Source of the DNA: Hyphomonadaceae bacterium BRH_c29
Lineage (GTDB): Bacteria; Pseudomonadota; Alphaproteobacteria; Caulobacterales; Hyphomonadaceae
Direction: 5' to 3'
DNA length: 52,153 nucleotides
NCBI GenBank assembly: GCA_000961695.1
Contig: LADW01000069.1
Coordinates: 1 to 52,153 of the forward strand
A program made the position numbers and the translations under genes. Below are positions 1 through 52,153 of this stretch, one piece after another. The notes under the pieces are model-generated. The model was not told the DNA's origin, searched no databases, and was given only the letters and a program-made list of their open reading frames with translations. Position 1 is the first letter of the stretch. Each line of letters begins with the position of its first letter.

Positions 1-453
1 CTTGAAGTCGACACACCAGAGGGCATTGGGAACCGATCCGGATGAAAGGGAGGTTCCCAATGCCCTCTGGCGTTTCCTGCCTGCCCGTTTCACAAGGCCG
101 TAGCGGTCGAGAACAGCATGGATGGTCGAGCGGGCGGGAATGCGCACGTCACCTGCAAGGCGGCGCACCAGGAGCTCCCTGATCTTGCGGGCGCCCCAAT
201 GGGGCTTGTCCTTTTTGGCATCGATGATCGCCTGCTCGATCGGCACCGGCAGCTGATTGGCATACCGCACCGGCCGACGGGAACGGTCCTCCAGGGCGAT
301 CAGCCCCTCTTCCTTGTAGCGATTGAAGATCTTGTAGCCGGTCTTGCGCGAAATTCCGAACTCCCGGCAAAGATCCGTCATCGATTCACCCTCCAGCCGG
401 CGGGCGACAAAGCGCAGTCTCTCGTCCATTTTCGATTGTTCCTTCCATGGCAT
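1..453 (-). CDS. IS481-family transposase, N-terminal part (cut by window edge)
   Basis: DDE transposase that moves the insertion sequence. The minus-strand frame from ATG at 453 is open for 151 codons to the left edge and begins MPWKEQSKMDERLRF. Residues about 10-60 form a helix-turn-helix (LCREFGISRKTGYKIFNRY), followed by the basic linker DRSRRPVRYANQLP, the WGARKIRE block and the start of the catalytic core at LWCVDFK, where the Asp is the expected first DDE residue. This order is that of IS481-type transposases common in alphaproteobacteria. The frame is intact as far as it can be seen; the remaining DDE residues lie outside. The family call is from remembered motifs, not a search. Confidence 0.85.
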   Translation of the reverse strand, partial: MPWKEQSKMDERLRFVARRLEGESMTDLCREFGISRKTGYKIFNRYKEEGLIALEDRSRRPVRYANQLPVPIEQAIIDAKKDKPHWGARKIRELLVRRLAGDVRIPARSTIHAVLDRYGLVKRAGRKRQRALGTSLSSGSVPNALWCVDFK

Positions 454-478
454 CGCAACCTCCCGTCAAAGCGGAAAG

Positions 479-519
479 TGTTACCCATGTGTCCGGTACA
501 ATCTGTCACCTATGTCTCG
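479..519. repeat. IS terminal region with two 12-bp direct repeats
   Basis: TGTTACCCATGT (479-490) and TGTCACCTATGT (504-515) are near-identical 12-mers 25 bp apart, directly upstream of the transposase start. Read outward-in on the minus strand the end begins near GAGACATAGGTGACA. Paired repeats of this type are what transposase binds at the ends of this IS group. The boundary is inferred, since the partner inverted repeat is outside the window. Confidence 0.55.
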
Positions 520-545
520 AGCCGCTCATCCGAGACCGTCCGGCC

Positions 546-1580
546 TTATTTTTGGGACTTTGACTTCCCGGCTTCCACGATCTCTTTCCAGGGGCCGAAT
601 TTGTGCTGTTCCTGCGAATAGTCATCGGCATAGGGCGGGAAGGGTGCGTCGGCAGGTTTGCGGGTCCGGTCCGGATAGTCCTGATCCAGTCCGGCCTTTT
701 CAGGCCGTGGCTGAATGTTGATGAAGGCGGCGACATCGAAGGCTTCTTCTTCCGTCAGGATCGGTGCCTCGTAGGTCACGCCGAACGGCATATTGGCACG
801 AATGAAGCCCGCCGCCTTGATGATCCGGTGCATCCCGGCGCCATTGTTGAAACTGTCCGGGCCCCAGAGCGGCGGATACAGATAGCCGGTGCTCCCATCC
901 GTTTGCGGAGCGCCCTGACCTTCCGGACCATGACAGACAGAACAATAGGTCGTGTAGACTTCGGCACCTCGCGCCGGATCTGCCGCGCGGTCCATCAAGG
1001 CAAGGGATGGCGCGCCTCTGCCATCCATGCCTGGCGGCAACGTGTCACTCAGAAATCCGATATAGGCAATCATCGCCGCGATTTCCGGGGAATCGGCGGG
1101 CAGGGCGCGACCGCTCATGCTCCGCTCGAAGCAGCCATTGATTCTCTGGGTGAGGGTCCTGACTTCATTCTCGCGCGCCATGTCTCTTGGATAGGCGTCG
1201 GCAACGCCAATGAACGATAGCCCATAGCGCTGGCGACCGGCGTCCTGATGGCAGGAACCGCAAGCGAGATGATTGCCTGCATACCGCATGTTCGGATCGG
1301 CAACGTCTGGCCCAACATAGTCGTAGGTGCTGCGGATCAGTGCTTCGCCGTAGAGTACCTGATCCTTATGCGGTCCGTCCGTGAGCATTGCTGGATCAGG
1401 CTGCGGCCAGACTTCAGGCTTGGCGACAGTCGCATCCGGGTTCGCCGCAGCGTAGGTGGCCGCCATCTCATCACTAGCCGTGCCGGTCGTTTCGCTCACT
1501 TCCCTGTCTGCGCCACACGCCGCTGCAGAGAGCAACAGGAATGCCGAAGCGACAAGTCTGATCGATGGGGTGTTTTTCAT
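546..1580 (-). CDS. TsdA-like dihaem cytochrome c (thiosulfate dehydrogenase family)
   Basis: Predicted exported dihaem c-type cytochrome of 344 aa. An N-terminal hydrophobic segment ends in LLSAAACGAD, which resembles a lipoprotein signal with Cys22. Haem motifs are CGSCH at 107-111 and CSVCH at 213-217. The segment RINGCFERSMSGR (Cys150) matches the conserved block of TsdA enzymes, in which the Cys is a haem axial ligand. Known TsdA enzymes oxidise thiosulfate to tetrathionate or run the reverse reaction; the substrate here is inferred. It is followed 27 bp downstream by the IS end and preceded, 39 bp away, by a DUF2804 gene on the same strand. A general dihaem cytochrome of the same fold is the main alternative. 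Confidence 0.8.
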   Translation of the reverse strand: MKNTPSIRLVASAFLLLSAAACGADREVSETTGTASDEMAATYAAANPDATVAKPEVWPQPDPAMLTDGPHKDQVLYGEALIRSTYDYVGPDVADPNMRYAGNHLACGSCHQDAGRQRYGLSFIGVADAYPRDMARENEVRTLTQRINGCFERSMSGRALPADSPEIAAMIAYIGFLSDTLPPGMDGRGAPSLALMDRAADPARGAEVYTTYCSVCHGPEGQGAPQTDGSTGYLYPPLWGPDSFNNGAGMHRIIKAAGFIRANMPFGVTYEAPILTEEEAFDVAAFINIQPRPEKAGLDQDYPDRTRKPADAPFPPYADDYSQEQHKFGPWKEIVEAGKSKSQK

Positions 1581-1619
1581 ACCTGGATACTTCTCTTGGA
1601 CGACGCTGAGAGGGGGAAC

Positions 1620-2639
1620 TTACCAGCGGTTACGGACTTCTTCTGCGAAACCGGGCAGGGAGTCGATCTTCAGAACTGTCCCATCATCAAGAATCGCCTC
1701 GCCTGAGAAAAGTCCAAAAACCTGATCCTGCGCCGTCTTGAAGAGGCCAAGATCCGTTGTGTGGTGGCGGTTAACGATGGGCTCGAAGCGCATTTCAAAG
1801 CGGCCATCATTACTGGTAAAACGCCACGGCGCAGAGTCCGGCGCCCCCCCGGGCATGTGGAATGTCACCTGATCCAGCTTGTGGGCCTTGCCATCGACAA
1901 AGAGCATGTTCTCGGACGCGGCGGACGTGTCGCCAAACCCATAGCCGATATTGAAGCCCACACTTTGCCCGCCGGACTTTCCAGAGGCTGAGCCCCAATA
2001 CCAGACATTGTCATACGTCCAGACGCCCCGGCCCCAATCAAGAACACCGAACGCCATCTCCGGCTCGAAGCGGAATGTTTCGTCCCCGATGGACACGTCA
2101 CCTGTGGCCGCCAGGCAGTTGATCTTCTGATTGTAGTAAAAGGCCTTCGGGGCCTTGGGAAAGGGCGTGGCGATGACCATCCGGTCCATCGGCGGCTGAT
2201 CCAGCAAGAGCTCACCTTTGAGACCTTTTCCACCGTCGAAGCGTGGCGCATCAACGATCAAGCGCCGCCCACCGCGCTCATGGCGGAAGGCGAGGGTCAT
2301 GTCCTTGTGTTCCTGTACGATATCGCCCTCATCGGCGCTTTCCGGCAAGCGCATACGTCCGAAGGGGAAGGGGATCACAGCGCCGTCGTTGAGAGCCGTC
2401 TTGTTCCGGAAGTCCATCCAGGACGTACCGAGAAAACCGAGATAGCCATTATCCGCAACAGTCAGAGCGAGCCCGAAGTCAGGTGTCAGAATGCAGTAAT
2501 AGTCCCATTCCTTGATGCGCAGACCATTCGCCCGGATCGCGGCGCGCTGATAGCGGCGCACCTCTTCCGTCGCCCAGCCGCTCTCGAGCAGCCGTCCGCG
2601 CGCGTCGAGAAGCGGTCCTGTCCCCATTCTGGTCTGCAT
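1620..2639 (-). CDS. DUF2804 family protein
   Basis: Protein of 339 aa without a signal peptide or membrane segments. The middle contains the run characteristic of DUF2804 proteins: NQKINCLAATGDVSIG, then FGVLDWGRGVWTYDNVWYWG, then GFNIGYGFGDTSAASENM. Many Trp and Gly residues and alternating strands suggest a beta-rich fold. The biochemical function is not known to me. The ATG at 2639 is preceded by a strong ribosome binding site (GAGAGGAAGG on the minus strand). It is the first gene of a likely two-gene unit with the TsdA-like cytochrome and is divergent from rlpA. Confidence 0.8.
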   Translation of the reverse strand: MQTRMGTGPLLDARGRLLESGWATEEVRRYQRAAIRANGLRIKEWDYYCILTPDFGLALTVADNGYLGFLGTSWMDFRNKTALNDGAVIPFPFGRMRLPESADEGDIVQEHKDMTLAFRHERGGRRLIVDAPRFDGGKGLKGELLLDQPPMDRMVIATPFPKAPKAFYYNQKINCLAATGDVSIGDETFRFEPEMAFGVLDWGRGVWTYDNVWYWGSASGKSGGQSVGFNIGYGFGDTSAASENMLFVDGKAHKLDQVTFHMPGGAPDSAPWRFTSNDGRFEMRFEPIVNRHHTTDLGLFKTAQDQVFGLFSGEAILDDGTVLKIDSLPGFAEEVRNRW

Positions 2640-2858
2640 GAAATTCCTTCCTCTCGGCGCGGCATTGCTTCGCTCGCGTCTGCTGTGCTTGTTATCGCTG
2701 CAACATCACCTGATGCGCAGTGCGGCGGCAAGGCCCCTGCTTGAAATCTGGTAAACAGCCGGTAACCGTAGTCCGAAGATCCTTCAGGTATGGTTCATAA
2801 GACCTGTACCACGGTGTGATATCGAGGGTTTGTTGGATGGCAGAATAGCCGTCCGAAA

Positions 2859-2875
2859 GGGTCATCAAATGACCC
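2859..2875. promoter_or_regulatory. 7-bp perfect palindrome upstream of rlpA
   Basis: GGGTCAT-CAA-ATGACCC is a perfect inverted repeat with a 3-nt centre, ending 23 nt before the rlpA start in the 259-bp region between two divergent genes. It could be an operator or a small hairpin in the rlpA leader. I recognise no specific regulator motif, and no other convincing element was seen in 2640-2898. Confidence 0.35.
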
Positions 2876-2898
2876 GCTACTTCAGAATGAGGTGAACC

Positions 2899-4242
2899 TT
2901 GAAGACCGTTTATTCCGCATCGCGATCGCTGAACCTGCCCTTGCTCGCCCTCACAGGCGTGCTGGCTGTTGCGCTGGCTGCTCCGGCCTACGCCGATAAG
3001 CGCCACCCGGCCCCGATTGTCTATGCGACAGGAACTTCTCCTTATCCTGCCGGCACGCCGCAATATATCGCGCCCGCCAAGGCACCGGACGCGCAAACCA
3101 AGAAACAGGCCCGGATCCAGTTCCGTTATCCTGGCACGACGGCCCCAGCGCCAGCTGCCAGCACGGACTATGCGGGGCAGGGGACGACGACTTCCGAGCC
3201 CGCCCCCCGCCAGTATGCCAGCATCGAAACCCCGGCCCCGACTTACAACACCGCCGCTGGCGTCACCGCACAGGACAGCTTCGACACCCGCGCCGCTGCA
3301 GCCCGCATGGAAGCGGAGCGCCAGGTTTCTGCTGTCGAGAGTGAAGCCCTTCCAAGCCTCGCCGCCGCACCGATGCCAGAGCCAGCGCCGGTTATTCCGG
3401 CACCTCTTCCGGCCGCTCCAGCCGCGCAATCCCAGCTGATGCAACCTGCTGTTCGTGATCTGACCCCAGCCGCTGCGTACGCCGTGTCGGGCGAGCCCGT
3501 GCCCGTCTTTGACGAAACCGGCATCGCGATCGTCTATGGCCCCGAATTCGACGGCCTGCCGACAGCCAATGGCGAAACCTATAATCCGAACGAAATGACC
3601 GCGGCCCACCCGACTCTGCCGCTGCCGAGCCTGATCCAGGTGGTGAACACCGCCACGGGACAGGAAGTCGTGCTGCGCGTGAATGATCGCGGTCCGTTCG
3701 AGGACGGCGCCTCGCTGCAGGTTTCGCCGCGCGCAGCGAACGAACTCGGCATGAACGGGGCAGGGAAGGCTACGCTGCGGATCCGCTATCTGGGTGCTGC
3801 GCCTGCTGCAAATATCCCTACAGCGCCGGCTATCCCCGCGCCGCAGATGATGGCCGAGTCGACCTATCCGCCGGTCCAGCAGACCGCTCAGGCTGAAACG
3901 GCCGCTGACTACCTCGTGCCAGCATCTTACGAACCAGCTCCGGTCCAGCCGCAGCCGGTCCCCCAAGTGCAACCGACCTACACTTATTCTGCACCCGTCG
4001 CGGCACCTGCAGGAGACTATTTCGTGCAGATCGGCTCTTTCACCGACATCGCGAATGCTCAGACACTCAGCAACCGTGTTCAGGCGTCGCTTCCGGTCAC
4101 TATCGTCCCGGCCCGCGTAAACGGTGCTGACTACTTCCGCGTCCGCGTTGGCCCACTCCTCACCCGTGACGAGGCTGAACGTGCCCGGCAAGACCTTTCC
4201 TATGCCGGTATCTCGCAAGGTCGCGTCGTTGCTGGCGAATAA
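2899..4242 (+). CDS. rlpA: RlpA-like septal lytic transglycosylase with SPOR domain
   Basis: Exported 447-aa protein: signal peptide (residues 1-32, ending APAYADK), long Pro/Ala-rich linker, double-psi beta-barrel at about 205-300, a second Pro/Gln-rich linker, and a C-terminal SPOR domain (DYFVQIGSF to the end) that binds denuded septal peptidoglycan. The His of MTAAHPTLP and the Asp of VNDRGPF, both needed for catalysis in characterised RlpA, are present. The usual D-L-S following the barrel is SLQVS here. The start is TTG at 2899: an in-frame stop lies two codons upstream and a TGAGG ribosome binding site precedes it. It should cleave peptidoglycan strands at division and lies next to another wall enzyme. 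Confidence 0.88.
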   Translation: MKTVYSASRSLNLPLLALTGVLAVALAAPAYADKRHPAPIVYATGTSPYPAGTPQYIAPAKAPDAQTKKQARIQFRYPGTTAPAPAASTDYAGQGTTTSEPAPRQYASIETPAPTYNTAAGVTAQDSFDTRAAAARMEAERQVSAVESEALPSLAAAPMPEPAPVIPAPLPAAPAAQSQLMQPAVRDLTPAAAYAVSGEPVPVFDETGIAIVYGPEFDGLPTANGETYNPNEMTAAHPTLPLPSLIQVVNTATGQEVVLRVNDRGPFEDGASLQVSPRAANELGMNGAGKATLRIRYLGAAPAANIPTAPAIPAPQMMAESTYPPVQQTAQAETAADYLVPASYEPAPVQPQPVPQVQPTYTYSAPVAAPAGDYFVQIGSFTDIANAQTLSNRVQASLPVTIVPARVNGADYFRVRVGPLLTRDEAERARQDLSYAGISQGRVVAGE

Positions 4243-4273
4243 CGCACGCCCAGCCATTGACCCTGACCACAAA

Positions 4274-4310
4274 CCGGCCCTTTTTCCTGTTTAATCGGAA
4301 AAGGGGCCGG
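4274..4310 (+). terminator. Hairpin terminator after rlpA
   Basis: A 14-bp stem (arms 4274-4287 and 4297-4310, one G-U pair) encloses a 9-nt loop in the gap between rlpA and dacC. The arms are GC-rich at the base with an A/T-rich top. The downstream run (ATTTGATT) is only moderately T-rich, so termination may be partial. Confidence 0.6.
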
Positions 4311-4352
4311 ATTTGATTCCGGCCTCCACACAGAACGTTGGAGGCCCCTCCC

Positions 4353-5522
4353 ATGCCATTGCCGCGCATTGCCCGGAACGCTGTCTTTGCTGCAGTTATC
4401 GCCCTCGCCGGTGTTGCGGGTCTCGCGAACGCGCAGATCCTCGACACGCCGGCATCCCATGCCGTGATCATGGATCATGAAACCGGCACGATCCTGTTCT
4501 CCAAAGCCGGGTCCGAACCGATGGTCCCCGCTTCGATGACCAAGATGATGACCGCCTACACGGTGTTTGAAATGGTCCGGCGCGGCGAACTGTCGATGAG
4601 CGACAAGTTCACAGTTAGCGAGAACGCCTGGCGCAAAGGCGGTTTCCCGTCTGGCACGTCGACCATGGGCCTCGCCCCGAAGGACACGCCAACCGTTGAA
4701 GAGCTGCTCCACGGCGTGATCATCATGTCCGGCAATGATGCCTGCATCACGCTGGCGGAAAACATCTCCGGATCCGAAGAAGCCTTCGCGCGGCGCATGA
4801 CCGACCTCGCCCACGAGCTGGGACTGAATTCCGCGAACTTCCTGAACGCCACCGGCCTGGAAGCGGTTGGCCACGTCATCTCGGCTGAAGATCTCGCGAA
4901 GCTCGCCAAACTGACCATCGACAACTATCCGGAGTATTACGCCTGGTACTCGCTGCCTTCTTACACTTGGCGCGACTTTACGCAGGCCAACCGGAACCCT
5001 CTGCTGGAGGTTTCCGGCGCAGATGGTGTGAAGACCGGACACCTCGAAGTTTCCGGCTACGGACTGACGGCATCCGCTGTGCGCGATGGTGTACGCCGGA
5101 CTGTCGTAATCAACGGGCTCAGTTCCATGGCAGAGCGCGCCTCTGAAGGCGAGCGGATGATGCGGATCGCCTTCAACAGCTTCGACCTGAAGACACTCAC
5201 ACCCGCAGCGGTGACGCTTCCGGACGTGTCGATCTGGCTCGGCGAAACGCAGAAAGTGCCTGTGACCCTTGGCAATGAAGTACGGCTGGCAGGCTACAAG
5301 GCGAGCCTTGAAAAGGCTAAGGCAGAGATCGTTCTGCCGGGCCCGGTCGAAGCTCCGGTGAAGAAGGGCGACAAAATTGGCAAGCTGGTCATTTCCGTGG
5401 AAGGCCAGCCGCCTGTTGAAGCACCAATTCTTGCTGGCGCCGATGTCGGAAAGCTCGGCTTCTTCGGACGCGCCATCGAAGGCCTCAGCCAGATGATCGG
5501 AGGCGGTGAAAACCAGTCGTGA
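4353..5522 (+). CDS. dacC: D-alanyl-D-alanine carboxypeptidase (PBP5/6 family)
   Basis: Penicillin-binding protein that trims the terminal D-Ala from peptidoglycan stem peptides in the periplasm. Of 389 aa, the first about 25 form a signal peptide ending in LANAQ. The serine-peptidase S11 motifs are present: SMTK (nucleophile Ser and Lys), SGND, and KTG in GVKTGH. A C-terminal beta domain follows and the last residues (FGRAIEGLSQMI) fit an amphipathic membrane anchor. I chose ATG at 4353 rather than an upstream in-frame TTG at 4338 because GGAGG lies just before it and the signal peptide then starts normally. The stop overlaps the GTG start of tmk. The dacC versus dacA symbol is approximate. 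Confidence 0.88.
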   Translation: MPLPRIARNAVFAAVIALAGVAGLANAQILDTPASHAVIMDHETGTILFSKAGSEPMVPASMTKMMTAYTVFEMVRRGELSMSDKFTVSENAWRKGGFPSGTSTMGLAPKDTPTVEELLHGVIIMSGNDACITLAENISGSEEAFARRMTDLAHELGLNSANFLNATGLEAVGHVISAEDLAKLAKLTIDNYPEYYAWYSLPSYTWRDFTQANRNPLLEVSGADGVKTGHLEVSGYGLTASAVRDGVRRTVVINGLSSMAERASEGERMMRIAFNSFDLKTLTPAAVTLPDVSIWLGETQKVPVTLGNEVRLAGYKASLEKAKAEIVLPGPVEAPVKKGDKIGKLVISVEGQPPVEAPILAGADVGKLGFFGRAIEGLSQMIGGGENQS

Positions 5523-6169
5523 GTCTTGGTCGCTTCATAACGCTGGAAGGCGGTGAAGGCACCGGCAAGTCCACCTTGCTGGCCGCTTTGCGCGAGAGAC
5601 TGGAAGCCGCTGGAAAAGCCGTCATCCTGACGCGAGAACCGGGCGGGACCGAGCTGGCCGAAGCCATCCGGAACCTTGTTCTGCATCCGCCGGAAGGTCA
5701 GGTCTGGTCGTCCATGGCTGAGGCGCTGCTGATGAATGCGGCTCGCACTGACCATTTGGAAAAGAAGATCCGCCCGGCGCTGGAAGCCGGAAGCTGGGTT
5801 CTGTGCGACCGCTTTGCCGATTCTACACGCGTCTATCAAAGCGTCCAGAACGGCGTAAGCGCGAACGTCCTGAAGCTGCTGGAGAGCTCCGTACTTGGCG
5901 CCACGTATCCAGACCTGACACTGGTACTTGATGCGCCTGTCGACCAGGCCGCCGGCCGACGCGCCGAGCGCGGCGGAAGCGCGGACGCGTTTGAGCTGCG
6001 TGACAAGACATTCCACGAGGCAGTGCGGCAGGCCTTTATTGATGTCGCCCACTCAGAACCTGCGCGTTGCGCACTGATTGATGCCTCTCGTACAGCCGAA
6101 GACGTTGCCGAAGCTGCCTGGCGCCAGATCGAACAACGGCTCGGCGGATTTTCCGGAGACGCATCTTGA
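5519..6169 (+). CDS. tmk: Thymidylate kinase
   Basis: Phosphorylates dTMP to dTDP for DNA synthesis in the cytoplasm. The 216-aa protein has the P-loop GGEGTGKST near the N-terminus, TREPGG for substrate binding, and CDRFADST, the family's DR(Y/F) block. The start is GTG at 5519, overlapping the dacC stop by four bases. The stop overlaps the TTG start of holB (TTGA). Pairing of tmk with holB is a widespread bacterial arrangement. Confidence 0.95.
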   Translation: MSLGRFITLEGGEGTGKSTLLAALRERLEAAGKAVILTREPGGTELAEAIRNLVLHPPEGQVWSSMAEALLMNAARTDHLEKKIRPALEAGSWVLCDRFADSTRVYQSVQNGVSANVLKLLESSVLGATYPDLTLVLDAPVDQAAGRRAERGGSADAFELRDKTFHEAVRQAFIDVAHSEPARCALIDASRTAEDVAEAAWRQIEQRLGGFSGDAS

Positions 6170-7101
6170 GCGCGGCCTTGCCTCTCTGCGGCCACGCCGA
6201 TGCTGAACGGGCTTTCGGGGCTGCTGCGGCCAGCGGTCGGATGCACCACGCATGGATGATCGAGGGGCCGTCCGGCATCGGCAAGGCACGTTTCGCAATG
6301 AGGGCAGCGGCCTGGTTGCTTGGTGCGCGCGGTCCGAAAGATGCGCCGTTTGATGCGCCAGCAGATGATCCAATCATGTCGCGCTGCCTGTCGAGTGGGC
6401 ATCCGGACCTGCGGGTGCTGACCCGCGAACTGAACGACAAGGGCAAGCTGAAGCAGGATATCTCGATCGAGCAGATCCGCACTTTCAACGAGTTCTTCAC
6501 GTACCGGCCGGCACTCGGGGGCTGGCGCGTCGGCATAATCGACTCGCTGGACGAGTTGAACCGAAATTCTTCGAACGCTGTCCTGAAGACGCTGGAAGAA
6601 CCGCCAAAGGCCGCCATCATGTTCCTGGTCAATCATGGCTCACGTCCGGTATTGCCAACGATCCGGTCGCGTTGTCGTATACTGCGTCTGCATTCTTTGT
6701 CGGACAAAGACATGTCTGCGGCGCTGGCGCAGCAGGGCTTTGAGGGTGATGTCGCCAGCATCCATCATGGCCGGCCTGGGCTGGCAGTCGAGCGGTCGTC
6801 TGAGACGAGCCGTATCGCGACGAATGCCGCCCGTACGCTGATGAAGTCCATGCCGCGCCCGAATGATGCGGTTGTCACGCGCGCCATTCAGGCAGCAGGC
6901 GCAGACCCGATAGCGTTTGAAGCATTCCGGGATGAAGTCCTCTCCAAGTTGGCCGACATGGCGACGGATGCGCCAGAGAGGGCCCGAACCTGGCTGAGCG
7001 CTGTGAAGCTGATCGGAGAGGCAGACGAGCTCAATATGGATCCGGAGCAGGCGGCCGCGAAACTGATATCCGGACTTTTGTTCACTCCCGTCCGACACTA
7101 G
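6166..7101 (+). CDS. holB: DNA polymerase III subunit delta'
   Basis: Clamp-loader subunit of the replicative polymerase, 311 aa. An AAA+ nucleotide-binding fold is seen, with GPSGIGKARFA as a P-loop lacking the usual Ser/Thr after Lys, as is common for delta', followed by RPALGGWRVGIIDSLDELN, SNAVLKTLEEPP and the sensor/arginine-finger block IRSRCR. The start is TTG at 6166, overlapping the tmk stop. It is translationally coupled to tmk and followed 9 bp later by tatD, the usual tmk-holB-tatD order. Confidence 0.93.
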   Translation: MSAALPLCGHADAERAFGAAAASGRMHHAWMIEGPSGIGKARFAMRAAAWLLGARGPKDAPFDAPADDPIMSRCLSSGHPDLRVLTRELNDKGKLKQDISIEQIRTFNEFFTYRPALGGWRVGIIDSLDELNRNSSNAVLKTLEEPPKAAIMFLVNHGSRPVLPTIRSRCRILRLHSLSDKDMSAALAQQGFEGDVASIHHGRPGLAVERSSETSRIATNAARTLMKSMPRPNDAVVTRAIQAAGADPIAFEAFRDEVLSKLADMATDAPERARTWLSAVKLIGEADELNMDPEQAAAKLISGLLFTPVRH

Positions 7102-7110
7102 ACCGGCGCC

Positions 7111-7887
7111 ATGTTTGACACTCACGTAAACCTCCACGGCGAACCCTTTTCAGAAGACCTGGATGAGGTGCTTGCCCGCGCGCGGGGCGCCGGCATTAGT
7201 CGCTTCCTGGCTATCTGTGACCGGTTCGATAACTTTCCGGCCGTCCTCGCTATCGCGAAATCTCACGATGACATTTGGTGCTCAGCTGGCGTGCACCCGC
7301 ATCACGCAAAAGACTTCCGGGACCTGACAATCGAAGACCTGTCAGACGCCGCAGCCCTTTCGGAAGTGGTCGCCATCGGTGAAACGGGACTGGATTTTTA
7401 TTACGGCCACAGCAGCGAAGAAGATCAGGTCAACAGCTTGCGCAAGCACATCCATGTAGCGCGGGACACAGGACTGCCACTTATCCTGCACACACGGGAC
7501 GCGGATGATCTCATGGCTGATATTCTGGAGCAGGAATTTGAAGCAGGTCCATTCAGGCCGCTGTTGCATTGCTACACGGGGGGGGCTGACCTCGCACAGC
7601 GCGCGCTGGCGCTCGGCGCCTACGTTTCTGTCTCGGGAATCCTGTCCTTCAAGAGCGCACGTGACGTGCGCGCCGTCATTGCAGACGTGCCGATGGATCG
7701 GATTATTCTGGAAACGGATTGTCCGTATCTGGCGCCCGTGCCGATGCGCGGCAGAAGGAATGAACCAGCTTACCTTCAATATGTCGCCGAAGCGCTGGCA
7801 AACCTGAAAGACATGCCTGTTGATGACGCCAAGCAGATCACCGAAGAAAATTCCTTGCGCTTGTTCAGCAAGGTAACGGACACATGA
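7111..7887 (+). CDS. tatD: TatD family metal-dependent hydrolase
   Basis: Amidohydrolase-fold enzyme of the TatD family (DNase activity is known for members), 258 aa. Visible motifs are FDTHVNLHGEPF at the N-terminus with the metal-binding His, VAIGETGLDFYY, LPLILHTRDA, LLHCYTGG and ILETDCPYLAPVPMRG with the catalytic/metal Asp. Length and order are typical. It lies in the tmk-holB-tatD series, and its stop overlaps the next start (ATGA). Confidence 0.92.
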   Translation: MFDTHVNLHGEPFSEDLDEVLARARGAGISRFLAICDRFDNFPAVLAIAKSHDDIWCSAGVHPHHAKDFRDLTIEDLSDAAALSEVVAIGETGLDFYYGHSSEEDQVNSLRKHIHVARDTGLPLILHTRDADDLMADILEQEFEAGPFRPLLHCYTGGADLAQRALALGAYVSVSGILSFKSARDVRAVIADVPMDRIILETDCPYLAPVPMRGRRNEPAYLQYVAEALANLKDMPVDDAKQITEENSLRLFSKVTDT

Positions 7888-8687
7888 TTGCGAAGACGCG
7901 CTGCACGCTGCTTGGTACCGGGTCATCCGGCGGCGTGCCGCGTGTCGGCGGCGACTGGGGCGTGTGCGACCCGACCGAACCGAAGAACCGCCGACGGCGC
8001 TGCTGCGTCCTGATCGAGAAGGAAAGCGATGATGGCGGACTGACATCCGTACTGATCGACACATCGCCGGACCTGCGCGGACAGCTGCTCGACGCAGGCG
8101 TGACGCATCTCGATGGGCTCGTTTACACGCATGAGCACGCCGACCAAGTCCACGGAATTGATGACATACGACCGCTGGTCATTCGCAGGCGCGCTGCGCT
8201 GCCAGTCTTCATGAATGCCGCGACGCGGGAAATCCTGACACGGCGTTTCGATTATTGCTTTGAAGGCAAGGGTGGCTATCCACCGATCCTGGAGGTCCAG
8301 CCAGATATCGAACCGGGCAAGCCGTTCAGCATCTCTGGCGCTGGAGGCGCGCTGGAACTTCTGCCGTTCGATATGGAGCATGGACGCATCCGGTGCCTCG
8401 GTTTCCGCGTTGGCGCGTTTGCCTACTGCAATGACGTCAGCGACCTACCGGACGCGGCGAAGGCGTCACTCCAGGGTCTCGACACACTTGTCATAGATGC
8501 GCTGCGCTATACCGAGCACCCGACGCACGCCAACGTCGCCAAGGCGCTGGACTGGATTGGCGAATTGAAGCCGCGACACGCCGTGCTGACCAACATGCAC
8601 GTGGATCTGGACTATACGACGCTCAAAAGGGAGCTGCCCACCGGCATCGAGCCAGGCTTCGACGGCATGGTGCTTGAGATCGTTTAA
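7884..8687 (+). CDS. MBL-fold metallohydrolase, PhnP-like
   Basis: Metallo-beta-lactamase-fold protein of 267 aa. TGSSGGVPR at the N-terminus and the metal-binding motif THEHADQVHGIDD are those of PhnP-type phosphodiesterases. Further candidate metal ligands are in FDMEHG, YCNDVS and TNMHVDLDY. Cys residues in VCDP and RRRCC fit the structural zinc site of PhnP-like enzymes. Members cleave cyclic phosphodiesters; the physiological substrate here is unknown. It follows tatD with a 4-nt overlap, a common pairing in alphaproteobacteria, and ends the plus-strand run before the dif-like region. Confidence 0.88.
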   Translation: MIAKTRCTLLGTGSSGGVPRVGGDWGVCDPTEPKNRRRRCCVLIEKESDDGGLTSVLIDTSPDLRGQLLDAGVTHLDGLVYTHEHADQVHGIDDIRPLVIRRRAALPVFMNAATREILTRRFDYCFEGKGGYPPILEVQPDIEPGKPFSISGAGGALELLPFDMEHGRIRCLGFRVGAFAYCNDVSDLPDAAKASLQGLDTLVIDALRYTEHPTHANVAKALDWIGELKPRHAVLTNMHVDLDYTTLKRELPTGIEPGFDGMVLEIV

Positions 8688-8712
8688 AACGCTGGTCCAC
8701 GGTCGCATCATT

Positions 8713-8740
8713 ATTTCCCATAATGATGATTATGCGACTT
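8713..8740 (-). other. dif: dif-like XerC/XerD recombination site
   Basis: On the minus strand the 28 bp read as an 11-bp arm AAGTCGCATAA, a 6-bp centre TCATCA, and an 11-bp arm TTATGGGAAAT. Compared from memory with E. coli dif, the XerD-side arm matches at 9 of 11 positions and the XerC-side arm at 7 of 11, with the inner CGCATAA and TTATG blocks intact and 6-bp spacing. It lies in a 198-bp gap between convergent genes, a normal setting for the chromosome dimer resolution site. An extra inverted copy of the outer arm (GTCGCAT at 8702-8708) makes a larger dyad. It could instead be a terminator-type palindrome. The rest of 8688-8885 holds nothing else I can support. Confidence 0.6.
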
Positions 8741-8885
8741 GTGGATATAAATCACGCGGGTTCTCAATGGCTTAGCTGTATTGGCGGTTCATCGCATCGG
8801 CCAGTCTTGGCGCCGTAGGCCATGCATACACACGTCGCCTCCGCAGCCGCTTTGGCCCCACGCACTGTATGTATGTAAGCTTTTG

Positions 8886-9320
8886 TTAAGCTGCGCCTTT
8901 GGTCCGGGGCGTCTTCGCGGTCACCCCTTCCCCGCTTTTGGGTGGCATCGGCGGCCCGATAAGCGAGAACAGGATATGGTCCAGCATTGGCTTGCGAATG
9001 AAGGCGGCAAAGCCAGCCTCTATTGCCAGACGCTCAAGACCTGACGTCTCCCAGCCTGACACCATCGCGGCTGGCGTATTCACGCCCTCTCCCCTCAACG
9101 CCTTCAACAAGTCGACACCGGACATGCCGTCCATCTTGTAGTCGACAAGAAGGTAGTCGAACGAGGTTTTCATGGGCGAAGCCAGGAATTCGGCGCCGCC
9201 CGCAAAGCCCACCGCAACGTATCCACGCGCGGTGAGCAATACGGCCAGTGACCGCCTGACAGCTTCGCTGTCATCGATGATGGCGACGTTCTTAGGTCTG
9301 TAAAGCAAGGCGTTCGGCAT
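8886..9320 (-). CDS. Single-domain response regulator (receiver only)
   Basis: A receiver domain of about 144 aa without an output domain. IIDDSEAVR supplies the acidic pocket, LLVDYKMDGMSG the phospho-acceptor Asp, VSGW the Ser/Thr switch and IRKP the conserved Lys. The C-terminal tail (PKSGEGVTAKTPRTKG) is short and basic. I chose the ATG at 9320; a start 14 codons upstream at 9362 would add residues without receiver character, and neither has a clear ribosome binding site. It lies downstream of fixL-fixJ on the same strand, so it could act as a phosphate sink or adaptor for FixL, which is an inference. Confidence 0.78.
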   Translation of the reverse strand: MPNALLYRPKNVAIIDDSEAVRRSLAVLLTARGYVAVGFAGGAEFLASPMKTSFDYLLVDYKMDGMSGVDLLKALRGEGVNTPAAMVSGWETSGLERLAIEAGFAAFIRKPMLDHILFSLIGPPMPPKSGEGVTAKTPRTKGAA

Positions 9321-9385
9321 GGCCCACAGCAGCAAAATTATGGATGCTGCACTTTGGCGCACGTGCCGACAGGTGTCTTTAAGTA

Positions 9386-10018
9386 CTAGTCCCTAACTTC
9401 ACCATCGAATCCGATGCCGGCGGCAAAAGCGATCCGAAGGACGCCGGAAAGGCTGGTGGCACCCAGCTTCTCCATAAGATTTGCCCTGTGGATTTCGACG
9501 GTTCGCGGCGAAATATCGAGCGTGTCGGCGATAGACTTGTTGGTCAGGCCGTCCACCAGGCCGTCAAGAACTTCGCGCTCCCGCGGGGTGAGATGCTCGA
9601 TTTTGCCACGAGCCTCATCAAGCAGAAGATCACGCTGAGAACGCTCATCCATTCGCTTGAAAGCGCGCTCAAGAGCGCCCACAAGGGTTTGTTTCTCATA
9701 CGGTTTTTCGACAAAATCCACGGCGCCGGCTTTCATGGCCTTAACTGCCACGTTGACGTCGCCATGCCCCGTCAGCACTATGACCGGCATCGCAATACCG
9801 CGCGCGTTGAGCTGCTGCTGGACCTCCAGCCCATCCATCCGGGGCATCTGCACGTCCAGCAGGATGCAGCCAGCCGCGACGTCATCGACGGCCTCGAGAA
9901 AAGTAACGCCGTCCGAATAGGTCTTCACGGCAAATCCGGCATGGCGCAGCATGAAGCTCGCCGAATGGCGAACAGCGTCATCGTCGTCGACAAGGTGGAT
10001 CAGTTTCTGTTCACTCAT
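9386..10018 (-). CDS. fixJ: FixJ-like response regulator
   Basis: Two-domain regulator of about 210 aa: a receiver (LVDDDDAVR, phospho-Asp in LLDVQMPRMDG, LTGHGDV, EKPYEK) and a LuxR/FixJ-type helix-turn-helix (LTPREREVLDGLVDGLTNKSIADTLDISPRTVEIHRANLMEKL). It should be phosphorylated by the adjacent FixL and activate transcription under low oxygen. ATG at 10018 is preferred; a TTG at 10027 in the same frame overlaps the fixL stop and would couple the two genes. The neighbouring ccoNOQP operon is the expected direct or indirect target. Confidence 0.9.
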   Translation of the reverse strand: MSEQKLIHLVDDDDAVRHSASFMLRHAGFAVKTYSDGVTFLEAVDDVAAGCILLDVQMPRMDGLEVQQQLNARGIAMPVIVLTGHGDVNVAVKAMKAGAVDFVEKPYEKQTLVGALERAFKRMDERSQRDLLLDEARGKIEHLTPREREVLDGLVDGLTNKSIADTLDISPRTVEIHRANLMEKLGATSLSGVLRIAFAAGIGFDGEVRD

Positions 10019-10023
10019 ACTAT

Positions 10024-11166
10024 TCAACTAGCCGCATCGCGCCTCAGTGTGAACCGAAAACAAGTCCCCCCATCTGCGGATGGAATCGCTTCGATCTTGC
10101 CGCCATGTGCTTCGACAATTGTCTGGCAGATTGAAAGGCCAAGACCCATCCCTTGCGATTTCGAAGTCATGAACGGCTTGAAGAGCGTCTGACGGACCTC
10201 TTCGGACATCCCCGGCCCGTTATCGCAGACTTCCACGGTAATGAAATCGTCGGGCCCGCGCGAGGCTCCAAGAAATATCTGCGGCGCAGCCACGCCATGC
10301 AGCGCTTCCGCAGCATTTCGAAGCAGATTGATGATGACTTGCTGCACCTGAATCGGGTCCGCCATCACCGCGCCAATATCCGAAACAATCTGCTTGTCGA
10401 TGGGAATGTCGGCCAGGTCGCCGGAGATTCGCGCAAGCGCGATTGAATCAGTAAGCAGTGGCGTCAGCGGAACGGAACGCGCATCGATCTCTCCACGCGA
10501 GACATAACCACGCAGCTTGCGCACGATTTCTCCCGCACGAACCGCCTGGCGCGAGGCTTCGTCCAGCGCTTCATGCAGTATTTCGTGCGCGTCTTCCGAA
10601 TCGGAATCCAGCAGATCCCGGCCTGCCTCCAGATAGTTGGCGACCGCTGTCAGTGGCTGGTTCAGCTCATGCGCCAGAGCCGATGCCATGGTGCCGACGG
10701 CGCTCATGCGTGAGAAATGGACCAGTTCGGCCTGCATCTCCTGCATACGCAATTCATTGCGCCGCTGTTCGGACAGATCCCTGACGAAAGCGGTAAAAAG
10801 AAAGCTGTCGCCGACCCGGGCCTCACCGATTTTGAGGTCCACAGGGAACATCGTACCATCTGAGCGTTTAGCCGAAACGACCCTTCCGACACCAATGATG
10901 TGGCGCTTCCCCGTTTTCAGGTAGGCGCCGATATAGTTCTGGTGATTGGACTGGTCATGTCCGCCCATCAGCTGGCTAACATCCTGGCCGATGACGTCCT
11001 CAGCCTTGTATCCAAAAAGTTTTTCGGCTGCGCTGGAAAAAGCCAATATCTGGCCTTTCTCATTGATCACGATCATGCCGTCCGGCACCGAGGCCAGAAT
11101 TGACCTCAGATGTAGCTGGAGCGCCTCCAGATCCGTTGAGACGGCGTCAGCGGTTAGGTCGGTCAA
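10024..11166 (-). CDS. fixL: FixL-like oxygen-sensing histidine kinase
   Basis: Soluble 380-aa sensor kinase without membrane segments. One PAS domain (about 20-135) carries the haem-binding features of FixL: the proximal His at position 75 (SNHQNYIGAYLKTGK) and the Arg of IIGVGR (Arg95), matching His200 and Arg220 of Bradyrhizobium FixL from memory. The kinase core has the phospho-acceptor His166 in ALAHELNQPL, the N box NLLRNAAEAL, DNGPGM and GMGLGLSIC. Oxygen release from haem should activate autophosphorylation and transfer to FixJ. Its stop overlaps the possible TTG start of fixJ. Confidence 0.92.
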   Translation of the reverse strand: MTDLTADAVSTDLEALQLHLRSILASVPDGMIVINEKGQILAFSSAAEKLFGYKAEDVIGQDVSQLMGGHDQSNHQNYIGAYLKTGKRHIIGVGRVVSAKRSDGTMFPVDLKIGEARVGDSFLFTAFVRDLSEQRRNELRMQEMQAELVHFSRMSAVGTMASALAHELNQPLTAVANYLEAGRDLLDSDSEDAHEILHEALDEASRQAVRAGEIVRKLRGYVSRGEIDARSVPLTPLLTDSIALARISGDLADIPIDKQIVSDIGAVMADPIQVQQVIINLLRNAAEALHGVAAPQIFLGASRGPDDFITVEVCDNGPGMSEEVRQTLFKPFMTSKSQGMGLGLSICQTIVEAHGGKIEAIPSADGGTCFRFTLRRDAAS

Positions 11167-11205
11167 GGCTTGCGGCTCCTGTTGGTTGTCGGAGACCGTG
11201 GCAGA

Positions 11206-11484
11206 TTATCGACGAACAGCAAACGCGGCGCGGCGGGCAGGCTCGCGCGATGCCGTCAGGGCCATCATGCCGCTTGCCACAATCATCGCGGCGCCGATTG
11301 CGGCGACTGGACAGCCCCAGCAATGGCCAGCAAAGGTCAGCAAGGAATCACCGTGTGCTTCCGTCGCCGAACCGCAGCGGAATGCGAGATAGTCCTGCAG
11401 CGTCATTGGAGTGTTCGTGTGCCGCCAGATCTTCAGCAGCCCTATGCCCAGAAGACCGGTTCCCGCCGTAAGCCATTTTGTCAT
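11206..11484 (-). CDS. Small membrane protein with GHCWGCP motif, unknown function
   Basis: A 92-aa protein with two hydrophobic segments (about 7-17 and 55-75), separated by a loop with one Cys (LAFRCGS). The motif FAGHCWGCP holds a His and a CxxC pair at the edge of the second segment, suggesting a metal, haem or redox role. I do not recognise the family. The ATG at 11484 is chosen because AAGGA lies about 8 nt upstream; an earlier in-frame ATG adds only MEHPRRIKL. It lies between fixL and ccoN and is divergent from ccoN, so a role in respiration or oxygen response is plausible but inferred. Confidence 0.65.
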   Translation of the reverse strand: MTKWLTAGTGLLGIGLLKIWRHTNTPMTLQDYLAFRCGSATEAHGDSLLTFAGHCWGCPVAAIGAAMIVASGMMALTASREPARRAAFAVRR

Positions 11485-11634
11485 CAGTTTGATCCTTCTT
11501 GGATGTTCCAATAGCTTTACCGAACTAATGCGGATGCGACAGCGAAGCCCATCCGTAGTTTACCGTATACCGGTTCGAAGTCGACACCGGCAATTAGGCG
11601 CCAGAATTCCAACGACTCGCAGGGGGTCTTAGAC

Positions 11635-13305
11635 GTGACTACGTTACTATCAAGACGGTCGTCGGCATTTGCCAGCATTGGCAGTGTCGCGGCCTTTACA
11701 AGCATCTTCGCCATATTGGCCTTGCTGATCGCAAGCCATGCAGCGGATCCGCTCATGGGGGTCCATGCATGGATGTTCCTGGGCCTTGTTGTCGTTGGCC
11801 TTTTGGCTCTTGCTCTCTGGGCAGGCAGCCTGAATGGCCGCGACCCATTCGACCAGACGGTCTATGAAGACACGATCGTCAAATTCGGTGTTGCAATCTC
11901 CATGTTCTGGGGCATCGCCGGTTTCCTGGTTGGGCTGATCATCGCCCTCCAGCTCGCCTTCCCCAACATCTTCTACTTCGAACAACTTGGCTGGACGAAC
12001 TTCGGACGCCTTCGCCCGCTGCACACGTCAGCGGTCATTTTCGCGTTCGGCGGCAACGTTCTGATCGCGACGAGCTTCTATGTTGTTCAGCGCACCTGCC
12101 GCACCCGCCTCGCTGGCGGCATGTGGCCGTGGTTCGTTTTCTGGGGCTACAACCTCTTCATCGCCATCGCCGGAACCGGCTATCTGATGGGGGTCACCCA
12201 GTCGAAGGAATACGCAGAACCGGAATGGTATGCTGATCTCTGGCTGACGATTGTCTGGGTCGCCTATCTTCTGGTCTTCCTGGGTACGATCTGGAAGCGG
12301 AAAGAACCCCACATCTATGTGGCCAACTGGTTCTATCTGTCTTTCATCGTGACGATCGCCATGCTGCACATCGTCAACAACCTGACGCTTCCCGTCTCGC
12401 TGACCGGCTCCAAGAGCTACCAGCTGTTCGGCGGCGTTCAGGATGCACTGACGCAATGGTGGTACGGCCACAATGCTGTGGGTTTCTTCCTGACCACCGG
12501 CTTCCTGGCCATCATGTACTACTTCATTCCGAAACGCGTGAACCGGCCGGTTTATTCTTACCGCCTGTCGATTGTGCACTTCTGGTCGCTGATCTTCATC
12601 TACATCTGGGCTGGTCCTCACCACCTACACTACACGGCTCTGCCGCAATGGGCTCAAACGCTCGGCATGACCTTCTCTGTGATGCTGTGGATGCCCAGCT
12701 GGGGCGGCATGATCAACGGTGTGATGACGCTGTCGGGTGCTTGGGACCGTCTTCGGACTGACCCGGTCGTCCGGATGATGGTCGTCGCGCTTGCGTTCTA
12801 CGGCATGTCGACCTTCGAAGGCCCATTGATGAGCGTTCGCGCCGTCAACGCTCTGTCGCACTACACCGAATGGGGCATCGCCCACGTTCACTCTGGTTCG
12901 ATGGGTTGGGTCGGCTTCATCTCCTTTGGTGCGCTCTACTGCGCCACCCAATGGCTCTGGAAGCGTCCATCACTCTACTCGCTGAAACTGGTGGAGTGGC
13001 ACTTCTGGCTCGCGACCATCGGCATCCTTTTCTACATCGTTGCGATGTACTTTGCCGGTATCCTCGAAGGCCTCATGTGGCGCGCTTACAATGAGTACGG
13101 TTTCCTTGAGTACAGCTTCGTTGAAACCGTCGAAGCCAAGCATATCAGCTACATGATCCGCGCACTCGGCGGCAGCCTCTACCTCACGGGCGCACTGATC
13201 ATGGCCTACAACCTTGTCCGCACGGCTCTCGGCCACGGCGCTGCTGCTGAGGGCGCGCGCCCGGCTAACGCACCTGCCGCCGCGACGCTTCAGCCCGCTG
13301 AATAG
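11635..13305 (+). CDS. ccoN: cbb3-type cytochrome oxidase subunit I
   Basis: Catalytic subunit of the high-affinity haem-copper oxidase, 556 aa with about 12 membrane segments. Haem and copper ligands lie in recognisable blocks: [15 protein letters not shown] (low-spin haem), [11 protein letters not shown] and [12 protein letters not shown] (CuB region), and [11 protein letters not shown] (haem ligands). The start is GTG at 11635, preceded by AGGGGG. It begins the ccoNOQP-GHIS run. The 150-bp divergent region upstream (11485-11634) should hold its promoter, but I found no convincing FNR/FixK dyad there. Confidence 0.97.
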
Positions 13306-13317
13306 GAGACTGATCTC

Positions 13318-14085
13318 ATGAGCTTGATAAAAAAGCACGAAACGCTTGAGCGTCACTCTCTGGCACTCACGTTGGGCATCCTGGTCGTCGTCGCCATCGG
13401 CGGGATCGTGGAAATCGCACCGCTCTTCTATCTCGAGAACACGATCGAGAAAGTTGAAGGGATGCGTCCGTACACGCCGCTCGAACTCGCCGGCCGCAAC
13501 GTCTACATCCGTGAGGGCTGCTATGTCTGCCACTCGCAGATGGTTCGTCCGCTGCGTGACGAGGTCGAGCGCTACGGACACTACTCTCTGGCTGCTGAGA
13601 GCATGTACGATCACCCGTTCCAATGGGGTTCGAAGCGGACGGGGCCAGACCTCGCCCGCGTCGGCGGCAAGTATTCGGACACATGGCATGTGGATCACCT
13701 GAAGAAACCGCAATCCATGGTTCCGGAGTCTGTGATGCCTCCGTATGCCTTCCTGGCGGATAATACTCTTCACTACGAAACGATCGGCGATCACCTCAAA
13801 GCCCTTCGTTTCGAGGGTGTCCCGTATACCGACGACATGATCGAGAGCGCAGCTGCCGACCTCCTCGCCCAGGCCGACCCAAATTCGGACTACGATGCGC
13901 AGGACGCACTCGTGGCCCGCTATGGAGACGCTTCGGGTCGTGAGGGCACGGTCCGGATTGCCGACTACGATGGCAACCCGGAAAAGGTGACCGAACTCGA
14001 TGCTCTCGTCGCTTATCTCCAGATGGTCGGAACACTGGTGGACTTCTCCACCTATGAAGCCGACGACCTGGACAACCGTAGATAA
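13318..14085 (+). CDS. ccoO: cbb3 oxidase monohaem cytochrome c subunit
   Basis: Membrane-anchored monohaem cytochrome c that passes electrons to CcoN, 255 aa. One N-terminal membrane helix (about 16-38) is followed by the haem motif CYVCH at 68-72 and the distal Met region in [11 protein letters not shown]. The block [21 protein letters not shown] is typical of CcoO. It starts 12 bp after ccoN with a GGAGA ribosome binding site. Confidence 0.97.
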
Positions 14086-14096
14086 GGGGCAGGGAG

Positions 14097-14258
14097 ATGT
14101 ACGAGACACTTTCCAAATTCGCTCAGACCTGGGGCCTGGGCCTATTCGTCCTGATGTTCGTTGTCGCGGTGGTGTACGCGCTATGGCCTTCGAACAAGAG
14201 CAAATTCCAAGCAGCGGCTTATGTGCCGCTCGATGAAGGGGAACCTGGAGATGAGTGA
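14097..14258 (+). CDS. ccoQ: cbb3 oxidase small subunit CcoQ
   Basis: A 53-residue single-span membrane protein (MYETLSKFAQTWGLGLFVLM at the N-terminus), with one helix at about 12-30 followed by the charged motif WPSNKSKFQAAA. This is the standard form and position of CcoQ, which stabilises the oxidase. AGGGAG precedes the ATG. The stop lies inside the start of ccoP (8-nt overlap), implying translational coupling. Confidence 0.93.
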   Translation: MYETLSKFAQTWGLGLFVLMFVVAVVYALWPSNKSKFQAAAYVPLDEGEPGDE

Positions 14259-15138
14259 GACCGACAAGGAAGTTGATGTCCTGTCCGGTGTGGAAACAAC
14301 CGGCCACGTCTGGGACGGCATCAAGGAATTGAATAATCCCCTGCCCCGCTGGTGGCTGTATATTTGGTACGGCACGATCTTCTGGGCGATCCTCTACATG
14401 ATCGCCATGCCAGCCTGGCCGTCGCTACCAGGCATGGGAGGTCGCAACACACCGGGGGTCCTCGGAATGTCCGACCGCTCTGCCGTGGCTGAAAGCGTGG
14501 CAACGCTACACGCTGAACGCAGTGCGGCGTCTTCCCAACTGCTGAACGCTTCGCTGCTGGACATCCAGAACAATCTCGACCTTCAGCAGTTTGCCATGGC
14601 CATGGGCGAGAGTGCCTTCGGCGACAACTGTGCCACCTGTCACGGTGCTGGTGGTCGCGGAGCAAAGGGCTATCCCATGTTGGCAGACGATGTCTGGCTT
14701 TGGGATGGCACGCTGGACGGTATCGAGCTGACACTGCTTCACGGAATCCGGAATGAAGAAGATCCGGACACTCGCTTTTCGGCGATGCCCGCCTTTGGTC
14801 GCGACGGCCTGCTGACTTCGGCTCAGATCGATGATCTGGTCCAGTATGTACTCAGCCTTAGCGGTCAAGCGACGGATCCAGCAGCAGCAGCCCGCGCTGA
14901 CGACCTGTTCCTGACCAACTGCGCAAGCTGTCACGGCATGGACGCAACAGGCTCGCGGGATGTCGGTGCACCGAACCTCACAGATGCCGATTGGCTCTAT
15001 GGTTCGGCTCCGGAAGATATCCGTATGACCATCACGAATGCTCGCAACTCCCAGATGCCTGCATGGCAGGGCCGTCTTGACGACGCCACCATCAAAGCTC
15101 TGGCTGTCTACGTGCACTCGCTTGGTGGCGGCGAATAA
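14251..15138 (+). CDS. ccoP: cbb3 oxidase dihaem cytochrome c subunit
   Basis: Dihaem cytochrome c of 295 aa. The N-terminal CcoP signature (TTGHVWDGIKELNNPLPRWW) precedes one membrane helix (about 35-55). Haem motifs are CATCH at 127-131 and CASCH at 224-228. I place the start at ATG 14251, inside the ccoQ 3' end, because CTGGAG precedes it and family N-termini begin with this acidic stretch. An upstream in-frame extension to 14161 would only be ccoQ read in another frame. Confidence 0.95.
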   Translation: MSETDKEVDVLSGVETTGHVWDGIKELNNPLPRWWLYIWYGTIFWAILYMIAMPAWPSLPGMGGRNTPGVLGMSDRSAVAESVATLHAERSAASSQLLNASLLDIQNNLDLQQFAMAMGESAFGDNCATCHGAGGRGAKGYPMLADDVWLWDGTLDGIELTLLHGIRNEEDPDTRFSAMPAFGRDGLLTSAQIDDLVQYVLSLSGQATDPAAAARADDLFLTNCASCHGMDATGSRDVGAPNLTDADWLYGSAPEDIRMTITNARNSQMPAWQGRLDDATIKALAVYVHSLGGGE

Positions 15139-15167
15139 ACCGACGTCTGCAATCAGGTGCCCAGGAA

Positions 15168-16613
15168 ATGACAACTATCATCGATCACACTAAGGCAAAT
15201 CCGCCGCCGCCTTCTCTGTATGAAGGCCGGAAGCAGATCTATCCGAAACTGGCCCACGGCAAGTTCCGGATGGTGAAGTGGATCGTGATGGCCGTCACCC
15301 TGGGCATCTACTACGTGCTGCCCTGGATCCGTTGGCCGCGTGGCGAAGGCATTCCCGACCAGGCCGTGCTGGCGGATTTCGAAGGCGAGAAATTCTATTT
15401 CTTCTGGTTCGAGATCTGGCCTCAGGAGCTCTACTATCTGGCCGGCCTCCTCATCATGGCGACCTTGGGCCTTTTCCTTGTAACGTCTCTGTTTGGACGC
15501 GCATGGTGCGGCTACACCTGCCCCCAAACTGTGTGGACTGACCTCTACATCTGGGTGGAACGCGCCTTCGAAGGCGACCGTGCAGCACGGATGCGTCTCG
15601 ACGCAGCGCCCTGGTCCTTCAACAAGGCCTGGAGGAAGTTCGGCAAGCACCTGATCTGGCTCGTTATCGCGTTCTGGACAGGCGGCGCTTTCATTCTTTA
15701 CTGGCACGACGCTCCGACCGTCGCGAAAGGCTGGTTCACGGGCGAAGCCCCACTGACGGCTTACTTCTTTGCGGGTATTCTGACATTCACCACATATTTC
15801 CTCGCAGGCTGGATGCGGGAACAGGTCTGCACCTATATGTGCCCCTGGCCGCGTATTCAGGGCGCTCTGACGGATGAAAATGCGCTCAACGTCACATACC
15901 GCTTTGACCGCGGCGAACCGCGCGCACCACACCGCAAAGGCGAAAGCTGGGAAGGCCGCGGCGACTGCATCGACTGCAAGCAGTGCGTTCAGGTTTGCCC
16001 GATGGGGATCGACATTCGGGATGGCGCGCAGCTGGAATGCATTCACTGCGCTCTTTGTATCGATGCCTGCGACGACATAATGAAAAAGGTCGGTCGCCCG
16101 ATAGGCCTGATCGCCTACGACACGGACAACGCAGTGGCGGCACGGGTCGCCGGCAAAAAGCCAGTCTACAAGGTCCTGCGTCCACGCACGCTGCTGTATG
16201 CAACACTGATGATCATTATCGGCGCGATGGTTGGATTTGGTTACTTCAACAAATCCTCCTTCGAAGTAAACGTGCTCAAGGACCGCTCGCCCCCCTTCAT
16301 CCGCCTGTCGGATGGAGACATCCGCAACGGATACACGCTGAAACTCGTCAACAAGTCATCGACGGCTCGGAATGTGGCCATTGAAATCCAAGGCCTGGAT
16401 GGCTCAGAGCTGCAGATGATCGGACTTGAGACGGAAGAGAATGGCGAGGTCGAACTGAACATGGGAGCCCACCGTGTTGACCGGTTCCGGATGCTGATCA
16501 CCCGTCACACTGAGGACACCGCGCCCCGCGCCAATTTTACGGTTATTGTCCGGGATACCGAGACCGGTGAAGTGGAAGACAGTTCCGCTGTCTTCGTCCA
16601 AGGAGGAAACTGA
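15168..16613 (+). CDS. ccoG: cbb3 oxidase assembly protein CcoG (FixG family)
   Basis: Membrane iron-sulfur protein of 481 aa that reduces copper during cbb3 oxidase maturation in studied bacteria. It has about five membrane segments. Cys-rich blocks are GRAWCGYTCPQTVWTD, EQVCTYMCPWPRIQG, and two ferredoxin-type 4Fe-4S motifs, CIDCKQCVQVCP and CIHCALCIDACD. A periplasmic Ig-like C-terminal domain follows the last helix (NKSSFEVNVLKDRSP onwards). It sits 29 bp after ccoP and its stop overlaps the ccoH start by one base. Confidence 0.95.
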   Translation: MTTIIDHTKANPPPPSLYEGRKQIYPKLAHGKFRMVKWIVMAVTLGIYYVLPWIRWPRGEGIPDQAVLADFEGEKFYFFWFEIWPQELYYLAGLLIMATLGLFLVTSLFGRAWCGYTCPQTVWTDLYIWVERAFEGDRAARMRLDAAPWSFNKAWRKFGKHLIWLVIAFWTGGAFILYWHDAPTVAKGWFTGEAPLTAYFFAGILTFTTYFLAGWMREQVCTYMCPWPRIQGALTDENALNVTYRFDRGEPRAPHRKGESWEGRGDCIDCKQCVQVCPMGIDIRDGAQLECIHCALCIDACDDIMKKVGRPIGLIAYDTDNAVAARVAGKKPVYKVLRPRTLLYATLMIIIGAMVGFGYFNKSSFEVNVLKDRSPPFIRLSDGDIRNGYTLKLVNKSSTARNVAIEIQGLDGSELQMIGLETEENGEVELNMGAHRVDRFRMLITRHTEDTAPRANFTVIVRDTETGEVEDSSAVFVQGGN

Positions 16614-17125
16614 TGACGGCTTTAGACACAAGTCCCAAAGCGTTCCGGCTGACCGGATGGCATGTCCTGCTGATGATGTGCATCTTTTTCGGCTTCATGT
16701 TCATCGTGAACGGCATCTTCCTCTGGGCCGCCCTCAGTTCCTTCCCAGGTGAGGATCAGCAAAAGTCCTACCTGCAGGGCATTCATTACAATGACACGAT
16801 CAACGCCCGGCGTGTTCAGGAAGAACAAGGGTGGGCGGCCCAGATCGGGCTGACACCAACAGACTCCGGTGACCGGCTGGTGGTACGCCTTCTGGATCGC
16901 AATGGCAGTCCGCTGGCCGTTGAGAACATTGAGGCACAGGTGCGCCGCACCGTGACCGGCGCCGCAGATGTTCCGGTTGAGCTGCAGCGCAGCACCGGCA
17001 GCGACTATTTTGCGGACATCAGCTTGCTCGGAAAAGGCGTTTGGGAAGTGCGCGTGCACGCAAGTGTCCCCTATGATACCGATCAGGCCCAATTTTTCGC
17101 GAGCAAGAAACTTATCATTCCATGA
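16613..17125 (+). CDS. ccoH: cbb3 oxidase assembly protein CcoH (FixH family)
   Basis: A 170-aa protein with one N-terminal membrane helix (LTGWHVLLMMCIFFGFMFIV) and a periplasmic FixH-type beta domain containing QGIHYNDTINA and ending near AQFFASKKLIIP. FixH/CcoH proteins are needed for stable assembly of the oxidase. The start ATG overlaps the ccoG stop (TGATG) and the stop overlaps the ccoI start (ATGA), so ccoGHI are translationally coupled. Confidence 0.93.
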   Translation: MTALDTSPKAFRLTGWHVLLMMCIFFGFMFIVNGIFLWAALSSFPGEDQQKSYLQGIHYNDTINARRVQEEQGWAAQIGLTPTDSGDRLVVRLLDRNGSPLAVENIEAQVRRTVTGAADVPVELQRSTGSDYFADISLLGKGVWEVRVHASVPYDTDQAQFFASKKLIIP

Positions 17126-19338
17126 GCAATTCGGACGTCCTCGCGTACACGCGTGACTGGTCCCTCGGAGACGAACACAAAGAAGATTCGCCCTTCGAAG
17201 GCCTTTCCGCGTTCGTCCAGAAAAGCGGCAAGTCTCAGCATCTGGAGCTGCATGTCTCTGGTGCGAAATGTGCCGGATGCCTTGGCAAGATCGAGAAAGC
17301 CGTTGGTGCGCTTGAGGGCGTGTCAGAAGCTCGCCTGAATCTGTCGACCGGCAAATTCAACATCACCTGGCAAGGGCCCCTGCCCGCATCCAGCATCGCT
17401 GAAACGGTTTCCGGCCTCGGTTACGGTGTCAGCGCCGCTGCAGAGACGGATGCAGACGAACTGCAGCGCAAGGAAGAGCGCGAACTGCTTCTGGCGATGG
17501 GCGTCGCGGCATTTGCGGCGGCCAACATCATGCTCCTGTCGGTCTCTGTCTGGGCCGGCGCAGGCGAGATGGGGGCAAACACCAAGCAAATCCTTCATGC
17601 CATCTCTGGCGTGATCGCCCTGCCGGCAATCGTCTACTCCGGACGCCCCTTCTTCCGGTCCGCCTGGTCGGTTCTGAAGCGCGGTCGTGCCAATATGGAT
17701 GTGCCAATTTCTCTGGCCATCACGCTCGCCTTCACCGTCAGCGTGGTCGAGACGATCCGCGGCGGCGAGCATGCCTATTTTGACGCCGCAGCGATGCTGA
17801 TCTTTTTCCTGCTGATCGGCCGCTTCCTCGAAGCGCGTGTCCGTCGACGCGCCTGTTCTGCGGCGAATGACCTTGCAGGAATGTCGAGCCGGGCGGTGAC
17901 CCGGATCGACTGCGATGGCAACGCTCTCAAAGTAAACCCCGGCGTCGTCGCGCCTGGAGACATCCTCCTGCTTGCTCAAGGCGAGCGCGCTGTCGTCGAC
18001 ATGGCGCTCGCCGATGAGCTCTGCGAACTTGATGAAAGTCTGGTCACCGGCGAAAGCGCACCGCATGTCCTGACAAAGGGCATGCGCATCTATGCTGGCG
18101 CTGTGAACCTGTCAGGGCCGGTTCAGGCCAAGGCCCTGTCACGCGCATCGGATTCTCTGCTGGCAGACATCGGCCGCATGCTGGATGCTGGCGAGCAGCG
18201 CCGTTCTGCCTATCGAAAGATCGCCGATAAAGCCGTCGCGCTCTATGTGCCCTTCGTTCATTCCGCCGCAGCGCTGACCTTTATTGGCTGGATGCTGGCA
18301 GGCGCAGGCTTCCGGCAGTCGATCCTGATCGCCGTGTCGACCCTGATCATCACCTGTCCCTGCGCGCTTGCTCTTGCAGCCCCAGTCGCGCACGTCGTCG
18401 CCGCCGGAAAACTGTTCCAGAAGGGTATCTTCCTGAAATCCGGCGACGCCCTGGAGCGGTTCGCGTCGGTGGACCGTATCGTGCTCGACAAGACCGGAAC
18501 GCTCTCTCTTGGCGTCCCCCAACTCAGCGATGCGACGGACCAGAAGATTATCGCCGATGCCGCGCTTCTGGCGCGCGCAAGCCGGCACCCGCTGTCGCGC
18601 GCCATAACGGATGCGGCTGGCGCCGGCCCCGTCGCGCCGTCGGTGAAGGAAATCCCCGGCTGCGGCCTTGAAGCCAATATTGAAGGCACCCTGTGGCGCT
18701 TGGGGTCCGGCCAATGGATCGGAACCGATCTTGGCGAGACGCACACACGCAACCTCTACCTGCAGCGCGGTGACGAAGAACCCATCCCACTCGAATTCAC
18801 CGACCGGCTTATCCCCGGAACGGATGATGCAATCCGTGACCTTGAAAAAGCCGGCTACGAAACGGAAATCCTGTCCGGCGACGCAGAAGGCCGGGTCGCC
18901 GAAGTAGCCCATGACCTTGGCATCTCGCGCTACACATCCGCTGCCTCGCCCCGCGACAAGGCCGCTCATCTCGAAGCCTTGCGCGAACAAGGGCATAAAG
19001 TCCTGATGGTGGGCGACGGCCTGAACGACGCGGGTGCGCTTTCGCTAGCCCACGCCTCGGTGACGCCGGGTACGGCTATCGACATCAGCCAGTCTGCCAG
19101 TGATGCCGTCTACACAGGCGGCATTTCTTCCTTGCCGCTGCTCCTGAAGCTCTCGCGGCGGACGCGCAACGTGATGCTTCAGAACTTCACCTTTGCGGCG
19201 CTGTACAATCTGGTGGCCATTCCAATTGCCGTTACCGGTCATGCAACGCCGCTGGTTGCCGCGCTTGCCATGTCCTTCTCCTCTGTGGCTGTGTCCCTGA
19301 ATGCGATCCGTCTGGCGGCATTCGCGGAAGGAAAGTGA
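17122..19338 (+). CDS. ccoI: Copper P-type ATPase for cbb3 maturation (CcoI/FixI)
   Basis: P1B-type ATPase of 738 aa that exports copper for insertion into CcoN. An N-terminal heavy-metal domain has CAGC (Cys50 and Cys53). Later come the TGES actuator loop, the transport motif CPC (in TCPCALALAAP), the phosphorylation motif DKTGT, the nucleotide-binding SRHPLSRA and the hinge GDGLND. About eight membrane segments are present. All catalytic residues are intact. The location after ccoGH separates it from general copper-efflux ATPases. Confidence 0.95.
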   Translation: MSNSDVLAYTRDWSLGDEHKEDSPFEGLSAFVQKSGKSQHLELHVSGAKCAGCLGKIEKAVGALEGVSEARLNLSTGKFNITWQGPLPASSIAETVSGLGYGVSAAAETDADELQRKEERELLLAMGVAAFAAANIMLLSVSVWAGAGEMGANTKQILHAISGVIALPAIVYSGRPFFRSAWSVLKRGRANMDVPISLAITLAFTVSVVETIRGGEHAYFDAAAMLIFFLLIGRFLEARVRRRACSAANDLAGMSSRAVTRIDCDGNALKVNPGVVAPGDILLLAQGERAVVDMALADELCELDESLVTGESAPHVLTKGMRIYAGAVNLSGPVQAKALSRASDSLLADIGRMLDAGEQRRSAYRKIADKAVALYVPFVHSAAALTFIGWMLAGAGFRQSILIAVSTLIITCPCALALAAPVAHVVAAGKLFQKGIFLKSGDALERFASVDRIVLDKTGTLSLGVPQLSDATDQKIIADAALLARASRHPLSRAITDAAGAGPVAPSVKEIPGCGLEANIEGTLWRLGSGQWIGTDLGETHTRNLYLQRGDEEPIPLEFTDRLIPGTDDAIRDLEKAGYETEILSGDAEGRVAEVAHDLGISRYTSAASPRDKAAHLEALREQGHKVLMVGDGLNDAGALSLAHASVTPGTAIDISQSASDAVYTGGISSLPLLLKLSRRTRNVMLQNFTFAALYNLVAIPIAVTGHATPLVAALAMSFSSVAVSLNAIRLAAFAEGK

Positions 19339-19339
19339 C

Positions 19340-19489
19340 ATGAGCGGGATTCTGTTCCTGATTCCAATCGCCCTGTTCATGGGCCTGCTGGGCCTGGGGG
19401 CGTTCATCTGGTCTGTCCGCTCCGGTCAGTTCGACGATCCCGCTGGCTCTGCCAACCGCATCCTGATCGACGAAGACGAACCGCTTTAG
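19340..19489 (+). CDS. ccoS: cbb3 oxidase assembly protein CcoS
   Basis: A 49-residue single-helix protein beginning MSGILFLIPIALFMG, with the typical CcoS sequence GAFIWSVRSGQFDDPAGSANRIL and an acidic tail. CcoS is required for cofactor insertion into the cbb3 oxidase in studied species. ATG at 19340 follows the ccoI stop by one base. Its stop overlaps the convergent pxpC stop by three bases. Confidence 0.93.
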   Translation: MSGILFLIPIALFMGLLGLGAFIWSVRSGQFDDPAGSANRILIDEDEPL

Positions 19490-20412
19490 AGAACCAGATC
19501 AGGCAACCAATCCCGGAAGTACGCCGTCTTGCGGCGCAGATCGTCTGCCGCCTCTTCCGGTGTGCGCTTCAGAAAGTGAACCCGGTCACCCGGCCGGATC
19601 TGCCCCAGCAAGTGACGGTCCGCCCGGGTCACCTGAAGGACGTGCGGATATCCACCCGTCGTCTGCGAATCCGGCAGAAGGATAAAGGCATTTCCGGACG
19701 GCGTGAGTTGCACTGCGCCCGGAAACACCGGCGCACTCGGTTTGAGGCCGGCATTAGACAGAGGCGGCCAGGACCCTGCAATTTCAATCCCGGTTCGGTC
19801 GGCACGCCGCGTCGCGGCATAATCCTGCCCGGACTCCCAACCGGAAATCAGCTCTGCATCAGGGCCGTCTACACAGCGCAAGGCAAAGGCGTGCGTGAAG
19901 GCCTGATGCATGTTGGCGGGGGTCTCCACATCAGCAGATGGTTCGGATTCTCCGGTGCTGAGAGTATCCCCAGCACGCAAAGCCCTTCCCTTCAGACCGC
20001 CGACCATCGCCGGTAAGCAAGTCGAAGCGCTGCCGAGGAAGTCATCCGCCAGGAAGCCCCCCGAGACAGCCATATATAGACGAGCGCCCGCTTCCGCAGC
20101 TCCGACCGAAACGGTTTCTCCACCGTGGATATAAAGTGTGCGGTGCATCGGCACCTTGTCTCCTGCGAGCTCAATCTCAACAGGCGCTCCCGTAAATGCG
20201 ATGGCGCAATCGGCATCCGCCTCCAATGAAACGAGGCCGAACGACAATTCCAGTGCGCACGCGCTCGAGGGATTACCGACAAGCCGGTTTGCGAGTGCCA
20301 TGGAAAGCTCGTCTGCGGGCCCAGAGGCCGGCACACCTAAGTGACGCGTCCCTGATCTGGGAGCTGCCTGTAGCGTGGCCTGCACGCCGGGTTTCAGAAC
20401 CTTGAAGGACAT
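19486..20412 (-). CDS. pxpC: 5-oxoprolinase subunit C (biotin-dependent carboxyltransferase-like family)
   Basis: A 308-aa subunit of the ATP-dependent bacterial 5-oxoprolinase PxpABC, which opens 5-oxoproline to glutamate. Family blocks are SGTRHLGVPASGPADELSMA, AIAFTGAPVEIEL, and near the C-terminus PSGNAFILLPDSQTTGGYP and GQIRPGDRVHF. I start it at ATG 20412, one base after the pxpB stop, rather than at an upstream in-frame codon. It ends the operon and meets ccoS tail to tail. Confidence 0.92.
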   Translation of the reverse strand: MSFKVLKPGVQATLQAAPRSGTRHLGVPASGPADELSMALANRLVGNPSSACALELSFGLVSLEADADCAIAFTGAPVEIELAGDKVPMHRTLYIHGGETVSVGAAEAGARLYMAVSGGFLADDFLGSASTCLPAMVGGLKGRALRAGDTLSTGESEPSADVETPANMHQAFTHAFALRCVDGPDAELISGWESGQDYAATRRADRTGIEIAGSWPPLSNAGLKPSAPVFPGAVQLTPSGNAFILLPDSQTTGGYPHVLQVTRADRHLLGQIRPGDRVHFLKRTPEEAADDLRRKTAYFRDWLPDLVL

Positions 20413-20413
20413 C

Positions 20414-21046
20414 TCAGACGTCCACCAAGTGAAGCCGGACAACCTGCCCTTCCTGTAACAAGAAGGGTTCAGCCCGCGCCGGATCGAAGAGCGCTTCTGT
20501 CAGCCGACCGATGATGGGCCAGCCGCCTGGCCCGGACAGGCCGTACAACCCGAGTTGTCCGCTGACGAGCCCCACGGAGCCTGCGGCGACTCTCTGTCGG
20601 GGCACCGCGAGGCGCTCTGCTTTCAACGCCGGATTCACCCCTTCGACATAGGCGAAACCCGGAGTGAACCCCAGCATGTCCACGACGAGATCACTTCTCG
20701 TCACGCGCTCAAGCATTTCTTGTGGCGTCAGTCCGTTTTGATCGGCCAGTGCTTGAAGGTCAGGCGCGTTCGCTGCTGAGCAATCGAGGTGCAGGTCAAC
20801 AGCCTTTCCGGGCTCAAATGCCTCCGCGCTGAAGCTGGAAAGCCAGTCCTCCAGTTTGCGCATGACCTCAGTCGGGCGAAGAGCCCGCGGGTCGAAGTGT
20901 ACGGCCACAACTTCCTTGCCCGGCACAGTGTCAATCCATTCACCAGAACCACGCAGTGCCCTTGCTAGCGGATGTCGCAGGGCCCGATTGTTCGGCTGGA
21001 CCGCCACCGCATCGTCTCCCAGAAAGAACAGACGATATTCCGGCAT
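20414..21046 (-). CDS. pxpB: 5-oxoprolinase subunit B (KipI family)
   Basis: A 210-aa subunit of 5-oxoprolinase. It has the family features GDDAVAV near the N-terminus, FTPGFAYVEG in the middle, VPRQRVAAGSVGLVSGQLGLYGLSGPGGWPIIG, and a C-terminal LLQEGQVVRL. In Bacillus the relative KipI was described as a kinase inhibitor, but with PxpA and PxpC adjacent the enzyme role is far more likely. It starts 3 bp after pxpA. Confidence 0.93.
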   Translation of the reverse strand: MPEYRLFFLGDDAVAVQPNNRALRHPLARALRGSGEWIDTVPGKEVVAVHFDPRALRPTEVMRKLEDWLSSFSAEAFEPGKAVDLHLDCSAANAPDLQALADQNGLTPQEMLERVTRSDLVVDMLGFTPGFAYVEGVNPALKAERLAVPRQRVAAGSVGLVSGQLGLYGLSGPGGWPIIGRLTEALFDPARAEPFLLQEGQVVRLHLVDV

Positions 21047-21049
21047 ATC

Positions 21050-21802
21050 TCAGATCGCGATCTCTATGCCGCGTGCAACCAACGCCCGCTTCAGCGCCAA
21101 GGCGGATCCGGCGGCTCCCGGCGTGTCGCCGTGCAGGCAAATCGTCTGCGCCTGAACACGGACGCGCTCACCTGTTCGCGCGATAACTTCGCCTGCCTCA
21201 ACGATAGACACGACTTGCGCCAGCTGCATGGCCTCGTCTGCCATGACCGCGCCGGGCAACGCGCGCGGCGTCAGGCTTCCGTCGGCCTCATAAGACCTGT
21301 CTGCAAAAGCCTCAGCGACGAAGACAAGCCCTGCCTCTCTCGTCTTGCGCTCCAGAGCAGAGTCCGGCGGGCCGAGCAGTTCCGGAACTCCCACCCGCTG
21401 GCAGATTGAGACGACTATTCCAGCCAGACTCTCGTCCTTCGCCGCGTCATTGTAGAGAGAGCCATGGGGTTTCAGGTGTGCAACTGAAGCGCCTTGCCGG
21501 TGTGCAATCGTCTTCAATGCACGCACTTGCGATAGGAGCGATTGCTCAAGCTCCTGATCGCTGACACTCGGGCGCGTTCGCCCGAACCCTTCCCGATCCG
21601 GATAGGAAGGATGCGCGCCGATCCGCACATTCCGTGCGACGGCTGCCTGAATGGTCGCGGCCATGCTTTCCTCATCCCCGGCATGACCGCCGCAGGCGAT
21701 ATTGCACCGGGTCACGACATCCAGGATCGCGCGGTCGAGCGCTCGGCCATTGTCGCCAGGCAGCTCCCCGACATCCGCGTTGAGGCAAATACGCGTCCTC
21801 AT
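21050..21802 (-). CDS. pxpA: 5-oxoprolinase subunit A (LamB/YcsF family)
   Basis: A 250-aa subunit of 5-oxoprolinase. LNADVGELPGDNG at the N-terminus, IACGGHAGDEESM, IGAHPSYPDREGFGR and HLKPHGSLYNDAA are the hallmark blocks of LamB/YcsF proteins. Its start overlaps the stop of the Nramp-related gene (ATGA), so transporter and enzyme genes are translationally coupled. Confidence 0.95.
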   Translation of the reverse strand: MRTRICLNADVGELPGDNGRALDRAILDVVTRCNIACGGHAGDEESMAATIQAAVARNVRIGAHPSYPDREGFGRTRPSVSDQELEQSLLSQVRALKTIAHRQGASVAHLKPHGSLYNDAAKDESLAGIVVSICQRVGVPELLGPPDSALERKTREAGLVFVAEAFADRSYEADGSLTPRALPGAVMADEAMQLAQVVSIVEAGEVIARTGERVRVQAQTICLHGDTPGAAGSALALKRALVARGIEIAI

Positions 21803-23007
21803 GGCCAGATACCCAGGGCCCGCATAATCAGCCGCACACCAAAGCCCGCCGCAATGATGACCACTGCCCCGCCCAGCACATTGCTCCAGAGCCCGTTAAC
21901 ATTGTCTCCGAGAATAGAGCGACGGTTCATCGTGACGATCAGGAACACCGCGATGATAGGCAGAAGGAATCCATTCGCGACCTGTGCGATCAGGATCAGC
22001 GAAACGGGCTTGATACCGAGGGAAGCAACGATGGTTCCGATGGCCAACACGGCGAGAGCAATGCCGCGAAAGATCTTTCCCTGCTTCGCCCGTCCGGTCA
22101 CTTCACAGACGGCATAAGCTGTCGCTATCGGTGCGGTAACAGCAGAAGAAAGCCCGGCGGCGAACAGTCCGGTTCCCACCATCAGGCGCGCTGCGGGGCC
22201 ATAGGCAGGCTCAAGGCTCGCGGCCATGTCGCCTGCATTCTGGATCATCATGCCAGATCCAAACAGGCTCGCCGCAGCCGTGGACAAGATCAGGATCGAG
22301 ATCAGGCCACCCAGACCAATGGAGACACGCGTGTCCGCACTGGCTGCGCGCAAGGCCTCGGCGCCGCCTTCAGGCCACTTCTCTCGCACAGACGCGGCGT
22401 GCAGGAACAGGTTGTATGGCACAATCGTCGTGCCGATCAGCGCAATGGCCGTCAGAAGGCTGCCTTCGGGGAGGTTCGGTCTAAGCCCGCCGATGAGCGC
22501 CGAGAGATCCGGCCGAACGAGAAGCAGGCTCCCCGCAAATGCAAGACTCATCAGGATGACGAGGCCAACCAAAAGCCGTTCCAAGACCTTGTACCGGCCG
22601 ATCAGCAGCACCACTGCCGCCAACGCCGCCAGCCCCCACACGACAAAGCGCTGGGACGCGGCAGGCAGTCCGAATGCCGCCCCTGCCCCCAATGCTCCGC
22701 CCGAAAGGTTTCCCGCCTCATAGGCCGCGTTCCCGAGCGCGAGCGCCGCCAGCACGAGCACAATCGAAAGCCACTTGAGGGCCACGGGCGTTCCCGGCGC
22801 CACCAGCGCCTCGCCAAGCCCCATGCCGCCCGCGATCCCAAGCCGGGCCGACATGTCCTGCAGCACAATTGTGGCCAGCGTCGCAAAGACCAAGGCCCAG
22901 ATCAGGGCATAGCCGAAATTCGCCCCGGCCAGCGTACAGGCCGTAACGGTCCCCGGCCCGATAAAGGCAGCGGCGACAAGCGCTCCGGGGCCGAAGGGAA
23001 GCTTCAT
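21799..23007 (-). CDS. Nramp-related transporter, metal-ligand motifs altered (YcsG-like)
   Basis: A 402-aa membrane protein with about 11 segments and the Nramp fold pattern. Where classical Nramp proteins have DPGN in helix 1, this has GPGT (FIGPGTVTACTLAGANFGY), and in helix 6 the usual MPHN is VPYN (IGTTIVPYNLFLHAASVREKW). Loss of the Asp, Asn and Met ligands argues against ordinary manganese/iron transport. It is coupled on both sides by 4-nt overlaps to a DUF2891 lipoprotein gene and pxpA, and a related gene (ycsG) sits in the Bacillus pxp cluster. Uptake of 5-oxoproline or a related compound is my inference; a divalent-metal substrate remains possible. Confidence 0.8.
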   Translation of the reverse strand: MKLPFGPGALVAAAFIGPGTVTACTLAGANFGYALIWALVFATLATIVLQDMSARLGIAGGMGLGEALVAPGTPVALKWLSIVLVLAALALGNAAYEAGNLSGGALGAGAAFGLPAASQRFVVWGLAALAAVVLLIGRYKVLERLLVGLVILMSLAFAGSLLLVRPDLSALIGGLRPNLPEGSLLTAIALIGTTIVPYNLFLHAASVREKWPEGGAEALRAASADTRVSIGLGGLISILILSTAAASLFGSGMMIQNAGDMAASLEPAYGPAARLMVGTGLFAAGLSSAVTAPIATAYAVCEVTGRAKQGKIFRGIALAVLAIGTIVASLGIKPVSLILIAQVANGFLLPIIAVFLIVTMNRRSILGDNVNGLWSNVLGGAVVIIAAGFGVRLIMRALGIWP

Positions 23008-24152
23008 TCGCCGCGAATGCCCCGCCGGGTTTCCAGATAGGTCGCAAAGCTCGCCAGCCAGTGGCTGCCAGCATAGTGCTCGTCGCTGACGGCTGCGATG
23101 CCCGTCGCCTTGTGGCGCGCGGCAGACGCCAGAAGAGCTGGTCGGCGCGGGTCGTCCACTGGCAGGGCCGACGCGATCCCTTCCAGGGCCCAGGCGCGCG
23201 AGAGATTGACACCATCGAGATGCGCCAGCTTGCCGTCGCTCGGGTCGATCACCGCACCCGGCTCCAGCCAGGTATCGCTGCCATCTTCAGGAATTTGCGG
23301 CAGGAACTTGCTGAGCCAAGCGGAATACTCGTCCGTCTCCATCACACGGCGCATCAGGTCCGCCTCCATGAGGCAGGGTGACAGGAAGTCTTCGCCAGAC
23401 GGCTCGTAGGCCAGCGGACAATTCACATCCGCCTCATGAAATGCCAGCGCTTTTGCGGCGATCTTTTCGCGAAACGCCGGACGCATCGCTGTGTCGGACC
23501 AGTCCAGCATCAGACCGAAGGCAAAAGCCGTCTGGTTGTGCGTGCCGATCCGGATGGGATAGAGGAGCTTGTCGAGCCATGTCGAGGTATTGGTCTCGAT
23601 CAGGTCTTCAAGCGGTGAGAGCGTATCGACCCAGCCAGCAGCTTCCGGAAAGTCTGCCTGACGCAATTCCATCATCAGCTGAAGGAACCAGGCTTGGCCA
23701 TAAGGCCGTTCGAACGCGGCCCGGTCCGACGCTTCGAAATAGGCGATCTCTGCCGCGATATTTTCCGGTGTGAAGCTTTCCGACAGCGTCTTGATAATCA
23801 CGTCCCGGTAGGGCGTGTCGGGATCGGTGTTGAGGATCCGGACCAGCAGCCAGTGGCCATGCACGGAAGAGTGCCAGTCAAAGCAGCCATAGAAAGCCGG
23901 ATAGAGCTGGCGCGGGGTTCCGGCATCTGCCTCGGAATTCATCAAATGGCTGATCTTGTTCGGATACTCGCGGTGCACGCACGACAGGGCCAATTTCGCA
24001 AACCGGTCAGTGACGACGCCTTCACGCGGCGCGGGCAAAGCCGCTGCGGCCTCTGACACAGGTTCCATTTTCGCCTCCGGGCCTGATGCAACCGGGCTGC
24101 AGGCCACAAGGCCAGCTGCCATGACGATACCCGCAATTACTCGACCATACAT
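23004..24152 (-). CDS. DUF2891 family lipoprotein
   Basis: A 382-aa predicted lipoprotein: the signal MYGRVIAGIVMAAGLVACSP has the lipobox Cys at 19. The body shows the DUF2891 signature YPAFYGCFDWHSSVHGHW, then GQAWFLQLMMELR, HNQTAFAFGLMLDW and, near the end, GSHWLASFATYLET. The many conserved Trp, His and Asp residues and helical repeats suggest an alpha/alpha-barrel enzyme, but function is unknown to me. ATG at 24152 is chosen because it gives the signal peptide and follows GAGGGG by a proper distance. It heads the Nramp-pxpABC operon and overlaps the next gene by 4 nt. Confidence 0.82.
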   Translation of the reverse strand: MYGRVIAGIVMAAGLVACSPVASGPEAKMEPVSEAAAALPAPREGVVTDRFAKLALSCVHREYPNKISHLMNSEADAGTPRQLYPAFYGCFDWHSSVHGHWLLVRILNTDPDTPYRDVIIKTLSESFTPENIAAEIAYFEASDRAAFERPYGQAWFLQLMMELRQADFPEAAGWVDTLSPLEDLIETNTSTWLDKLLYPIRIGTHNQTAFAFGLMLDWSDTAMRPAFREKIAAKALAFHEADVNCPLAYEPSGEDFLSPCLMEADLMRRVMETDEYSAWLSKFLPQIPEDGSDTWLEPGAVIDPSDGKLAHLDGVNLSRAWALEGIASALPVDDPRRPALLASAARHKATGIAAVSDEHYAGSHWLASFATYLETRRGIRGE

Positions 24153-24155
24153 GCG

Positions 24156-24204
24156 CAGCCCCTCAGCTCGTTGTCCGAGTCTTGCGTAACAGGCTGAGGG
24201 GCTG
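24156..24204 (-). promoter_or_regulatory. Hairpin covering the ribosome binding site of the DUF2891-pxp operon
   Basis: A perfect 11-bp inverted repeat (CAGCCCCTCAG at 24156-24166 and CTGAGGGGCTG at 24194-24204) with a 27-nt loop that itself contains a small CTCG/CGAG stem. In the minus-strand transcript the 3' arm contains GAGGGG and ends 3 nt before the ATG at 24152, so pairing would hide the ribosome binding site. It may control translation of the operon or limit read-through from lpdA. No T-run follows, so a simple terminator is less likely. Confidence 0.5.
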
Positions 24205-24231
24205 AAGGGCAATAAAGCCGCTGCCGGAAGC

Positions 24232-25647
24232 CTAGAGGTGCAAGACGCGGCCTTCAGCGTCGAGCACGGCTTCATGCATTGTTTCGGAGATGGTCGGGTG
24301 GGCAAACACGGTGTGCGCGAGGTCCTGTTCCGTCAGCTCGCCCTGTCGCGCGATCACATAGCCCTGGATCAGCTCGGTCACTTCAGCGCCGATCATGTGC
24401 GCGCCCAGCAGCTCGCCGGTCTTCTTGTCGAAGATAACCTTGGTCAGCCCGTCCTGCTCGCCGAGCGCGATGGCCTTGCCGTTGCCGATAAAGGAGAAGC
24501 GGCCGACCTTGATATCGTAGCCCTTTTCCTTCGCCGCCTTCTCCGTCAGGCCAACACTGGCGACCTGTGGGTGGGCATAGGTGCAGCCGGGGATGTTTGA
24601 GGCATCAAAAGGCTCGGCGTGCCCCTTGCCGGCAATTGCTTCCACACACGAGACGCCCTCATGGCTCGCCTTGTGGGCCAGCCAGGGCGGGCCTGTGAGA
24701 TCGCCGATGGCATAGAGGCCCGGCACGCCGGTCTTGCCGAAGCCATCGACCACGACATGGGTCTTTTCGATCTTCGCGCCGAGCGCTTCGAGACCGAGAT
24801 TCTCGACATTGCCGACAATGCCTACGGCGAGGATCGCGCGGTCAAATTCCTGCGTCGATTTCTTGCCTGTCTTGTCGGTGATGTCGGCGGTGACGGTCGA
24901 CTTGCCGGCCTTCACATTCTCCACCTTCGCGCCGGTGACGATGTTCAGGCCCTGCTTCTTGAATTCCTTTTCGGCGAGTTTCGAGATTTCCTCGTCCTCA
25001 ACCGGCAGGATTCGGTCCATGACTTCAACTACGGTCACTTCGGCGCCGAGCTCGTTGTAGAAGCTCGCAAACTCGATCCCGATGGCACCGGAGCCGATGA
25101 CAAGCAAACGCTTGGGCATGACGTCTGGCGTCATGGCTTCGCGATAGGTCCAGATCAGCTTGCCATCCGCGACCAGGCCCGCTTGCGGGATGTCACGGGC
25201 GCGGGCACCCGTGGCCAGGATGACATGCCTGGACTGGTAGGACGTATCCTTCCCGTCCTTGCCCTTTACGATGACCTTCGGCGCGGGCGCGCCCTTCTCA
25301 AGCCGCGCCGTGCCTTCCAGAACGTCGATCTTGTTCTTCTTCATGAGGAACTTCACGCCGTTCGAGAGCTGGCTGGCGACCCCGCGGGAGCGCTTCACGA
25401 CGGCCTGCAGGTCAAAGTCTGCCTTGTCGATAACGAGGCCGAAATCCTTGGCATGCTTGGCGAGGTAGAGCACCTCGGCCGAACGCAGCAGCGCCTTGGT
25501 CGGGATACAGCCCCAGTTGAGGCAGATACCGCCCAGCGCCTCGCGCTCCACAATGGCCGTTTTCATGCCGAGCTGGCTCGCGCGAATGGCCGTAACATAG
25601 CCGCCGGGGCCGGAACCGATGACGATGAGGTCGTATTGGGTGCTCAT
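24232..25647 (-). CDS. lpdA: Dihydrolipoyl dehydrogenase (E3)
   Basis: FAD enzyme that reoxidises lipoyl groups of pyruvate dehydrogenase, 471 aa. It has the FAD-binding VIGSGPGGYV, the redox-active disulfide in GGICLNWGCIPTKALLR, the NAD-binding VIGSGAIGIEFA, ATGARARDIP, YAIGDLTGPP and the C-terminal His-Glu pair in FAHPTISETMHEAV. ATG at 25647 is preceded by GGAAGGG. It is the last gene of the pdh series, 17 bp after pdhC. Confidence 0.97.
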   Translation of the reverse strand: MSTQYDLIVIGSGPGGYVTAIRASQLGMKTAIVEREALGGICLNWGCIPTKALLRSAEVLYLAKHAKDFGLVIDKADFDLQAVVKRSRGVASQLSNGVKFLMKKNKIDVLEGTARLEKGAPAPKVIVKGKDGKDTSYQSRHVILATGARARDIPQAGLVADGKLIWTYREAMTPDVMPKRLLVIGSGAIGIEFASFYNELGAEVTVVEVMDRILPVEDEEISKLAEKEFKKQGLNIVTGAKVENVKAGKSTVTADITDKTGKKSTQEFDRAILAVGIVGNVENLGLEALGAKIEKTHVVVDGFGKTGVPGLYAIGDLTGPPWLAHKASHEGVSCVEAIAGKGHAEPFDASNIPGCTYAHPQVASVGLTEKAAKEKGYDIKVGRFSFIGNGKAIALGEQDGLTKVIFDKKTGELLGAHMIGAEVTELIQGYVIARQGELTEQDLAHTVFAHPTISETMHEAVLDAEGRVLHL

Positions 25648-25664
25648 GGGATTTCCCTTCCGGC

Positions 25665-27005
25665 CTAGAGAAGCATCGCTTCGGGCGTTTCGACGTAGCG
25701 CTTGAAGGCCTGGAGCCATTTGGCGCCTTCTGCACCGCCGATGACGCGGTGGTCGCACGTCAGGGTCACGCTCATGACCGTAGCAGCCACCACACCGCCC
25801 TTGGCGTCCACCACGGCGCGTTTCTCGCCGGCGCCGACGGAGAGGATCATGCCTTCGGGCTGGTTGATAATGGAGGCGAAGCTCTTGATGCCGAACATGC
25901 CGAGGTTGGAGATGCTGAATGTGCCGCCGGTATATTCCTGCGGTTTCAGTTTCCGGTCACGGGCGCGGGTCGCCAGATCCTTCATTTCAATGGAGATTTC
26001 GGCAAGGCCTTTGGTTTCGGCCTTGAAAATGACCGGCGTGATCAGGCCGCCATCGATGGCCACGGCGACCGAGACATTGGCATGCTTGTGGTAGGCGATG
26101 CCCTTGTCTGTGTAGCTGGCATTGCAGTCCGGCTCGTCCATCAGGGCGAGGGCGCAGGCCTTGATCAGCATGTCGTTGACGGAGACCTTCACGCCCTTGT
26201 CTGCTGCATTGTTTATTGCAGTTCGCGAGGCGAGGAGACGGTCGAGCGAGAGGTCCACGGTCAGCGGGAAGTGCGGCACCTGCATGAAGCTGGTGGTGAG
26301 GCGTTTGGCAACGACCTTGCGGACGCCATCGAGCGGCTTCAGCTCGTAACTGTCCGGGGCGTAGACGCGGTCGTCGAGCACTTGCGGCAGGATCAGGCCA
26401 TCCGGGCTGGACGCGGCTGCTGCAGTCGCTGTTACAGGTGCAGCGCCAGGCTTCGCGTTCTCGACGTCGCGTTTGATGATGCGTCCGCGCGGGCCGGTGC
26501 CGCTGAGCGAGGCGAGGTCGATGCCCTTGTTTCCGGCGATGCGGCGGGCGAGCGGGCTCGCCTTGATGCGGCCGTCAGACGTGCTTGCAGACGGCAACGG
26601 TGTGGCCGCAGCCGTGATCTTCGTGTCGGTTTGCGTGATCGTCTGTGACTGTGATGTCGGTTGCGGTGATCCTGATGTCGGCTTCGGTGACGCCTCTGCC
26701 GCCTTCGGCTCGGGGGCCGGTGCAGCCTTCGCTTCCGGCGCCTTGATCGAGGACGCGTCCTCGCCCTCTTCCGCCAGGACGGCGATGACGGCGTTGACCT
26801 TCACGCCTTCGGTGCCGGCCGGCACGAGGAGCTTTGCGACGGTGCCCTCATCGACGGCTTCGACTTCCATCGTCGCCTTGTCGGTTTCGATCTCGGCGAT
26901 CACGTCACCGGAGGAAATCGTGTCCCCTTCCTTGACGAGCCATTTGGACAGTGTGCCTTCCTCCATCGTGGGAGAGAGCGCCGGCATGGTGATGTTGATG
27001 GACAC
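25665..27005 (-). CDS. pdhC: Pyruvate dehydrogenase E2, dihydrolipoamide acetyltransferase
   Basis: Core of the PDH complex, 446 aa. A lipoyl domain (residues 1-80, Lys43 in ETDKATM) is followed by an Ala/Pro- then Ser/Thr/Gln-rich linker, the peripheral-subunit-binding domain ([21 protein letters not shown]) and the catalytic domain. The start is GTG at 27005, overlapping the stop of the DUF805-like gene, with AGGGAG 8 nt upstream. The active-site motif, normally HRxxDG, reads HRVIGG (His419, Gly423 in place of Asp). Otherwise the catalytic domain looks intact ([15 protein letters not shown]). Confidence 0.95.
26743..27000 (-). repeat. Lipoyl-domain coding repeat, copy 1 (in pdhC)
   Basis: The first 80 or so codons of pdhC closely match the start of pdhB (28630-28880). 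Protein blocks shared exactly include [37 protein letters not shown] and [17 protein letters not shown] with its variants. DNA identity is high, including runs such as GTGCCTTCCTCCATCGTGGG, suggesting duplication with later gene conversion. Limits are approximate. Confidence 0.8.
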
Positions 27006-27502
27006 TATTTTGTCTCCCTTGGATCAGGGCCAAATCGGTTAGAGCCGGGCGTGCCCGGCGAGGCGTACATGAACGCAGCCATGGGAAGCAATATCATCCC
27101 GGCCGATAGAAACGAGGAAATGCCTGCCGCAGGACGCCCCATGGCTAGAAGCACAAGCGCGCCGACCATAAGAATCATTGCGACAGTCATGAGGATCAAT
27201 GGCCATTTTCCCGACCAACCGACATCATGAGCCCTGCGGACGAAAAGAGCTGTGTTCAACCAGACATTCGGCAGAATTGCTAAAACCGAAAGGGGGATGA
27301 CCCAAAAGCCGAACATGGCGATTGCCAGAAGCGAGACCAGGAATGCTATCGAACTGAGCGCCATCACAATGCCCCGAAGCATTGCCGTCTCAAAGTCCGC
27401 TTTGAACAAGGCTGCTTCCCTGCCCTCAAAGGAAAACTGCTTCAGGAACGGATCTTCCTGCGCCTGAGGCGCGTTCATCGGAGGTGCACCTGCGTCAGAC
27501 AT
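27005..27502 (-). CDS. DUF805-like membrane protein inside the pdh operon
   Basis: A 165-aa protein with four hydrophobic segments. [12 protein letters not shown] and the C-terminal [14 protein letters not shown] resemble the RRLHD and GxxGxNxFGPDP blocks of DUF805 proteins. No function is assigned. Its ATG lies within the end of pdhB (8-nt overlap) and its TAG overlaps the GTG of pdhC, so it is locked into the operon between E1-beta and E2. Membrane genes are not usual there. Whether it affects the PDH complex or merely shares the transcript is unknown. Confidence 0.75.
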
Positions 27503-28883
27503 AACACACCTTCAACGCCGCCTCGACGATGTCGTCGGCGTTTGGCAGGCTCATGGCTTCGAGGTTGGCGGCGTAGGGCAGCGGCACGTCTTTCTGGTGG
27601 ACGCGGGCCGGCGGGGCATCGAGATAGTCGAACGCTTCCGCCGTCACTGTCGCGGCGATCTCGGCGCCGACGCCGAAGAAGCGCCAGCCTTCCTCGCAGC
27701 AGACGATACGGTTGGTCTTCTTCACACTTTCAACCACGGTGTCGGTATCGAGCGGACGGATGGTGCGCAGGTCGATGACCTCGGCGCTGATCCCCTGCCC
27801 GGCCAGTGTTTCGGCGGCCTGCAGCGCAAAACCGACCATGCGCGAATGCGCGACCAGCGTGACGTCCGTCCCCTGACGCTTGATCGCCGCCTTGCCGATG
27901 GGGAGGATGTGGTCTTCGATGTCAGGCACCGGGAAGCTCGTTCCGTAGAGCAGCTCATGCTCCAGGAAGATGACCGGGTTCGGGTCTCGGATGGCGGCCT
28001 TCAGCAGGCCCTTGGCATCTGCGGCGTCATAAGGCGCGATGACTTTCATGCCCGGTACGTGTCCATACCAGGAGCTGTAGTCCTGGCTGTGCTGGGCGCC
28101 GACGCGTGAGGCCGCACCGTTCGGCCCGCGGAACACGATGGGACAGCCCATCTGGCCGCCGGACATGTAGAGCGTCTTGGCCGCAGAGTTCACGATCTGG
28201 TCGATGGCCTGCATGGCGAAGTTGAAGGTCATGAACTCCACGATCGGGCGCAGGCCCGCAAAGGCGGCCCCGACGCCGAGACCGGCAAAGCCATGTTCCG
28301 TGATCGGCGTATCGACCACGCGGCGATCCCCGAATTCCTGAAGCAGCTCGCGCGAGACTTTATAAGCGCCCTGATACTGGGCGACTTCCTCGCCCATCAG
28401 GAAGACGCGCTCATCGCGGCGCATTTCCTCGGCCATGGCGTCGCGCAGAGCGTCACGCACGGTCGTTTCGGTGAACGTGGTGCCGTCCGGAATGGACGGA
28501 TCGGAGAGGACTTCAACGCGCGGCGCGTCAGGGGCGTCTGCGGCGGCCTTCGGCTCGGGCGCCTCTTCCTTCGCCTCAGGCTCCGGCGCTTTTGCGGCCG
28601 CACTGCCCGATGATTTCGGTTTCACAGACCCGGCGTCTTCGCCGTCTTCTGCCAGAACCGCGATCACCGCGTTCACTTTGACGCCTTCGGTGCCTTCGGC
28701 CACGAGGATCCTGGCGAGCACGCCTTCATCGACGGCCTCGACTTCCATCGTTGCCTTGTCGGTTTCGATTTCGGCAATGACATCACCGGAGGAGATCGTG
28801 TCCCCTTCCTTCTTCAGCCATTTCGAAAGCGTGCCTTCCTCCATCGTGGGAGAGAGCGCGGGCATGAGAATATCAACGGACAT
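27495..28883 (-). CDS. pdhB: Pyruvate dehydrogenase E1 beta with N-terminal lipoyl domain
   Basis: Of 462 aa, residues 1-80 form a lipoyl domain (Lys43 in ETDKATM), followed by an Ala/Pro/Glu-rich linker and the transketolase-like E1-beta domain ([66 protein letters not shown]). A lipoyl domain fused to E1-beta is a known alphaproteobacterial trait. ATG at 28883 is preferred over an adjacent TTG; GGAG lies upstream. The start overlaps the stop of a 36-codon ORF (TGATG). Confidence 0.96.
28630..28880 (-). repeat. Lipoyl-domain coding repeat, copy 2 (in pdhB)
   Basis: Partner of the repeat in pdhC, about 1.9 kb away in the same orientation. The Lys-containing lipoylation site and flanking sequence are the same. 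A direct repeat of this size could recombine and delete the DUF805-like gene and most of E1-beta. Limits are approximate. Confidence 0.8.
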
Positions 28884-28993
28884 CAAAAAGCTCCGGAGAG
28901 AAATTGGAAATTTGTTGCAGCGCTGCGCGTGATCGCCTGCCCCATGACGGGTAAGGTGTCGATCGAAGGAAGATCGTTCAGGTGTTCAGTCAT
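28883..28993 (-). CDS. Candidate 36-aa ORF between pdhA and pdhB
   Basis: Starts [18 protein letters not shown] and ends NFQFLSGAF; no known family. Support comes from a near-perfect ribosome binding site (GGGAGGAG, 8 nt before ATG 28993) and a stop that overlaps the pdhB ATG (TGATG), a typical coupling arrangement. It could be a true small protein, or a leader whose translation opens the pdhB start. Composition is not strongly diagnostic. It lies within the 181-bp gap between pdhA and pdhB, where I see no other gene. Confidence 0.5.
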
Positions 28994-29064
28994 CTGATCA
29001 CTCCTCCCATTGGCTCGCGCAGAGCCTGTTTCGAAACGTGACGGGAACCGGCCAGTTCCTGTTG

Positions 29065-30078
29065 TCACGCGACTTCGGCCTCTTTCAGGACATCGGTCCA
29101 CAGCTCGCTCGGATCCGGTTCCGGACTTTCGAGAGAGTAGTCTGCCGCGTCCTTGACGATGGCCTTGATCTCATTGTCGATCTTTTTCAGTTCCGCCTCA
29201 TCGGCATGACCGGCCTCGAGGATCTGGCCCTTCAGGCCGTCAATCGGGTCATGATGGGTGCGAACGTCGTCGACCTCTTCGCGTTTGCGGTATTTCGCGG
29301 GGTCAGACATGGAGTGGCCGCGATAGCGGTAGGTCTTCATTTCGAGAATGTAGGGGCCTTTGCCGGAGCGGGCATATTTCACGGCGCGCTCACCGGCCTC
29401 ACGCACGGCCAGCACGTCCATGCCGTCCACTTCCTCGCCTTCGATCTCGAAGGAGATGCCGCGCTTGTAGAGCTCGGTCTCAGCGGAGGCGCGCTCAACG
29501 CTCGTGCCCATGGCGTACATGTTGTTTTCGATGACGTAGATCACCGGCAGATCCCACAGCGATGCCATGTTGAAGGATTCGTAGACCTGGCCCTGGTTCG
29601 AGGCGCCATCCCCGAAGTAAGCGACGGAGACATTGTCATTGCCGCGATACTTGTTCGCGAAGGCGAGCCCGGTGCCGATCGGAACCTGTGCGCCGACAAT
29701 GCCGTGGCCTCCGAAGAAGTTCTTCTCCTTCGAGAACATGTGCATCGAGCCGCCCTTGCCTTTCGACAGGCCGCCGCTGCGTCCGGTCAGCTCGGCCATG
29801 ACGCCCTTCGGGTCCATGCCGCAGGCCAGCATATGGCCGTGGTCGCGATAGCCGGTGATGACCTGGTCGCCATCCTTCAGGCAGGACTGCACGCCGGTGA
29901 CGACCGCTTCCTGACCAATATAGAGGTGGCAGAAGCCAGCGATCTTGCCCATGCCGTAAAGTTGACCGGCCTTCTCCTCAAAGCGGCGGATCAGCAGCAT
30001 TTCGCGATAGAATTTCAGATTGTCGGCCTTGCTCGCCTTAGCGGGTGCCTTTTTTGAACTCTTGGGTTTCGTAGCCAT
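29065..30078 (-). CDS. pdhA: Pyruvate dehydrogenase E1 alpha
   Basis: Thiamine-diphosphate subunit of PDH, 337 aa. A Lys/Ala-rich N-terminal tail precedes LIRRFEEKAGQLYGMGKIAGFCHLYIGQEA. The ThDP motif runs from GDGASNQGQ to ENN, and the loop YRYRGHSMSDP is conserved. ATG at 30078 has the ribosome binding site AGGAGG. It opens the operon pdhA, small ORF, pdhB, DUF805-like, pdhC, lpdA. The 64-bp region upstream (30079-30142) may hold a promoter, or transcription may continue from ftsB. Confidence 0.97.
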   Translation of the reverse strand: MATKPKSSKKAPAKASKADNLKFYREMLLIRRFEEKAGQLYGMGKIAGFCHLYIGQEAVVTGVQSCLKDGDQVITGYRDHGHMLACGMDPKGVMAELTGRSGGLSKGKGGSMHMFSKEKNFFGGHGIVGAQVPIGTGLAFANKYRGNDNVSVAYFGDGASNQGQVYESFNMASLWDLPVIYVIENNMYAMGTSVERASAETELYKRGISFEIEGEEVDGMDVLAVREAGERAVKYARSGKGPYILEMKTYRYRGHSMSDPAKYRKREEVDDVRTHHDPIDGLKGQILEAGHADEAELKKIDNEIKAIVKDAADYSLESPEPDPSELWTDVLKEAEVA

Positions 30079-30142
30079 GGTTCCTCCTGCCTCTGCCCGT
30101 TATGTGGGGTGAGTAACGCGTGGGCAAGTCTACCCAGCTATG

Positions 30143-30442
30143 TCATTTTGCAGAGGAGCTGTCCGCAGCAAGCAGGATAACTTCGTCAGGATAGACAAAA
30201 GCGAGCTTCTGGCGGGCCAGCGCTTCGACATAATCCGGGTCGACGGAACCGGGCGTCAGGCGCCGGATATCCGTCTGCAGGCGCTCGATCTCACCGTTGA
30301 CGGTGGCCAGCTCGGCCTTGCGATCCTGTAGCTCTATCTGGGCATCGGTCCAACGGCCAAGGCCCTTCTCCCCCGCAAACGCGTGGTAGGCGAAATAGAG
30401 AATCACAAGGCAAAGGCCCAAGGCCTCGAGTCGGGAGGTCAT
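30143..30442 (-). CDS. ftsB: Septum formation initiator family protein (FtsB/DivIC-like)
   Basis: A 99-aa bitopic protein: a membrane helix at about 5-22 (LEALGLCLVILYFAYHAF), then a coiled coil (LQDRKAELATVNGEIERLQTDIRRL) and a short C-terminal domain (DYVEALARQKLAFVYPDEVILL). This layout is that of FtsB/DivIC, part of the FtsQLB division complex. Placement between eno and pdhA is common in alphaproteobacteria. The symbol is by analogy. Confidence 0.85.
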   Translation of the reverse strand: MTSRLEALGLCLVILYFAYHAFAGEKGLGRWTDAQIELQDRKAELATVNGEIERLQTDIRRLTPGSVDPDYVEALARQKLAFVYPDEVILLAADSSSAK

Positions 30443-30475
30443 GGTTAAAGCCTGGCGTGTTTTGGTTAAGAGAGC

Positions 30476-30507
30476 GTGACGACGGCCCTGGCTGGCGCCG
30501 CCGTCAC
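30476..30507 (-). terminator. Hairpin downstream of eno
   Basis: An 11-bp stem (arms 30476-30486 and 30497-30507, one G-U pair on the minus transcript) with a 10-nt loop lies 7 nt after the eno stop. No T-run follows, so it may be a partial terminator or an RNA-stabilising hairpin between eno and ftsB. Confidence 0.45.
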
Positions 30508-30513
30508 TGCATC

Positions 30514-31865
<1,352 letters not shown>

Positions 31866-31910
31866 GAAGCCTTAGTCGGCTGCGCCGTAAAGCGCAACTG
31901 CCGCTAAATG

Positions 31911-32096
31911 CTAGATATCGTCGCGCGGTTCCAGAACCTTGCGGCCGCGATACTCGCCCGATTTCAGGTCGATGTGGTGCGGACGGCGAAGCTCACCCGA
32001 GTTCGCGTCTTCGATGTACGTATTCATCGCGAGACGGTCATGCGAACGGCGCATGCCACGACGGGACTTGGAGATCTTACTCTTGGGGACTGCCAT
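31911..32096 (-). CDS. rpmF: 50S ribosomal protein L32
   Basis: A 61-aa basic ribosomal protein starting [20 protein letters not shown], the L32 signature, and ending [15 protein letters not shown]. It lacks the zinc-binding Cys residues found in some L32 proteins, which is normal for alphaproteobacteria. ATG at 32096 is chosen within a longer open frame because of the invariant MAVPK start. It has its own terminator. Confidence 0.96.
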
Positions 32097-32219
32097 GACA
32101 GGTATCCGGAGTTGTTGCGCCAGAAGGCACATGTGAATTGGAAACGCGCGTCTTACAGACCCGAGTCGGAGTTTGCAAGACTTGTCCGGCACCAGGCCGG
32201 ACTTTTCTTCAGCCCCCCA

Positions 32220-33488
32220 TCAGGGCGCGTCGGGGGCTTCTTTCGCCGCTTCGGCCTGGCGCAACACCCGCATCAGGTTCCCGCCCCAGATCTTGGCCAG
32301 ATCTTCCTCGGTATAACCCTCTGCCAACAGGCGCTCGGTCACCTTCGGCAGGAACGACACGTCCTCCATACCGGTCACGCCGCCACCGCCGTCCCAGTCA
32401 GCGCCCATGCCGACATGGTCCGGGCCAACCAGCTCAAGCGCGCGCAGCATGTGCTCCATGAATTTCTCGAACGTGGAGCGCGCGGGTGGGAATTCTTCGT
32501 TGATCTCTGTCATGCGGGCCATGTAGCGCGCTTTGGTCTCGTCATCGGCCGAGAACGGGTCAACACCCTCAAACTCGGCTGTAAGCCCTTCGAGGGCGGC
32601 ACGACGCTCCGGCGTATCCTCAAGCTGCTCAAGATAGCCGCTATAGGCGTTGATCTGGATCACGCCGCCCTGCGCTGCGATCTCTTTCAGGAACTCATCC
32701 GAGATGTTCCGGGGGTGATCGTAGACCGATTTCAGGCCCGTATGGGTCAGGATGACCGGCGTGGTCGAAATCTCGATCATGTCCTTCACCGACGCGTCGG
32801 ACGAGTGAGAGCCATCCACCACCATGCCCAGCCGGTTGGCCTCGCGGACGAGCTCTTTGCCGAGATCCGTCAGGCCTTTGGAATCCGGGCTGGTGAAGTC
32901 CGTCGCGCTGCCGCCGAACTGGTTGTCGCGGAAGTGGATGAGACCCACCATCCGCACACCCTTGTCGTAGAAGGTCTGAAGGTTCGAAATATCGAGCTTC
33001 AACGGATAGCTGTTCTCGATTGACTGCAGCACGACCCGCTTGCCGGACGCTGCAATCCGTTCAGCATCATCAGCCGTGTAAGCCAGTTCGAACGACTCAG
33101 GATGGGCGGCAACCATCGCCAGAATTTCGTCCTGGCGAGCGGTTGCCCCCTGCAGGGCGGCTTCATAGGCCTCATCCGTCAGAGGCCCCTGCGGGGTGAA
33201 GATCACCCAGAACCCACCATCGAGACCGCCACGCGTCATCTTGGGCAGGTCAACCTGGACTTCGCCGATCACCGACGGATTGTCGGCCATGATGTCAAAA
33301 TCCGGCTTCGAGAGATTGGCGGGCGTGTCGAGGTGCGAATCGAGGACCATCAGGCGCTCGTGAATCTCCGCAGGCGTCGCAGCGGCGACTTCGGTCGGTT
33401 CAGCTGGCGCGGGATCGGCCGCCTTAGGGGCACAGGCCCCCAACAGAGCGAGGGCCGATACAGATACAGCCAGAAGCGTTTTGCGCAT
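32220..33488 (-). CDS. Membrane dipeptidase (peptidase M19), lipoprotein
   Basis: Zinc dipeptidase of the renal-dipeptidase family, 422 aa, predicted to be a lipoprotein: MRKTLLAVSVSALALLGACAP has its lipobox Cys at 19. Metal-site blocks are LDSHLDTPANL (HxD), MVVDGSHSSDASVKDM, VILTHTGLKSVYDHPRN, and near the end VGMGADWDGGGG. Such enzymes hydrolyse dipeptides, often with D- or dehydro-residues. ATG at 33488 is chosen for the signal peptide and the upstream AAGGA. It is separated from the upstream phosphatase by a strong terminator. Confidence 0.92.
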   Translation of the reverse strand: MRKTLLAVSVSALALLGACAPKAADPAPAEPTEVAAATPAEIHERLMVLDSHLDTPANLSKPDFDIMADNPSVIGEVQVDLPKMTRGGLDGGFWVIFTPQGPLTDEAYEAALQGATARQDEILAMVAAHPESFELAYTADDAERIAASGKRVVLQSIENSYPLKLDISNLQTFYDKGVRMVGLIHFRDNQFGGSATDFTSPDSKGLTDLGKELVREANRLGMVVDGSHSSDASVKDMIEISTTPVILTHTGLKSVYDHPRNISDEFLKEIAAQGGVIQINAYSGYLEQLEDTPERRAALEGLTAEFEGVDPFSADDETKARYMARMTEINEEFPPARSTFEKFMEHMLRALELVGPDHVGMGADWDGGGGVTGMEDVSFLPKVTERLLAEGYTEEDLAKIWGGNLMRVLRQAEAAKEAPDAP

Positions 33489-33560
33489 GATAGTCCATCC
33501 TTGTCTTGCTGTGCCGGACCCTAGCCGGTCCACAAGGCGTTGCAACAAATACAGCCGCAG

Positions 33561-33587
33561 AAAAAAGCCGCCCCCGAAGGAGCGGCT
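33561..33587 (-). terminator. Strong intrinsic terminator
   Basis: On the minus strand: a 9-bp stem AGCCGCTCC / GGGGCGGCT (one U-G pair), a TTCG tetraloop, then a T-run. It lies 73 nt before the M19 dipeptidase start and about 160 nt after the histidine phosphatase stop. It ends either the phosphatase transcript or a separate small RNA. Confidence 0.85.
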
Positions 33588-33735
33588 AAAGTTTAGCAAG
33601 AAGGACGTCGGTCTGACGCCTTTGCAAGCAGCTGAGGCTCCTGACCGACATCCATGCTTATAACCAGGTGAGTCTGAACGGCGGGACAGGCGTGTTGTTA
33701 TCTTCTGTTCACCTATCAGGGGAGAATCACTCCCT
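33561..33735 (-). ncRNA. Candidate structured RNA or long 3' UTR
   Basis: The region between the phosphatase stop and the terminator contains a 10-bp inverted repeat (GACGTCGGTC at 33604-33613 and GACCGACATC at 33643-33652; one wobble in the minus transcript) enclosing a GCCT/AGGC inner stem, followed directly by the strong terminator hairpin. There is no coding frame with a good start. This is the layout of a small RNA or a 3'-UTR-derived RNA. I do not recognise a known family, and the 5' end is a guess. Confidence 0.35.
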
Positions 33736-33749
33736 GCATTACGCCCCGT

Positions 33750-34490
33750 TCACGAATCCTCGTCCGGCCGCGTGAAAATCGCTTCCAGGCTGCGGAGGTT
33801 CATCCCGTTCTTCAGATAGTTGGCGGGCGTCAGATTGATCGCCTTGATCATGCCGCGCTCGATACGGGTCCGGTTTCCCGATTCGTCCGGCACCAGGTCA
33901 AAATCGATGATGTTGATGCAACCTGTGTCCTGCTCGAATCCGGCGCTTGCCCCGAGCGGCGCGCCGATCACCGATGCCAACACCATCCGGTTCACAACTT
34001 CATGGGCAACGACCAGCGCCGTCGCCCAGTTCGGGCGCATAAGAAGGTCGGTCATTCCGTCCATGATGCGCACCATGGCATCGGCGAATTTCTCCCCGCC
34101 GGGCAGGAACTCCGCGTCTGGTTCGCCAGCCTGCTCGAACAGGAAGGTCATGGTCGCGGCAAGATGCTCGGCAGACTTGAAGTCGATATACTGGCCTGAG
34201 CGAACTTCCTCGAACCGCCTCTCTTCCTCCAGCGGCGGCGCATCGGGATGCTCGGCCAGCACGATCTCCGCCGTCTGGCGCGTCCGGATGAGGCCAGAAC
34301 AGATCGCCAGGTCGAAGTGAACTTCCGACAGGGCCACGCCTGCGGCACGGGCTTCGTCCTCACCGGAGGGCGTCAGCCGGACAATCGTCGGATCCCGCGC
34401 GCGGCGAACCTCTTCAGACGTGTAATCGACGAAACCGTGCCGCATCAGATAGATGCGGCGCCGGCCTGTTGTTCCGGGAAGTGCGCTCAT
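33750..34490 (-). CDS. Histidine phosphatase family protein
   Basis: A 246-aa phosphoglycerate-mutase-like phosphatase. [11 protein letters not shown] carries the RHG catalytic motif; [15 protein letters not shown] and EEVRSGQY (the acid residue region) follow, and [13 protein letters not shown] holds the second catalytic His. The substrate cannot be told from sequence. ATG at 34490 overlaps the stop of the CoA transferase (ATGA), so the two are coupled, which may point to a phosphate-ester or CoA-linked role; that is inference. Confidence 0.87.
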
Positions 34491-35587
34491 CCGCGCGAAA
34501 CACCCCAATCCTTGAGGATTTCTTCCGTATGCTCACCAAGTCCGGCGGGACGCCCCTGGATCGCGCCAGGCGTCGCAGAGAAGCGCGGCGCCGGTGCAGG
34601 CTGCACGACGCCTTCGATTTCTACGAACGTCTTGCGATCGGCATTGTGCTTGTAGGACGGCGCTTCGCTCATGGACAGGACAGGCGCGAAACAGATGTCG
34701 GTGCCTTCCATGATCGCGCACCATTCGTCGCGCGTCTTCGTCTTCATGACGTCCATGACCTTCTGCTTCAGGCCCGGCCACTTGGACTTGTCCATCTGCG
34801 CATCGAATGCCGGATCCGTCAGGCCCGCCTTCTCGCGCAGGATGGCGTAGAATTGCGGCTCGATCGATCCGATCGAAACCCATTTGCCATCGGCGCACTC
34901 ATACGTGTCGTAGAAGTGCGCGCCGCCGTCGAGCAGGTTCGCTTCACGGTCATCTGTCCAGATGCCTGCCGCTTTCATGCCATAGAACATGGCGGCGAGT
35001 GAGGCAGCGCCGTCCGACATGGCCACATCGATGACCTGACCCTTGCCGCCATTCTTCACATTCAGAATGCCTGCGAGGACACCCATGGCGAGATACAGCG
35101 CGCCGCCGCCATAGTCGCCGACCAGATTGAGCGGCGGACGCGGACGGCCATCGCCGTCGCCCATGGCGTGAAGCGCGCCGGTGATCGCGATATAGTTCAG
35201 GTCGTGACCTGCGGAGTGCGACAGGGCGCCGGTCTGGCCCCAGCCGGTCATGCGGCCATAGACAAGGTTCGGATTGCGCGCGAGCACGACGTCAGGTCCA
35301 AGCCCGTTGCGCTCCATGACACCAGGGCGGAAACCTTCGATCAGGGCATCCGCCTTGCTGAGCAGCTCCAGAGCCACTTCAATGTCGGCCGGGTCTTTCA
35401 GATTCAGACCGATTGAGCGGCGTCCGCGTCCGGTGACATCGGCGGCGCGGCCGGGCCGGCCATCGCCCGGACGGTCGATTCGAATCACATCCGCGCCCAT
35501 GTCCGACAGAAGCATGCCACAGAACGGGCCCGGCCCGATTCCCGCAAATTCAACGATTCTCACGCCAGTGAGGGGTCCCTGAGCCAT
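34487..35587 (-). CDS. CaiB/BaiF family CoA transferase, alpha-methylacyl-CoA racemase type
   Basis: A 366-aa family III CoA-transferase-fold protein. The racemase residues known from the Mycobacterium enzyme are all visible: His in [15 protein letters not shown], Asp in [13 protein letters not shown], and Glu in [16 protein letters not shown]-terminal [32 protein letters not shown] binds CoA. It probably epimerises 2-methylacyl-CoA in branched fatty acid breakdown. ATG at 35587 is preferred to one two codons upstream because AAGGGAG is then correctly spaced. Confidence 0.88.
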
Positions 35588-35621
35588 TTCCATGCTCCCT
35601 TTCTAAGGCTTAATCTTGCAA

Positions 35622-35636
35622 TTAGCAGATCATTAA
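35622..35636. promoter_or_regulatory. Possible CtrA-type site
   Basis: TTAG, seven bases, TTAA differs by one base from the TTAA-N7-TTAA consensus of the cell-cycle regulator CtrA. It overlaps a second imperfect match (TTAA from 35610). It lies in the 114-bp divergent region between the CoA transferase and the PopA-like gene. Short AT motifs of this kind occur by chance, so support is weak. Confidence 0.3.
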
Positions 35637-35701
35637 GGCGCGTCCCTCCAAAAGGAAGGGGTGCCCCAACGTCGCCTGTCGCGGCGATTCCAGAGACCCG
35701 G

Positions 35702-36952
35702 ATGCTTGATCTGTCCTTTCTTGATCCTCCTATAGAGGTTGCTGCCTCGAGCCCGCGGCTGGACATGATTCTGTCGCGGCTTCGGGCGCATGGCATGCGC
35801 GCATATCCGGCGAGCGATCCGATTGATTTTGAAGCGACCGAGCCTCTCCTGATCGATATGGAGAGCCTTCCTGCCGGGCTGCGTGACCGGAACGTGAAGC
35901 TGGGTGACGAAGCGGCGCGCCGCCCGCTCGTCCTGCTGACGCCGGACACAAAGCTCGCGGACGGCATCGATGCCCTGATCGTCAGCCGCGACAGCGACCT
36001 TGCTCTGTTGCGCGTGCGCCTCGCCTCCCTCGTAAGGCGTCAGGCCCGCACCGCTGAATTCCGTATCCGCCTTGAAACCGCCAGCGCGTTTGGCGCCGAT
36101 CAGGCCCCTGCCACCTCCGACAAGCGCCCCGAAGTGCTTTATCTGGGCGATGGGGGCGTTGGCTTCTTCTCGCTACGGGCCGCGCTCCAAGGGCACGACA
36201 TCGCCGTGACGGCAGCGCTGACCCTGCGCACGGCGGGCGATTACCTGAAGACCGGACGTTTCGCGGCGATCCTGGCTGACCTGACGCCCGGCGGCGGCGA
36301 CGCGGCGAGCCATGTTGACTGGAGCCGCGCCGAATCCGCATTGGCCGGCACGCCTATGTTTGTGCTCACTGAGCCCGGCGCAGATTTTTCGCAGGCACAC
36401 CTTGCCGCCCTGATGATGAGCACTGATCTGGTCGAGCATGGCGGCGATGCCGAAGCGCTGGCCGGACGTATCTCGCGCGCCATCCGCGATCATGCCGCGT
36501 CCGCTCCGGTCCTGCCTGCGCAGCTGCTGGCCACCCAGTCTGTTGACGAAGAAACCGGCCTTTTCAATCGCGACTTCATCAAGTCACACCTTGATCGCCA
36601 GATTTCGCTTTCGTCAGAACGCGGCGAACCGCTCTGTGTCATGACAATCAAGCTGGACGAAGAATTCACCGGCGCCCTGCCCGATTTCGCTCAGCTGATC
36701 CGTACGCGCGTTCGGGATACGGATTGCCTTGCACACTATGGCAGCGGGACGATCATCATCTCCACGCCCCTGACGCCCTATAGCGGCGCCGTGCGGCTGG
36801 CGGAACGCCTGATGACGACACTGGGACGCCAATCCAGCTTTGACGGGCTTCGTCTCAGCTGGCGCGTGGTTGAGAAACGGTCTTATCACACGGCAGGCAC
36901 CCTGCTGGCCGAAGGCCTGTCCGGCCCTTATACGCGCGAGCATGCCGCCTAA
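35702..36952 (+). CDS. PopA-like protein: receiver-like regions plus degenerate GGDEF domain
   Basis: A 416-aa cytoplasmic protein. Two receiver-like regions are suggested: about 15-115 and 143-265 (VLYLGDGGVGFFSLRAAL, AAILADLTPG), both lacking a clear phosphorylation pocket. A GGDEF-type domain follows (DEETGLFNRDFIKSHLDRQ). Its active-site motif is replaced by HYGSGTI, so it should not make c-di-GMP. The inhibitory-site motif RxxD is kept at Arg338-Asp341 with the correct spacing, so it could bind c-di-GMP. The layout and this residue pattern match PopA, the Caulobacter effector that directs CtrA degradation; homology is inferred. It converges on mfd with a 4-nt overlap. Confidence 0.65.
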   Translation: MLDLSFLDPPIEVAASSPRLDMILSRLRAHGMRAYPASDPIDFEATEPLLIDMESLPAGLRDRNVKLGDEAARRPLVLLTPDTKLADGIDALIVSRDSDLALLRVRLASLVRRQARTAEFRIRLETASAFGADQAPATSDKRPEVLYLGDGGVGFFSLRAALQGHDIAVTAALTLRTAGDYLKTGRFAAILADLTPGGGDAASHVDWSRAESALAGTPMFVLTEPGADFSQAHLAALMMSTDLVEHGGDAEALAGRISRAIRDHAASAPVLPAQLLATQSVDEETGLFNRDFIKSHLDRQISLSSERGEPLCVMTIKLDEEFTGALPDFAQLIRTRVRDTDCLAHYGSGTIIISTPLTPYSGAVRLAERLMTTLGRQSSFDGLRLSWRVVEKRSYHTAGTLLAEGLSGPYTREHAA

Positions 36953-39900
36953 GTGGTAACCAGCCCTGCGGCTGCTTCAAGTTCTTTCAGGAAGGCCCGC
37001 ACGCGGCCAAGCCGCGTGACGGGATCTCCGCCGGTGTATGAATGCACCAGCTTGGAGTCTGGTCTCAGGCGCAGGACGTTCGGACGGGAACGAACAAGGT
37101 CCATCAGGCGCGCCGGATCGAGCACGGTGTCCGGCCGGAACGCGAACACGGCGCCTTTGTCGCCCGCATCCAGCTTTTCAATGCCGAGCGCCTTGCACTG
37201 AACCTTGATCGCGGTGACTTCGAGCAACTGCTTGGTGGCATCCGGCAGCGGTCCGAACCGGTCGATCAGTTCGGCGGCAAAGCCCTCGCGTTCCTGGCCG
37301 GTCGAGATGTCCGACAGGCGCCGGTACAGCGACAGGCGGATCGAAAGGTCCTCGACATAGTCTTCCGGGATCAGGACAGCGACGCCCAGATTGATCTGCG
37401 GCGACCAGTCGTCCGCGACATCCTCGTCGCCCTGCGCGCCAGACCTCAACGCCTTCACGGCGTCTTCCAGCATGGACTGGTAAAGTTCAACCCCAACTTC
37501 GCGGACATGACCGGATTGCTGGTCGCCCAGAAGATTGCCCGACCCGCGCATGTCGAGGTCGTGGCTGGCCAGCTGGAAGCCGGCGCCGAGACTGTCAAGC
37601 GATTGCAGCACGCGCAGGCGCCGCTCTGCTGTCTCTGTGATGACCTTGTCTCTCGGCGTCGTGAAATAGGCATAGGCGCGCAATTTCGACCGCCCCACCC
37701 GTCCGCGCAGCTGATAAAGCTGTGCCAGTCCGAACATGTCGGCGCGGTGAATGATCAGCGTGTTGGCGCGCGGAATATCGAGGCCGCTTTCCACGATGGT
37801 GGTCGAGAGCAGGACATCATACTTGCCTTCATAGAAGGCCGTCATGATGTCTTCCAGCTCGCCTGCCGCCATCTGGCCGTGCGCAACGATGAAGGACACT
37901 TCCGGAACATGGTCCGTAAGGAAACGTTCGAGCTTGTCGAGGTCCTGAATGCGCGGTGCCACGAAGAAGGCCTGACCACCCCGGTACTTCTCGCGCAGCA
38001 GGGCTTCGCGCAGTGTGATCGTGTCTTCTTCGGTGATATAAGTGCGCACCGACAGACGGTCGACTGGCGGTGTCGCAATGATCGACAGATCCCGGATGCC
38101 GGTCAGGGCCATCTGGAGGGTGCGCGGGATAGGCGTTGCTGACAGGGTCAGCACGTGCACATCCGCCTTCAGTTCCTTTAGACGTTCCTTGTGTTTCACA
38201 CCGAAGCGTTGCTCCTCATCCACGATCAGCAGACCGAGACGCTTGAACTCAATCGTCTTGGCAAGCAGGGCATGCGTGCCGACAACGACATCCACGCCGC
38301 CTTCGGTAATGCCGGTGCGCGTTTCTGAGGCGTCTTTCGAGCCGACCAGGCGTGACAGGTGGCGCACCTTAAGCGGCCAACCGGCAAAACGCTCTTCAAA
38401 CGTCTTGTAGTGCTGGCGCGCCAGCAGCGTCGTCGGCGCAATCACAGCAACCTGTTTGCCGCTCATGGCCGCCACGAAGGCGGCACGAAGGGCGACCTCT
38501 GTCTTGCCGAAGCCAACGTCGCCGCAAATCAACCGGTCCATTGGGCGTCCGGACCCAAGGTCCCCCAGAACGTCCTCGATTGCGTTCAGCTGGTCGTCTG
38601 TTTCTTCATATGGGAAGCGTGCAGCAAACTCTTCGTACAGACCTTGTCCGGCATTCACCACTTCGGCGCGTTTCAGTTCGCGCGCCGCCGCGATGGCCAT
38701 AAGCTCGGCTGCCATTTCGAGAATGCGCTTCTTGGCTTTCGCCTTGCGGGTCTGCCAGCCAGCGCCGCCCAAGCGGTCAAGCTGGCTTTCCGACTCTTCA
38801 GAGCCGTAGCGCGAAATGAGGTCGATATTCTCAACCGGCAGGAAAATCGTGTCGCCGCCGGCATATTCCAATTGCAAACAGTCGTGCGGCGCGCCGGTGA
38901 CGTCCAGCGTCTTCAGGCCGACATAGCGCCCCACACCATGGTCGACGTGAACAACAAGATCGCCCGCGTCCAGTGTTGCTGCGTCGGTGATGAAATGCGC
39001 CGACTTCCGCTTGCGGCGCGGGGCGGCCAGACGGTCACCGAGAATATCGGCTTCGGAAATGATGGCGAAGTCTGCGCTGACGAAGCCGGTCTCCAGCGGA
39101 ATCTCGACAACAGAGGCCTCCGCCTTCCGGGCTGCTTCAAGCGAGTGAACGTGGACAAGATCGTCCAGGCCGTGATCGGCAAGAACATTGATCAGACGAT
39201 CCGCCGAGCCTGTCGACCACGCCGCGAACACAATATGATGCCCGGACGACCGCAGCGCCTTTGTATGCGCAATCGTCGCTTCGAAAATGTTCCCCTGACT
39301 GAGCATCCGCTCAGGCGCGAAGTCGCGGCCCCGGCGAACTTCCATATCATAGTGGCCGGGTGCAGGTTCCGATGGGCTGAAACGCGCAACGGCATGGCCG
39401 TTCAGACGCTGCTCCAGCTCTGACGGGCCGAGGAAAAGCGCTTCCGGTGCCAGAACTTTCGACGCGCGGGCGTCTCCGCCACCAGCTTCGAGGCGCGCCT
39501 GATAATAGTCTGTCGCCTGAGACAGCCGCTCTGCCGCCGCCTCACCCGAAAGATGGCCGAAGCCGAACAGCGCGGTGTCACCGACATAGTCGAACAGCGT
39601 ATCGAGATGGTCATGGAACAGAGACAGCCATGCTTCCACGCCCTGCCGTCGGATCGAGGCCCGCGCGGCCTCGTACATCGGGTCACCGGAAGGTGGCCCG
39701 AATACCTCGAGATATTTCTCGCGGAACCGGCTCAGCACATCATCGTCGAACAGGATTTCGCTGACCGGCGCGAACGCGACCGAACGGGTCTCGCCGGTGG
39801 AGCGCTGGGTCTCCGTGTCGAAGGTCCGGATCGTCTCCAGCGTATCGCCGAAAAAATCGAGGCGCAGGGGTTCCCCGGCGGTTGGCGGGAAGATGTCGAT

Positions 39901-40410
39901 GATGCCGCCCCGGATCGCGTATTCGCCCTGCTCGCGCACAGTCCCGGCGCGAACATATCCGTTGACCAGAAGATACTCGTTCAGCTCCTTCTGGCTGACG
40001 GTCTGCCCGGCAATCATGGAGAACGAGGACCGCCGCATCGTCTCAAGCGGCGGAACGCGCTGCACGATGGAAGACGCGGTTGTCACGACCAGAAGCGGGC
40101 CTTGCGAGGCCTCATAGCGAGACAGGCGCGCGAGGGCCGCGCAACGGCGGGCGGCGACACTGGCCGTCGGGCTCACCCGGTCATAGGGCAGCACGTCCCA
40201 GCCCGGCAGGTCTACCTGGTCGAGCCGTGGAGAGATGAATTCAGCAAACCGGCGCGCCGTGGCGGCGGTCTTGTCATCGCGCGCGACATACACGCCGATT
40301 CCGCCCCGCGCCTGCAGCGCCGGAATGAACGCCATGAGGTCTGCCCCAAAGGGCGCGCCAGCCAGCGCAGCCGGTCCACTCAGCGATTTCAGGAGTTCGA
40401 CAGGTGTCAT
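36949..40410 (-). CDS. mfd: Transcription-repair coupling factor
   Basis: A 1153-aa ATP-dependent translocase that removes stalled RNA polymerase and recruits UvrA. A UvrB-like N-terminal module is followed by an RNA-polymerase-binding CarD-like domain (GDLVVHVDHGVGRYVGLKTLDV), then the RecG-like helicase core: GDVGFGKTEVALRAAF (motif I), the DEEQRFGVKHKERLK block (motif II), LSATPIPRTLQMAL (motif III), TTIVESGLDIPRANTLI and QLRGRVGRSKLRAYAYF. The C-terminal domain is intact. AAGG lies upstream of ATG 40410. It follows sdhE by 52 bp. Confidence 0.97.
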   Translation of the reverse strand: MTPVELLKSLSGPAALAGAPFGADLMAFIPALQARGGIGVYVARDDKTAATARRFAEFISPRLDQVDLPGWDVLPYDRVSPTASVAARRCAALARLSRYEASQGPLLVVTTASSIVQRVPPLETMRRSSFSMIAGQTVSQKELNEYLLVNGYVRAGTVREQGEYAIRGGIIDIFPPTAGEPLRLDFFGDTLETIRTFDTETQRSTGETRSVAFAPVSEILFDDDVLSRFREKYLEVFGPPSGDPMYEAARASIRRQGVEAWLSLFHDHLDTLFDYVGDTALFGFGHLSGEAAAERLSQATDYYQARLEAGGGDARASKVLAPEALFLGPSELEQRLNGHAVARFSPSEPAPGHYDMEVRRGRDFAPERMLSQGNIFEATIAHTKALRSSGHHIVFAAWSTGSADRLINVLADHGLDDLVHVHSLEAARKAEASVVEIPLETGFVSADFAIISEADILGDRLAAPRRKRKSAHFITDAATLDAGDLVVHVDHGVGRYVGLKTLDVTGAPHDCLQLEYAGGDTIFLPVENIDLISRYGSEESESQLDRLGGAGWQTRKAKAKKRILEMAAELMAIAAARELKRAEVVNAGQGLYEEFAARFPYEETDDQLNAIEDVLGDLGSGRPMDRLICGDVGFGKTEVALRAAFVAAMSGKQVAVIAPTTLLARQHYKTFEERFAGWPLKVRHLSRLVGSKDASETRTGITEGGVDVVVGTHALLAKTIEFKRLGLLIVDEEQRFGVKHKERLKELKADVHVLTLSATPIPRTLQMALTGIRDLSIIATPPVDRLSVRTYITEEDTITLREALLREKYRGGQAFFVAPRIQDLDKLERFLTDHVPEVSFIVAHGQMAAGELEDIMTAFYEGKYDVLLSTTIVESGLDIPRANTLIIHRADMFGLAQLYQLRGRVGRSKLRAYAYFTTPRDKVITETAERRLRVLQSLDSLGAGFQLASHDLDMRGSGNLLGDQQSGHVREVGVELYQSMLEDAVKALRSGAQGDEDVADDWSPQINLGVAVLIPEDYVEDLSIRLSLYRRLSDISTGQEREGFAAELIDRFGPLPDATKQLLEVTAIKVQCKALGIEKLDAGDKGAVFAFRPDTVLDPARLMDLVRSRPNVLRLRPDSKLVHSYTGGDPVTRLGRVRAFLKELEAAAGLVTT

Positions 40411-40462
40411 GCCAGACCTTCAGACGCAGATAGGCCGCGAGCCCGTGCGTGAAAGCGCCCGC

Positions 40463-40723
40463 TCAACCGGCCTGCGCGGCGTACTTGAATGCGATCAATT
40501 GGTCCAGAACCATGCTGCGGTCATCCTCCGGAACCTCGTTCTGGCCCACCAGCCAGGCAAACACTTCCCAATCCGGCAGATCCAGCAGCGCTTCGAACTG
40601 GTCGAGCTGGGCCGCGTCATACGTGTCGAGGTACTGGTCGGCGAAACTGCCCATAAGGAGGTCCATTTCGCGGAATCCCCGGCGCCAGGCGCGGAATTTG
40701 AGCTTTCGGCGGCGGGTGTCCAT
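40463..40723 (-). CDS. sdhE: Succinate dehydrogenase assembly factor SdhE
   Basis: An 86-aa protein that helps attach FAD to succinate dehydrogenase. The RGxxE motif is in RAWRRGFREMDLLMG, followed by the helical bundle with LLDLPDWEVFAWLVGQNEVPE. I start it at ATG 40723, with GGAG 8 nt upstream; the same frame is open much further upstream, but that part is antisense to recG. The recG/sdhE/mfd cluster is a common alphaproteobacterial arrangement. Confidence 0.92.
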   Translation of the reverse strand: MDTRRRKLKFRAWRRGFREMDLLMGSFADQYLDTYDAAQLDQFEALLDLPDWEVFAWLVGQNEVPEDDRSMVLDQLIAFKYAAQAG

Positions 40724-40740
40724 GGGGCTGCTCCGTTCGT

Positions 40741-40792
40741 ATGGCACAGACATAGGGCCTTTCCCGGCCCGGTCAAAGCGACGTTGTGCCAT
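40741..40792. promoter_or_regulatory. Inverted repeat in the sdhE-recG divergent region
   Basis: ATGGCACA (40741-40748) and TGTGCCAT (40785-40792) form a perfect 8-bp inverted repeat 36 bp apart in the 96-bp gap between divergent genes. It may be a paired operator or a long-range hairpin. No regulator is recognised. Confidence 0.3.
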
Positions 40793-40819
40793 CGCAAGGC
40801 GCAGCTTAGGTTCGACCCA

Positions 40820-42880
40820 ATGCGTGACGAACGACTCTACCCCCTGTTTGAAGGCCTCGATTCCCTTTCTGGTGTCGGGCCGAAGCTGAAACCCGCCCTG
40901 GAACGGCTGGTGGACGGCGAGCACGTGTGGGACCTGCTGCTGCACCTGCCGGAACGTTGGCTCGACCGGCGCGTGAGACCGTCGATTGACGCGACCGAGT
41001 TCGGTGAGGTCGCCACGGTGAAAGGCGAAGTGCACGCCTACCACGCGCCCTACAATGACAAGTCCCCGCACCGGATCCAGTTGTTCGACGGAACCGGCTT
41101 CCTGACGCTCGCCTTCTTCCGGGCCGATGGGCGCTGGCTGCAGGGCCAGTTCCCCATTGGCAAGGAGCGGATCGTCTCCGGCCGGATCGAGGATTTTCGC
41201 GGGGAACGTCAGATGACGCATCCCGACTACATTATCGACCCCGCACGCGGCGCGCCGCCGCCCGCTGTGGAGCCGATTTACAGCCTGACCGCCGGGCTGA
41301 CCAACAAACGCGTTCACGGCTTTGCCGAACAGGCGCTGACACGCGTGCCGGATGACCTGCCCGAATGGGCAGACACAGGCCTCGTCGAAGCCAAGCGCTG
41401 GCCGTCGTTCAAGGAGGCGCTGCAATGGATGCACGCGCCGGAGACCTACGACGAGGAGCGCTTTGTACTCGCCCGGGAGCGCCTCGCCTATGACGAAGCC
41501 CTGGCCCGGGAAAGTGCTTTTGCAATGGCCCGCCTGGCCAGAAAGCGACGCACGGCCCCGAGCGTTCCCGTCGCCGAGGAACGCATCGCCGAGCTGATAC
41601 GCTCGCTGCCCTTCACACCGACCGGCGCGCAGACCCATGCGGCCGAACAGATCGCCGAGGATATGGCGGGCACCTTTCCAATGCGGCGGATGCTGCAGGG
41701 TGATGTCGGCTCGGGCAAGACGCTCGTCGGCGCGATGGCCGCTGTTCAGGCGGCGGCGGGCGGTTTTCAGGCGGCTTTCATGGCACCGACTGAAGTGCTG
41801 GCACGGCAACAGTATGAGACGCTTACGAAGCTGCTATCGCCCCTCGGCTATACAGTCGCGGCGCTGTCAGGACGAGACAAGGGATCGTCACGCGAGGCGA
41901 CGCTGATGGGGCTGGCCGACGGCTCAATCCAGATCATTGCGGGCACGCACGCCCTGTTCCAGGACACCGTCCGGTTCCGCAATCTGGGCCTGGTCATCGT
42001 GGATGAGCAACACCGTTTCGGAGTCGCCGACCGGATGCGCCTCGCGGGCAAAGCCGTCAGCCCTCACATGCTGGTGATGAGCGCGACACCGATTCCGCGC
42101 ACACTGGCGCAGGCGGTGAACGGTGATCTGGACGTCTCCATCCTCGACGAGAAGCCGGCAGGCCGCAAACCGGTCGAGACGCGCGCCCTTCCGGATACGC
42201 GCATGGACGAGGTTGTTGACGCGGTAGGCCGGGCCATTTCCCGCGGTGAGCGCGTCTTCTGGGTCTGCCCCAAAGTGGATGTGGATGACGACGATTCAAC
42301 GGCGGTCGGCCGCTATGCGATGCTCAGCAAGCAGCTGAATGTGCCTGTGGGGCTCGTGCATGGTCGCCTGAAACCCACCGAGAAAGATGCCGCGCTGGAA
42401 GACTTCCGTACCGGCGCGACACGCGTCCTTGTGGCGACGACGGTGATCGAAGTGGGCGTAGATGTGCCCGAAGCAACGATCATGGTGATCGAGCGTGCCG
42501 AAGGGTTCGGGTTGGCCCAGCTGCACCAGCTGCGCGGACGCGTTGGGCGCGGCGACAAGCCGTCCTACTGCCTGCTCCTCTACCGCCCCCCGCTCGGCGA
42601 CATGGCGCGCGAACGCATCGAGACGCTGCGCAGAACGGATGACGGTTTCGAGATCGCCGAGGCGGATTTCAAGCTGCGTGGTCCCGGCGACATTCTCGGC
42701 CTGCGGCAGGCCGGTGCCACCGATTACCGCGTCATTGATCTGTCAAAGGATGCCGCGCTCCTTGCCATTGCGGCGAAGGATGCCGAAGCGCTGGTCAATT
42801 CAGATCCGGACCTTGAGTCGGTTCGGGGCCGGGCTCTGCGCCTGGTGCGGGAACTGATGGTGCCTCGGGTGCTTTCTTAG
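40820..42880 (+). CDS. recG: ATP-dependent DNA helicase RecG
   Basis: A 686-aa helicase that remodels stalled forks and recombination intermediates. The wedge/OB domain is N-terminal (TVKGEVHAYHAPYND, HRIQLFDGTGFLTLAFF). Helicase blocks are MLQGDVGSGKTLVGAMAA, MAPTEVLARQQYETL, VDEQHRFGVADRMRL, MSATPIPRTLAQAV, ATTVIEVGVDVPEATIMVIE and QLRGRVGRGDKPSYCLLL. ATG at 40820 gives the normal RecG length; the frame is open far upstream but only across antisense of sdhE and mfd. The last 86 bases overlap the convergent DUF502 gene. Confidence 0.96.
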   Translation: MRDERLYPLFEGLDSLSGVGPKLKPALERLVDGEHVWDLLLHLPERWLDRRVRPSIDATEFGEVATVKGEVHAYHAPYNDKSPHRIQLFDGTGFLTLAFFRADGRWLQGQFPIGKERIVSGRIEDFRGERQMTHPDYIIDPARGAPPPAVEPIYSLTAGLTNKRVHGFAEQALTRVPDDLPEWADTGLVEAKRWPSFKEALQWMHAPETYDEERFVLARERLAYDEALARESAFAMARLARKRRTAPSVPVAEERIAELIRSLPFTPTGAQTHAAEQIAEDMAGTFPMRRMLQGDVGSGKTLVGAMAAVQAAAGGFQAAFMAPTEVLARQQYETLTKLLSPLGYTVAALSGRDKGSSREATLMGLADGSIQIIAGTHALFQDTVRFRNLGLVIVDEQHRFGVADRMRLAGKAVSPHMLVMSATPIPRTLAQAVNGDLDVSILDEKPAGRKPVETRALPDTRMDEVVDAVGRAISRGERVFWVCPKVDVDDDDSTAVGRYAMLSKQLNVPVGLVHGRLKPTEKDAALEDFRTGATRVLVATTVIEVGVDVPEATIMVIERAEGFGLAQLHQLRGRVGRGDKPSYCLLLYRPPLGDMARERIETLRRTDDGFEIAEADFKLRGPGDILGLRQAGATDYRVIDLSKDAALLAIAAKDAEALVNSDPDLESVRGRALRLVRELMVPRVLS

Positions 42881-43589
42881 TTTTCTTGCCATTGGCCGCC
42901 TCAATCGCCGCCTTCACGTCCGGATGCTCCGGGACGACCAGACCCGCCGATAGAATCATGCGGGCCCCCTCTTCGACGGTCATGTGCAGCTTGATCGTAT
43001 CCTCGGCCTTCACAAACATGATGAAGCCAGAAGTCGGGTTCGGGGTCGTGGGCACGAACACGCCAATAAACTCGTCGCCAAGATGCGTTTTCACTTCGCC
43101 TCGCGCTGGGGCGGCGATGAAACCAAGGCACCAGCTGTCCTTGCGTGGGAACTCGATCAGCACGCATTCCCGGAACTGTTCGGTCGGGTTGTTGGCAAAC
43201 ACCTCCACCAATTGCTTGAATGAGGAATAAACTGTCCGGATGAGCGGAAGCCTGCTGAGAACCCGGTCGGTGATCCCGACGACCGAGCGCCCGAGCAGAT
43301 TGGTTGTGATCGCGCCAAGGATCGTGAGGAACAGGACCAGCACAATCACGCCGAAGCCCGGCACGGCATAATTCAGATAGGTTTCCGGTCGCAGCTGTTC
43401 CGGCAGAATCGGGACGACACGCTCATCAATGTAATTGATGAAAATCTGGAGGATCGTGAAAGTCACCACGATGGGCGCCGCAATCACCATACCGGCAAAG
43501 AAACGGCCTCGCAGCCAGGCCCACGGGCTAACGACGGGTGGTTTTTCCACCTCCAGCATCCCCATGTCCTTCTTTGGCTTCTTGGCCAT
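42795..43589 (-). CDS. DUF502 family membrane protein
   Basis: A 264-aa protein with two N-terminal membrane segments (about 28-50 and 75-98) and a soluble domain. LRGRFFAGMVIAAPIVVTFTIL, LPLIRTVYSSFKQLVEVF, and FVPTTPNPTSGFIMFV are DUF502 signatures. The function is not established. The C-terminal tail is rich in Pro/Glu/Lys and is encoded antisense to the end of recG. ATG at 43589 has a strong AAGGAG site. Confidence 0.88.
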   Translation of the reverse strand: MAKKPKKDMGMLEVEKPPVVSPWAWLRGRFFAGMVIAAPIVVTFTILQIFINYIDERVVPILPEQLRPETYLNYAVPGFGVIVLVLFLTILGAITTNLLGRSVVGITDRVLSRLPLIRTVYSSFKQLVEVFANNPTEQFRECVLIEFPRKDSWCLGFIAAPARGEVKTHLGDEFIGVFVPTTPNPTSGFIMFVKAEDTIKLHMTVEEGARMILSAGLVVPEHPDVKAAIEAANGKKTKKAPEAPSVPAPGAEPGPEPTQGPDLN

Positions 43590-43672
43590 GTATCGCTCCT
43601 TGCCGACCGTGCGTCATGCTCTCGCAGGGGAAGAGCTTGGCGCGCCCTTTCTTCCCTGTAATTGTGGCGAAG

Positions 43673-44683
43673 ATGGGAAGTACTGAACAGATCACAAGCG
43701 CACTTCAGGCATGGGCCACGGTTAAATTTGGCCCTGGCGTGTCCGTTATTGACCTGAAACGCCTGTCCGGCGGTGCCAGTCAGGAAACCTGGGCATTTGG
43801 GGTCACCGGAAACGGCCACGACCGCGCCCTGATTCTGCGCCGGGCACCGGGCGGCGTTTCCAATGCGCGCTCCTCCGAAGCGATTGGTCTTGCTGTGGAA
43901 GCGACGCTTCTGAGCCATGCGGCAGAGGCGGGCGTACCCGTCCCACCGGTTCTCGGCGTGTCAGAGGCCGGCACCGCGCTGGGTCAGGCGTTCATCATGG
44001 ACCGGATCAGCGGCGAGACACTCGGCCGGAAAATCCTGCGCGATGAGGAATTTGCTGAGGCCCGAAACGTCCTGTCCCGCCAGTGCGGTGAGGCGCTGGC
44101 CCGGATCCACTCGATTCCCACGGATGGGTTGCCCGAGCTACCGGTGAGCGATGGGCTGAGCCAACTGGCGAAGTACGAAGCGATCTATCGCGCCTTTGAC
44201 CTGCCCCGGCCCGTCTTTGAACTCGCGATTTCCTGGCTGAAAGCCAATGCCCCAGAGCCTCAGCCCGTTGTCCTCGTCCATGGCGACTTCCGGCTCGGCA
44301 ATCTGATGGTTGCAGCCGAAGGGCTTACGTCTGTGCTCGACTGGGAACTCGCCCATATTGGTGATCCACGCGAAGACATCGCCTGGCTTTGCGTGAATTC
44401 CTGGCGCTTTGGACACGCTGACAAGCGCGTGGGCGGGTTCGGTGACCTGCCCGACCTTCTGGACGCCTATGCAGAGGCTGGCGGCGCCCGCTTCTCCCCG
44501 CGTGACATCGACTGGTGGGAAATGCTGGGCAGCCTCAAATGGGGCATCATGTGCATGATCATGTACGAGGCTTTCCGGTCTGGCGCTGATCCGAGCGTCG
44601 AACGGGCTGCTATCGGGCGGCGCGTCTCGGAAACCGAGATCGACCTTGTGAACCTGCTGGAAGGAGTGCGGGAACATGCATGA
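43673..44683 (+). CDS. Phosphotransferase family protein (aminoglycoside phosphotransferase fold)
   Basis: A 336-aa kinase-like protein. LSGGASQETWAF is the nucleotide loop, VHGDFRLGNLMV the catalytic loop, and LDWELAHIGDPREDIAWL the metal-binding Asp motif. It belongs to the group related to the kinase domain of ACAD10/11, which is often paired with acyl-CoA metabolism, not antibiotic resistance. The true substrate is unknown. ATG at 43673 is chosen as the first good methionine before the domain; its ribosome binding site is weak. It overlaps the next gene by 8 nt. Confidence 0.87.
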   Translation: MGSTEQITSALQAWATVKFGPGVSVIDLKRLSGGASQETWAFGVTGNGHDRALILRRAPGGVSNARSSEAIGLAVEATLLSHAAEAGVPVPPVLGVSEAGTALGQAFIMDRISGETLGRKILRDEEFAEARNVLSRQCGEALARIHSIPTDGLPELPVSDGLSQLAKYEAIYRAFDLPRPVFELAISWLKANAPEPQPVVLVHGDFRLGNLMVAAEGLTSVLDWELAHIGDPREDIAWLCVNSWRFGHADKRVGGFGDLPDLLDAYAEAGGARFSPRDIDWWEMLGSLKWGIMCMIMYEAFRSGADPSVERAAIGRRVSETEIDLVNLLEGVREHA

Positions 44684-45059
44684 CGCCCCCTCAACCGCCG
44701 AACTCGTCGAAGCCGTGAAGCGCTTCATCGACGACACCGCCGCGCCGCAGCTGACAGGGCATGCTGCCTTCCACGCGCGGGTCGCCTCCAACGTGCTAAG
44801 CACCGTTCTGCGGGAGCTGGAACAGAGACCGGACGCCGAATCATCGGAACGGGCAAGACTGGTCGAGTTGCTGTCTGCCGATCCTGGCGCGTCGCTGAGC
44901 TCGCTCAATCGCACCCTATGCGAGCGCATTCAGTCCGGCGACATGGACCTTTCCACAGATGGCCTGCTGGACCATCTAAAAACGACCACAATTGCCCAGT
45001 TGTCTGTCGATCAACCTCACTATTCAGGGCTGGCTCGCGCGTTGCATCCACGTGGCTGA
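44676..45059 (+). CDS. DUF6285 family protein
   Basis: A 127-aa soluble, mostly helical protein (ELVEAVKRFIDDTAAPQLTGHAAFHARVASNVL, then LCERIQSGDMDL). It resembles small proteins found directly after ACAD10-type phosphotransferase genes and now called DUF6285. Its start overlaps the phosphotransferase stop, implying joint function, perhaps as a partner subunit; that role is inferred. Confidence 0.75.
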   Translation: MHDAPSTAELVEAVKRFIDDTAAPQLTGHAAFHARVASNVLSTVLRELEQRPDAESSERARLVELLSADPGASLSSLNRTLCERIQSGDMDLSTDGLLDHLKTTTIAQLSVDQPHYSGLARALHPRG

Positions 45060-45089
45060 GCCACAAGCCGCAACCGGACACACGCCGTA

Positions 45090-45908
45090 ATGAAAAAACC
45101 CGTTCTCTGGATCGTTTCCGCAGCCGTTGCGATTGCGCTTGGTGCCTGGCTCTGGCGCACAGTCATCGCGCCGCCCCCCTATATCGAGATCAGCCCGCTC
45201 AGCTACACCGACTATGCGAGCTGGGCCGTGATCCCCAAGGAAATGCCTTCACCGGTCTGGAAAGACGGCTGGGCGGTGGATGTGTTCCTTGTGGACAGCG
45301 CGTCAGAACTGAAAGGACGCAGCGGCAAAGACCTGAACAAGAAAGAGCAGAACGCGCGCCTTCAGGGCCGGATGCTGGAAGACGGCCTGTCTGCGATGGG
45401 CCCGGTCTACGCACCGCTCTACCGCGCGGATGCCAAGGGAGACGATCTGTCCCGCGCTTTCCTGATCTATCTGAAGCAACACAATCACGGGCGGGCAATC
45501 GTTCTCGCGGCGGACACACCGCTTCCGGAAGCCCTGCTCGCGGAACTCCAGCGAGACCCGAACCTCGTCGAACGTTTCGGAGGCTTTTACCGTATCGGAA
45601 AGCAGCCCGGCTCAGTGACACTCGTGGAAGACCCGGCGCGGACCATTGAAGCCTACTGCCCGGCGCACATCAAAGAAGCCGATACGTGCGTGCACGATAT
45701 CACAACGATTCATCGTGGCGGCTTCGCTGTCCTCGCCCCCGATACGGCAGTCGAAGACACTGACACGACCGAATTCATGGCCTGGCTCGCGACCAACGTG
45801 TCCCCGGCCGCAGAACCGCTGGGCGATATTGAGGAAGTCGAAATTGTCGACATCCGCCGCCCCGGCGACACGGATGAGCGCCGCGCCAAAAAGAAGAATC
45901 GCGACTAG
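45090..45908 (+). CDS. Exported DUF3089-like protein, likely non-catalytic
   Basis: A 272-aa protein with an N-terminal membrane/signal segment (PVLWIVSAAVAIALGAWLW). Its pattern resembles DUF3089 alpha/beta hydrolases: DYASWAVIP, GWAVDVFLVDS, VYAPLYRA, and NHGRAIVLA, where relatives have a nucleophile elbow of the GHSQG type. Here that stretch reads AADTPLPEALL, so the catalytic Ser seems absent. A C-terminal tail is acidic then Lys/Arg-rich. Family assignment is tentative. Its stop overlaps the convergent maiA-like stop (CTAG). Confidence 0.55.
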   Translation: MKKPVLWIVSAAVAIALGAWLWRTVIAPPPYIEISPLSYTDYASWAVIPKEMPSPVWKDGWAVDVFLVDSASELKGRSGKDLNKKEQNARLQGRMLEDGLSAMGPVYAPLYRADAKGDDLSRAFLIYLKQHNHGRAIVLAADTPLPEALLAELQRDPNLVERFGGFYRIGKQPGSVTLVEDPARTIEAYCPAHIKEADTCVHDITTIHRGGFAVLAPDTAVEDTDTTEFMAWLATNVSPAAEPLGDIEEVEIVDIRRPGDTDERRAKKKNRD

Positions 45909-46546
45909 GCTGGCTGGTTGGCTTCCGGTGATGCGCGCCGGAACGCATCCAGCTCCAGACACGCAGAATCCAGTGCGACGAGCGTCGGAAATGCCGACAG
46001 GTCCATCTTGAACCTGCGGGCATTTGCGACCTGCGGAATGAGCGCGATCTCCGCCATTGTCGGGGCGTCTCCGAACAGGAATGCGCCGCTCTTGTGATCG
46101 GCTGCAAAGTCTTCGAGCGCTTCGAACCCACGCCGGATCCAATCATGGTACCAGCGCATGACTGCGGCTTCGTCCGCACCAAAGTCTGCGCGCAGGGCAG
46201 CCAGAACGGAGAGGTTATTGAGCGGATGAATGTCGCACGCGATCGTATCCGCGAAGGATCTTGCCTGCAGGCGAGCCCAGGGATCTGACGGCAGAAGCGG
46301 CGGCTCTGGATTTGTCTCGTCCAGCCACTCAATGATGGCCATGGACTGGCCCGCGCGTTGACCATCAACCTCAAGCGCCGGGACGCGCATCTGCGCGTTT
46401 ACGCTTTTATAGGCGCCTGCCTTCTGCTCATCCGCACCCGGCGCAATGTTCACCGGCAGGCTTTCGTAGGGAAGCCCTTTCAGGTTCAGCGCGATACGCA
46501 CACGATAGGCGGCGGATGAGCGCCAATAGTCATATAAACGGATCAT
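45905..46546 (-). CDS. maiA: Maleylacetoacetate isomerase / zeta-class glutathione S-transferase
   Basis: A 213-aa glutathione S-transferase. The N-terminal LYDYWRSSAAYRVRIALNLKGLPYE with the Ser-rich zeta signature, then MRVPALEVDGQ and QSMAIIEWLDE, and a C-terminal helical domain (GDAPTMAEIALIPQ) match MaiA, which isomerises maleylacetoacetate in tyrosine breakdown. It is coupled to astB by a 4-nt overlap, an odd partner for arginine degradation; a related isomerase or detoxification role is possible. I start at ATG 46546. Confidence 0.85.
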   Translation of the reverse strand: MIRLYDYWRSSAAYRVRIALNLKGLPYESLPVNIAPGADEQKAGAYKSVNAQMRVPALEVDGQRAGQSMAIIEWLDETNPEPPLLPSDPWARLQARSFADTIACDIHPLNNLSVLAALRADFGADEAAVMRWYHDWIRRGFEALEDFAADHKSGAFLFGDAPTMAEIALIPQVANARRFKMDLSAFPTLVALDSACLELDAFRRASPEANQPA

Positions 46547-47862
46547 GCGAGTTCCTCCAGGTCGAGCACACGCAACAGGCTTTCGCGCGCCAGACGACAT
46601 TCATCTGCAAGGGCTGGATCGGCCAGATCGCCCGGCGCGAGTTGGTCGCGGTAGGTCTTGCGGACGACAGCCTGCAGCGCATCGATCTTTTCTTCCGTCA
46701 TCAGAACACCCTGATGGCACGCCGCACGTTCCGCGTCGGTCATGACGACCCTCAGGCGTAGACAGGCGGGGCCGCCGCCATTACGCATCGATTGGCGCAC
46801 GTCCACATATTCCACACGGCCGATCGGGCCATTGCTGCTGACGAGGCGTTCGCAGTATTCGCGCGTTGAAGTCGTATCCTGCGCTTCTGACGGGGCGACG
46901 AGGACCAGCCGCGATTCCCCTGGAAACACGAGGAGCTGTGAGTTGAACAGGTATGAGCGGATCGCGTCTTCCAGCGGAACCTCGGCAGCTGGCACCATGA
47001 CCGGCTTGAGTTCAAACAGGCCCTCCGCTGCAGCGGACAGTGCCGCAATCGTGCCCGCTGTGTCTTCAAACGCGGCTTCGTGGAAGAACAACGTGTCTGC
47101 GGCGCCAACGCACACAACGTCATTGTGGAACGCCCCGGCATTGATCGCTGCACGCGATTGGCGCGCAAAGACAGCCTGCGCCGGTGTCAGGCCATGCCCC
47201 CGCGCAACGCTTTCGGCGGCGAGGCGGGTTTGGCGCGCTGGGAATCCAGCGACGCTTTCTCCGGCATCCCGTCCGTAAACAAACAGCTCCACACCGGGCG
47301 CGCCGTGTTCGGCGCACAGGCGCACATGATTGGCGGCACCTTCGTCTGCAAAGTCTGAATGCATGGGCAGTGCAGCGTGAACAGCAAAATACCGGTCATC
47401 CGAGAAGATCGCCTGAAGCGACGCTGTCGTATCCGGGTGCTCAACGGAGCGGTGCAGCATGGTGGAAAGGTTCGCCGCCGTCAGGTGCAGGCGACCGTCT
47501 TCCGTATCGGCGCAGGGCGAAACAGTGGCCGCGTTGGCCGTCCACATACTGCTGGCAGAATACGCGACCTTCAACAGACGCGGCGCCTGCGCGGCGGCCT
47601 GCTCAATGATCTGCCTGTCAGATCCACCAAAGCCCGCCGACACTAGCAAATCGAAGTTCGGTCGCGGCAGGGGTGGCAGGACGCCTTGAGCTAGCCCGGC
47701 CCGCAGCAGGAGCCGCATCTTCTCCAGCCCCTGCAGGGCAGCTTCGCGCGGGTTGGAAATATCACCAGCATTGTTCGCACTGGCCAGATTGCCATCTGAA
47801 AGGCCGCCATAATTATGGTTCGGACCGATCAATCCATCAAAATTGACTTCGGCAGCGCTCAC
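46543..47862 (-). CDS. astB: N-succinylarginine dihydrolase
   Basis: Second enzyme of the arginine succinyltransferase pathway: N-succinylarginine to succinylornithine, CO2 and ammonia, 439 aa. Signatures are VNFDGLIGPNHNYGGLSDGNLAS at the N-terminus, TVSPCADTEDGRLHL, FSDDRYFAVHAALPMHSDFADEG, and the C-terminal SMRNGGGPACLRLRVV with the active-site Cys. It overlaps astD by 4 nt upstream and the maiA-like gene downstream. Confidence 0.96.
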   Translation of the reverse strand: MSAAEVNFDGLIGPNHNYGGLSDGNLASANNAGDISNPREAALQGLEKMRLLLRAGLAQGVLPPLPRPNFDLLVSAGFGGSDRQIIEQAAAQAPRLLKVAYSASSMWTANAATVSPCADTEDGRLHLTAANLSTMLHRSVEHPDTTASLQAIFSDDRYFAVHAALPMHSDFADEGAANHVRLCAEHGAPGVELFVYGRDAGESVAGFPARQTRLAAESVARGHGLTPAQAVFARQSRAAINAGAFHNDVVCVGAADTLFFHEAAFEDTAGTIAALSAAAEGLFELKPVMVPAAEVPLEDAIRSYLFNSQLLVFPGESRLVLVAPSEAQDTTSTREYCERLVSSNGPIGRVEYVDVRQSMRNGGGPACLRLRVVMTDAERAACHQGVLMTEEKIDALQAVVRKTYRDQLAPGDLADPALADECRLARESLLRVLDLEELA

Positions 47863-49310
47863 TTCGGGAACCCCTGCGCGCTCATCCGGCCCGCCTTGTC
47901 AGACACCTGGCTCGCCTGCGGCCAGGCACAATAATCTGCCGCATAGTACGCACCGGGACGGAAGTTTCCGGACAATCCCGGACCACCAAACGGCATGTTC
48001 CCGCTGGCACCGGCGGTTGGCCGGTTGCGGTTCAGAATACCCGCACGCAGTTCCTGATGCGCTTTGACCCAGAGGACATCATCATCACTGATGAGCCCGC
48101 CGGAGAGTCCATAGCGGGAGGCGTTGGCCCGCGCGACGGCTTGGTCAAAGTCTGGCACACGGATGATCTGCATGACCGGGCCGAACAATTCCTCGTCTGG
48201 AACGTCTTTCGCGGCCGTTACATCCACCACACCGGCAGATACGAAACCACCGCCGCGTTCCAGCCGCTGCAGCGGCTTCAGAGCGCGCCCGCCTCGGGCG
48301 AGCAGCATGTCCTGAAATTCAACCGCATTCACAGCGGCGCGTTCTGAAACCAGCGGCCCCATGAACATACCGTCTTCGTTCCAGGCCCCGATCGCAAGAC
48401 CTTCCGCACGCGCCACGATGGCATCTGCCACCTGATTGCCCCATGCGCCTTCCGGCAGGATGATCCGCCGGGCACAGGAACAGCGCTGACCGCTCGTCAG
48501 GAAGGCCGACTGCGCGGCGATATCTGCGGCCGCGTCAACATCCGCCGGGTCCCAGATGATGAGCGGATTATTCCCACCCATTTCCAGCGCGAGGATGACT
48601 TCAGGCCGTCCCGCAAAATGCCTGTGAAAGAAAACACCGGTCGCAGCCGACCCGGTAAACAGGAGGCCGTTGATATCGGCATTGAGCAGCGCCCCGCCCG
48701 CGTCGCGGCCGCCATGAACGATGTTGAGACACCCCTCCGGCAGACCCGCAGCGGCAAAGGCTTCCGCCATGTAGTAAGCGACGCCAGGCGCAAGTTCAGA
48801 CGGCTTGAACACGCAGGTGTTGCCCGCCAACAGCGCCGGCACGATATGCCCGTTCGGAAGGTGGCCCGGAAAATTAAAAGGGCCGTACACGGCCATGACG
48901 CCGTGCGGTCGATGTGTCAGGTGCGATGACCCGAAATCCGCCGTGCTGAATTTTGATCCGGCCCGCTCGACTTGAGCGGCGATGGAGACAGCGACCTTCG
49001 CTTTCATTGTGGCAGCTTCGGATTTCGATTCCCAAAGCACCTTCCCCATGTCCCGGCTGACTGTTTCAGCGATGGCGTCGGCTCGTTTGGCGATCTCTTC
49101 GGCATAGCGCTCAAGGATCGCCGTCCGGTCACCCTGGGGCATGAGCGCCCATTTGGTGAAGGCACGGCGCGCAGAAGCAACCGCCTCGTTCACCTCAGCT
49201 TCGCTCGCGCCATTTCCTTCCCAGACAACATCGCCTGTGGCCGGGCAGTGATTTTCGAAATGCGCGCCAGAACCACTGCGCCAGCGGCCATCAATATAAA
49301 CGCCGTCCAT
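47859..49310 (-). CDS. astD: Succinylglutamate-semialdehyde dehydrogenase
   Basis: NAD-dependent aldehyde dehydrogenase of 483 aa acting in arginine catabolism. N-terminal VYIDGRWRSGSG, the nucleotide-binding FTGSAATGVFFHRH, the general base Glu in LEMGGNNPLII, and the catalytic Cys in TSGQRCSCARRIILP are typical of AstD. The C-terminal RPTAGASGNMPFGGPGLSGNFRPGAYYAADYC is also diagnostic. It lies between astA and astB. Confidence 0.95.
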   Translation of the reverse strand: MDGVYIDGRWRSGSGAHFENHCPATGDVVWEGNGASEAEVNEAVASARRAFTKWALMPQGDRTAILERYAEEIAKRADAIAETVSRDMGKVLWESKSEAATMKAKVAVSIAAQVERAGSKFSTADFGSSHLTHRPHGVMAVYGPFNFPGHLPNGHIVPALLAGNTCVFKPSELAPGVAYYMAEAFAAAGLPEGCLNIVHGGRDAGGALLNADINGLLFTGSAATGVFFHRHFAGRPEVILALEMGGNNPLIIWDPADVDAAADIAAQSAFLTSGQRCSCARRIILPEGAWGNQVADAIVARAEGLAIGAWNEDGMFMGPLVSERAAVNAVEFQDMLLARGGRALKPLQRLERGGGFVSAGVVDVTAAKDVPDEELFGPVMQIIRVPDFDQAVARANASRYGLSGGLISDDDVLWVKAHQELRAGILNRNRPTAGASGNMPFGGPGLSGNFRPGAYYAADYCAWPQASQVSDKAGRMSAQGFPK

Positions 49311-49312
49311 GA

Positions 49313-50353
49313 TTACTTGCTCCGTTGCCAGATCCGCCCATCGGCGCCGGGCTTCAGTTTGAGAAGCTCCAGAACATCGGGGCTCATGATTGCAGTGTCT
49401 TCATCCTTCAGAACACTCTTCGCCAGAGCGGCCCTGAAGTCCGGCAGGGAATCGCTGGACGCCATGCCCTGCTTTGCGGCTGGATCAGAGGAAACATCGC
49501 CTGCCAGAATTTTTACGCGGCGGCTCTCCCGGATCGTCCGGATATGCCTGCGCTGCGTGGTGACCAGAGGCCCGCCATCAAAAATGTCGACCGTCCGATC
49601 GAATTCGAAGCCTTCCCACTGCAGCAATTTGTACGCGCCCACACCATCAGAGTGACAACGGCCGATCACTTCCCGGGCCTCCGGCGGAAGAAGGTCCACA
49701 TAAATCGGATATTTCGGCATGAGATCGAGGATGAACTGATTGTCCGTCGTCGCAGACAACCTGTCCGCTTCGGTAAAATCCATCCGGAAGAAGTGCCGCC
49801 CGAGGCATTCCCAAAAAGGTGAGCCACCTTCATTGTCGACGACACCGCGAAGCTCCGCCAACACCTTGTCGCCGAACCGGTCCGGCGCCGCAGCCATCAG
49901 CAGATAACGCGACTGCGCAGCCAGCCGCCCCGCCCCGCCGCCGCGGTGCTCCGGCTTCAGAAAAAGAGTGCCAACTTCCGTATACCCGACATACTCATTC
50001 GTCAGCACAAGGGCATCCATATCAAACCGCAAATTGCCCGCAGCCTGACTGGCCTGGGCCAGCGTTATGACACGATAATTGAAAAAGGGCTGATCAATCC
50101 CGGTGCCCGCTTTTACGGCGGAGCAGCCGACCACTTCCCCCGTTTCGGCATTCTCCATCATGAGGAGATATTTGCCGTATTCGATACGCTGCAAACGACC
50201 AAGGAAAGCGTCATCCGATTTTTGCAGGCGCTCCCTCAGGATGGGTTCATCCACCGGAAGGCTGGTAAATCCGGGTCCGGACAGTTCTGCCAAATGAATC
50301 AGCGATGGCAGATCATCCAACCGCGAAGGCCGCATTACATACGTGTCTGCCAT
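49313..50353 (-). CDS. astA: Arginine N-succinyltransferase
   Basis: First enzyme of the pathway, transferring succinyl from succinyl-CoA to arginine, 346 aa with a GNAT-related fold. MRPSRLDDLPSLIHLAELSGPGFTSLP begins the protein; FLKPEHRGGGAGRLAAQSRYLLMAA, LRGVVDNEGGSPFWECLGRHFF and DVFDGGP-like text (VDIFDGGPLVTTQ) are AstA features. It lies 2 bp from the M20 hydrolase stop and 2 bp from astD. Confidence 0.94.
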   Translation of the reverse strand: MADTYVMRPSRLDDLPSLIHLAELSGPGFTSLPVDEPILRERLQKSDDAFLGRLQRIEYGKYLLMMENAETGEVVGCSAVKAGTGIDQPFFNYRVITLAQASQAAGNLRFDMDALVLTNEYVGYTEVGTLFLKPEHRGGGAGRLAAQSRYLLMAAAPDRFGDKVLAELRGVVDNEGGSPFWECLGRHFFRMDFTEADRLSATTDNQFILDLMPKYPIYVDLLPPEAREVIGRCHSDGVGAYKLLQWEGFEFDRTVDIFDGGPLVTTQRRHIRTIRESRRVKILAGDVSSDPAAKQGMASSDSLPDFRAALAKSVLKDEDTAIMSPDVLELLKLKPGADGRIWQRSK

Positions 50354-50355
50354 TT

Positions 50356-51615
50356 TCAGCGATCCATAAGAGCCTTGATGCCGGCGCCGTTTATCCGCCC
50401 ATCAGCCAGCCGGTTGAGAAGCAGAGCCGACAAGGTCGCACGCTCGGCAAAACTGTCAGTGACAACATATTCCTCGTTCGAGTGAATGCGCCCGCCCATC
50501 ACGCCAAGCGTGTCAACGTTCGGCACACCTGCCGCAAAGATGTTGTTGCCTTCGCAGACGCCGCCCGTGTCTTCGAACACCAGGCTCAGACCTAGCGCTT
50601 TGCCGGTCGCGGCGACGGCTTCAAACAGCGCTTGCTGGGCCGCATTACGTGGCTTGGGAGGCCTGTAGAAGCCCCCATGAAAGTGGCCATGAATACCATC
50701 GCGCGCCGTGGCGCGTGCGAACAGGCGCTCGATTTCATCCTTCGCCCACTGCGCTGCTTCAGCATCCGGGGCGCGGGCACCGAACCGGACGATGGCAAGT
50801 TGAGGCACGATATTGACCGGACCGCCCCCATCGATGGCACCGACATTGATGGTCACACCGTCGCGCTGGCCATTCAGGCCTTCCAGGCCAAGCACCAGCT
50901 CAGCAGCCGCTTCAATGGCACTTCGGCCTTCTTCTTTCGCGCGGCCAGCATGCGCTGCGCGTCCGTGCAGAACGATGTCGAATACGGCTGACCCCTTGCG
51001 TCCGCCGGCCATCGCGCCGGTATCCATGCAGGGCTCATAGGTCATGCCGATATGAGCGCCGGACCGGGCGGCTTCTGTCAGCGCGCGAGAGCTCGCGAAA
51101 TTGCCGATCTCCTCGTCCGGTGTCATCACGATCTGGTAGCCGAGTTTGTCTTTCAGCGGCCCGGCTTCGAATGCGAGCAGCGCCTCACGCATGATGCAGA
51201 GGCCGCCTTTCATATCTGCCAGTCCAGGTCCGTTAAGCCGGCCATCGCCGAGATCGCGTATCGTGTCGAACGTGCCCGGAGGAAACACCGTGTCGTAATG
51301 GCCGGACATAACCACCTGCACAGGTGCGTTCGGGCGGGATGACACGCGGATCACAGCCGATGTTTCCGTGGCCTCGGTTTCACCCGCCGCATTGACCGAT
51401 TCGAATGGATCGCCCGGCTCAAGCCGGACCTCGGCATCCAGTTCGGAAAAGGCGTCGGCAAGCATTGGCGCCAATTTGCGCAAGCCTTCGACATTCAAGC
51501 TTCCGGTATTGATGGAGGCCCAATTTCGGGTTTGCGAAATCATGCCTGCGGAACGCGCATTGAGGCGCTCTCGCGCAGCCTCGTCTTCGCGGCTCAAGTT
51601 GCTCAGATCAATCAT
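50356..51615 (-). CDS. M20 family metallohydrolase at the head of the ast operon
   Basis: A 419-aa zinc hydrolase of the carboxypeptidase G2 / ArgE / DapE group. Metal-site motifs are VVMSGHYDTVFPPG (HxD), GPGLADMKGGL, the catalytic/metal Glu pair in MTPDEEIGNF, and TYEPCMD. A dimerisation domain (VLHGRAAHAGRAKEEGRSA) is inserted. No signal peptide is seen. It begins the ast series; the usual desuccinylase AstE is not in this window, so this enzyme may release glutamate from N-succinylglutamate. That is inference. ATG at 51615 is chosen; a GTG five codons upstream is possible. Confidence 0.85.
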   Translation of the reverse strand: MIDLSNLSREDEAARERLNARSAGMISQTRNWASINTGSLNVEGLRKLAPMLADAFSELDAEVRLEPGDPFESVNAAGETEATETSAVIRVSSRPNAPVQVVMSGHYDTVFPPGTFDTIRDLGDGRLNGPGLADMKGGLCIMREALLAFEAGPLKDKLGYQIVMTPDEEIGNFASSRALTEAARSGAHIGMTYEPCMDTGAMAGGRKGSAVFDIVLHGRAAHAGRAKEEGRSAIEAAAELVLGLEGLNGQRDGVTINVGAIDGGGPVNIVPQLAIVRFGARAPDAEAAQWAKDEIERLFARATARDGIHGHFHGGFYRPPKPRNAAQQALFEAVAATGKALGLSLVFEDTGGVCEGNNIFAAGVPNVDTLGVMGGRIHSNEEYVVTDSFAERATLSALLLNRLADGRINGAGIKALMDR

Positions 51616-51672
51616 GGCTCTTGGTTTCACAGGAAACGATTTCCGGCAAGGCCCCTGACCTGCACCGTAAAC

Positions 51673-51700
51673 AAAAACGGCCCGGCGCAATGCCGGGCCG
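51673..51700 (-). terminator. Intrinsic terminator of the OmpA-family gene
   Basis: A perfect 9-bp GC-rich stem (CGGCCCGGC at 51678-51686 and GCCGGGCCG at 51692-51700) with a 5-nt loop is followed on the minus strand by TTTTTGTTT. It lies 26 bp after the OmpA-family stop and before the M20 gene, separating the two transcripts. Confidence 0.88.
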
Positions 51701-51726
51701 CTTCTCAAGGTCTTGTGTGAACCGAC

Positions 51727-52153
51727 TTATTTGACGGTGATCACAACTTCCGAACGACGGTTCAGCGGTTCGCGAACACCATCGCGGGTCGCTTTGGCCA
51801 GATCCGTTTCGCCTTTGGCGGATTCGGTGATCAGGCCGACGTCGATGCCACGTGCCACCAGTGCCTGGGACACGATGTCAGCACGGCGTTGCGACAGACG
51901 CTGGTTGTATGCGCTGGCACCCGACGTATCGGTGTGACCGGCGATGCTGACCGAGTTGGTTGCGCAGCTTGCTTCAGACTGGATGTTCGCAACAGCCTGA
52001 TCGATCACGGCCGAAGCCTGGCTCGTCAGATCTGCTTTGTCCCACTCGAAGTACACCACGAAGCTCTGGCCGAGATCCGAACAGACCACTGCCGGGCCGG
52101 TCGACACTTCGGTCGGAGGCGGCGGAGGCGGCGGGGGTGGCGGCGGCGGAGGT
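51727..52153 (-). CDS. OmpA-family outer-membrane protein, C-terminal part (cut by window edge)
   Basis: Only the last 142 codons are present. A run of 13 prolines at the window edge forms a linker, followed by the OmpA peptidoglycan-binding domain: VYFEWDKADLTSQASAVIDQA, SIAGHTDTSGASAYNQRLSQRRA with the conserved Asp and Arg that hold diaminopimelate, and a C-terminal NRRSEVVITVK. The N-terminal part, probably a beta-barrel, is outside. It anchors the outer membrane to peptidoglycan and has its own terminator. Confidence 0.92.
   Translation of the reverse strand, partial: PPPPPPPPPPPPPTEVSTGPAVVCSDLGQSFVVYFEWDKADLTSQASAVIDQAVANIQSEASCATNSVSIAGHTDTSGASAYNQRLSQRRADIVSQALVARGIDVGLITESAKGETDLAKATRDGVREPLNRRSEVVITVK

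Follow-up and report, generated by a model that had tools for sequence, protein, structure and literature searches.

Whether dif, the chromosome dimer resolution site, keeps a fixed address among bacterial genes is the question raised by a 28-bp sequence from Hyphomonadaceae bacterium BRH_c29. The sequence lies in the window (the whole stretch of 52,153 nucleotides that was analysed), just beyond a gene for an MBL-fold metallohydrolase (the MBL gene). dif sites are well known as a kind; the surprise is the fixed address beside the MBL gene. A survey of Proteobacteria (Carnoy and Roten, 2009; PMC2731167), in the excerpts used here, describes dif as having “no apparent specific genetic environment” and, in roughly one case in four, ties it to mobility genes; other known work was likewise drawn on in excerpt (PMC3025954, PMC5993296, PMC7901474, PMC4036050). 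A neighbour conserved across a class, as described below, differs from that account and runs counter to the reported lack of a specific environment. A literature search covering open-licence PMC articles found no report of dif-MBL linkage. Taken jointly, the results are best explained, with a probability of about 0.85, by the window site being the dif of its chromosome and by dif lying downstream of the same MBL gene in most alphaproteobacterial genomes in which both could be located.

The site and its parts are as follows.

8713..8740, minus strand: predicted 28-bp dif site, AAGTCGCATAA-TCATCA-TTATGGGAAAT
8730..8740, minus strand: XerC-type arm AAGTCGCATAA, predicted XerC site, matching the published dif layout
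8724..8729, minus strand: central spacer TCATCA (6 bp), predicted strand-exchange region, as in the published dif layout
8713..8723, minus strand: XerD-type arm TTATGGGAAAT, predicted XerD site, facing the MBL gene
8688..8885, no strand: convergent intergenic gap of 198 bp holding the site, between the end of the MBL gene (plus strand, 8687) and that of a response-regulator ORF (minus strand, 8886)

The two 11-bp arms are partly palindromic, lie 6 bp apart and keep the conserved inner ATAA and TTATG. The first-pass annotation, made from the letters of the window, had read dif-like arms with this spacing and with CGCATAA and TTATG blocks on the minus strand (8740-8713), in an intergenic position between convergent genes; the sequence is as it described, and the site, being inside the convergent gap, is non-coding. 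The G+C content of the 28-mer is 32%, against 61% for the window. Caulobacter crescentus belongs to the same GTDB order as the source organism, and the reference for its dif is reportedly the work of Jensen from 2006. The sequence listed for that species, AAGATCGACTTTGTAATTTATGTAAAGT, is terminus-linked like the window site but lacks the CGCATAA block (PMC2731167, Table 1). Rhizobial sites in the same table (Agrobacterium, Bradyrhizobium, and Mesorhizobium, all Rhizobiales) share the CGCATAA and TTATGG blocks with the window, whereas their spacer is GATATA and the outer part of their XerD arm GGAACTT, in place of TCATCA and GGGAAAT. According to excerpts of the survey, dif of Escherichia coli and other Proteobacteria has the same layout as the window site (11-bp XerC arm, 6-bp spacer, 11-bp XerD arm) and is likewise A+T-rich in a G+C-rich chromosome, intergenic, single and at the terminus, but its XerD arm is TTATGTTAAAT rather than TTATGGGAAAT (PMC2731167).

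The source assembly is a draft of 3,700,219 bp in 96 contigs with 94.6% completeness. The exact pattern CGCATAA-N6-TTATG, whose number of genome copies had been put forward as a check, occurs once in the window and once in the 3.70-Mb assembly. With one mismatch allowed it occurs at four places, two of which are the window site on its two strands, and a reversed control pattern occurs at five. A weight matrix built solely from alphaproteobacterial dif sites in the literature, 13 in all (PMC2731167, Table 1), scored the window site at 30.7 bits; when the window was randomised 60 times with a first-order Markov model, the best scores had a mean of 10.5 and a maximum of 25.0. Conservation in relatives, another proposed check, was also found: of 105 family genomes, 83 carry the core pattern and 9 the reversed control pattern, within the genus 39 of 42 genomes carry the core pattern, and the window's TCATCA-spaced 18-mer core occurs in 22 of 105 family genomes, its own included, among the matches listed. 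Three genomes of the same genus carry, besides the main site, a second dif-like core, CGCATAACAATCCTTATG, which is fully palindromic (G039:C74:157577, G041:C2:198586, and G043:C39:8688) and is possibly the Xer site of a plasmid or mobile element.

The polarity of KOPS-type motifs provides a test of position that is separate from the letters of the site itself.

637, 1098, 1653, 2365, 3175, 3758 (637..3765), plus strand: six forward KOPS-type motifs GGGNAGGG, pointing to dif
8925, 14339, 17378, 19983, 21587, 22681, 27418, 27793, 31841, 36675 (8925..36682), minus strand: ten reverse KOPS-type motifs, pointing to dif
14087, plus strand: one forward KOPS-type motif of contrary direction, right of dif

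Counts of this motif, which comes from E. coli, is presumed here to act as KOPS and may not be the KOPS of these FtsK proteins, were six forward and none reverse to the left of the site, and one forward and ten reverse to the right (Fisher p 0.0006). Because the polarity reverses within the window, its halves belong to different replichores with the terminus inside, as had been predicted for a genuine dif. The first-pass annotation also expected GC skew to turn at about 8.7 kb; this fails at window scale, since the skew is -0.025 both left and right of the site with no turn, and it holds in a single-contig relative, G075 (3,672,159 bp), which has an identical 28-mer.

In G075, the 200 kb on each side of dif hold 37 forward KOPS motifs on the left and 3 on the right, and 1 and 35 reverse motifs, respectively; the maximum of the cumulative KOPS count falls between -207 and +4,964 bp relative to dif. 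In 20-kb samples along the chromosome, GC skew keeps a positive sign between about 0.28 Mb and dif and is negative past dif round to 0.12 Mb, with exceptions of +0.0004 once and +0.003 in the stretch starting at dif; since the sampled signs change at these points, the distance between dif and the other skew switch is 49-53% of the chromosome. The dnaA gene of G075 lies 1.34 Mb from dif (36%) and hence not opposite it. It was dropped as an origin marker in favour of skew and KOPS because it is not at the skew switch. It lies about 0.4-0.55 Mb from the switch marking the likely origin. The KOPS reversal also brackets dif in single-contig genomes of four other families, with left/right counts of 26/3 forward and 4/16 reverse in G239, 8/0 and 0/8 in G263, 12/4 and 1/15 in G123, and 9/1 and 2/22 in G195. 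GC-skew maxima are 0.7 to 28 kb off dif in these four, and up to 28 kb across all five single-contig genomes; the median distance from GC-skew maximum to dif given in the survey excerpts is 7.3 kb (PMC2731167).

The genome also encodes candidate recombination machinery. The XerD model, the only Xer model applied, gave two strong matches of 287 and 240 bits, both short of its curated cut-off (329.6), and in five of the six genomes searched the matches to this model likewise fell short; FtsK-gamma gave one match above its cut-off (96.4 bits). Judging from sequence, FtsK, travelling along KOPS to dif, would activate XerC and XerD, and these would recombine two copies of dif, thereby resolving a chromosome dimer into its two monomers, so that Xer binding, strand exchange, and activation by FtsK are predicted at the 28-mer. 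On the basis of its architecture, single copy, recurrence in the family and KOPS reversal, and of the candidate XerC/D-type recombinases and FtsK-gamma, the 28-mer is very likely the chromosomal dif. As such, it would fix the terminus of this draft genome and assign the parts of the window to replichores.

The surroundings of the site were compared with 80 loci gathered by the MBL protein alone. In the window they are as follows.

4338..5522, plus strand: D-alanyl-D-alanine carboxypeptidase (PF00768), in 75/80 loci
5519..6169, plus strand: dTMP kinase, tmk (TIGR00041), in 74/80 loci
6166..7101, plus strand: DNA polymerase III delta' subunit-like, holB (PF13177), in 76/80 loci
7111..7887, plus strand: TatD-family DNase (TIGR00010), adjoining MBL in 80/80 loci
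7884..8687, plus strand: MBL-fold metallohydrolase (PF12706), the conserved neighbour of dif
8886..9362, minus strand: single-domain response regulator on the far side of dif, in 8/80 loci, conserved only in close relatives
9386..10027, minus strand: FixJ-like response regulator, matched in 17/80 loci

The MBL gene of the window is 82% identical to Hyphomonas records. The other flank of dif is rarely shared, with the response regulator and ccoN in 8 of the 80 loci and FixJ and FixL in 17, many of them distant, and the FixL/FixJ/ccoN side was ruled out as a second conserved flank. In many relatives (e.g. L052, L073, L103), an extra 1-2.5 kb, presumably metG, lies between holB and tatD and is missing from the window.

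A site threshold of 20 bits was applied to these loci, chosen after the background of G075 (third-best score 19.7 in 800 kb). At this threshold, a site was found in 48 of the 80 MBL loci and in one of 80 when the loci were reversed. All 48 sites are downstream of MBL, 47 of them on the opposite strand; 32 lie no further than 200 bp from MBL and 38 no further than 1 kb. The taxa include Hyphomonas, Sneathiella, Tepidicaulis, Parvibaculum, Ancylobacter, and bins of Xanthobacteraceae and Minwuiaceae. In the Xanthobacteraceae-type loci L082 and L103, a Rhizobiales-like site follows MBL by 45 and 69 bp. The remaining 32 loci, including Rhodobacteraceae-labelled ones and two of Henriciella, score below 20, some of them having little downstream sequence. 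The Henriciella loci L046 and L048 show no dif-like site within 6 kb downstream of MBL.

The linkage was then followed across the class with a dif model, R1, of 28 positions, made from 11 published sites and that of the window and used at E up to 0.05. It matched at least 134 of 193 class genomes, and the MBL protein matched at least 165 of the 193 at E up to 1e-30. The linkage sample consisted of 85 genomes, the present one included, with the best match of each kind among the matches listed, and in 75 of them both lie on the same contig. Among the matches listed, 28 of these 75 have dif no more than 200 bp downstream of MBL, 37 no more than 1 kb and 57 no more than 5 kb; over the whole sample, 66 of 85 have it downstream within 10 kb and 72 within 30 kb, and none has it upstream within 30 kb. 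The rest, again among the matches listed, are ten genomes with dif and MBL on separate contigs and three same-contig outliers, at +52 kb, +247 kb, and -1.2 Mb. In the 72 cases among the matches listed, dif is on the strand opposite to MBL in 63 and on the same strand in 9; R1 frequently matches these near-palindromic sites on both strands. By family, 46 of the 52 with dif and MBL on one contig have a case within 10 kb among the matches listed.

Twenty genomes were examined for missed sites; two, G119 and G198, were already among the 85, leaving 18. Of these 18, 13 have a site within 10 kb downstream of MBL that the matrix scores at 20.4-34.6, always on the opposite strand, the best background score in 40 stretches of 10 kb being 13.8. 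The other five have no site within 10 kb of MBL, and neither do G119 and G198. The linkage is therefore not universal, and some lineages are without it. A dif-like site within 10 kb downstream of MBL is missing, or dif is far off, in G119, G219, and G289 of family f17 and in G164 and G251 of family f61.

Two other genes were located relative to dif. The recA gene was taken as the control because nuoD, first chosen as unlinked, proved to be loosely linked to dif. Among the matches listed, none of 85 genomes has recA within 30 kb of dif, and in the 23 that have both on the same contig the nearest is at 37 kb. The nuoD gene lies 50-250 kb from dif, on either side, in 32 of 37 same-contig genomes, and in 36 of the 37 it is read toward dif. 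Its side is known in 28 genomes, being away from MBL in 21 and on the MBL side in 7.

These results make it likely that dif has stood at the 3' end of the tmk-holB-tatD-MBL run since the early Alphaproteobacteria, on one side and with near-constant polarity, inversions flipping this frozen unit while the terminus reshuffles around it. To part dif from the gene run with genes and KOPS polarity kept would need a breakpoint inside the MBL-dif gap, which is often below 200 bp, and also a matching second breakpoint across the terminus; because separation would need both, terminus inversions would carry dif and the gene run as a unit. Selection on polarity (KOPS and leading-strand genes), together with the tiny gap, would make breaks in the MBL-dif interval rare. 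In terminus inversions, more distant genes such as nuo would swap sides, and the gap between MBL and dif would expand mainly through insertion. Genes tens of kilobases from dif do cross sides yet still read toward it, as symmetric terminus inversions would give. In much of one class the address of the terminus is stable although the surrounding gene order changes, and what holds or moves the terminus over deep time becomes testable by breakpoint counts. Conservation is tight on one side of dif only, an asymmetry that the frozen unit by itself does not predict. Under the reading of a frozen unit around which the terminus reshuffles, the MBL gene would be a landmark for the terminus in draft genomes and metagenome bins, a simple rule by which dif and the boundary between replichores could be located in alphaproteobacterial genomes that are still unfinished.

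Another account, which appears doubtful, is that shared ancestry and generally slow change of gene order near the terminus suffice, with dif under no special constraint. The similar distance that nuo also holds from dif speaks in its favour. However, nuo swaps sides, and therefore gene order changes around the terminus, whereas, among the matches listed, all 72 cases within 30 kb have dif-MBL unflipped.

Direct selection of the linkage, for example because a strongly read run ending at dif, or action of TatD or the MBL enzyme near the terminus, aids segregation, seems unlikely. It would agree with the tight conservation of the MBL side only, with a gene run that is always read toward dif, and with the occurrence of nucleases in the TatD and MBL-fold families. 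Against it, gaps of 1-20 kb are common (among the matches listed, 35 of the 72 gaps below 30 kb exceed 1 kb), and these count against direct coupling because coupling in cis should not tolerate them; the linkage is also missing in some lineages.

Mobile elements that exploit Xer use dif-like sites, and the window site might in principle be the attachment site of such an element or of a plasmid instead of the chromosome's own dif. The extra, fully palindromic dif-like sites of family genomes such as G039, G041, and G043 give this idea some footing, yet it is very improbable here, as the site is single in its own genome, its flanks are housekeeping and regulator genes, and relatives have it in the same place and on the same strand beside housekeeping genes. 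The exact reversal of KOPS at the site strongly disfavours it. A plasmid search with the neighbourhood of the site gave matches to the two-component genes alone, at about 67%, and no plasmid covered 80% of the query.

An ordinary two-way terminator hairpin resembling dif by chance is scarcely credible. The convergent gap and a possible perfect 9-bp stem (8706-8714 with 8720-8728) would suit it, but the stem is A+T-rich, conservation covers the 28-mer without extending to the half of the stem that lies in the flank, and chance does not account for the family recurrence or the KOPS reversal. A search of the window against Rfam gave no match.

One further element had been described next to the site.

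8702..8714, plus strand: outer inverted arm GTCGCATCATTAT, not conserved

The first-pass annotation had proposed that its GTCGCAT (8702-8708) makes a dyad larger than that of a standard dif. The arm is present in the sequence, and the pair GTCGCATCATTAT / ATGATTATGCGAC is 85% complementary; the larger dyad as a functional extension of dif is not supported. Among 35 distinct TTATGGG-type sites, pairing of the flank with the spacer did not exceed what permutation gave (106 against an expected 110.7, p 0.87), and an outer copy of GTCGCAT matching at 6 or more of 7 positions occurs in three, the window being one of them. The outer arm is a private feature of the window.
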